A DNA stretch of 32,330 bases, taken from positions 1 to 32,330 of IMG/VR virus record IMGVR_UViG_3300025327_000112, one strand, 5' to 3'. The notes under the pieces were generated by a model. The model worked only from the letters and a program-made list of their open reading frames with translations. It was not told where the DNA came from and made no database searches. Made by a program: the position numbers and the translations under genes. This stretch comes from a virus. Numbering within the stretch: position 1 is the stretch's first letter; each line of letters opens with the position of its first letter. Of the stretch, positions 1-32,330 are shown piece after piece.

Positions 1-2
1 GC

Positions 3-566
3 CGCTGGTGCGGTGGCCCGGTCCCGAAGAATCGCCGCTCATGGTGCGGCCCTGCGTGCGTCCACGAGGCCCTCCTGCGGGCCCAGCCAGGGTACGCCCG
101 CCGCAAGGTGCTGGAGCGCGACCGTGGCATCTGCGCCGCCTGCGGGCTCGACTGCTGTCGACTGGAGCGGCTGGCCGACAGGTTGCTCAAGCTGTCGTGG
201 GCCGAGGTGTGGGTCCGGCAGGACAACGGCCGCATGGTCCTGAATCCGTGGGTCGAGCAGACCGACGGCGCTCTGGTGCGCAAGGTGCCCCACCCGGCAG
301 CCGAGAAGCGGCGGCGCGATCTCGAAATCCTGCTGGCCATCCTGAGCCTCTGGGCTGGCCACGACCTGCGGAAGTGGACTCGCACTTGGTCGCGCGGGAC
401 AGGCGCCGGAGAGGATGTGCGGCTCAAGCATTCGCTCTGGCAGGCCGACCACGTCACGCCGGTCGTGGAAGGGGGCGGGTGCAGCGGGCTCGACAATCTG
501 CGCACGCTTTGCCTGCGTTGCCACAAGGGCGCGACGGCCAAGCTGGCGCAGCGGAGGCGTCGCTGA
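3..566 (+). CDS. HNH endonuclease (5' end outside the window)
   Basis: The frame is already open at base 3, so the true start lies upstream; 187 codons are visible. Cysteine pairs (CAAC at visible residues 44-47 and CLRC near the C-terminus) would form the zinc-binding part of an HNH (His-Me finger) nuclease. The core follows in order: Asp-His in QADHVTPV, Asn in LDNLRTLC and His in RCHKG. HNH nucleases beside terminase genes are common in phages and can assist terminase cleavage at cos ends. Here two genes lie between it and the terminases, so that role is inference, and a general restriction-like or homing nuclease is possible. The last codons overlap the next start (TGATG), suggesting translational coupling. 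About 90 residues separate the first Cys pair from the HNH core. Confidence 0.85.
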   Translation, partial: RWCGGPVPKNRRSWCGPACVHEALLRAQPGYARRKVLERDRGICAACGLDCCRLERLADRLLKLSWAEVWVRQDNGRMVLNPWVEQTDGALVRKVPHPAAEKRRRDLEILLAILSLWAGHDLRKWTRTWSRGTGAGEDVRLKHSLWQADHVTPVVEGGGCSGLDNLRTLCLRCHKGATAKLAQRRRR

Positions 567-1231
567 TGCTTACCCTCGTCCCCATGACCATCACCGAGGC
601 CAAGGCGTTCGTGGCGCAGCACCATCGTCATCACGGCGCGCCGGTCTCCGGCCTATTCGCGATCGCCGCGGCAGAGGGTGAGGACGTGCGGGCCGTGGCC
701 ATCGTTGGTCGCCCGATGTCGCGAGTGCTCGACGATGGCTGGACTGTGGAGGTCACACGCCTGTGCGCGCTACCAGGCGTTGCGAACGCCTGCTCCATGC
801 TCTACGCGGCGGCCTGGCGCGCGGCCAGGGCAATGGGGTATCGCAAGCTGGTGACGTACACGCTGGCCACCGAGCCCGCCAGATCGGCGGTACCGTGGAA
901 CCGGAAATCCGTCCACGCTCACGAGGCACTACCTGGAGCCATCGCCCTCGACTTTGCTGCACGCTATGGTGTCACGCGGTGGGCACTCGGAAATGCCCTG
1001 AAACACTTACTGATTTTGCGGCGGAAAATGATGGTGATAGCGGAAATGGCACAGGGTCATGCGGCGCTTTACGACCGCACTGCCTTGCGGCCCCGGCGCG
1101 AGATTCGCGTGTGCACGTACGCCGGTAACACGTCTGAGCGCTACGGCCGATTCGCGTGGCTCAAGCACGAGTACCCCGACCTATTCCGACGGCTCGCCGC
1201 AGAGTTCCGCAGCATCGGAGCGATGACGTAG
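566..1231 (+). CDS. XF1762-like phage protein with divergent C-terminal half
   Basis: The start is taken at 566, where ATG overlaps the HNH stop as TGATG; the frame is open further upstream but those codons only mirror the HNH gene. Residues 1 to about 104 resemble the XF1762 family, an uncharacterised GNAT-like fold found in phages and mobile elements: VAQHHRHH, VAIVGRP, LDDGWTVEVTRLC, ACSMLYAAAWRAARAMGYRKL. As I recall the family, the TEP motif is followed by a GASLRAAGW-type segment and a short tail. Here it is followed by about 115 unrelated residues with a possible helix-turn-helix (AARYGVTRWALGNALKH) and an aromatic, basic end. DNA around 990-1050 is also more AT-rich. The product may be a chimera. 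The protein is 221 aa and its biochemical function is unknown. Confidence 0.7.
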   Translation: MLTLVPMTITEAKAFVAQHHRHHGAPVSGLFAIAAAEGEDVRAVAIVGRPMSRVLDDGWTVEVTRLCALPGVANACSMLYAAAWRAARAMGYRKLVTYTLATEPARSAVPWNRKSVHAHEALPGAIALDFAARYGVTRWALGNALKHLLILRRKMMVIAEMAQGHAALYDRTALRPRREIRVCTYAGNTSERYGRFAWLKHEYPDLFRRLAAEFRSIGAMT

Positions 1232-1282
1232 CCCCGCCGCGTCCTGGGGGTCCTAGTTGCTTTCGTGAGGGGAGAGGACCTT

Positions 1283-1339
1283 ATGAGCGCACGTCGCGGT
1301 GCTCATGTCAAGACGGCTGGCTTACACTTCGGCACCTAA
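1283..1339 (+). CDS. possible 18-aa peptide
   Basis: ATG at 1283 is preceded at good distance by a purine-rich GGGGAGAGG ribosome-binding-like stretch and runs 18 codons to TAA (MSARRGAHVKTAGLHFGT). It is too short to recognise. It could be a leader peptide or chance; the upstream SD-like sequence is the main support. Confidence 0.2.
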   Translation: MSARRGAHVKTAGLHFGT

Positions 1340-1345
1340 AAGCGA

Positions 1346-1428
1346 CCCACGTGATGGGGCTGGTCTCAATACGTGGGCGATTCCATCTTGACGTTGCGGC
1401 AGAGCGATCGTACCACGCGAGAGCGTGG
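1346..1428. promoter_or_regulatory. operator-like inverted repeats (CCACG/CGTGG half-sites)
   Basis: Two inverted repeats flank the candidate promoter. CCCACGT at 1346-1352 pairs with ACGTGGG at 1371-1377 (18-bp gap). CCACGC at 1413-1418 pairs with GCGTGG at 1423-1428 (GAGA between) and covers the GTG start of the next gene. A related palindrome sits at 5358-5375. Binding by a phage repressor is inference. Confidence 0.4.
1388..1416 (+). promoter_or_regulatory. candidate promoter TTGACG-N17-TACCAC
   Basis: TTGACG at 1388-1393 is followed after 17 bp by TACCAC at 1411-1416, within the 12-mer CGTACCACGCGA (1409-1420) that recurs at 5365 and 12451. The GTG start of the next gene is 8 nt after the putative -10, so the transcript may be leaderless. 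TACCAC is a poor match to TATAAT, so it may be an operator or a lineage-specific -10. Confidence 0.4.
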
Positions 1429-1817
1429 CAGCAGGATCGAATGCAGGAAACGAATCCGGCAACGCGCCATTGCGTCTGCCGCTTTCCGCGCTGAAGCCAG
1501 ACCCGCGGAACCCGCGCAAGATGGACGATGGCGCGAGGTCTGGCCTGGCGGTCAGCCTCGAAACCTTCGGCCCGCTCGACATCGTGTTCAACGACGAGAC
1601 GGGTGAGCTGGTCAGTGGGCACCAGCGTATCGGCGCGGTTTGCTACGAGCCGTTCAGCGGCAGCGGCTCACAGATCATCGCCGCCGAACAACTCGGCCGC
1701 CGCTGCTACGCCATGGAGATCGAGCCGCGCTACGTGGACGTGGCGGTAGCCAGGTGGGAAAAATTCACAGGGAAGTCTGGCATCCGCGCAGACGCACCCG
1801 AGGCCGCCCATGGCTGA
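1425..1817 (+). CDS. ParB-like/DNA methylase fusion with large internal deletion
   Basis: This 130-aa ORF starts at GTG 1425, the only start-type codon after the in-frame stop at 1389 and before the recognisable domain. Residues 16-70 match the N-terminus of ParB-like nuclease domains (LPLSALKPDPRNPRK, then ELVSGHQR). Residues 74-117 match the C-terminal end of a beta-class DNA methylase: the SAM-binding FSGSG, then AAEQLGRRCYAMEIEPRYV and VARWEKFTG. Full-length relatives join these ends through roughly 300 residues that carry the DPPY catalytic motif. Here the two ends meet in frame near base 1635-1647. The product cannot be an active methylase of the known type, although its frame and stop are intact and it overlaps the next gene by 8 bases. 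It may be a decaying gene, a small DNA-binding product or an assembly artefact. Confidence 0.7.
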   Translation: MAAGSNAGNESGNAPLRLPLSALKPDPRNPRKMDDGARSGLAVSLETFGPLDIVFNDETGELVSGHQRIGAVCYEPFSGSGSQIIAAEQLGRRCYAMEIEPRYVDVAVARWEKFTGKSGIRADAPEAAHG

Positions 1818-2262
1818 CGACGCCACCAGGCCGCCCGAGGTCGCGCCGCCCATGGACGGCAAGGAGAAGCGCAAGCTCAACTTGCTGCCGCCGTGCCAGC
1901 CCGGCGAGACGCGCAACCGCGAGGGCAAGAACGGGCGCGACAAGCAGAAGGTCATCATCGACTTCATGGAGGCGCTTGACCCGAATGACCCAGAGCAGCG
2001 CCCGCGCATCATCTGCATGCTGGAGGCGATGTATCTGCGCGGGAGGCTGGGCCACGGCGTGTTTGGGAAGTTCCTCGGAGAGCAGTATTTCGGCAAGGCA
2101 CGCCAGACCGTGGACGTCTCCAACCCGGACGGTTCACTTCAGACGCTGCGGGGCGACGCGATCCTGTCAGCCCTCCAGGCCGCCATAGCGGCGCGAAAGG
2201 CCGACGACGAAGATCGAGCCTCCACAACGGAGCCGACCAGTGACGGCCATTCCGTCGAGTGA
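1810..2262 (+). CDS. putative small terminase subunit
   Basis: The 150-aa product lies directly upstream of the large terminase and overlaps it by 23 bases. That position and its make-up fit a small terminase, which recognises phage DNA and regulates packaging. An N-terminal segment with QPGETRNREGKNGRDKQK resembles the basic, glycine/asparagine-rich stretch of DUF5681-type phage proteins. A helical middle (residues about 45-90) and a charged C-terminus follow. The ATG at 1810 overlaps the preceding stop by 8 bases. No clear helix-turn-helix could be assigned by eye, so the call rests mainly on synteny and this N-terminal motif. Confidence 0.65.
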   Translation: MADDATRPPEVAPPMDGKEKRKLNLLPPCQPGETRNREGKNGRDKQKVIIDFMEALDPNDPEQRPRIICMLEAMYLRGRLGHGVFGKFLGEQYFGKARQTVDVSNPDGSLQTLRGDAILSALQAAIAARKADDEDRASTTEPTSDGHSVE

Positions 2263-3601
2263 GTCGCGCTCCCCATTCCAGGTGGCGGTCGAGGCCATCG
2301 GCGGCCCCGAGGCGTTCCTCTCGTTTTGGGAACAGCAGGATCAGGAGCAGCGCGAGGCCCTGGCGCACAATTGGGAGTTCGTGGCGAGGCCGAAGCAGCT
2401 CGCGCCGCCCGGCAAGTGGAGCACCTGGAACGTGCGGGCCGGCCGCGGCTGGGGCAAGACCAAAACCGGGTCCGAGTGGGTGCGGGCCAAGGTCGAGCGC
2501 GACGGCTGCCGCCGTATCGCCCTTGTGGCCCCCACGGCGGCAGCCGCTCGCGACGTCATGGTTGAGGGCCCGTCCGGCCTGCTGGCCGTTTGCCCACCCT
2601 GGAACCGCCCGATGTACGAGCCGAGCAAGCGGCGCGTGACGTGGCCCAATGGCGCACAGGTCACGCTGTTCTCTGCCGAGGAGCCGGACCGCCTACGTGG
2701 CCCCCAACATGAGGCTGCGTGGTGCGACGAAATCGCCGCCTGGGCGTCTCCCGAGGATTGCTGGGACATGCTGCAGTTCGGCCTGCGGGCGGGCGGAAAT
2801 CCACAGGCGCTCTGTACCTCGACCCCTCGCGCCCTGAAGTTCCTCCGCGAGCTCGAAGCGGACCCCACCACGGTGACGGTGCACGGCACCACCTACGAGA
2901 ATGAGGCAAACCTGGCGCCGCCGTTCCTCGCGCGCATCCGAAAGAAGTACGAGGGCTCGCGGCTCGGTCGCCAGGAGATCGCAGCCGAGATCCTGGATGA
3001 TAACCCTGGCGCCCTGTGGAAGCGTAGCCTCATCGACGCCAAGCGGATGGGGCTCGGTGAGTTCCTGCAATCTAAGCTACAGATGATACAGAGTGCGGTG
3101 GCGCTCGACCCAGCCACGACCGCGACAGCCAACAGTGACGAGGCCGGGATCGTGGCAGTGGGGAGCGGGATGTGCCCGTGCAACGGGAAGCCCGAACTGC
3201 ACGGGTTCGTGTTCGAGGACGCCACCAACATCTACTCGCCCAACGAGACCTGCGAGAAGGTGCTCGAAATCTTCCGCCGCCGCTTCGCCAACTGGGTGAT
3301 CGGCGAGACCAACCAGGGCGGCGACTGGATCGAGGCGCTGTTTCGCATGCACCCGGGCGCCAAGGCGCTGCCCTACAAGGGCGTGCACGCCAAGGATGGC
3401 AAGCGGCTACGTGCGGAGCCCGTGGTGGCGCTGTACGAGCAGGGCCGCGTCCACCACGTCGGGATGTTCGCCAAGCTCGAAGACCAGATGTGCAGCTGGG
3501 ACCCGAAGGAATCCGTCGATTCCCCCGACGACATCGACGCCCTCGTGCACGGGCTCACGGCCCTAATGATCTCCGGCGGAAGCATCTTCAACGCCCTTTG
3601 A
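2240..3601 (+). CDS. terL: terminase large subunit (packaging ATPase/nuclease)
   Basis: This 453-aa protein powers DNA packaging into the prohead and cuts the concatemer. The ATPase half shows Walker A RAGRGWGKT (residues 66-74), Walker B with the catalytic acid HEAAWCDEIAAW (D163, E164) and the coupling motif TSTPR (193-197). The nuclease half shows the expected acidic residues: VALDPA (D290), IGETNQGG (E355) and SPDDIDALVHGL (D431/D433), as in the RNase H-like domain of the Terminase_6/gp17 group. GTG at 2240 lies inside the small-subunit gene. The length is normal and no damage is seen. The portal gene follows after 10 bases. Confidence 0.95.
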   Translation: MTAIPSSESRSPFQVAVEAIGGPEAFLSFWEQQDQEQREALAHNWEFVARPKQLAPPGKWSTWNVRAGRGWGKTKTGSEWVRAKVERDGCRRIALVAPTAAAARDVMVEGPSGLLAVCPPWNRPMYEPSKRRVTWPNGAQVTLFSAEEPDRLRGPQHEAAWCDEIAAWASPEDCWDMLQFGLRAGGNPQALCTSTPRALKFLRELEADPTTVTVHGTTYENEANLAPPFLARIRKKYEGSRLGRQEIAAEILDDNPGALWKRSLIDAKRMGLGEFLQSKLQMIQSAVALDPATTATANSDEAGIVAVGSGMCPCNGKPELHGFVFEDATNIYSPNETCEKVLEIFRRRFANWVIGETNQGGDWIEALFRMHPGAKALPYKGVHAKDGKRLRAEPVVALYEQGRVHHVGMFAKLEDQMCSWDPKESVDSPDDIDALVHGLTALMISGGSIFNAL

Positions 3602-3611
3602 AAGGCTCACC

Positions 3612-5348
3612 ATGTCCAACTTTATCTCCCGCATGTTCCCCAAGCGCCCCGTGGCCGCCGACGCCATCACGCAGGCCGAATCGGCTGCCGCCGCCCAGCG
3701 GCGCACCGCCTTCGACGGGCTAGCCAACTACATCAGCGGCATGGGGACCCTGGCCGATCCGGCCCAGCACGATCGATACCTGTCCGAGACCAACATGGAC
3801 CGCGTTACGGCGGACGCCATCTTCCGCTCAAGCTGGCTCGGTAGGCGCGTCGTCACCACCATCGCCGACGACATGGTCCGCGGGTGGCGAACGGTCATGT
3901 GGGACGGCAGCCAGGACGATGACGGAATCTTCGACATCGCCCGCGAGGAAGAGCGGTTGCAAGTGCCGAAGCGCGTGCACTCTGCCATCAAGTGGGCGCG
4001 GCACTACGGCGGAGCGATCGTGGTCATGCTCATCAAGGGCCAGACCAGCCGGGAGGCCATGGCAGAGCCGCTCGACGTCGAGCAGGTCAAGCAGGGCGAC
4101 TTGCAGAACCTTGTGGTCTTCGATCGCTGGCGCGTCTACGGCACGCCTCCCAACGTGCGCGACTACTCCAACACCGCGCCGCTGGTTCCGCACCTGAACC
4201 AGACCATGGATGACCCTAACTTCGGGCTGCCCGAGATGTACTACCTGGCCGACACCGGCAGCCCGATCCACCACACACGCTGCATTCGGTTCGATGGCGA
4301 GGAGCTGCCCTGGTACGAGTGGGCGCGGAACGCCATGTGGCACGACAGCGTCTACAAGTCGCTCTACCGCGCGCTCAAGAGCTACGACTCGCTGATGCTC
4401 GGGTGCAGTCAGATCGTGCGGAAGGCGAGTGTCGAGGTGTTCTCGGCGGCCGGTCTCGCGGACCTGCTGTCCAGCAACGAGGGCACCACGAAGGCGCAGA
4501 CGCGCTACCAGCTCCTCTCACAAATGATGTCCATGTATGGCGTGGTGGCGCTCGACAAAGACCAGGAGACTTTCGACCGCAAGCCCGCCACCTTCGCCGG
4601 CCTGCGGGACCTGGCCGACCGCTTCGCGGTTGACGTGGCCGGCGCCGCCGACGTGCCGATGACCCGCCTGTTCGGCCAGAGCCCGGGCGGCCTGAACGCC
4701 ACCGGCGAGAGCGACCTGCAGAATTACGACAACCACATCGCGGCCCGCCAGCGGTCGAACTTGTCGCCGCAGATGAACGCGCTCGACCAAGTGCTGGTCA
4801 GGTCGGCGCTCGGGCGCATGCCGGAGGACTACCGCTTCGAGTGGAAGCCGCTGCGCCAGATGAGCCAGAAGGACAAGGCGGAGATCGACAAGCTGAACGC
4901 CGACCGGGACGCGGTCTACATCGACCGCGAGGTGGTGATGCCGCCGGTGATAGCCCGCGAGCTGCGAGCCGCTGGCACCTACCCGAACCTGACCCAAGAG
5001 GATGTGGACGACGTGGCCGAGGTCGGGGAGACCATCACGCCGATCACAAGCGAGAAGGATGACGAGGGGAAGCGGCTGGAGCGCACCGGGGGCGCGGCGT
5101 CGCCGGCCTCTCTGGTGGAAGGGCCGACTACCCTCACGCTCACCCCGACGATGCAGGGGGCGATCGTCACCGTGAACCAGGCGCTGGCCCAACTCCAGTT
5201 GCCGCCATGGCCAGACACCGATGGCGACCTGACGATCGCCGAGTTCCAGGCAAAGCACTCGGGCGACATCGCAGCGGCTGCTAACGCTGAGGCTGGGAAG
5301 ACTGGCCGTGCCACCTCACAGGAGCCACCGCTGCGAAAAACAGCTTGA
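3612..5348 (+). CDS. portal protein (DUF1073-type)
   Basis: This 578-aa protein forms the dodecameric ring at the capsid vertex through which DNA passes. The N-terminal half carries the family-like stretch FRSSWLGRRVVTTIADDMVRGW, and the block around residues 356-375 (GQSPGGLNATGESDLQNYDN) is a signature of the DUF1073 (PF06381) portal family. The last 100 residues are variable and acidic with alanine-rich helices. ATG at 3612 follows GAAAGG at suitable spacing. It lies immediately after the large terminase, as expected. Its stop codon (5346-5348) is embedded in the -35-like TTGACA of the following promoter. Confidence 0.92.
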   Translation: MSNFISRMFPKRPVAADAITQAESAAAAQRRTAFDGLANYISGMGTLADPAQHDRYLSETNMDRVTADAIFRSSWLGRRVVTTIADDMVRGWRTVMWDGSQDDDGIFDIAREEERLQVPKRVHSAIKWARHYGGAIVVMLIKGQTSREAMAEPLDVEQVKQGDLQNLVVFDRWRVYGTPPNVRDYSNTAPLVPHLNQTMDDPNFGLPEMYYLADTGSPIHHTRCIRFDGEELPWYEWARNAMWHDSVYKSLYRALKSYDSLMLGCSQIVRKASVEVFSAAGLADLLSSNEGTTKAQTRYQLLSQMMSMYGVVALDKDQETFDRKPATFAGLRDLADRFAVDVAGAADVPMTRLFGQSPGGLNATGESDLQNYDNHIAARQRSNLSPQMNALDQVLVRSALGRMPEDYRFEWKPLRQMSQKDKAEIDKLNADRDAVYIDREVVMPPVIARELRAAGTYPNLTQEDVDDVAEVGETITPITSEKDDEGKRLERTGGAASPASLVEGPTTLTLTPTMQGAIVTVNQALAQLQLPPWPDTDGDLTIAEFQAKHSGDIAAAANAEAGKTGRATSQEPPLRKTA

Positions 5349-5375
5349 CACCTGCGCCGCGTGGCGTACCACGCG
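5345..5375 (+). promoter_or_regulatory. candidate promoter TTGACA-N16-TACCAC with overlapping palindrome
   Basis: A perfect TTGACA (5345-5350) overlaps the portal stop codon. Sixteen bases later comes TACCAC (5367-5372) inside the repeated 12-mer CGTACCACGCGA (5365-5376). A perfect palindrome CGCGTGG-CGTA-CCACGCG (5358-5375) overlaps the -10 position, as an operator would. The ATG at 5380 is 7 nt after the -10, so the message may be leaderless. It would drive the whole accessory operon to 12084. The -10 match to the sigma70 consensus is weak. Confidence 0.5.
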
Positions 5376-5379
5376 ATCC

Positions 5380-5496
5380 ATGCCAGTCACCCTGCATCCG
5401 TCGAGCGAGACCGCGCGCACGCCCTCTGGTGACTGGCTGTTTCTAGGGTCAGCTTGTGCGCGGTCTCGTTGGGTGGATGGGATGGTGAGCAGATGA
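5380..5496 (+). CDS. possible leaderless 38-aa ORF heading the accessory operon
   Basis: ATG 5380 follows the promoter-like element by 7 nt with no Shine-Dalgarno sequence, consistent with leaderless translation. It runs 38 codons and ends in TGA at 5494-5496, overlapping the ATG at 5493 of the next gene (ATGA). The peptide (starting MPVTLHPSSETARTPSGDW) is unrecognised and Ser/Arg-rich. It may be a translated leader that couples ribosomes to the next gene. The alternative is that this is simply a 5' untranslated region. Confidence 0.3.
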   Translation: MPVTLHPSSETARTPSGDWLFLGSACARSRWVDGMVSR

Positions 5497-6188
5497 GCAC
5501 GCTGGAGAAGCACCCGGGGCCGTGGAAGTTCGAAGGCGGGATTTTCGACGCGAACGGAAATAGTCTAGTCAGCGGCGGTACCTACGATCTCGCCAATTGC
5601 GATGCCGAAGTCGAGGAGGACGTCAAGCCGCTCATTCTGGCCACCCCCATCCTCCTGGAGGCACTGGCCGTCGCCGTGTCCGAGAATGCCCCGCGCGACA
5701 TCATGCCGTTCAACCTGCTCATCGGGTGGCTGAACGGTGAGCCGGGATACCTAGAGGTCAACCTCGAAGCGTTCCTGAAGTGGCTGCGGGAGGAGCGAAC
5801 CACGATCGTCATCACGCGCGAAGGTGAGGCAAGGCGGCCCGAGGCGGCGATCGAGCACGTGCGTGAGACCACGTTTGGCGTCTCGCCCAACCCAGTGGAT
5901 GCGCTGCGGAACCTACTCAAGAGCGATCCTGAGTCGCTAGAGGCCCTCGGCCAGCGCCTTGGCGCAACCTCTCCGGTGAAGCTCGACGAAGCATCCTTCG
6001 ACGAAGCGGCGCGCGAACTGGAACGTCCGGCCCTACGCTGCCACGTCTGCGGCGCTCCCACCGAGAAGACATACACCTTCGAGCGCACGTACGAGAACAA
6101 GGCGTACGAGGCGCGGACCTTGCGCCTTGCTGGCGTCGGGCTTTGCGACGGCTGCGTGCCGCGGACGCATGACGGGGAAGGAATTTGA
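5493..6188 (+). CDS. phage protein of unknown function with C-terminal zinc-ribbon-like cysteines
   Basis: The 231-aa product starts at ATG 5493; an in-frame GTG at 5454 is possible but lies inside the 38-aa ORF. The N-terminus (GPWKFEGGIFDANGN, then ILATPILLEALA) recalls a widespread phage motif of the form ANA-x-IAAAPELLEAL, whose role is unknown. The C-terminus has two CxxC pairs, CHVCG and CDGC, about 35 residues apart, consistent with a treble-clef or zinc-ribbon knuckle. Between them is a Thr/Tyr/Glu-rich beta-like stretch. It is the first substantial gene of the accessory operon and its stop overlaps the next ATG (TGATG). Confidence 0.7.
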   Translation: MSTLEKHPGPWKFEGGIFDANGNSLVSGGTYDLANCDAEVEEDVKPLILATPILLEALAVAVSENAPRDIMPFNLLIGWLNGEPGYLEVNLEAFLKWLREERTTIVITREGEARRPEAAIEHVRETTFGVSPNPVDALRNLLKSDPESLEALGQRLGATSPVKLDEASFDEAARELERPALRCHVCGAPTEKTYTFERTYENKAYEARTLRLAGVGLCDGCVPRTHDGEGI

Positions 6189-6667
6189 TGGGCGACCACC
6201 TGAACAACGTCAACGCCCTCATCGCCAAGACGCTCCCGCGCTTCCCGCCCGATGGGCGCGCGGGCCACGTCCAGCTTGACTACCGGGTGGCGCAGAAGCG
6301 GCACGTCTACCTTGTGGCCCCCGGCGTGCCCATGAACGAGGAGGGGATCGCGGCGCACGCCAAGCTGTGCCTGGAACGGGAGTGGCCGCCGCAAGAAATC
6401 CTACCGCTGGGCACGCCACTGTCGCCAGAGAAATGCGACGTGGTGGTCATCGCTGCCGCAGTCTGGGTGGACACGACCATGACGGGGGCGCGCCACGTGG
6501 TCAACCAGCAGACCAAGCAGATGAGCCTCCAGCCCCGCATGGGCGCTCACGCCATCCCGGGCGAGATCGCACGGCTCGACTTGGTGGAGTTCCTGGCGCA
6601 CGCAGAGGCGTCGCTTGGCGAGGAGTCGCGCATCGTGCGGCCTGGGCTACAGATGGTGAGGGACTGA
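6188..6667 (+). CDS. unknown 159-aa protein
   Basis: The start is ATG 6188, overlapping the preceding stop as TGATG, which indicates coupled translation. The protein is soluble in appearance, with a mixed alpha/beta pattern and a hydrophobic strand CDVVVIAAAVWVDT near the middle followed by GARHVVNQQTKQMSLQPR. No family was recognised, and no signal peptide or membrane segment is seen. The context is the lead-in to the glycan-modification genes. Confidence 0.6.
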   Translation: MGDHLNNVNALIAKTLPRFPPDGRAGHVQLDYRVAQKRHVYLVAPGVPMNEEGIAAHAKLCLEREWPPQEILPLGTPLSPEKCDVVVIAAAVWVDTTMTGARHVVNQQTKQMSLQPRMGAHAIPGEIARLDLVEFLAHAEASLGEESRIVRPGLQMVRD

Positions 6668-6695
6668 CGATTACGATTGGATCACGAGGAGCGAC

Positions 6696-7091
6696 ATGAG
6701 CAAGAACACGCGCCAGCAATGGCAAGACCGAAACAAGACGCCGGACCAGTCCGTAGGCGGCCCGATCGCATCGTCTCCGGCCGGCGAACCTGACCCGGTG
6801 GAGACCATCGAGCCGCTCGCCAGGGATGGGGCCATCGCTGCCAACCCGTGCGCGCTCGGGACCTCGAAGCCCGACGCCAACGGCATCACCCGCGGGCAGG
6901 TCTACGAGAACGTCGAGGTCCCAGACCGCCCGATCAACAAGCTTGGGCTACGTCCAGGGGCGCGCCTGAATCCACTTGAGATCGAAACGCCATACGGTGA
7001 CGGCCGCTGGATGGCGTGCTTCGTTGGTGAGCGCGCGACCAAGATCGAGGTGGACGCCCAGATGCTCAAGACGGGGAAGCTGCGGGCATGA
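6696..7091 (+). CDS. unknown 131-aa protein
   Basis: ATG 6696 is preceded by ACGAGGAGCGAC, a good ribosome-binding site. The N-terminal half is hydrophilic and probably disordered (Gln, Asn, Pro, Ser-rich). The C-terminal half looks folded (GLRPGARLNPLEIETPYG, GRWMACFVGERATKIEVDA). No family was recognised. The stop overlaps the glycosyltransferase start by 4 bases (ATGA), so it belongs to the same transcript. A small partner or regulator of the transferase cannot be excluded. Confidence 0.6.
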   Translation: MSKNTRQQWQDRNKTPDQSVGGPIASSPAGEPDPVETIEPLARDGAIAANPCALGTSKPDANGITRGQVYENVEVPDRPINKLGLRPGARLNPLEIETPYGDGRWMACFVGERATKIEVDAQMLKTGKLRA

Positions 7092-8623
7092 AGCTGTATT
7101 CTTGCTACACCCCCACGCACACCAAGATGTTCGAGCGCCACTTCATGGTGTCGCTGCCCAAGGAGTTCCGCGGGCGGAACCTCGTGGTGCGCAAGCTCCG
7201 GCAGAAGAGCAAGGACGGCGAATTCGCGTCTGCCGGCTTCTTCGAGACCTGTGTCCAGAAGGTCGAGTTCATCCTGGAGGCGTGCCAGTCGGAGAAGCGG
7301 CCGTTCGTGTTCTCCGACGTCGACGTTCGCTTCTACGCCAGATTTGGGAAAGACCTGGAGGAACTGCTTGGCGCGCACGACATGGCCTGCCAGTGGGACG
7401 GTGCCCGCGGGCGCTTCTGCACCGGCTTCATGGCCCTGCGGCCATCGGCGAAGCTTACCGTCTTCTGGCAAGCTGTCCTTGAGCGCATGAGGAAACGTCG
7501 GCTACTCGACCAGGACGCGGCCAACGAAGTCATCGCCAAAGGGGCCGAGCCAAGGATCGATGTGACAGCTCTGCCGGCGCGCTACTGGACATTCGGGCGG
7601 AACGACCACCACTGGGTTCCGGGCATCCCGGTCGACCCGCCGGCCGACCTGGCGATGCACCACGCGAATTGGACCAAGGGCATCGCCAATAAGCTGCTCC
7701 TGCTCGCCGAGGTACAGCAGACGGTCGAGGCCCGCAAGGCGGAGGACCCTGGGAAGCTGCCCCACATGATCGAGCGGAACCCCATGGGGGCAACGGCGGC
7801 CATGGCCAGGATACTCGACCTCAACCGCTCCCAGATGCGAGCCAAGCACCACCCGATGCCCATGGCGCTCGTGCTCCAATTCTGGCGCAAGGACAAACAC
7901 CGCGCGTGGGAGTTGGCGCGGCTGTTGGCCGACATCGAGCCAGAATTCCGCGATGACGTTGGGTTCTTCTTCGCGCGGCAGACGAACGTCACGCCCGCCT
8001 CGCAGGACCCAGAATTCTGGGACACCATGGTCTACGTCGGAAAGAAGTTCCCCGTGACCGAAATCGAGACATTCGTAGACGAGTCCAAGCCGTACCCTGG
8101 CGTGTGCTTCGACCCGTGGGCATCGGCCGCCCAGAAAGTCTCGGACCTGTACTTCACGGGCAAAATGCCATATGGGCGCGTGTTTTTCTTCGAGGCGGAC
8201 GGCTGCCCCATCGGAAGCGACTGGATCGACCGGCTCAAGAAGGCCCACGCGGAGACGCTGCTCGCGGGCAAGCGCGTAACCGGGCCGCTGATGCGGTTTG
8301 GTGGCGTCGACCGGCTCCACTCGCCTGGCGGGCACGTCAACGGAACGCTCATCATGGAGTGCTCATTCTGGGAGGATCACCCGAGCCTACGCCGGTGCAC
8401 GCCGACCGACGCATGGGATGTGCTGCACGGGCCGACGTTTCGAAGCGAGCTCGGGACCGCGCAGCCCAACATCATCCGCAACGAGCACGGCGGGTTGGGC
8501 CTCTCGGAGTCGCTGTACTGGGTCCTTGGCAAGGAGAGTTGCTGGATCACGTCTTGCAAAGACCACCTTCCCCATCACTGGTGCAGGAGGCATCTAGAAC
8601 ACGTGGCTGGGCGCAATGGTTGA
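7088..8623 (+). CDS. two-domain glycosyltransferase
   Basis: This 511-aa protein appears to join two GT-A-like domains. Residues 1 to about 215 resemble the Nucleotid_trans family (PF03407): a metal- and sugar-nucleotide-binding DVD in FVFSDVDVRFY (77-79), then GRFCTGFMALRPS, the DQDAAN motif (141-146) and the late HHANWTKG (191-198). From about residue 258 a second domain begins (MALVLQFWRKDKHRAWELARLL), with a possible DxD-equivalent FFFEADGCPI (367-374) followed by WIDRL, and later NGTLIMECSFWEDHP and SLYWVLGK. Such enzymes transfer sugars from nucleotide-sugars to glycans or proteins; donor and acceptor are unknown. ATG overlaps the previous stop (ATGA) and the end overlaps the next gene by 8 bases. 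It is the first enzyme of the cassette. Confidence 0.75.
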   Translation: MKLYSCYTPTHTKMFERHFMVSLPKEFRGRNLVVRKLRQKSKDGEFASAGFFETCVQKVEFILEACQSEKRPFVFSDVDVRFYARFGKDLEELLGAHDMACQWDGARGRFCTGFMALRPSAKLTVFWQAVLERMRKRRLLDQDAANEVIAKGAEPRIDVTALPARYWTFGRNDHHWVPGIPVDPPADLAMHHANWTKGIANKLLLLAEVQQTVEARKAEDPGKLPHMIERNPMGATAAMARILDLNRSQMRAKHHPMPMALVLQFWRKDKHRAWELARLLADIEPEFRDDVGFFFARQTNVTPASQDPEFWDTMVYVGKKFPVTEIETFVDESKPYPGVCFDPWASAAQKVSDLYFTGKMPYGRVFFFEADGCPIGSDWIDRLKKAHAETLLAGKRVTGPLMRFGGVDRLHSPGGHVNGTLIMECSFWEDHPSLRRCTPTDAWDVLHGPTFRSELGTAQPNIIRNEHGGLGLSESLYWVLGKESCWITSCKDHLPHHWCRRHLEHVAGRNG

Positions 8624-9263
8624 GGTCGGCCAGACGTTTGGACGGCTCACGGTCATAGGCACGGCGCCGACCGCGAAGCAGTACAGGCACTACAGGTGTC
8701 GATGCGTATGCGGGAACGAGTTGACCGTGCGGGGGACTCACCTCTCCTACGGAAACACCAAGTCGTGCGGGTGTGCCAGGCGAGAAGCGCTGGCAAAAAA
8801 CGTAGCATCCGTAACCCACGGAGCCACCAGGGATGGAAAGCGCACGCCTACCTTTTCAAGCTGGGTCTCGATCTGGCAGAGAGTTCGCGCGACAAGTGGG
8901 CACCATTTCAAGTACTACGGCGGGCGCGGCATCACCGTCTGTGATCGCTGGCAGAAGTTCGAAAACTTCCTTGCCGACATGGGGCCAAGGCCTTCGCCGA
9001 AACATTCCATTGACCGCGAGAATAACGACGGAAACTACGAGCCTGGCAACTGTAGATGGGCTACGCGGAGTCAGCAGACGCGCAACCAACGTCCAAGGAA
9101 GAACAAGTGCGGGTTCCATGGGGTCGGCTGGAATGGGCGCTGCTACCAGGCTTCCATCTCGGTAGATGGAAGACGCGAGCATCTTGGCAATTTCCCATCT
9201 GCCGAAGATGCTGGCAATGCGTACCAGGAGAAACGAAGACAACTGGAAGCGGAGGCGGGCTAG
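8616..9263 (+). CDS. HNH homing endonuclease with AP2 DNA-binding domain
   Basis: This 215-aa protein has three parts. The N-terminal zinc-binding segment contains FGRLTVIG, CRCVCG and SCGC. A central His-Me finger nuclease contains YYGGRGITVCDRW, SIDRENNDGNYEPGNCRWAT and SQQTRNQR. The C-terminal AP2-type DNA-binding domain contains GFHGVGWNGRCYQASISVDG, HLGNF and AEDAGNAY. This is the typical layout of free-standing phage homing endonucleases. It overlaps the glycosyltransferase by 8 bases and precedes the FkbM start by 1 base, so it is embedded in the operon without breaking it. Its DNA looks less GC-rich than its neighbours, fitting recent arrival. It may have helped mobilise the surrounding cassette (inference). 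Confidence 0.88.
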   Translation: MVEVGQTFGRLTVIGTAPTAKQYRHYRCRCVCGNELTVRGTHLSYGNTKSCGCARREALAKNVASVTHGATRDGKRTPTFSSWVSIWQRVRATSGHHFKYYGGRGITVCDRWQKFENFLADMGPRPSPKHSIDRENNDGNYEPGNCRWATRSQQTRNQRPRKNKCGFHGVGWNGRCYQASISVDGRREHLGNFPSAEDAGNAYQEKRRQLEAEAG

Positions 9264-9264
9264 G

Positions 9265-9921
9265 ATGGAGAAAGCCGACACCATGGACGCCATGCTGGCC
9301 CGGCTGGCGAAGCGGTGCACGCTGGCCACCATCATCGACGTGGGGGCTAGCACGGGTTGCTGGTCCGAGGTGGCGGCGCGCCACTGGCCCGCGGCGAACC
9401 TCATTCTCATCGAGGCCGACGAGCGGCACTTCGATGCGCTGGCCGATTTCCAGGCCCGGCACGTCTGCCACATCGCCCACATGATGGCGGGCGACCACTG
9501 CGGCACCGGCTACTTCGCCGCGAGCCCGACCGACCCGTTCGGAGGCCAGGGCAGCACGGTGGCGAGGCCCGACACGGTGGAGAAGCGCTGCACGACGGTG
9601 GACCTACAGGTCATGGGCACGGGCTTTCCCGGGCCGTACCTGCTCAAGCTCGACACCCACGGGTACGAGCGGCAGATTATGGCCGGCGCTCAGTGGGTCC
9701 TGGCCAGGGCAGCGGCGCTTGTGATCGAGGCGTACACCTGCACATTGCAGCCCGGGGCGTGGCGCTTCTGGGAGCTGTGCCAGTACCTGGTGGGCTACGG
9801 CTTCGTCCCCACCGACGTGGTGGACGTCATGCGCCGGCCGCTCGATGACCGCTGGTGGCAGGCTGACATGGCCTTTGAGCGAGCGAGCGCGCCCCACGTG
9901 GGCGAGGGGAGGTATCGTTGA
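9265..9921 (+). CDS. FkbM-family methyltransferase
   Basis: The start is placed at ATG 9265, after GGAGGCGGG; an earlier in-frame ATG at 9166 lies within the endonuclease gene and is unlikely. The 218-aa product has the class I SAM-binding motif IIDVGASTGCWSE, the ribose-binding acidic strand LILIEADERHFDAL and the family hallmark LLKLDTHGYERQIMAGA. FkbM-type enzymes usually O-methylate sugars or polyketides. Its stop overlaps the next ATG (TGATG). In context it probably methylates the sugar laid down by the upstream glycosyltransferase. The C-terminal LDDRWWQADMAFER segment resembles family members ending in an aromatic motif. Confidence 0.88.
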   Translation: MEKADTMDAMLARLAKRCTLATIIDVGASTGCWSEVAARHWPAANLILIEADERHFDALADFQARHVCHIAHMMAGDHCGTGYFAASPTDPFGGQGSTVARPDTVEKRCTTVDLQVMGTGFPGPYLLKLDTHGYERQIMAGAQWVLARAAALVIEAYTCTLQPGAWRFWELCQYLVGYGFVPTDVVDVMRRPLDDRWWQADMAFERASAPHVGEGRYR

Positions 9922-10571
9922 TGCTCGTGACGCCCATCGAGCGACGCCCCCACCTCATCGCCCGCCTCATCGGCACCCAAGAGGTCGAGGCGTGGGCCAT
10001 CATCCGCGCCCTGGAGGCCACCCGCGCGCTACCGGGCGACGTCTGCGAATTCGGCGTTGCCCAGGGAGCGACCTCGGCCCTCATGGCCAACGAGATGATC
10101 GAGACCACCGAACGCCTGCACCTATTTGACAGCTTTGCGGGGCTGCCGGCACCGACCGAGAAGGACGAACTCCTACACGACATCTTCGGCCTCAACACCA
10201 TGGCGGCCTACGCCGGCACGATGGCGTGCGGGCCAGACATGGTGCTGGCGCGTCTCGCGACCGTTGGTTTTCCACCGGATCGCACCGTTCTCCACGCCGG
10301 GTTTCTGCGCGAGACCCTGGCGGGGGCCAACCTACCAGCGGCCGTGAGGTTCGCCTACGTGGACGTCGACCTGTACGAGTCGACTCGCCAGGCGCTGGAC
10401 TTCCTGACCGGCGTCATGGTGCCCGGCGGGGTGGCGCTGGTCGACGACTACGGATTCTTCACCTCTGGCGCCCAGACGGCGGTCGAGGAGGTGGCGGCGC
10501 GCGGTGGCTGGGAGGTGCGGCCGAGCGAGCCGGCGGCGCTGCACTTTTGCACGATGACCCGTAGGCCGTGA
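9921..10571 (+). CDS. TylF/MycF-family O-methyltransferase
   Basis: ATG 9921 overlaps the FkbM stop and is preceded by GGGGAGG. The 216-aa protein carries TylF-type motifs in order: VCEFGVAQGATSALMANEM (SAM binding), HLFDSFAGLPAPTEKDE, the metal-binding-type acidic motif FAYVDVDLYESTRQALDFL and VPGGVALVDDYGFF. TylF and MycF methylate sugar hydroxyls of macrolides using SAM and a divalent metal, and homologues occur in cell-surface glycan clusters. It is likely the second sugar-methylating enzyme of the cassette. Its last 4 bases overlap the GTG of the next gene. Confidence 0.9.
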   Translation: MLVTPIERRPHLIARLIGTQEVEAWAIIRALEATRALPGDVCEFGVAQGATSALMANEMIETTERLHLFDSFAGLPAPTEKDELLHDIFGLNTMAAYAGTMACGPDMVLARLATVGFPPDRTVLHAGFLRETLAGANLPAAVRFAYVDVDLYESTRQALDFLTGVMVPGGVALVDDYGFFTSGAQTAVEEVAARGGWEVRPSEPAALHFCTMTRRP

Positions 10572-11347
10572 TCGTGACCGAGCCCGTCCACATCTTCCTC
10601 CACATCCCCAAGACGGCCGGGGTCACGATCCACGAGATCGCGGCTCGCCAGTACCCGCAGGACACCGCCTACGTTGTGGGGGCTGACCACGGAATCTTCC
10701 ATGCGTTCACGCAGGAGCAGCGGGACGGCTTGTGTTACGTGGGCGGCCACTTCTCCCACGGGTTTCACCGGCACTTCACCCGCCCATGCCGGTACGTCAC
10801 CATGCTGCGCGACCCGGCCGACCTGCTGGTGTCGTGCTACCACTACATCATACGGTGTCCCAACAACCCGGACCACGGCCCCATGGTCGACGGCGGCGTG
10901 ACGTTCCCCATGTGGCTCGCGCAAGAATGGCTCGGCCACATCGACAACCATCAGTTGCGCTGCTTGCTCGGCAAGTGGCCACCCGAGCCGGTCACGTGGG
11001 CCGACATCGAGCTGGGCAAGCGGCTCCTGGCCGAGGAGTTCGCGGCCTTCGGGCTGGTCGAGCGGTTTGACGAGTCGATGCTGTTCTTTCAGGACGCATT
11101 CGGGTGGGGCGTGCCGACCTATACCAAGCGGAACGTGTATCGCTGCGATCGTGATGGCGACGTCCTGACGCCGGAGGCGCGCGAGATCATCGCCGACCGC
11201 CACGCCATGAGCTGCGAGCTGGTGGCGTTCGCACGTCGACTGTTTGACCAGCGGGCGAGGGCCGCAGGGAATGAGTTTACGGAGAGGCTGCGGCGCCTAC
11301 AGGAAGCGAACCAAGAGCAGGGCACCCCAGCCCGCGGGGCCGTGTGA
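10568..11347 (+). CDS. sulfotransferase (Sulfotransfer_2-like)
   Basis: The start is GTG 10568 (overlap GTGA). The 259-aa product contains the 5'-phosphosulfate loop HIPKTAGVT (residues 12-20, Lys15 the expected PAPS contact), a GHFSHGF segment typical of the family, and the 3'-phosphate-binding motif RDPADLLVSCYHY (Arg81, Ser89). These enzymes transfer sulfate from PAPS to hydroxyl groups of carbohydrates. No signal peptide or membrane helix is present, so it would act in the cytoplasm on a soluble or lipid-linked acceptor. The C-terminal 40 residues are charged. It is translationally coupled to a second sulfotransferase-like gene. Confidence 0.88.
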   Translation: MIVTEPVHIFLHIPKTAGVTIHEIAARQYPQDTAYVVGADHGIFHAFTQEQRDGLCYVGGHFSHGFHRHFTRPCRYVTMLRDPADLLVSCYHYIIRCPNNPDHGPMVDGGVTFPMWLAQEWLGHIDNHQLRCLLGKWPPEPVTWADIELGKRLLAEEFAAFGLVERFDESMLFFQDAFGWGVPTYTKRNVYRCDRDGDVLTPEAREIIADRHAMSCELVAFARRLFDQRARAAGNEFTERLRRLQEANQEQGTPARGAV

Positions 11348-12084
11348 CCGCCACCGTCCGCATCGTCCACAACCTGGCCCGCTCGGGCGGGACCATCTTC
11401 GCCCGCTGCCTCGGCTGCATGGACGGTGTGGCGCTCCTGAGTGAGATCCACCCGTTGACGGTCGGCATCTTCGGCGCGACCCAGCAGGCCGCCGAGTGGC
11501 ATGGTCTACAGGTGCCGCCAGGTCAGAGCTTTGTGGCCAACGTGGGGGCCCTGGCCGAAGCCGCGGCGGGCGCCGGCAAGTCCCTCGTGCTGCGCGGCTG
11601 GGACCACGTCGACCTCATGCCGTGCCCCCACAACGGGTGGGTGCCGAGCATGCATTCCGAGCTTGCCGACACGCTGGCAGGGCGCTTCGAGGTTCGCCGA
11701 CTGGCGCTGGTACGCGAGCCGCTGGCCATGTGGGCGAGCTTACAGCGGCACTGGCAGGTGGCCACGCAGCCGCAGTACGGCGACGTCTCGCTGGCGGACT
11801 TCCTGCGCGGCTATCGAGCCTTTGCCGAGATGGCCAGCGGGATGCCTCTCGTACGATACGAGGACTTCTGCGCAGACCCGGGCGGGACGCTGGCCGAGGC
11901 GTGTGACCTGCTCGATCTGCCATTCGACCCGGGCTGGCCCGGCAAGTGGCGGCACTACCGCAAGGTCACGGGCGACATCGCGAACCAGAGCGCACGGGGC
12001 GACATTGCCATGCCGGCGCCGGTGCGCGACCCCGAGATCGAAGCGCTGGCCGCTGGGAATGCGGACTACCGCTTCTCGCGATAG
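11344..12084 (+). CDS. second sulfotransferase-family protein
   Basis: GTG 11344 overlaps the previous stop by 4 bases. The 246-aa protein shows a P-loop-like 5'-phosphosulfate motif ARSGGTIFARCL (residues 12-23), a 3'-phosphate motif LVREPLAMWASL (Arg124, Ser132) and a late RYEDFCADPGGTLAEACDLL followed by LPFDPGW, all typical of sulfotransferase-fold proteins. It shares little obvious sequence with the preceding sulfotransferase, so the pair is not a recent duplication. A late NQSARGD may contact the nucleotide. Its 3' end overlaps, tail to tail, a minus-strand 22-aa ORF by 19 bases. It is the last gene of the accessory operon. Catalytic activity is likely but not proven by motifs. Confidence 0.8.
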   Translation: MTATVRIVHNLARSGGTIFARCLGCMDGVALLSEIHPLTVGIFGATQQAAEWHGLQVPPGQSFVANVGALAEAAAGAGKSLVLRGWDHVDLMPCPHNGWVPSMHSELADTLAGRFEVRRLALVREPLAMWASLQRHWQVATQPQYGDVSLADFLRGYRAFAEMASGMPLVRYEDFCADPGGTLAEACDLLDLPFDPGWPGKWRHYRKVTGDIANQSARGDIAMPAPVRDPEIEALAAGNADYRFSR

Positions 12085-12134
12085 CTGGCAATGGCCGCCG
12101 CCGCCCAGATCATCTTCTCGCCGGTGGTCATCAT
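12066..12134 (-). CDS. possible 22-aa peptide coupled to HTH gene
   Basis: On the minus strand ATG (12134-12132) overlaps the TGA of the HTH gene as ATGA and is preceded by GGGGAGGATCCC, an excellent ribosome-binding site. It encodes 22 residues (MMTTGEKMIWAAAAIASYRE then KR). The GEKMIWAAAAIAS core recalls the start of longer small phage proteins, so it may be a truncated relative. It is convergent with, and overlaps, the second sulfotransferase gene. The coupling and SD argue for translation; function is unknown. Confidence 0.4.
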   Translation of the reverse strand: MMTTGEKMIWAAAAIASYREKR

Positions 12135-12346
12135 GGGATCCTCCCCGCCCCGTCGCGCTCGGCGATCTTGAGCGTCACCTTCGCCACTGTCCCGCTCGAC
12201 ACCGAGAGCCCGCCGGCCGCGATCTTGAGTGAGTCTGGGCAGACGTCGAGCAGCTTGGACGCATGACAGAGGCCCTTGATGGCGATGATGGCATTTACCC
12301 TGTCGAGCTGCTCCTGAGATAGCCGCGTCTCGGCCCGAGCCATCAT
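12131..12346 (-). CDS. small helix-turn-helix-like regulator
   Basis: This 71-aa minus-strand ORF starts at either of two adjacent ATGs (12346 or 12343). The sequence LSQEQLDRVNAIIAIKGLCH then ASKLLDVCPDSLKIAAGG and SSGTVAKV resembles small phage HTH proteins, in which an alpha-helical DNA-binding unit of the type (AARxLGVSxxTLxRxxAG) is followed by a VRRGT-like segment. It is divergent from the head genes and preceded by the best promoter in the window, and it may control that divergent region or the CCACG-type operators (inference). It is the only clear regulator candidate seen. DNA binding is not proven. Confidence 0.65.
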   Translation of the reverse strand: MMARAETRLSQEQLDRVNAIIAIKGLCHASKLLDVCPDSLKIAAGGLSVSSGTVAKVTLKIAERDGAGRIP

Positions 12347-12394
12347 CAGGCGGCCCTTCTGCTTCTGTCGTTTGCCGCATGCCTCATGTTTTTC

Positions 12395-12422
12395 GTTGTA
12401 CGTATCTGCGCACCACTGTCAA
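12395..12422 (-). promoter_or_regulatory. candidate minus-strand promoter TTGACA-N16-TACAAC
   Basis: Read on the minus strand, TTGACA (12422-12417) is followed after 16 bp by TACAAC (12400-12395), in a locally AT-rich stretch. The predicted start site is near 12388, giving about 40 nt of leader before the HTH gene. Its geometry matches the 5345 promoter. Confidence 0.55.
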
Positions 12423-12450
12423 GAACTTCTTTCGTTGGCCCGCCGCTTTT

Positions 12451-12462
12451 CGTACCACGCGA
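12451..12462 (+). promoter_or_regulatory. third copy of the CGTACCACGCGA element
   Basis: An exact 12-bp match to the elements at 1409 and 5365 lies 10 nt upstream of the GTG at 12472. No good TTGACA-like -35 is seen at 16-17 bp (TTCGTT at 12431 is weak), so here it may act mainly as an operator or need an activator. Confidence 0.4.
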
Positions 12463-12471
12463 ATCAGACCC

Positions 12472-13443
12472 GTGGGCCTACGAATTGCCAATCTGGTCAG
12501 GGCAGCGCGGGGCAACCGCCCGCCTGGGAAGAGGCGCGCCCGGTTCAAGACGCTGCGGCCAGTCCGTCCCAGCAAGCGCACCGAGATCTGGTACCGCGGA
12601 CAGCTCCTTGGGCTCGTCGTGCACATTCGACGGCTGATCGCCGAACGCTTCCAGGGACTCCGCGACGAATGGCCGGCCCGCACCGGTGACGCCATGGTGG
12701 CCGGCGATCGCGAGCCGGACGTCGGGACGTTCGCATCCCCCAACTTCGACGGTGCGCCACGCATCGAGATGGTGATCGAGGGTGTCAAGCGCGACATGCC
12801 AGGGCTGCTGGAGTTCGCGGCCAAGACCGCCACCAGCGCCGCCACCAAGAACCTGGCCAAGATCGACGACGACCTAGCGTACCTGATCGAGCAGCAGCTT
12901 GGGGTCGACGTGGGCCCGATCTTGGAAGGCTACGGCCCGCTGTCGCAACAGATGCGCAAGGCGGTGCAGGAAAACATCGAGCTGATCCGCTCCATCCCGA
13001 CGGAGTACCTCGACCGCGTGAAGGAGACGCTCTCGACGGCGTGGCAAGAGGGCGTCGGGTTCGAGCAAACGGGCAAGATGATCGAGCGCGACTTCGCCGT
13101 CACCGAGAGCAGGGCCGCCCTCATCGCGAGTGACCAGACCAAGAAAATGGCCGGGCAGTTCAATCGTGAACGGCAGCAGCAAGTCGGGATCGACAAGTAT
13201 AAGTGGCGCGCTACCCACAGGAACACGCGGCCCGAGCACCTGGCGATGGAGACCGGCGGTGAGGGCGGACAGGGTGTCTACCGTTGGAGCGAGCCAGGCC
13301 CGCTCAAGGGAACGATCGACGGGGAGCCGTGCCACCCGGGCGAGGACATCGCGTGCAACTGCATGGCAGCCCCCTACGTTGACCTTTCCGACGCGAACGA
13401 GGACTTCTGGACCATCATGCAGGCCGCACAGGAGGCCGCTTGA
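12472..13443 (+). CDS. head morphogenesis protein (Mu F / SPP1 gp7-like)
   Basis: The product belongs to the minor head protein group that joins the portal during capsid assembly. The helical middle (RPVRPSKRTEIWYRGQLLGL onward) is followed by the C-terminal domain signature: YKWRATHRNTRPEHLAM, then PCHPGEDIACNCMAAPYV, as in PF04233 with its Cys and His residues. GTG 12472 (323 aa) is preferred because the frame's earlier ATG (12379) would put the candidate minus-strand promoter and the 12-mer element inside the coding region and would add an atypical Arg/Phe-rich N-terminus. The ATG at 12379 remains possible (354 aa). The gene overlaps the next one by 4 bases (TTGA). Confidence 0.82.
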   Translation: MGLRIANLVRAARGNRPPGKRRARFKTLRPVRPSKRTEIWYRGQLLGLVVHIRRLIAERFQGLRDEWPARTGDAMVAGDREPDVGTFASPNFDGAPRIEMVIEGVKRDMPGLLEFAAKTATSAATKNLAKIDDDLAYLIEQQLGVDVGPILEGYGPLSQQMRKAVQENIELIRSIPTEYLDRVKETLSTAWQEGVGFEQTGKMIERDFAVTESRAALIASDQTKKMAGQFNRERQQQVGIDKYKWRATHRNTRPEHLAMETGGEGGQGVYRWSEPGPLKGTIDGEPCHPGEDIACNCMAAPYVDLSDANEDFWTIMQAAQEAA

Positions 13444-14735
13444 GCGCCTTGCGCGAGTGCCGGGCTTTCGACTTGTTCATGCTTGGCACCCAACGGGTCA
13501 AGGACGCCGACGGGTTTCTGCACGTCCCGGGCTGCATCGCCAAGGCGGGCAACATCCAGGAGTACCGGGCCGGCGAGCTTGAATTGGACGGCGATCCCAA
13601 CCGAGTCGTGCGCCTCTACCGCCCGCGCGACGAGGTTGCCAAGTCGACCGCAACCTTCGCCCGCAAGCCGATCACCAATGAACATCCTCCTGGCCGATGG
13701 ATCACGCCGGACAACTGGGAGCGGTACGCGGTTGGCGACGCCGGAAGCTCTGTCGACATGCAGGGCGACGACATGATGACGGAGTTGATCTTCAGGAAGA
13801 AGTCGGCAATCGCCGACCTGGAGGCCGGCAAGGTCGCGCTTTCCAACGGCTACAAGTTCCACTTCGACGACAGCAAGAAGACCACGCCGGAAGGCGAGGC
13901 GGTTGATGGCTGGATGACCAACATCCAGGGCAACCACATTGCGCTCGTCGACCGGGGGCGCGGCGGACCCGGTTGTGTCGTCGCCGACAAGGAGACCCAC
14001 ATGATGAGAACAGTGAAGATCGGAAAGCTCTCGTTCGAGGTCGACGCGACCGCCGCAGACGCCGTCGAACTGGAACAGGAAAAGAGTGCAAAGGACGTCG
14101 CGGCAGCAATGAAGCTTGCCGAAGACGCCGAAAAGCGCGCCGTCGCATCCGATGCGCGCGCGAAGAAGCTCCTCGATGGCGAATGCCCAGATTGCAAAGG
14201 CGAGGGCGAAGTCGACGGCAAGAAGTGCAAGATGTGCGGCGGGACCGGCGAGATGCCGATGCCCAAAAAGGCAGGCGATCGGGCAGCCGCCGAGTTGAAG
14301 GCCGCAAAGGACGCGATCCCGACGGCCGCGCAGATCGAAGCGCTGGCGGCCGAACGCGCGTCTGTGGTGTGCGACGCCGCGGTGTTGGCCCCCGACCTGA
14401 AGCCAGAGGGCAAGACGGTCGACCAGATCCGGCGTGAGGCACTGACCGCGTGCGTGGCCAAGGACGCCGGCATCAAGGCAGTGGCCGACGCCGCCATGGC
14501 GGGCGCGCCGATCGACAAGGCGGCGCCCGAGGTGGTCAAGGCCACTTTCTCGGCGGCGGCCTCGATCGCCAAGAGCAACAAGACCGCGAACGACAAGGAC
14601 TCAATCGCGGCTGACCTTCTGAGCGCCGGCAGCGGCCAAGGAAGCGGCAAGGACAAGACGACTGCCGATGCGGACGGGCTCGTGGGGTACGCCCTGTTCT
14701 GCGATCGCATCAATCACCCCAAGGCCCAAGCGTAA
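13440..14735 (+). CDS. DUF2213 prohead protease fused to scaffold-like C-terminus
   Basis: TTG 13440 overlaps the preceding stop and follows GGAGG at good spacing. Residues 1 to about 185 match DUF2213, a family thought to be prohead protease: the likely catalytic His in TNEHPPGRW (His82), the Ser region VALSNGYKF (Ser135) and the conserved NHIALVDRGRGG. The rest is Ala/Lys/Glu-rich helix typical of scaffold (EQEKSAKDVAAAMKLAED). Unusually, CPDCKGEG (249-256) and CKMCGGTG (263-270) form a pair of DnaJ-type CxxCxGxG zinc motifs within the scaffold part. The 431-aa product would mature the capsid by cleaving itself and the scaffold. The order before cement and capsid genes supports this. Confidence 0.82.
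   Translation: MSALRECRAFDLFMLGTQRVKDADGFLHVPGCIAKAGNIQEYRAGELELDGDPNRVVRLYRPRDEVAKSTATFARKPITNEHPPGRWITPDNWERYAVGDAGSSVDMQGDDMMTELIFRKKSAIADLEAGKVALSNGYKFHFDDSKKTTPEGEAVDGWMTNIQGNHIALVDRGRGGPGCVVADKETHMMRTVKIGKLSFEVDATAADAVELEQEKSAKDVAAAMKLAEDAEKRAVASDARAKKLLDGECPDCKGEGEVDGKKCKMCGGTGEMPMPKKAGDRAAAELKAAKDAIPTAAQIEALAAERASVVCDAAVLAPDLKPEGKTVDQIRREALTACVAKDAGIKAVADAAMAGAPIDKAAPEVVKATFSAAASIAKSNKTANDKDSIAADLLSAGSGQGSGKDKTTADADGLVGYALFCDRINHPKAQA
14001..14735 (+). CDS. nested scaffold protein from an internal start
   Basis: Inside the protease gene and in frame, AAGGAG (13989-13994) stands 6 nt before tandem ATGs at 14001 and 14004, residues 188/189 of the long product. This is a far better ribosome-binding site than expected inside a gene, and it falls exactly at the end of the DUF2213 domain. 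Translation would give a 244-residue helical protein with the DnaJ-like cysteine motifs. Lambda C/Nu3 is the known precedent for a scaffold nested in a protease gene. The motif is seen; its use is inferred. Confidence 0.55.
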   Translation: MMRTVKIGKLSFEVDATAADAVELEQEKSAKDVAAAMKLAEDAEKRAVASDARAKKLLDGECPDCKGEGEVDGKKCKMCGGTGEMPMPKKAGDRAAAELKAAKDAIPTAAQIEALAAERASVVCDAAVLAPDLKPEGKTVDQIRREALTACVAKDAGIKAVADAAMAGAPIDKAAPEVVKATFSAAASIAKSNKTANDKDSIAADLLSAGSGQGSGKDKTTADADGLVGYALFCDRINHPKAQA

Positions 14736-14747
14736 GGAGACCGGATC

Positions 14748-15275
14748 ATGTCTACACCCTCTCTCTCGACGGCTGGTGGCGCGCTCCTGTCTCTCGGTTA
14801 CGCCGGTCAGCCGGCCAACCTGGAGGAGTGCTCCATCTTCACGCTCCACAACGAAAGCACCACCGGCGGCGACGACAGCGCCGGCATGTTGGACTTCGGC
14901 ATCGCGGTCGCGCGCGGCACGAACGACGGCTACTGCAAGCGCATCGCGGCCGACGGGGATCTCCCGATCGGTATCACGGTTCGCCACCCAACCATGCCCG
15001 CCACCAGCACCGGCTACGTGGGCTACGTGGCATCGAGGGCCGTTCCCATCATGTACCTCGGCGGCATCTACGCCACGGCCTACGAGGACGTGGTGGCGGG
15101 CGACCAGGTCATCAGCGTCACGGCCCAGGGCGGAAAGCTCTCGGGCACTCACTCGGGTGTTGTGGGAGCCGGCCGCGTGCTGGTGCCCAACGCCTATTGG
15201 GTCAAAGCGGTTTCCGCCGGAGCGGTCGGACTCATCCGACTCACCGGCGTGTGCAACCCCAACACCACCACGTAA
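14748..15275 (+). CDS. capsid cement/decoration protein
   Basis: The 175-aa protein lies between protease/scaffold and capsid, the usual site of decoration proteins. It has a beta-rich, Gly/Thr/Ala-rich sequence with LPIGITVRHP, GYVGYVASRAVPIMYLGGIYA and GDQVISVTAQGGKL, resembling phage structural cement proteins that bind the outside of the mature capsid. ATG 14748 follows AAGGAGACCGGATC, a strong site suited to abundant expression. The function is inferred from position and this pattern. Confidence 0.75.
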   Translation: MSTPSLSTAGGALLSLGYAGQPANLEECSIFTLHNESTTGGDDSAGMLDFGIAVARGTNDGYCKRIAADGDLPIGITVRHPTMPATSTGYVGYVASRAVPIMYLGGIYATAYEDVVAGDQVISVTAQGGKLSGTHSGVVGAGRVLVPNAYWVKAVSAGAVGLIRLTGVCNPNTTT

Positions 15276-15292
15276 GGAAAGGCAGGGGCATC

Positions 15293-16396
15293 ATGTCTCA
15301 GGGAAAGAAAGTTGTTACGGTCCTCGATTCGGCTTCCTGCCAGAAGAAGCAAGTCGCGGTCGACGAGAAGCGCTGGAACGAGATCAACACCGGGCTCCAG
15401 AAGATTTTCAAGCTCGACTGGAACCACGAGTACATCCTGGCCGCGGACTCGCAAGAGGGCATGGCCTTCCTGGTCTCCCAGCTCGCCTATACGGAGGCCG
15501 AGACCTACGCCAAGGAGTACACCGAGGCGCAGTACCGCCTTCTAATCCCCGTGACCTCGGAAGCAGGCCCGGATGCGTCCAGCGTGCGCTACCAGGTCTA
15601 CGACAAGGTCGGCCAGGGCAAGCGCATCAACGCCGCGGCCGACGACCTGCCCGGGGTGGACGTGGCGGGTGCCGTTGTCGAGATCGCGGTTTCGACCGGC
15701 GGCATCTCGTACCAGTACACCCAGGACGAGCTGGTCCAGGCTGCCCGCATGATCCGCCCGCTGCCGAGCGAGCGCATGGCGACGGCCATCGAGGCGTCTG
15801 AGCGACACCTAAACGAGGTCGCGCTGAACGGTGAGAACACCGGCGTGGCGGGCGAAGCTCGCTACTACGGACTCCTCAACCAAAGCGGGGTCACGACCCA
15901 CAATGACCTGACGGCCGGCTACACGGCCGCGTGGGGCACGACCGCGACGGCGGACCAGGTACTGGCCGACGTCAACAAGGGCATCCTGGCCTACTGGCAG
16001 GGGTCCAACTACACCGTGCTGCCCAATACGCTCGGCCTCGCGCCTGCGTGCTACTCGGCACTGGCGACGCGCTACAACTCGCTTGGGACCAAGACCCTGC
16101 TGCAACTCGTGCAGGAGGGCAACATGACGACCGCGCGCTCGGGCGAAAAGCTCAACGTCGTTCCGATCTTGCAGGCCGCTACGGCCGGCACCTCGGGCGC
16201 CGGGGCGCCAAGCAAGAGCCGCAATGTCTTCTACCGCAACGAAAAGCGTCGGATGGTCATGCACGTTCCGATGCCGGTCAGGTTCCTGGCCCCGCAGCCC
16301 TCCGGGCTCAAGGTCAAGATCCCAGGCTGGTACAAGTACGCGGGCCTGAACGTCCGCTACATCTACACAGTCCTGTACCAAGACAACATGGCGTAG
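15293..16396 (+). CDS. major capsid protein (DUF2184-type)
   Basis: The start is ATG 15293 after AAGGAAAGGCAGGGGC; the frame is open upstream through the cement gene but that part is a shadow. The 367-aa product has the DUF2184 capsid pattern: an IPVTSEAGPDASSVRYQVYD segment, a DDLPGVDVAGAVVEI strand, ISYQYTQDELVQAAR, the ALNGENTGVAGEARYYGLLN turn and late RNVFYRNEKRRMVMHVPMP. It adopts an HK97-like fold in the family and builds the head shell. It is a normal-length single polypeptide with no extra domain. Strong synteny supports the call. Confidence 0.9.
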   Translation: MSQGKKVVTVLDSASCQKKQVAVDEKRWNEINTGLQKIFKLDWNHEYILAADSQEGMAFLVSQLAYTEAETYAKEYTEAQYRLLIPVTSEAGPDASSVRYQVYDKVGQGKRINAAADDLPGVDVAGAVVEIAVSTGGISYQYTQDELVQAARMIRPLPSERMATAIEASERHLNEVALNGENTGVAGEARYYGLLNQSGVTTHNDLTAGYTAAWGTTATADQVLADVNKGILAYWQGSNYTVLPNTLGLAPACYSALATRYNSLGTKTLLQLVQEGNMTTARSGEKLNVVPILQAATAGTSGAGAPSKSRNVFYRNEKRRMVMHVPMPVRFLAPQPSGLKVKIPGWYKYAGLNVRYIYTVLYQDNMA

Positions 16397-16405
16397 CGGG
16401 GCGCG

Positions 16406-16828
16406 GTGACGGCCTCCGAGTTCAAGGCGCTTTTCCCGCAGTTCACGTCGGAGACGGACGCCAGGGTCCTGATCTTCACGGGCCTGGCAGCCCCGCACTT
16501 CGACGTGACCCGCTGGGGCGACTTCTACTCGGAGGGTCTCGCCAATTGGGTCGCGCATTCGATCGTGGTGGCCAACGCCGAGGCCACCTCGTCTACGAGC
16601 GTGGTCGACGCCGACGACGCCACGACCGAGACATTCTCTAGAATCTCGACCACGCGCTCGCCTGAGTTGGCCAAGATGTCGGCCACCGACCCTTACATGC
16701 GGACCACCTACGGGCGACGCTACGCCTACCTCCGCCGCATGGTGGGCCTAGGCGGGGTGGTGGTGCATTCCGGGGCCTGCGTCGTTTCGCCGGTGGAAAC
16801 GGAGTGCGTCTGTGTCGACAGCGACTGA
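16406..16828 (+). CDS. head-tail connector (DUF4054-like)
   Basis: GTG 16406 starts a 140-aa protein with the DUF4054 pattern near the N-terminus: EFKALFPQFTSETDARV, then DVTRWGDFYSEGLANWVAHS. This family acts as an adaptor ring between portal and neck in siphoviruses. The mid-section SPELAKMSATDPYMRTTYGR resembles the usual late TTYGRRYAYLRR part. It overlaps the next gene by 17 bases. Confidence 0.82.
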   Translation: MTASEFKALFPQFTSETDARVLIFTGLAAPHFDVTRWGDFYSEGLANWVAHSIVVANAEATSSTSVVDADDATTETFSRISTTRSPELAKMSATDPYMRTTYGRRYAYLRRMVGLGGVVVHSGACVVSPVETECVCVDSD

Positions 16829-17192
16829 GCGCGCGGAGGCGACGGCCTACCGGCAAATCACAAAGTACGGAACCACCGGCACGCTCACGCGCAAGGTAGT
16901 GGCGTCGATCTCGACCGCCGGCGCCGTCACGAATGGGACGGCACTGTCAGACACCCTCCAGTGCGTGTTCCTACCCCTCAGTGAGTACACGGACAACTTG
17001 GAGGAGCGTAACTCTCTCGCCCAGCGTGGGGTGCGCTACCTCGCGATGGCGGCCCGCGACCTGTCGATCGAGCCGCGTGCCCGGGACACGGTGACGATTG
17101 GCTCCGACGTCTGGGACATCCAATCCTCCACCCCCATCAACCCAGACGGCGCCAGCCCGATCGCCCACTGCGCGCTGGTGGTGAAGCTGTGA
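16812..17192 (+). CDS. neck/head-closure protein
   Basis: The GTG start at 16812 gives a 126-aa protein beginning YRQITKYGTTGTLTRKV, with a beta-rich body (LQCVFLPLSEY, RARDTVTIGSDVWDIQSS) and a C-terminal HCALVVKL. This is the pattern and position of head-closure (head-tail joining) proteins. The overlap with the next GTG (GTGA) suggests coupling. Assignment rests on synteny and the GTLTR-type opening. Confidence 0.65.
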   Translation: MSTATERAEATAYRQITKYGTTGTLTRKVVASISTAGAVTNGTALSDTLQCVFLPLSEYTDNLEERNSLAQRGVRYLAMAARDLSIEPRARDTVTIGSDVWDIQSSTPINPDGASPIAHCALVVKL

Positions 17193-17581
17193 ACTTCGCG
17201 CTCGACCTCCAGAAGTGGGCCAAGGGCGCCAATCGCAGCATCGGCGAGATCCGGCGGTACGTGCTGATCAATATGGGGGGCGCCATCATCGCCGACACGC
17301 CGGTGGCGACCGGGATGCTCAAGGGCAACTGGCAGACCAGCGTCGGAGCGCCCAAGACGACCGAAGTGCCATTGCGCCCAGCCAACATGGCGGTGGCCGA
17401 ATTGGTCGACGCCGCGGCGAACGTCAGGGGCGACCAGCCGGTCTACATCGTCAACCTACGACCCTACGCCCGCGCAATCGAGTACGGCCACTCGAAAAAG
17501 CGGCCAAAGGGCATGGTCCGCAAGAACGTGGCGGCTTTCCAGCGTATCGTCCGCGACGCCGTTAAGGCGGGCAAGCTATGA
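17189..17581 (+). CDS. HK97 gp10-like tail completion/neck protein
   Basis: GTG 17189 begins a 130-aa protein with the gp10-like pattern: DTPVATGMLKGNWQTS, then YIVNLRPYARAIEYGHSKK and RPKGMVRKNVAAFQRIV. These proteins form a ring in the neck between connector and tail. The overlap with the next gene is 4 bases (ATGA). Confidence 0.85.
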   Translation: MNFALDLQKWAKGANRSIGEIRRYVLINMGGAIIADTPVATGMLKGNWQTSVGAPKTTEVPLRPANMAVAELVDAAANVRGDQPVYIVNLRPYARAIEYGHSKKRPKGMVRKNVAAFQRIVRDAVKAGKL

Positions 17582-17985
17582 GCTGCCAGACGGTCCATAC
17601 GGCACTCACGACCGCGGTCTTGTCGGCACTCGGGTCGACCCCAGTCGATCGCGAGAACGTCCAATTTACGAAGCCAACCGATTCCGTTTGGGCGCGCCTC
17701 ACGTACATCCCCAACGTCCCAACCGTCGAAACCCTTGGCGACAACGGACAGGATATGGAGGACGGCATCGTTCAGGTCGACTTCATGTTTCCGACCGGCA
17801 CTGGCGACAAGGCGGCAGACGACCAGACCGAGACCTTCCGCGCTGCTCTTAAGGCCGGAACGAAGCTCACATCGAGCGGTCAGGCCGTGCTGATCACCAA
17901 GTGCGGGCGCGAACGCGGCCACAAGGAAGATAACTGGTACATCGTCAGCGTGACCATCGGTTGGTACGCGCTCGTTTCGCGATGA
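17578..17985 (+). CDS. tail terminator (DUF4128-like)
   Basis: This 135-aa product lies between the gp10-like and tail tube genes. The stretch TPVDRENVQFTKPTDSVWAR with later IVQVDFMFPTGTGDKAADDQ and VSVTIGWYALVSR fits DUF4128 tail terminators, hexameric caps that stop tail-tube growth. ATG 17578 overlaps the preceding stop. Position and length are typical. Confidence 0.8.
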   Translation: MSCQTVHTALTTAVLSALGSTPVDRENVQFTKPTDSVWARLTYIPNVPTVETLGDNGQDMEDGIVQVDFMFPTGTGDKAADDQTETFRAALKAGTKLTSSGQAVLITKCGRERGHKEDNWYIVSVTIGWYALVSR

Positions 17986-18003
17986 CGACACAAGGAGAAC
18001 ACC

Positions 18004-18918
18004 ATGGCTGATGGTTCAAGGCACTCACTGCACTACATCGTCGAGTCCGTTTACGGGACATGCCCCGCGACTCCGGCGTTCACGCCCATCCGTCACCGCG
18101 GCATCAGCGGGGGGCTCTCGAAGGACACCTTTCAGAGCGAGACCCTGCGATCAGATCGCCAGATCGAAGACCTGCGGCACGGGGCCCGCAAGGTGATGTT
18201 CGACATCCCGATCGAGTGGAGCTACACGTCATTCGATGATCTGCTGGAGGCGACGCTCTGCGGGACATGGGCCGCCAACGTGCTCAAGGCCGGCACCACT
18301 CGCCGGTCATTCACGATCGAGAGCCACTTCGCCGACGTCGCCACCGGAGGTTACCATTTGTTCGAGGGATGCGTCTTCAATAAGGCGCAACTCCAAATCA
18401 ACGCCAACGCGATGGTGACGGGCTCCTTCGGCGTCGTCGGCCAGGACAACACCGTCGGCGACGCGGCAGTGGCTGGCGCCACCTACGCCGATCCGGCCAC
18501 CACCTCTCCATTCGATGCCTTCACGGGCACGATCGAGGAGGGCGGCTCCCCCATCGCGACCGTCACCGAGATCTCGCTTAATCTCGACAACGGTATCGAG
18601 CCGCGGTTCGTGGTCGGGTCCGACCTGACGCTGCTGCCCTCCATCGGGCGCTCGACCCTCACGGGCCAGGTCACGGCCTACTTCGAGAACAGCACGCTGC
18701 TCAACAAGTTCATCAACGAGACCGAAAGCTCCATCGAGGTCGAGCTCGAAGACGTGGCGGGCAATACGCTGACCATCCTGCTGCCGCGGACCAAGTACAC
18801 CGGCGGCCCGGTCAACGTCGGCGGGGTTGGCCCCCTGACGCTTGCACTCCCGTTCCAGGCACTTTACGAAGCCTACACCAACGACAGCAACATCGTCACC
18901 ACGCGCGCCGCCGCATAG
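18004..18918 (+). CDS. major tail (tube) protein
   Basis: ATG 18004 follows ACAAGGAGAACACC, a strong ribosome-binding site as expected for an abundant virion protein. The 304-aa sequence carries tail tube hallmarks: HYIVESVYGTCPATPAFTP near the N-terminus, DIPIEWSYTSFDDLLEATLC, then IEEGGSPIATVTEISLNLDN and a late LPFQALYEA. It stacks as rings to form the tube. It sits just upstream of the tail chaperone, which further supports the call. Confidence 0.9.
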   Translation: MADGSRHSLHYIVESVYGTCPATPAFTPIRHRGISGGLSKDTFQSETLRSDRQIEDLRHGARKVMFDIPIEWSYTSFDDLLEATLCGTWAANVLKAGTTRRSFTIESHFADVATGGYHLFEGCVFNKAQLQINANAMVTGSFGVVGQDNTVGDAAVAGATYADPATTSPFDAFTGTIEEGGSPIATVTEISLNLDNGIEPRFVVGSDLTLLPSIGRSTLTGQVTAYFENSTLLNKFINETESSIEVELEDVAGNTLTILLPRTKYTGGPVNVGGVGPLTLALPFQALYEAYTNDSNIVTTRAAA

Positions 18919-18920
18919 CC

Positions 18921-19433
18921 ATGGACCGACAAGCATTCTTCACGAAGGACCGGGCCAACGCTGGAATCCGGCTTCCGCTATTTGACCCGGAAACCGGCAA
19001 GAAGACCGAGCACTGGTTGATGGTGCTCGGTCGCGACTCGGACGCCTACGTCAAGCAGGAGATGGAGAACGAACGGCGCCTGATGGAGATCGCGCGCGAG
19101 AACGCGGGCGCGGATGAGAAGACACGCGCCAAGGCGTTCGCGGCGCAGTTCATTGAGGAGGAGCCGATGCGACGTCGGCTCAAGACCGCATCCCTGGTGG
19201 CCGGGTGGAGCTTCCCCGAGGAATGCACCCGCGAAGCCGTAATCGAGACCCTTGAGCAATCACCACAGATCGAGCGCGAGCTGCGGGCCATGGAGGAAGA
19301 CCAAACCCTTTTTTTCGGTCGCGCCGTGACCAACTCCACCGATACGCCGAGGCCCAGTTCCGACTCGACAAGCCCGTCCGAGTCGTCGGCAGGCCCAGCA
19401 CAGGAGGAACCCAAACCGAGCGCGAATGTCTGA
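18921..19433 (+). CDS. tail assembly chaperone, short (G-like) form
   Basis: The zero-frame product is 170 aa. It has a compact N-terminal domain (LPLFDPETGKKTEHWLMVLG, SLVAGWSFPEECTREAV), an acidic middle and a low-complexity Ser/Pro-rich C-terminus read after the T-run slip site. The latter part (DTPRPSSDSTSPSESSAG) looks like out-of-frame reading, since the -1 frame there encodes the better protein. In lambda the equivalent gpG and its frameshifted gpGT help assemble the tail around the tape measure. It follows the tail tube directly. Confidence 0.85.
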   Translation: MDRQAFFTKDRANAGIRLPLFDPETGKKTEHWLMVLGRDSDAYVKQEMENERRLMEIARENAGADEKTRAKAFAAQFIEEEPMRRRLKTASLVAGWSFPEECTREAVIETLEQSPQIERELRAMEEDQTLFFGRAVTNSTDTPRPSSDSTSPSESSAGPAQEEPKPSANV

Positions 19434-19666
19434 CCCAGGTCTGGAAGTCGACCGGGCGCAAGCCCCCTGGGCTGGCCGAGCTTCCAGAGCTTCCGCCAGA
19501 GCTTGAGTACATCTGGAAATGGTTCTGTCAGCTATGCACATCGAACCAACTGACCTTCAGCGAGCTTCGCGCCTACGAAGAAGTGACCGGCGAGAAATTG
19601 TCACCGTGGGAAGCGGAGGAGCTGCTGACGCTCGACCGCATTCGATGGAGGGTCGCCCATGAGTGA
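18921..19666 (+). CDS. tail assembly chaperone, -1 frameshifted (GT-like) form
   Basis: A -1 slip at 19310-19316 joins 18921-19316 to 19316-19666, giving a fusion of about 248 aa. After the shift the reading is FFRSRRDQLHRYAEAQFRL, then LAELPELPPELEYIWKWF and LSPWEAEELLTLDRI, a segment that resembles DUF6889-type tail chaperone C-terminal domains. It ends at TGA 19664-19666, overlapping the tape measure start by 8 bases. This extension has no plausible start of its own in that frame, so frameshifting is the natural explanation. The product ratio is unknown. Confidence 0.82.
19310..19316 (+). promoter_or_regulatory. T_TTT_TTC slippery heptamer for -1 frameshifting
   Basis: A run of seven T residues then C (19309-19316) is read in frame zero as CTT TTT TTC. 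A -1 slip keeps Phe-Phe pairing in both sites and moves translation to the frame of the chaperone C-terminal domain. Confidence 0.8.
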
Positions 19667-21674
19667 AGTTGCGTCGCTGGAACTAAGGGTCACGTCTGAC
19701 GGCGTAGCCACGGCGGACAAGCGGCTGCAAGGGCTGACGACGGCGGGCGCCAAGGCCGAGGGCGCCATGGGTTCTATGGCGGCGTCCGTGCGCAACATGA
19801 TCGGACCGCTGGTGACGGCAGGCGCTGCCGCCTTGGCCATGCGCAAGGTCATGGCGGAGACCATCGCCTATGAAAACCTGACGGCCCGCCTTGCTGGCGT
19901 GACGGGTGGGGCCGAGGAGGCGAAGGCTGCGTTCGATCTCTTGGAGAAGACGTCCGACAAAACGATCTTCACCGAGAACCAGATGACCGAGGCGTTCCTG
20001 CACCTGGAACAGACAGGTCTCGACGGTTCTGCGCGCGCCCTCAAGGCGTTTGCTAACATCGCTTCGGCCACGGGCAACAGCATGGACCAGCTCGCCGAGA
20101 TGACCCTAGCGGCCAGCATGGGCATCTTCCGCAGCATGCGCTCCATGGGCATCCGCGCGGTAGCGGATGGCGACAAGATCCAAATGACCTTCAAGGGCGT
20201 AACAACGACCATCGGCAATAGCGCCCAGGAGATTCAGGGCTACCTTGTCAAGATCGGCGAGACGCAGTTTGCTGGAGCGGCTGAGCGCCAGCTCGACACC
20301 ATGGGCGGCTCGGTGAAAAAGCTAGGAGATGCCTGGGGCGACCTATCCAGAGAGGTCGGCCGCAGCGTGATCGGCGACATCATCAAGACTACCATTGGCG
20401 ACGCGGCAACGGTGATCAACGGCGTGACCGTTGCGGTTGAAGCTCTTCTGTACACGATGTCCAAGAAGCCTCCGGAGATGAGCGCGGTTCGCATGGATGC
20501 GCTGAATGCCTGGATACGCGGTGCTATGGGGTGGGGTGAGGGAGACGAGAAAGGTAAGGCGGCGCAAACCAAGCTGGAGGATATTTTCAAGACCATCGAC
20601 GAGACCCTCAATAAAAGCAACCACAGGCTCGCGAAGTACGCTGAAGACCGCCAGCACATCCTCGATATGTCGGTCAATCCTGATTTTTCGTTTGATGCGC
20701 GACAGGCATTGGCCGACCTCGATGCCGCGTACGCCAAGGAATCCGGCGGGCTCGGCGCAGCCGGAAAGAAGGACTACGAACCCAAGATCCAGCGAGGTCG
20801 GGATACAGACTTCGTCGCCATGGCCAAGGAGCGCGACGCCGAGCTGCAGAAGCAGTTCGACCACATCAAGGAAATCGCCGACCTGGAAGAGCAGCAGCGC
20901 GAGCTGGAGGCGCAATTCCACGAGGAAGAGAAACGCGAACTGGAAGAGAATGCCCGCCTCCGCGAGTCTCTGTTCGACGGTTTGCTGACCGAGGAGGAAG
21001 AGCTGCGCCAGTCCTACGAGCGCCGACTGGCCGACATCGAGGAGTACACGCAGAAGGACGTCGGATTCGCCAGGGAGTCCGTGGCACTCAAGGCCAGGCT
21101 TCAAGAGGACTACGAGCAGAAGATGCTTGAGCTGGAGATGGGCCGCGTAGCCCAGGGCACCCAGAACGCCGAGGCGCTATTCGGCAATCTAGCCGGCGTG
21201 GCGAAGAATTGGGGAGGCGAGCAGTCGGACATGTACCGCGCCATGTTCGCGGCGCAAAAGGCATTCGCCGTCGCGAGCGCCATGGTGGCCAGCGGCCAGG
21301 CGATGGCCGAGGCGATGAAACTGGGTTGGCCCGCTGGCATCCCGGCGGGCATCGCGGCGGCGGCACAGGTCGCGCGGGCAATGTCCATCATCGCGTCGGC
21401 CAATTACAGCGGCGCCTACGACGCGGGCGGTTTCATCCCAGCCGGGCGCTGGGGTATCGCGGGCGAACGCGGGCCGGAGATTGTGCGTGGGCCGGCGCAA
21501 GTCACGAGCCGCACCGATACCGCCAGAGCGCTCGGCAAGCCTAATGTTACGGTGGTCGTGGCCCCGGACCAGGCCGCCGCCGAGCAATACCTGATGAGCG
21601 CGGCCGGCGACCGGGCGTTCTTGGCGCTGGCCCGCAAGCACTCCACCGTGATTCGGAGGATGGTCGGTGCCTAG
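19659..21674 (+). CDS. tape measure protein
   Basis: This 671-aa protein sets tail length and is ejected with the DNA. It shows the usual N-terminal coiled part (LELRVTSDGVATADKRLQGL), a hydrophobic MIGPLVTAGAAALAM at about 47-61, long charged coiled coils (residues 390-500, EEQQRELEAQFHEEEKRELE), and a C-terminal Gly/Ala-rich hydrophobic segment (GWPAGIPAGIAAAAQVARAM) followed by AGGFIPAGRWGIAGERGPEI, a common tape-measure ending. At about 0.15 nm per residue the tail would be near 100 nm (rule of thumb). The ATG overlaps the chaperone stop. Confidence 0.92.
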   Translation: MSEVASLELRVTSDGVATADKRLQGLTTAGAKAEGAMGSMAASVRNMIGPLVTAGAAALAMRKVMAETIAYENLTARLAGVTGGAEEAKAAFDLLEKTSDKTIFTENQMTEAFLHLEQTGLDGSARALKAFANIASATGNSMDQLAEMTLAASMGIFRSMRSMGIRAVADGDKIQMTFKGVTTTIGNSAQEIQGYLVKIGETQFAGAAERQLDTMGGSVKKLGDAWGDLSREVGRSVIGDIIKTTIGDAATVINGVTVAVEALLYTMSKKPPEMSAVRMDALNAWIRGAMGWGEGDEKGKAAQTKLEDIFKTIDETLNKSNHRLAKYAEDRQHILDMSVNPDFSFDARQALADLDAAYAKESGGLGAAGKKDYEPKIQRGRDTDFVAMAKERDAELQKQFDHIKEIADLEEQQRELEAQFHEEEKRELEENARLRESLFDGLLTEEEELRQSYERRLADIEEYTQKDVGFARESVALKARLQEDYEQKMLELEMGRVAQGTQNAEALFGNLAGVAKNWGGEQSDMYRAMFAAQKAFAVASAMVASGQAMAEAMKLGWPAGIPAGIAAAAQVARAMSIIASANYSGAYDAGGFIPAGRWGIAGERGPEIVRGPAQVTSRTDTARALGKPNVTVVVAPDQAAAEQYLMSAAGDRAFLALARKHSTVIRRMVGA

Positions 21675-22818
21675 CCTCTGGCCATTCATTTCCGAACGCG
21701 AGGTGACCGAGGCGCTGTCGTGGGCCACGGACATCATTGAGTTCGAGGACGGCGAGCAGCGGCTCGCTACCCGTCCAATCCCGCGCGGCGAGCTTTCCTA
21801 CACGTACCAGATGACCCCCGTGCAGTTCGGGCGCGCGCGCGAGCTGACCAGGAGCATCGGCGGCGATACCTGCTACGTTCCGGTCTGGACCGAGGCTGAG
21901 CACGTTGGGGCGGTGGGGGCGCATCAGGTGAACCTGGCCATTGACCCCGTTGGGAAGTGCTACAGCGAGACAGGCTACCTACTGGTTTGGGACGCCGACG
22001 ACGATTGCGAGGTCGTGGCCATCGGCTCGTTTGGGGTTGGCCAAATCAACCTCGACCCGTGGGTAGTGGCTGCCTACTCGGATGCGTGGGTGGCGCCCAT
22101 TCGAGAGGCCACGTTTGCGCAGGAGTTCGAGGCGCCGCGAGATGCGGTCGATACCTTCGTGCGCGCGGGCGCGCGCTTCGAGGTGCTGGTCACCGAGGAT
22201 TTGTCGGGCGAGCCGTTGGCCGAAACGACCTACCTGACCTATCCGATCATCACAGACGCTCCCAAAGCGGGCGACTCCGAGCAGTTCTGGCGCGAGGTCG
22301 ATGTGCTCGACACCGTGACGGGGCTTTCGGCCAAGACGGCTGTGCGTGATATTCCAAAGATGGCGTCTGCGGTCGGGTGGTACTGCCACACGGCCGCCGA
22401 GTTGTGGGATCGTCGCGTGTGGCTGCATAAGCGACGTGGTCGGCAGGGCGCGTTCTGGCTGCCATCGTGGAACGCCGATGTCACGATCGTCAAAGCCATT
22501 GTGGCCGGTGACGACTTCATTGAGATTGCGGCTATCGGCTTCGCGGCCAAGTATACGTTGCCCGTCGACTTGGTGATCGTCTTCACGGCTGGAACGACAA
22601 CGTCGTTTCGCTGTACGTTCGTCACGACAGACGGTCCTCCGGGTACGGAACGACTGCACTTCGCCGGGGCCTTCTCCGGTGGTGCTCCGCTCGATGCGAT
22701 TGCGCGGACGTCGAAGCTCACGCTGTCGCGGCTCAACTCCGACCGCATCGAAATCCTACACACGGCAGGCGGTGGGGCATCTATCGCGGCGCCCACTGTC
22801 GAGGTTCCGGCGCCATGA
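21667..22818 (+). CDS. minor tail protein, probable distal tail protein
   Basis: GTG 21667 (overlap of 8 bases with the tape measure) starts a 383-aa protein at the position of distal tail proteins that cap the tube and carry the tip. It is beta-rich with Trp/Tyr motifs (YLLVWDADDDCEVVAIGSFG, YCHTAAELWDRRVWLHKRRG, RQGAFWLPSWNADVTIV). The LHKRRGRQGAFWLPSWN segment recalls a phage tail motif of the type RxGxFxLPSW. No enzymatic domain is apparent. It overlaps the next gene by 4 bases. Confidence 0.7.
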   Translation: MPSLWPFISEREVTEALSWATDIIEFEDGEQRLATRPIPRGELSYTYQMTPVQFGRARELTRSIGGDTCYVPVWTEAEHVGAVGAHQVNLAIDPVGKCYSETGYLLVWDADDDCEVVAIGSFGVGQINLDPWVVAAYSDAWVAPIREATFAQEFEAPRDAVDTFVRAGARFEVLVTEDLSGEPLAETTYLTYPIITDAPKAGDSEQFWREVDVLDTVTGLSAKTAVRDIPKMASAVGWYCHTAAELWDRRVWLHKRRGRQGAFWLPSWNADVTIVKAIVAGDDFIEIAAIGFAAKYTLPVDLVIVFTAGTTTSFRCTFVTTDGPPGTERLHFAGAFSGGAPLDAIARTSKLTLSRLNSDRIEILHTAGGGASIAAPTVEVPAP

Positions 22819-23645
22819 GCTACGCGGCCAAGGACGAATCCGAGCAGGCCGCCATCCCCGTCCTGCTATTCATGTTCGTGCAGGGCGCGACCGAGTGGGA
22901 CCTCACGTCGGCGCCAATTGAGATCACCAACCGGGTATCGAAGACATGGACGCCCGCTGTCGTGGTGTCCGACGAGTTCTCGCACGCGGGCGAGATGCCG
23001 AAGGACGCTTTGCGGTTGCAGTTGCCGCTGGCGCATTCACTCTCGCAGGTGTTCCTGCTCGACCCGCCCGACGTCGTGACAACGTTGACCGTCTACCGCA
23101 CCCACTACGACGACACCGAGTCTTTGGTCTACTGGAAAGGGCGTGTGGTCGATACGTCCATTACGGGCGACGTGATGACCTTCGAGTGCGAGTCCATTTT
23201 CAGCGCGCTTCGCCGCATCGGCGCGGCTCCGTCGTGGTCCAAGACGTGCCGGCATGTTCTCTTCGGCGGCGGCTGCCGTTTGCAGGCGGCCGACTTCGAC
23301 GAGACCGTAACCGTTACCGGGGTCGCGGGAAACGGGGCCATCCTGACCATCACCGAGGCGGTAGGGCACGCCGACATGGTCGGCGGCACCTTCGCGGCAC
23401 CCGACGCGACCATCCGAATGATCATCGCTCACGACGCTACCGCTGGCACCGTGACGCTCATGCGGCGCATCCGCTCACTCGTCGCCGCCTTGGCCGGCAG
23501 CCCCGGCGGGTTCGCCGCCACCTACTACCCAGGCTGCGACAAGTCCTTTGAGACGTGCAGGGACACTTACGCCAACGAAGCCAACTTCGGCGGATTCCCA
23601 GGCATGCCAAACACGAACCCAATGGGCGGGGACCCGGTGATCTGA
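22815..23645 (+). CDS. tail hub protein (DUF2163/BR0599 family)
   Basis: The 276-aa protein has the C-terminal BR0599 signature: TCRHVLFGGGCRL (Cys145, Cys154), then YPGCDKSFETCRDTYANE (Cys241, Cys248) and FGGFPGMPN. In gene transfer agents and related phages this family forms the hub at the tail tip, and four conserved cysteines are positioned to bind an iron-sulfur cluster. All four are present. The N-terminal half (VYRTHYDDTESLVYWKGRVV) is the DUF2163 barrel-like part. The stop overlaps the next ATG (TGATG). Confidence 0.88.
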   Translation: MSYAAKDESEQAAIPVLLFMFVQGATEWDLTSAPIEITNRVSKTWTPAVVVSDEFSHAGEMPKDALRLQLPLAHSLSQVFLLDPPDVVTTLTVYRTHYDDTESLVYWKGRVVDTSITGDVMTFECESIFSALRRIGAAPSWSKTCRHVLFGGGCRLQAADFDETVTVTGVAGNGAILTITEAVGHADMVGGTFAAPDATIRMIIAHDATAGTVTLMRRIRSLVAALAGSPGGFAATYYPGCDKSFETCRDTYANEANFGGFPGMPNTNPMGGDPVI

Positions 23646-26600
23646 TGGTTGCTTGGATCTCACTTGGCATCGCCATCGCCGGGCTCGCCCTGTCGCTCTA
23701 CTACATGAGCAACCTGCCGGGGGCGCCCAAGCCGGAGGTCTTCCAGGTTCCGAAGATCGGCGAGGGCAACCCGATCCCGGTCTTGTTCGGGACCAAGGAC
23801 ATTTCACCACAAATCCTTTGGTTCGGACAAGCGCGGATAGAAGTCGGCCCTGACTACTACGCATCGATACACTTTGGTTTATGCCACGGGCGCCTTGATT
23901 CGCTTCTGGGAATCTTCAGGTCAGAAAAACCGCTATGGAAGGGCGTGATAACGAGCGAGGGGGAACTTTACCTCCCAAACAGCAACCCCATTTTCCTCAA
24001 CACCTACGGTGGACATCCACAGACCGGCGTGGATGGGGTATATGGGTATGCGCGGGTGTCGTTTGGAGCGGTGAATGCGAGCATCGGCGCTGAGGCTGGC
24101 ACCGCCGAAGGTGTGCCGCGTGGCTTGGCCGATGCCATGGGAATGACCACGTGCCCAAAGCATTACGGCGTCGCAACGGTGTTCGTTCTCACGTCGCTGC
24201 TCGGGACGTCTCCATACTTGAAGCCATGGACGATCCGCGCGCAGCGAATCCATTATCGCCTGGGCGGCACCGCGCAGTGGTACGACGCCAAGGCCGCCAT
24301 CACAATCGGGCAGGATTGCGAGGACACATGGAAGTACAAGGTGCAGGCGTCCGCCGACGCTACCGACTACAGCGCCGCCGCCTACGATGACAGCGCATGG
24401 TCGACGGGGCCGGGCGGATTCAGCAATGCGGCAGTGGGGCAACAGGGCTACAAGACGACGACGGTTGGGACTTGCATTGCCGGCGTCGGCGGTCTCTCGG
24501 GCGATCACTGGGTCGAACGTGGGATGAAGATCTGGGTCCGCCACACCTTCCCGGCAATGCCCAAATCGAAGTACGGGATCTGGATCTATCACGACGACAG
24601 CGCCAGGGTGTGGTGGAACGGGACCGAGCTGACGGTGACTCCGGTCATCGACATCGAGAACTACGGCGGCGAGGCGGCTGGAATCGAGTTTCAGCGCTTC
24701 AACTCGCGCGCCGAAGTTCCGGCCGCACTCGTCGACGACGCGGGGCCGAACGTGATCGCGGTCCGCGTGCGCGACTGTTTCAACACCGCCGGAGATCGGA
24801 TAGTCGGTTCATCCGCTGAGTTCATCTTCGCTGGGGTGCGGATCGGGGTCGACCTGGCTAACCCGGCAAAGAGCTCCGACATGAACCCGGCGCACATCAT
24901 CCGCGAGGTGTTGAACGATCCAATCTGGGCCATGAACCACCCAGACGCCGACATCGACGACGACGCCTTCGAGGACGTGGCCGATACGCTCTACAACGAG
25001 CGACTTGGGCTGTCGTTCCTGTGGGACCGCCAGACCTCAGCCGATGACTTCATCAAAGAGGTTGAGCGCCACATCTCCGGCGTTCTCTACGTCGACCGCA
25101 CGACGGGCAAGTATGTCCTCAAGCTGATCCGCGAGGATTACGTGCTCGCGAATCTGCTGGTGCTCGACGACACCAACACGGCCAAGCTGGAAGGCGTCTC
25201 GCAGCGGTCAACCGCCGAGCTGGTCAACTCGGTGACCATCACCTATTCGGCAACGCCACGCGGGCTCGACGGCGCCGTGACGCTGCACGAATACGGCTTG
25301 CAGCAGGTGCAGGGCGGGGTGGTGTCGCAGAAGATCGACTACCCAGGATTCTCGAACTACTTCGCGGCCGGCAAGGCGGCCCTGCGCGACCTGCGGGTGC
25401 TGTCGTCGCCTCTGCGGTCCTGCACCATCCTGGCGGGGCGAGTGGCTTCCAGCCTCAACCTCGGCGATGCCTTCGTGCTCGACAAGCCGGCCCAGGGTTT
25501 CGACGAGCAGGTGATGCGGGTCTCATCGATCAAGCTCGGCAACGGGCGCAGCAACCAAGTCAAGATCGAGGCGATGGAGGACGTATTCTACATGCCGACC
25601 GCGCCCGTGGTCGTGCCCGCCACCATCTACTTCCCGCCTGCCGTTCTCGCGCCACCGCCGAGCGAGATCAAGGCCACCCAGTTCTTCTTATGCGAGCGCC
25701 CGGACCAGAACGACCACGGCACCGTCGCGTGTGTGTATGCAGATCCGGCAGAAGCGGATCTGTTCTCAGATGCAGTCTGGGATGAGATTGCGCCCGGAGT
25801 AATGGAAGCAAAGAGCACTGGTCCACTGTCGGCCAACTATTTCGATGGTGTCGATCCTGACTACTACAACCCAAGCGGGGTGTCGTCGATGGTCGGCGTG
25901 ACAGTATTTGCGTACAAGCCAACGTCTGTTAGTACGCAGAGGTCTGGGCTATATATCGTCGACGACGTGGGCGGACATTGGGAGCACTTCGGTACTCCCG
26001 AGCAGACCTTCGTGTCCACCTATGCCCGCCTGCACCGTCATCCATACTACGCTACAGGCTCGGCCTACGTCGCGGGCATGACGTTGCAGGCGCGCGAGGG
26101 GACGCTCTACGGTACGACGTTCTTCACGCTCGCAACCGACGGCGTTGCGCTCGGCACGACGGCGCTGGAGTTCACCGAAACGGCAGAGCCGTTCCCGTGG
26201 GTCGACGAGCGGCGGCTGCTCACCGCTGGGCAAGTAGTGGCCGAGGGCTTCACGAGCGCCGTGGTGGACGATGCCGAGGCAGGGGCTGAAGGAACGGAGT
26301 TCGACGCGTTCCGCACCCTTGAGGGATACCCCAACATTGAAGACATACCAGGGGGCCAGTGGGCGATGCACTTCGAGGGCGTGTGGCTAACGGCCGATGA
26401 TCCGGGCGAAACCACCACACTCGGCGTTGCGGTCTACAAGACGGACGGTCCCACGCGAACGCTGCTCTTTGAGATGGGGTCCGCCGCCATCCACGTCGAG
26501 ACGCCGACGCCGCTTGACGTGTCGGGACCGGCGCCGGGCTTTCACCTAGAGCGCACCGATCAACTGCTGCTGGCGCTGGTGATCCACACCACCGCGACAC

Positions 26601-27037
26601 CCGTGGAGGTCAACATCCGCTTCGGCGGTCTCGACCCGCAGACCTACCTGCTCGCCCCCATCACGCCGCGCGATTGGGAGATTGCGCGCTCGTCTTACCA
26701 GCTGGCGCGGTTTTCTGGTGGCGTTATTGTCGCGCCCGAGCGGGCTTGGTCATCGCGGGTGACACTCACGGATGACCTGAAGGGGATCGAGTCGTCGGGT
26801 TGGGAAGATGGCGACTGCATAGACCTGATTCTGGAGGGCGCAAGTGCCGGCACGCCCTACGACCTCGTTCACAACGCGACGGTAGGGGTTGGGGCGCTGC
26901 CGCTGTGGCTGCCCAGCGTATCCAATCTTGGGACCGAGTATCTGGACATCGAGCTCGTGGCGAGCCCCGTCTGCGTGCGCTTCCAGCTCGACTTGACCAA
27001 CAACGTTTGGCGTCTGGTAGGAGGGCCGACAGCATGA
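23645..27037 (+). CDS. tail tip protein with inserted jelly-roll-like domain
   Basis: The start is ATG 23645, overlapping the hub stop as TGATG; codons upstream in frame mirror the hub gene. The 1130-aa protein has an N-terminal hydrophobic helix (residues 4-22), then the conserved tip core (GNPIPVLFGTKDISPQILWF; later DMNPAHIIREVLNDPIWAM from 412). Between about 225 and 396 there is an extra domain: AAYDDSAWSTGPGGFSN, KIWVRHTFPAM, KYGIWIYHDDSARVWWNGTE, then NVIAVRVRDCFN, a pattern of galactose-binding-like jelly-rolls found in glycoside hydrolases. The C-terminal half (about 680-1130) is beta-rich and probably variable and receptor-facing. It is the likely central tip/fibre protein, as lambda gpJ-type proteins are. 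Its stop overlaps the next ATG. Confidence 0.85.
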   Translation: MVAWISLGIAIAGLALSLYYMSNLPGAPKPEVFQVPKIGEGNPIPVLFGTKDISPQILWFGQARIEVGPDYYASIHFGLCHGRLDSLLGIFRSEKPLWKGVITSEGELYLPNSNPIFLNTYGGHPQTGVDGVYGYARVSFGAVNASIGAEAGTAEGVPRGLADAMGMTTCPKHYGVATVFVLTSLLGTSPYLKPWTIRAQRIHYRLGGTAQWYDAKAAITIGQDCEDTWKYKVQASADATDYSAAAYDDSAWSTGPGGFSNAAVGQQGYKTTTVGTCIAGVGGLSGDHWVERGMKIWVRHTFPAMPKSKYGIWIYHDDSARVWWNGTELTVTPVIDIENYGGEAAGIEFQRFNSRAEVPAALVDDAGPNVIAVRVRDCFNTAGDRIVGSSAEFIFAGVRIGVDLANPAKSSDMNPAHIIREVLNDPIWAMNHPDADIDDDAFEDVADTLYNERLGLSFLWDRQTSADDFIKEVERHISGVLYVDRTTGKYVLKLIREDYVLANLLVLDDTNTAKLEGVSQRSTAELVNSVTITYSATPRGLDGAVTLHEYGLQQVQGGVVSQKIDYPGFSNYFAAGKAALRDLRVLSSPLRSCTILAGRVASSLNLGDAFVLDKPAQGFDEQVMRVSSIKLGNGRSNQVKIEAMEDVFYMPTAPVVVPATIYFPPAVLAPPPSEIKATQFFLCERPDQNDHGTVACVYADPAEADLFSDAVWDEIAPGVMEAKSTGPLSANYFDGVDPDYYNPSGVSSMVGVTVFAYKPTSVSTQRSGLYIVDDVGGHWEHFGTPEQTFVSTYARLHRHPYYATGSAYVAGMTLQAREGTLYGTTFFTLATDGVALGTTALEFTETAEPFPWVDERRLLTAGQVVAEGFTSAVVDDAEAGAEGTEFDAFRTLEGYPNIEDIPGGQWAMHFEGVWLTADDPGETTTLGVAVYKTDGPTRTLLFEMGSAAIHVETPTPLDVSGPAPGFHLERTDQLLLALVIHTTATPVEVNIRFGGLDPQTYLLAPITPRDWEIARSSYQLARFSGGVIVAPERAWSSRVTLTDDLKGIESSGWEDGDCIDLILEGASAGTPYDLVHNATVGVGALPLWLPSVSNLGTEYLDIELVASPVCVRFQLDLTNNVWRLVGGPTA

Positions 27038-28995
27038 AGCGAATCATCATCGCATCTCTCGCGGCGCTGGCCATGTGGACAACAGCGCTATGGCCAGGCA
27101 TCGCAACAGCCGCGTGCTCGAAGCTGCGAGGGTATGCGCAGCTCTGCGCGGACAACAACCAACTGCTCGATTCCCAACACCCCGATCACCCCATCACATG
27201 CGCGGCCGGCATGGTTTGCGCGGGACTCACGGCGAGCGGCACCAGTAGCGCGACAGGGACTGGAACGGGGACATTCTACATCCGGCGAGATGTTCCACTG
27301 ACCGTGACGGCGGTGGGTTCCTCGACCAACACGCTCTACAGCGCGGGCGGGCTCATCTGGCTGTCCTCGGTCAACGACACCGCGACGGGCACGGGAACCG
27401 GCAGTACCACGGCCACGCAGACGATGAGCGGCGGCATCAGCGTGAAGTCCCCCGTTTACTACACGTGGGTCGCCACCGGCACCAAGACTGCCACTCTGAG
27501 CTTTACGTCTACCGGCACGTCGACCCAAACGCTGACCGTATGGCAGTTCGATGTTCTTTCAGCCACGCGCACCGGCACCGGCTCGGGGACGCAGACCCGC
27601 ACGGTAACCGCATCCATCACGGGTACCGCCACGGCGACGGGTACGGGCACCGGAACCGGCACTATTTCGGGCACCGGCATTGCCACGGCCACGGGAAGCA
27701 AAACGATCACGGGATCTTCCACGGCCACCTCGGGCTTGGGGTTTGTCTCCGCGACGGTCGCCGATACCCAGACCCACTCGGCTACCGGGTGGCAGACCAT
27801 CACGCTGACGGTGCCAGCCTCGGAGACGGGGACCACGACCGCCACGCTTCCGTCGTTCGGAGACGGGTCGGCCACCTTTACCGCGACCGCGACCGTGACC
27901 GGCACCGGCACCGGCACCTGGACCAACAGCACGACCCACACCGAGACGGGGACATCGGCGCTCGTGAACAATGATCCGACGGTGAGCGACACCAAGGTCA
28001 ATACCCATGTGCTCGTCACCCCGAAGGCAACCCTGACGGTCACCGACACCACGACGCTAACGCAGACGCATTTCTGCGCGACCTCGCCCGAGGGGGGCGG
28101 CATCCCCTGCGCCGGCACCGACAGCAAGATCGACATCGGTTGGTTGCCTACCGGAACCGCCACCAACAGCGTGGTCACCGGCGCAGACCCTAGGCTGACC
28201 GACGCGCGCGCGTCGACGAACACGCTCTACCAGGGCACAACCAACGTTTCGTTCTCCACGGGGAGTAGCACCGTCACGGCTACGAGCGCCGCGGTGGCGG
28301 ACAACCCGAAGGTCCACGTCGCCTCCTCTGCCGCAGCCGTCGTGGTCCTGCCGAACGCCACCAAGACGCTGAGCGGAACGCAGACCATTACACAGACCGA
28401 CGTGGGCACGACCGCCACGACCGCCGGCACGATTCCGATCCGAGATGGCAGCGGCTACCTGCCCGGGCACGCGACCTCTGACCTTGCGGCAAACGCCGTT
28501 TCGTGTTCGAGCGCCAACACCATCAACGCGACCAACGGGCAGATCACGTCGTGCTCGGCCACGAGCTACCTAAGCAACGCCTTCTTTACTTCGTACACCA
28601 ACATTGCGTCTTCTGATTACTCTGTGAACACGGCTGGAGCCTGCCAGACGGTGGCATCGGTAAGCGTCAGCGTGACGGGTACGGCGTCGCTGGCGCTCGT
28701 GTTTGGGTCAATTTCATTTGGGACCACCGATCCGAGTTTGGGCTGCGCGATGCTCATTCAGGACGACACCACAGCTACGATCATGGCATGGAGTCGCACG
28801 ATGGGAATTGCCTACGGGCTGGACTCTGGCGGTAATATGAGTACAGCCGGGAATTGGGTATTCAGCGGTACAGGTACACATTCAGTAGTCTTGCAAATCT
28901 GCAACCACCTCGCTGTAACCCACAACTGTACCGTAAACGCCAGCAGCAATGACTGGCACAATGCGGTGCTCACCGTCCAGATGTGGGGGCACTAA
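27034..28995 (+). CDS. Thr/Gly-rich fibre-like protein with N-terminal signal peptide
   Basis: ATG 27034 overlaps the tail-tip stop (ATGA) and follows GGAGGGCCGACAGC, so the start is well supported. The N-terminus is a textbook Sec signal: KR, a hydrophobic core (IIIASLAALAMWTTALW), and ATA-AC cleavage near residue 26-27, which is odd for a tail-gene neighbour. Residues about 66-330 are extremely rich in Thr, Gly and Ala with TGTGTGT-type repeats and a few Cys. The C-terminus has fibre-like phrases (IPIRDGSGYLPGH, SLALVFGSISFGTTDPSLG) and many Ser/Cys. 653 aa. It could be a secreted fibre, an adhesin or a moron; the Thr-rich stretch would be a good O-glycan acceptor (speculation). Confidence 0.7.
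   Translation: MKRIIIASLAALAMWTTALWPGIATAACSKLRGYAQLCADNNQLLDSQHPDHPITCAAGMVCAGLTASGTSSATGTGTGTFYIRRDVPLTVTAVGSSTNTLYSAGGLIWLSSVNDTATGTGTGSTTATQTMSGGISVKSPVYYTWVATGTKTATLSFTSTGTSTQTLTVWQFDVLSATRTGTGSGTQTRTVTASITGTATATGTGTGTGTISGTGIATATGSKTITGSSTATSGLGFVSATVADTQTHSATGWQTITLTVPASETGTTTATLPSFGDGSATFTATATVTGTGTGTWTNSTTHTETGTSALVNNDPTVSDTKVNTHVLVTPKATLTVTDTTTLTQTHFCATSPEGGGIPCAGTDSKIDIGWLPTGTATNSVVTGADPRLTDARASTNTLYQGTTNVSFSTGSSTVTATSAAVADNPKVHVASSAAAVVVLPNATKTLSGTQTITQTDVGTTATTAGTIPIRDGSGYLPGHATSDLAANAVSCSSANTINATNGQITSCSATSYLSNAFFTSYTNIASSDYSVNTAGACQTVASVSVSVTGTASLALVFGSISFGTTDPSLGCAMLIQDDTTATIMAWSRTMGIAYGLDSGGNMSTAGNWVFSGTGTHSVVLQICNHLAVTHNCTVNASSNDWHNAVLTVQMWGH
27230..27960 (+). repeat. low-complexity Thr/Gly-coding repeats
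   Basis: The DNA alternates ACCGGC/ACGGGC-type hexamers encoding TG/TA repeats, for example three perfect ACCGGC units plus ACC at 27898-27918. Further degenerate copies lie around 27565-27590 and 27630-27670. Such tracts can change length by slippage, so the coding length may vary between phages. Confidence 0.65.
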
Positions 28996-29336
28996 TCGTG
29001 TCGGTCGTCGCACAGCAAGACTTCGCGCGGCGGGCAAAGGCCGTGCGCATCGCTGGGCACGAGCACGATGCCCTCGAAGCAGAACACCTTCAGCAGGTGC
29101 GCTGGCTGCAACTCACCATCCACGTAGACGGTCAGCGCGCCGCACTCTCCTGCGGGCAGCTCGTAGCCACAGGTGACGGTTGGCGACTGGCGAAGCGCGA
29201 TGGCTTCGCACACCGCATCCCCCGGCACGGCGATGGGTTGGGAGTCAGCGCCGGCATCCTCCCCCGGCACGCCCAGCCCGATGCCCCCGCACGCCAGGAA
29301 GGTCGCGATGATGGTCGATAGGATCAGGGTTCGCAT
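28992..29336 (-). CDS. antisense lipoprotein-like, Cys-rich small protein
   Basis: This is the clearest full gene on the minus strand. ATG (29336-29334) is preceded by GAGAGGAGAGCATC, a strong ribosome-binding site, and encodes 114 aa. The N-terminus MRTLILSTIIATFLACGG is a short hydrophobic signal ending in a Cys preceded by Leu-Ala, a near-lipobox (Cys16; the -3 residue Phe is not canonical). The mature part has six further Cys, suggesting a disulfide-rich extracytoplasmic domain. It converges with the 653-aa fibre gene, overlapping its stop by 4 bases. Orientation opposite to all neighbours marks it as a moron. A superinfection-exclusion lipoprotein (as in phage Llp/Cor) is one possibility; there is no sequence proof. 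Confidence 0.7.
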   Translation of the reverse strand: MRTLILSTIIATFLACGGIGLGVPGEDAGADSQPIAVPGDAVCEAIALRQSPTVTCGYELPAGECGALTVYVDGELQPAHLLKVFCFEGIVLVPSDAHGLCPPREVLLCDDRHD

Positions 29337-29355
29337 GATGCTCTCCTCTCGCTCG

Positions 29356-29448
29356 ACCGCCCGAGGAGCGTGCGCACCTTGTCCCGGTCGACCTGCCAGC
29401 CTTACGGGCGGCGCGCACGCTCCTCGGACGGTGGATGGCCGGCAGGTC
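29356..29448 (-). ncRNA. interleaved inverted repeats in the antisense leader
   Basis: On the minus strand two stem arms alternate: A (29448-29437, GACCTGCCGGCC), B (29432-29413, ACCGTCCGAGGAGCGTGCGC), A' (29401-29390, GGCTGGCAGGTC), B' (29375-29356, GCGCACGCTCCTCGGGCGGT). A pairs with A' over 12 bp and B with B' over 20 bp. The only imperfection in each is a G-U wobble in the minus-strand RNA, which would be A-C mismatches in the plus-strand RNA. Order A-B-A'-B' means the two hairpins exclude each other or form a pseudoknot. Its place between promoter and start suggests a leader switch; a DNA-level site is an alternative. Confidence 0.5.
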
Positions 29449-29456
29449 ATGCCTGT

Positions 29457-29485
29457 AAGATACCACGGCCCTGTTCGCATGCCCA
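29457..29485 (-). promoter_or_regulatory. candidate promoter for the lipoprotein-like gene
   Basis: Minus strand: TGGGCA (29485-29480), 17-bp spacer, TATCTT (29462-29457) with an extended -10 TGG directly before it. The predicted start near 29450 would place the whole inverted-repeat region in the 5' leader, about 115 nt. Confidence 0.35.
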
Positions 29486-29546
29486 CCATGATCCGCCGGA
29501 ACGTCGTCACCGTCAACGGCGCGAGAGCCGGCCCAGAAATTACCTC

Positions 29547-29575
29547 TTGACAATTTGCCCCAAAAGTACACCACG
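29547..29575 (+). promoter_or_regulatory. candidate plus-strand promoter TTGACA-N16-CACCAC
   Basis: TTGACA (29547-29552) is followed after 16 bp by CACCACG (29569-29575), resembling the TTGACA-N16-TACCACG element at 5345. It lies just upstream of the fibre-region gene starting at 29594 and would restart plus-strand transcription after the antisense gene. The -10 match is weak. Confidence 0.4.
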
Positions 29576-29593
29576 GCAGGAAAGGACACCATC

Positions 29594-30040
29594 ATGTACG
29601 AGGACACAAGCATTCTGAAGGTCCGCGACAGCGGAACCCGGGTCTACTTCGCGGGCCAGCTCACCACGCCCGACGCCGCGGGGTATTCGATCATCCTCGA
29701 TACCACCAACGACTACCCGAAGGCTATGGTGGCGCCGCCCAAATCGGCCACGCTGCCGACCCCGGGAGACCCCACGGCCGCGGCGCTGGGAAAGCTGGTG
29801 TGCCTCAACGTCTCGTGCACCGGCCAGAACGTGACGGTGCAGCGCTACGGACTCCACGGCGACGAAGGGTGGCACCTGTTCGCCGAGGACACGGTGACGG
29901 CCGGGGATGCGGCCAGGTCCATCGTCTGGGATCCGAGCGGGTACGGGTATGCCGATGCCCTGATCGTGGCGCTGGCCGGAGGGGTGGCTCCTGGCGCGCT
30001 CTACTGCGACCTGATCATCCGCGACCTGGCCTGGAGGTAA
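29594..30040 (+). CDS. unknown 148-aa protein in the fibre region
   Basis: The start is ATG 29594, after AGGAAAGGACACC; the frame is open a little further upstream but without a good start. The sequence is beta-rich with Gly/Ala/Thr (RVYFAGQLTTPDAAGYSII, ALIVALAGGVAPGALYCDLI) and two Cys. It precedes a tail-fibre gene by 3 bases. It may be a fibre-associated or receptor-binding accessory protein. No family was recognised. Confidence 0.6.
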   Translation: MYEDTSILKVRDSGTRVYFAGQLTTPDAAGYSIILDTTNDYPKAMVAPPKSATLPTPGDPTAAALGKLVCLNVSCTGQNVTVQRYGLHGDEGWHLFAEDTVTAGDAARSIVWDPSGYGYADALIVALAGGVAPGALYCDLIIRDLAWR

Positions 30041-30043
30041 GTC

Positions 30044-31423
30044 ATGGCGACGCAAACCCCGACCGTAGATGTCCCGCAGAGCTTCCCGTCTGCCATGTCC
30101 GATGTGGACGGCCTCACTGCTGCGCTGGCGGCCAAGGAGGCAACCGCCGCCAAAGGCGCCGCCTCTGGCTACGCGCCCCTCGACAGCGGCAGCAAGGTCC
30201 CGGCGGCGAATCTCCCCCCCGCCTCCGCCTCTGCGGCCGGCACGCAGTCGTCGGCGCACTTCAACGCCGTCGAGGCGCTTGGCACGATGTCCACCCAGGC
30301 CGCCAACGCAGTGGCCGTCACGGGCGGCACGGCCACAGGTCTGACCCAGCTCGCCACCACGGCAGCCTGCACGGCGCTGCTCGGCGGCGCCACCGCCTCG
30401 GCGCAGTCGTCGCTGGCCATCTCGGCAACCAAGACCATTGCCGTCCCGGCCGCTCTCTCGGTCTGGCGCGGGCTCGACTTCCAGGCCAGCACCCTCACTC
30501 TCACGGCTGGAGGGGTTGCGCCTTCGTCCTTGTCGGCGGCCTACTTCGCGGCGCCGGTCATCACGCAGACGGCTGGCGCGGCCTACACGGTGCCAGCCGC
30601 GGCGACGGTCACGATTGCCGGGCCGCCTGCGGCTGGGGCGGGTGGTGGGGCAACGCCGACGATCACCGCTACGGCAGCCCTGGTTGTGGCGAGTGGCTAT
30701 GTCGGGATCGGAACGGCGCAGCCATACCGCAATGTCGACGTTCAGAGCGTTGCGGGTGCACAGGCTGCCATCAGATTCTTTCAGACGGCGGTCGGAGGTG
30801 GGGCAGTAGGTCTGCCGGCTGGCTCTGACGTTTTTTGGTTGAACAACACAGGTTACAGTGAATTCTATTTCGGAAATCCTCTTTACGGAATTGGGATCGC
30901 TGCGAGTGGTAGCGTCGGTATAGGCAGTAGCCCGACAGCTACCAGTCGGTTGATTGTATCGGACTCCAAGACCATCGCCAGCGCAGCCGGAGCCGTCTGG
31001 GACGGCGTGAAGTTCGCCGCCAGCACTTTGAGTGTCACGGGCGCCACGGGCATTGCCACGGCCGCCGGGTTCAACTTCACCACGATTCAGGCACCAACGA
31101 TTGCGGGCGACACGGCAACCTGCGCAATCGCCACAGCAGCCACCCTCTACGTCACGGCGGCTCCGATTGCCGGCGCCAACGTCACGATCACCGCAGGGCA
31201 AGCCATCAAGGTAGGGGCTGGGTCTATCGTCTGCCAGGGCGCCGCCCTCGCTACCGATGCGACAAACGGCTTCCTCTACATCCCGACCTGCGCCGGTACA
31301 CCAAACGGCACGCCGACAACCCAGACCGGAACCATCCCGATCGTCTACGACACCACAAACCACAAGCTCTACATCTACGACGGCTCCTGGGTTGGCGGAA
31401 CCGCGCCTGGTGCTTGGTCGTAG
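30044..31423 (+). CDS. tail fibre protein with duplicated module
   Basis: ATG 30044 follows GGAGGTAAGTC. The 459-aa protein has an N-terminal helix-forming part with SGYAPLDSGSKVPAANLPP, a common fibre motif, then two copies of an Ala/Thr-rich beta module: from residue 128 (TKTIAVPAALSVWRGLDFQA) and from 307 (SKTIASAAGAVWDGVKFAAS). The C-terminus NGFLYIPTCAGTPNGTPTTQ then GTIPIVYDTTNHKLYIYDG is a widespread phage fibre tip sequence. It probably forms trimeric side or tip fibres contacting the host; the fold is inferred. Confidence 0.82.
   Translation: MATQTPTVDVPQSFPSAMSDVDGLTAALAAKEATAAKGAASGYAPLDSGSKVPAANLPPASASAAGTQSSAHFNAVEALGTMSTQAANAVAVTGGTATGLTQLATTAACTALLGGATASAQSSLAISATKTIAVPAALSVWRGLDFQASTLTLTAGGVAPSSLSAAYFAAPVITQTAGAAYTVPAAATVTIAGPPAAGAGGGATPTITATAALVVASGYVGIGTAQPYRNVDVQSVAGAQAAIRFFQTAVGGGAVGLPAGSDVFWLNNTGYSEFYFGNPLYGIGIAASGSVGIGSSPTATSRLIVSDSKTIASAAGAVWDGVKFAASTLSVTGATGIATAAGFNFTTIQAPTIAGDTATCAIATAATLYVTAAPIAGANVTITAGQAIKVGAGSIVCQGAALATDATNGFLYIPTCAGTPNGTPTTQTGTIPIVYDTTNHKLYIYDGSWVGGTAPGAWS
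30425..31222 (+). repeat. internal duplication in the fibre gene
   Basis: About 75 codons from 30425 are paralogous to a segment from about 30962. Matching landmarks are KTIA, W-x-G-x-x-F, ASTL-x-x-T and AATxT(I/V), with the intervening part carrying YVGIGTAQP and GSVGIGSSP. The copies have diverged, so the duplication is old. Confidence 0.6.
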
Positions 31424-31441
31424 CCCAGAAAGGAACCCGCC

Positions 31442-31825
31442 ATGCTCACCCTATCCACAGCAATCAGTACGCCCAACATCACCCGCGCCGACGTCTGCGA
31501 TCAGGAAGACCGGCGCGACGCCCGCGTGGACCCGCGCTTCGTCTTGTGCGTCGAGTACAAGAGCGCGGCGGCCACCAATCGCATCCTCGGCACCTTCTGC
31601 ATTGTTGCCCGTGACGTCGGCAACAGTACGCGGGTCCACAAGAACCCAATGCCGGCCGGGTTCGGGGACATCATCCTGGTTGGAGGGGCCGACATACCAG
31701 GCGCCCGCACCGCGCTGGCTGCGGCCTACGATGGAGCAACGGGCACCAGACAGGCGAAGCGCGAAGCGGCCTATGCGACCGCCGTGGCGCTGGGGCTGGT
31801 TGATGCGGCGTTGGCCGCGACGTAA
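31442..31825 (+). CDS. unknown 127-aa protein
   Basis: ATG 31442 follows AAAGGAACCCGCC. The product begins MLTLSTAISTPNITRADVCD and has an amphipathic C-terminus rich in Ala. No domain was recognised. Its position after the fibre gene suggests a fibre assembly or lysis-region protein, but this is only context. Confidence 0.55.
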   Translation: MLTLSTAISTPNITRADVCDQEDRRDARVDPRFVLCVEYKSAAATNRILGTFCIVARDVGNSTRVHKNPMPAGFGDIILVGGADIPGARTALAAAYDGATGTRQAKREAAYATAVALGLVDAALAAT

Positions 31826-31846
31826 CGAACTGAAGGAGTGAACGAC

Positions 31847-32173
31847 ATGGCAGACAGAACCGTCAGCGTTTCCGAGCACGACAAGTGGATCATCTGGGTT
31901 GTGGCGTCCGCCATTCAGCCCAAGACCTTCGACGAGACGCGGAAGCTCAACCGCATCTGGGACGCTTTCGGCGTCGAGGGGTTCGCGGCGACCATCGCCG
32001 GGAAGGCCTCGGACCAGCTCGGGACCGAGCCGGTAGACGTGAAGTGCGAGGAGACGTCGGTCAACTTTCTGCTGGCGCAGTTCGAGCCGACGCTGGCGAA
32101 GCTCAACCCGCAGGCACCGGTCAAGCTCATCTCGTCGGCGCTGCTGGAGCTACACGAGCGGCTGTCGAAGTAG
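31847..32173 (+). CDS. unknown 108-aa protein
   Basis: ATG 31847 is preceded by AAGGAGTGAACGAC; GTG at 31838 is a possible but weaker alternative. The product (DKWIIWVVASAIQPKTFDET and later LAQFEPTLAKLNPQAPV) is helical and charged. No family was recognised. It continues the same late transcript. Confidence 0.55.
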   Translation: MADRTVSVSEHDKWIIWVVASAIQPKTFDETRKLNRIWDAFGVEGFAATIAGKASDQLGTEPVDVKCEETSVNFLLAQFEPTLAKLNPQAPVKLISSALLELHERLSK

Positions 32174-32177
32174 GAGC

Positions 32178-32240
32178 ATGACCACCCGCCACCCCACGCC
32201 CAGCCACGACGAGACGCCGGGAGGAGTAGCAGCACCATGA
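32178..32240 (+). CDS. possible 20-aa peptide
   Basis: ATG 32178 runs 20 codons (MTTRHPTPSHDETPGGVAAP) and its TGA overlaps the next ATG (ATGA). GGAG is only 1 nt before the start codon, too close for good initiation. Possible translational lead-in for the next gene; weak. Confidence 0.15.
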   Translation: MTTRHPTPSHDETPGGVAAP

Positions 32241-32330
32241 AGCATCCACTGGACAGCGACGACAGCGGCGGCATACCCGAGGAGACGCCGAGCCCCGAGG
32301 ACTTGTCCCGAGAGGCCACTGACGGCGCTA
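32237..32330 (+). CDS. unknown protein, 3' end outside the window
   Basis: ATG 32237 follows GGAGGAG at 12-14 nt. Only 31 codons are visible (acidic, Ser/Asp/Glu-rich, MKHPLDSDDSGGIPEETPSP) and the frame is open at the edge. Its identity cannot be judged. Confidence 0.5.
   Translation, partial: MKHPLDSDDSGGIPEETPSPEDLSREATDGA

Follow-up and report, generated by a model that had tools for sequence, protein, structure and literature searches.

A head-linked cassette of glycosyltransferase, methyltransferase and predicted sulfotransferase genes in an environmental phage: a candidate virion-glycosylation module

Why a phage should carry a run of sugar-modifying genes amongst its head genes, and on what their products would act, is the question raised by a stretch of DNA from an environmental virus (IMG/VR record IMGVR_UViG_3300025327_000112, positions 1 to 32,330; hereafter the window, meaning the whole 32,330-nucleotide stretch that was analysed). 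An earlier note on this DNA had described 7088-12084 as an operon whose products, acting together, could build a methylated, sulfated glycan on a host surface polysaccharide, a lipid-linked sugar or a virion protein. The coordinates and gene order in that description are correct. This head-linked stretch of the plus strand encodes, in one direction, a two-domain glycosyltransferase (GT), an HNH endonuclease, FkbM- and TylF-family methyltransferases, and two sulfotransferase-family proteins (ST1 and ST2), in the following setting:

2-1231, Mom-like DNA modification gene (phrog_1384, E 4.3e-26; NF045478, 1.5e-41)
3612..5348, +, portal gene, the upstream border of the insertion site (phrog_146, E 1.6e-120)
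5454..6188, +, small gene in the portal-cassette interval, function unassigned (ORF; homologue in the near relative)
6185..6667, +, small conserved gene 5' of the cassette (homologues in L011, L008 and the L012 end; dN/dS 0.12)
6696..7091, +, small conserved gene 5' of the cassette (homologues in L011 and L008; 4-base overlap with GT)
7088..8623, +, two-domain glycosyltransferase, 511 aa (PF03407, fold models, motifs)
8616..9263, +, HNH endonuclease, inserted at the GT/FkbM junction (phrog_374, 1e-67)
9265..9921, +, FkbM-family methyltransferase (TIGR01444, 1.8e-13; PF05050, 2.2e-8)
9918..10571, +, TylF-family O-methyltransferase (PF05711, 1e-18)
10568..11347, +, sulfotransferase-family protein ST1 (PF00685, 0.0039; phrog_3347, 0.0027)
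11344..12084, +, sulfotransferase-family protein ST2 (PF13469, 9.5e-5)
12379..13443, +, Mu-F-like head morphogenesis gene, the downstream border of the site (PF04233, 1.9e-8; phrog_324, 6.5e-52)
13440-14735, capsid protease (profile matches)
15293..16396, +, major head protein, a candidate acceptor (phrog_264, 1.6e-67)
18004..18918, +, phrog_290 tail protein, probably the tail tube, a candidate acceptor (phrog_290, 3e-82)
27034..28995, +, Thr-rich (22% Thr) fibre-like protein, a weaker candidate as O-glycan acceptor

The overlaps of 1 to 8 bases previously ascribed to the cassette genes are nearly right: GT and HNH overlap by 8 bases, and FkbM/TylF, TylF/ST1 and ST1/ST2 by 4 bases each, but HNH and FkbM are separated by a 1-base gap. 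The FkbM start at 9265 is the first ATG past the HNH stop, and an ATG at 9166 is likewise in frame.

The enzyme classes are borne out by profiles, motifs and homologues, and the catalytic motifs are present on alignment. The GT N-domain (residues 1-211) carries the motif SDVDVRFY (D77, D79) and matches PF03407 above the curated cut-off (E 1.2e-10), while the C-domain (residues about 255-511), which received no Pfam or PHROG label in profile searches, has an ExD motif (E369, D371) after a strand; both motifs, SDVD and ExD, are invariant among relatives. Fold prediction, which the earlier note had proposed as a check, yielded GT-A models for both domains. The top structural match of the N-domain model is 2p6w, the PBCV-1 capsid glycosyltransferase (Z 15.2). 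Because the full-length model was poor in the C-domain, this domain was modelled separately with 11 sequences, giving a pLDDT of 89.3, a pTM of 0.90, and GT-A matches with Z up to 14.8 over 214 residues. Both domains are thus predicted to adopt a GT-A fold with a DxD-like metal/nucleotide motif, although such matches are to common folds at about 10% identity and would fix neither donor nor acceptor. A sequence search of solved structures returned nothing useful for the GT, and a pattern-based screen with its alignment gave no hit across about 85,000 species genomes of bacteria and archaea, although distant relatives may escape a screen of this kind. The C-domain had no match in plasmids, nor in 289 genomes from the class to which a Thalassobaculum (L112) belongs, the latter a weak negative with no positive control.

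Both methyltransferases score well over their family cut-offs, with FkbM at 51.2 bits against 37.7 for TIGR01444 and 34.9 against 22.7 for PF05050, and TylF at 67.9 bits against 23 for PF05711. The TylF acidic residues D149, D151, D176 and D177 are invariant (three homologues), and its matches among solved structures are O-methyltransferases, namely 5i10 (3.9e-10) and the mycinamicin III 3''-O-methyltransferase 4x7v (1.2e-5).

Assignment of ST1 and ST2 draws more on motifs and homologues. ST1 falls below the Pfam cut-offs (PF00685, 0.0039; PF06990, 0.0033) and matches phrog_3347 at 0.0027; its bacterial homologue L207 (28% identity, 7.7e-12) scores 28.8 against a cut-off of 22 for PF03567, a profile that was uninformative over viral records, where no match was found, controls included. 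ST2 alone likewise falls below the PF13469 cut-off (22-23 bits against 27; E 9.5e-5), but its orthologue in the near relative L002 reaches 27.6, and bacterial relatives reach 32.5 and 31.3. Bacterial chromosomal homologues of ST2 are 38-43% identical. Against solved structures by sequence, ST1 gave nothing useful and ST2 only the CurM sulfotransferase (E 0.098). ST1 has an IPKTAG-VTI loop followed by RDPADLLVS, and ST2 an ARSGGT loop followed by VREPLAMWAS, in each case conserved with relatives and at what we take to be the family positions of the PAPS loop and the R...S motif. Both proteins thus carry a candidate PAPS-binding loop and downstream R...S motif and are predicted sulfotransferases, with the proviso that proteins of this fold need not be sulfotransferases.

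Conservation of the gene order in relatives, another of the checks proposed, could be looked up directly. In L002, a near relative at 83-90% DNA identity, GT-FkbM-TylF-ST1-ST2 is kept in the same order, neither absent nor scrambled. Values of dN/dS against L002 are 0.12-0.35 for the five cassette genes, inside or close to the 0.07-0.25 of genes nearby, and point to purifying selection on all five; because they are kept in L002 with such values, the five reading frames are more than chance. The complete five-gene set is found in two contigs only, the window and L002, both of them fragment records, while a third retains ST2 before Mu-F, the end of the cassette that abuts the head genes. Amongst phages, ST1 was seen only in the window and L002, and ST2 only in these and one fragment contig. 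In tblastn searches of isolated phages, GT, FkbM, ST1 and ST2 had no match, and TylF matched only mycobacteriophages and one Xanthomonas phage. Terminase relatives, the best at about 52% over the full length (59% and 76% over partial lengths), come from mixed hosts and have no matching head module.

The HNH gene does lie between cassette genes, as had been noted, but it is not part of the operon's function, because it is missing from L002, the closest relative. Its GC content is 0.59, versus 0.65 for the window. It is a separate insertion, a passenger outside of the pathway.

The position of the cassette sets it apart from most loci of its kind. Amongst 66 portal-sharing loci that have portal and Mu-F on the same strand, the gap between the two genes is at most 1.4 kb in 64, and nearly always below 0.35 kb; gaps above 6 kb occur in precisely the two loci with GT cassettes, and in the window the 7.0-kb gap holds the cassette. 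The GT C-domain is absent from 21 portal-sharing records of 24.8-48.3 kb, and its homologues lie at the portal/Mu-F junction in at least five further contigs (L009, L090, L093/L094, L008 and L095), with differing partners. In L009 these are a TylF homologue (52%) and another protein with a DxD-like motif, in L093 an epimerase and a protein similar to the latter, and in L095, where the C-domain GT lies inverted between Mu-F and portal, a 41% identical FkbM homologue adjoining it, a further putative GT and a radical SAM protein. Different sugar-making sets thus occupy the same site in related phages, and the kept order in L002 together with the recurrence of parts at this site elsewhere supports the claim that the enzymes act together. 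Other arrangements exist: FkbM lies beside terminase genes in L031; in two unrelated phages (L096 and L097) a C-domain homologue and further putative sugar genes lie amid putative head genes, identified as such from gene order only (no PHROG, Pfam or phage matches); in L092 the GT adjoins replication-type genes, away from head genes; and another relative, L012, carries a gene resembling cytosine methyltransferases at the portal/Mu-F site. Synteny of this kind is evidence of linkage to head genes, not of substrate, and a late operon also tolerates cargo genes.

The explanation that we favor, with a probability of about 0.58, is that 7088-12084 is a late-expressed virion-glycosylation cassette, and that its product is a small methylated, probably sulfated sugar, most likely on the phage's own particle; of the three targets raised in the earlier note, a virion protein is the best supported. 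Insertion of the block between portal and Mu-F would ensure co-expression with head proteins. The GT would take host nucleotide sugars in the cytoplasm and transfer one sugar per GT-A domain, two in all, to one of the phage's structural proteins, the major head protein and the tail tube being the likeliest candidates and the Thr-rich fibre a possible one. FkbM and TylF would then O-methylate the sugars, and ST1 and ST2 would add sulfate from host PAPS, so that the particle would bear a short glycan, capped and negatively charged, that might serve in shielding, stability or adsorption, with HNH as a passenger. No cassette protein has a membrane segment (no 19-residue stretch exceeds a mean hydropathy of 1.41), and the proteins therefore look cytosolic. 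Set against 20 control records, the Thr-rich protein is conspicuous, save for a low-complexity frame in one of them; because fibres are often Ser/Thr-rich, it is a lead only.

The same enzymes could instead act, in infection or in lysogeny, on a lipid-linked sugar or on the lipopolysaccharide or capsule of the host, changing the receptor and bringing about exclusion or conversion. Bacterial polysaccharides and lipids are among the substrates of FkbM, TylF and sulfotransferase enzymes, ST2 has the bacterial chromosomal homologues described above, and glycosyltransferases of temperate phages are known to alter host serotype (PMC12619734). Seroconversion clusters of the gtrABC type, however, include a membrane flippase and membrane-bound glycosyltransferases, whereas the cassette has neither flippase nor bactoprenol transferase; it has head genes, not an attachment site, for neighbours, and the window, a fragment record, contains no integrase. 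Because membrane segments are lacking and divergent phages share the association of this site with head genes, this target is less supported than a virion protein, and we consider it unlikely.

The variable partners in other phages, and the cytosine methyltransferase-like gene of L012, are what would be expected of passive cargo (moron) genes gathered at a permissive late site, acting separately or on small molecules rather than in a joint pathway. That five genes have kept the same order, under purifying selection, between contigs about 85% identical in DNA, and that FkbM and TylF recur independently beside the same GT C-domain family, makes this improbable. Least probable is that the cassette decorates modified phage bases against restriction, although the Mom-like gene lies in the window and nucleotides that are sulfated or glycosylated have been reported or proposed in phages (PMC10829341). 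Terminase and portal genes separate the Mom-like gene from the cassette, none of the window genes scanned in this fragment record was identified as encoding an enzyme that hydroxylates or hydroxymethylates bases, FkbM and TylF match sugar rather than base methyltransferases, and head-gene linkage would be left unexplained.

Documented cases of virion glycosylation in phages are few, and the modification is reported to affect antibody recognition (PMC11600133). If the cassette acts on the particle, sulfation would join the chemistry of virion glycans, and a recurring genomic site for module exchange would be added. The fuller picture, of a tailed phage coating its own particle with a sulfated, methylated glycan from a dedicated late cassette, and of the portal/Mu-F junction as a swap site for glycan modules marked by an unnamed GT-A domain family, is tentative, with the odds somewhat against it; were the swap-site reading true, it would be the counterpart, for the particle coat, of serotype switching. 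With its confident GT-A model, the GT C-domain family offers a handle for finding more such modules in environmental phages, together with a compact set in which protein O-glycosylation, methylation and sulfation could be tested in E. coli.

The full set had been thought undescribed in a phage head cluster, and for the sulfotransferase pair this stands: open-access literature yielded no paper joining phage, sulfotransferase and FkbM, and nothing on phage virion glycans was found in that on sulfotransferases. The GT/methyltransferase block, in contrast, is already known. In Corndog, a cluster O mycobacteriophage, the O-methyltransferase gp35 and glycosyltransferases gp36-gp38 lie between portal and protease (PMC4351075), and PMC11600133, citing Freeman et al. 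2023, reports that enzymes of this type modify capsid and tail tube. Both loci are head-linked, and in both the interval from portal to capsid maturation protease contains GT and O-methyltransferase genes. Compared by description rather than sequence, Corndog has three separate GTs with no FkbM or sulfotransferases, whereas the cassette has one two-domain GT, two methyltransferases and two sulfotransferase-family proteins. A known phage self-coating strategy would thus be extended here, predicted sulfation being the addition not found in the phage literature searched.

Other comparisons are partial. In Llama, of the cluster F mycobacteriophages, gp108 has a C-terminal TylF-like domain homologous to the window TylF (tblastn 4e-9; HMM 1.4e-9) and is followed by two glycosyltransferases (gp109 and gp110) and an HNH gene, but gp108-gp110 lie at the genome end and not in the head cluster, and gp109 and gp110 do not match the window GT profiles. 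A parallel in chemistry is the chlorovirus PBCV-1, whose major capsid protein is glycosylated by an enzyme with further domains for adding a second sugar and a methyl group (PMC9614988). Like the cassette, PBCV-1 A064R/A061L comprises virus-encoded enzymes, with two GT domains and methyltransferases completing a glycan (here the capsid N-glycan), and A064R domain 1 is the top match of the GT N-domain (PMC9614988); identity is about 12%, and therefore no membership is claimed. Unlike the window, PBCV-1 is a eukaryotic virus with one fused protein, a second GT domain described as a new family, and no sulfotransferase. For sulfation, a likeness, again by description, is Moumouvirus australiensis, a giant virus of amoebae with fibrils, whose viral glycan cluster includes predicted sulfate-metabolism enzymes proposed to sulfate sugars (PMC9614988).

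The late-gene set of the window, a 32,330-base fragment of the virus record, is of the tailed-phage type in profile searches of its genes. The cassette of the earlier note, encoding a two-domain glycosyltransferase (GT), an HNH endonuclease, FkbM and TylF methyltransferases and two sulfotransferase-family proteins (ST1 and ST2), was found where that note had placed it, and is arranged with its neighbours as follows.

Gene layout of the window
2-1231: Mom-like DNA modification gene (phrog_1384, NF045478), upstream of terminase
2240-3601: large terminase
3612-5348: portal
between portal and cassette: small genes
7088-12084 (+): cassette
12379-13443: Mu-F-like head gene
13440-14735: protease
downstream of protease: genes for the major head protein, the connector and the tail

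There is evidence that the portal/Mu-F junction is a recurring insertion site. Portal and Mu-F lie on one strand in 66 of 80 portal-sharing loci retrieved, separated by at most 1.4 kb (nearly always by at most 0.35 kb) in 64, many of which are closely related, so that this is not a number of independent lineages. The gap exceeds 6 kb in the remaining two, the near relative (IMGVR_UViG_3300033480_000013) and locus L009, each with a GT cassette, and the GT C-domain was not found in 21 portal-sharing records of 24.8-48.3 kb. Different cargo occupies the same site in L012, from a lineage with a 60% identical portal, where a cytosine methyltransferase-like gene (11609-12814) directly follows the portal.

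Modules with C-domain homologues vary in content and position. Downstream of the L009 portal (47% identical) come GT, TylF (52%) and a protein bearing a DxD-like motif; a similar protein accompanies an epimerase and a C-domain homologue directly after the portal in L093 and L094. The C-domain stands alone in L008, where it follows small genes shared with the window, and precedes Mu-F in L090. In L095 it occupies the interval from Mu-F to portal in inverted orientation, accompanied by FkbM, an additional putative glycosyltransferase and a radical SAM gene (10194-11168). With FkbM it adjoins terminase genes in L031, where the portal lies between terminase and Mu-F on the opposite strand (8704-12963), which may reflect inversion or assembly error. 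In two phages that are unrelated judged by their head proteins (L096 and L097) it directly precedes a putative major head gene, assigned solely by gene order, alongside other putative sugar genes; adjoining it in L097 (5788-7256) are a GDP-mannose-type epimerase and, by eye, a probable GIY-YIG endonuclease, a further case of an endonuclease passenger in a module of this kind. The exception is L092, whose GT adjoins replication-type genes. Two contigs of >200 kb, L003 (6889-15797) and L004 (6308-14406), each carry a run of about 10 tandem sugar-transfer genes, one homologous to the GT N-domain.

Over the greater part of the region they share, the DNA of the near relative and the window is 83-90% identical (77% for FkbM); the relative has the order GT-FkbM-TylF-ST1-ST2, without the HNH gene, a passenger of lower GC content (0.59). 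Between the two, dN/dS is 0.16 for GT, 0.35 for FkbM, 0.12 for TylF, 0.25 for ST1 and 0.14 for ST2, compared with 0.07-0.25 for neighbouring genes. Contig 3300012933 opens partway through ST2 (88% identity), with Mu-F, protease and major head protein following. In the near relative, three ORFs on the minus strand (18282-19320) lie between ST2 and Mu-F and have no aligned counterpart in the window. That the cassette genes are unlinked cargo is possible, but kept gene order and selection favour a joint role.

The GT N-domain (of 511 residues in the whole protein) matches PF03407, and its model, confident at residues 1-210, has as top match the structure of the glycosyltransferase for the major capsid protein of chlorovirus PBCV-1 (Z 15.2, 187 residues, 12% identity). 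Profile searches found no Pfam or PHROG label for the C-domain; modelled on its own from 11 viral sequences (pLDDT 89.3, pTM 0.90; structure matches Z up to 14.8), it is a predicted GT-A fold. Homologue alignments show SDVD and HHANWT as invariant N-domain motifs and ExD, HxNG and WD as invariant C-domain motifs. FkbM and TylF both exceed curated profile cut-offs, and solved relatives of TylF include macrolide-sugar and TDP-rhamnose O-methyltransferases. ST1 and ST2, more distant from their families, are placed as putative sulfotransferase-family proteins through homologues that exceed Sulfotransfer cut-offs: the near-relative ST2 orthologue that of Sulfotransfer_3 (bacterial relatives reach 32.5 bits), and one bacterial ST1 relative that of Sulfotransfer_2. 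Both conserve a P-loop-like motif and a downstream R...S motif.

The predicted glycan would be a short chain of roughly two sugars, carrying methyl groups and, through ST1 and ST2, sulfate. No membrane segments were found in the cassette proteins, which would therefore probably work in the cytosol, on proteins or soluble acceptors. Modification of the host surface is possible, but membrane components were not found in the cassette and the insertion site would be left unexplained. The Mom-like gene prompts a reading as DNA hypermodification, and glycosylation and sulfation of nucleotides have been reported (PMC10829341); against this, no base-hydroxylating enzyme was found among the genes scanned in this fragment and the cassette methyltransferases are of the sugar type. 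Virion proteins appear the most likely acceptor, because divergent phages share the linkage to head genes and because the glycosylation block of mycobacteriophage Corndog (PMC4351075) sets a precedent, modification of capsid and tail tube being reported for blocks of this kind (PMC11600133). One lead to a candidate acceptor is a fibre-like protein (27034-28995; 22% Thr) with a signal-peptide-like N-terminus, whose gene starts 4 bases inside the tail-tip gene; its Thr level was not reached in control records, one low-complexity frame excepted, and a related Thr-rich protein in L092, also a GT carrier, shares the motif GTxxKIDxGWLPT.

A virion-glycosylation cassette in a phage head cluster is of a kind already known. 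As far as searched, three points are new: the presence of two sulfotransferase-family genes in this kind of cassette, a GT-A domain family with no label that marks modules at the portal/Mu-F junction, and the evidence for recurring insertion there; GT, FkbM, ST1 and ST2 had no matches among 50,697 phage records. A worked example is provided by A064R and A061L of PBCV-1, in which two glycosyltransferase domains and methyltransferases complete a capsid glycan (PMC9614988).
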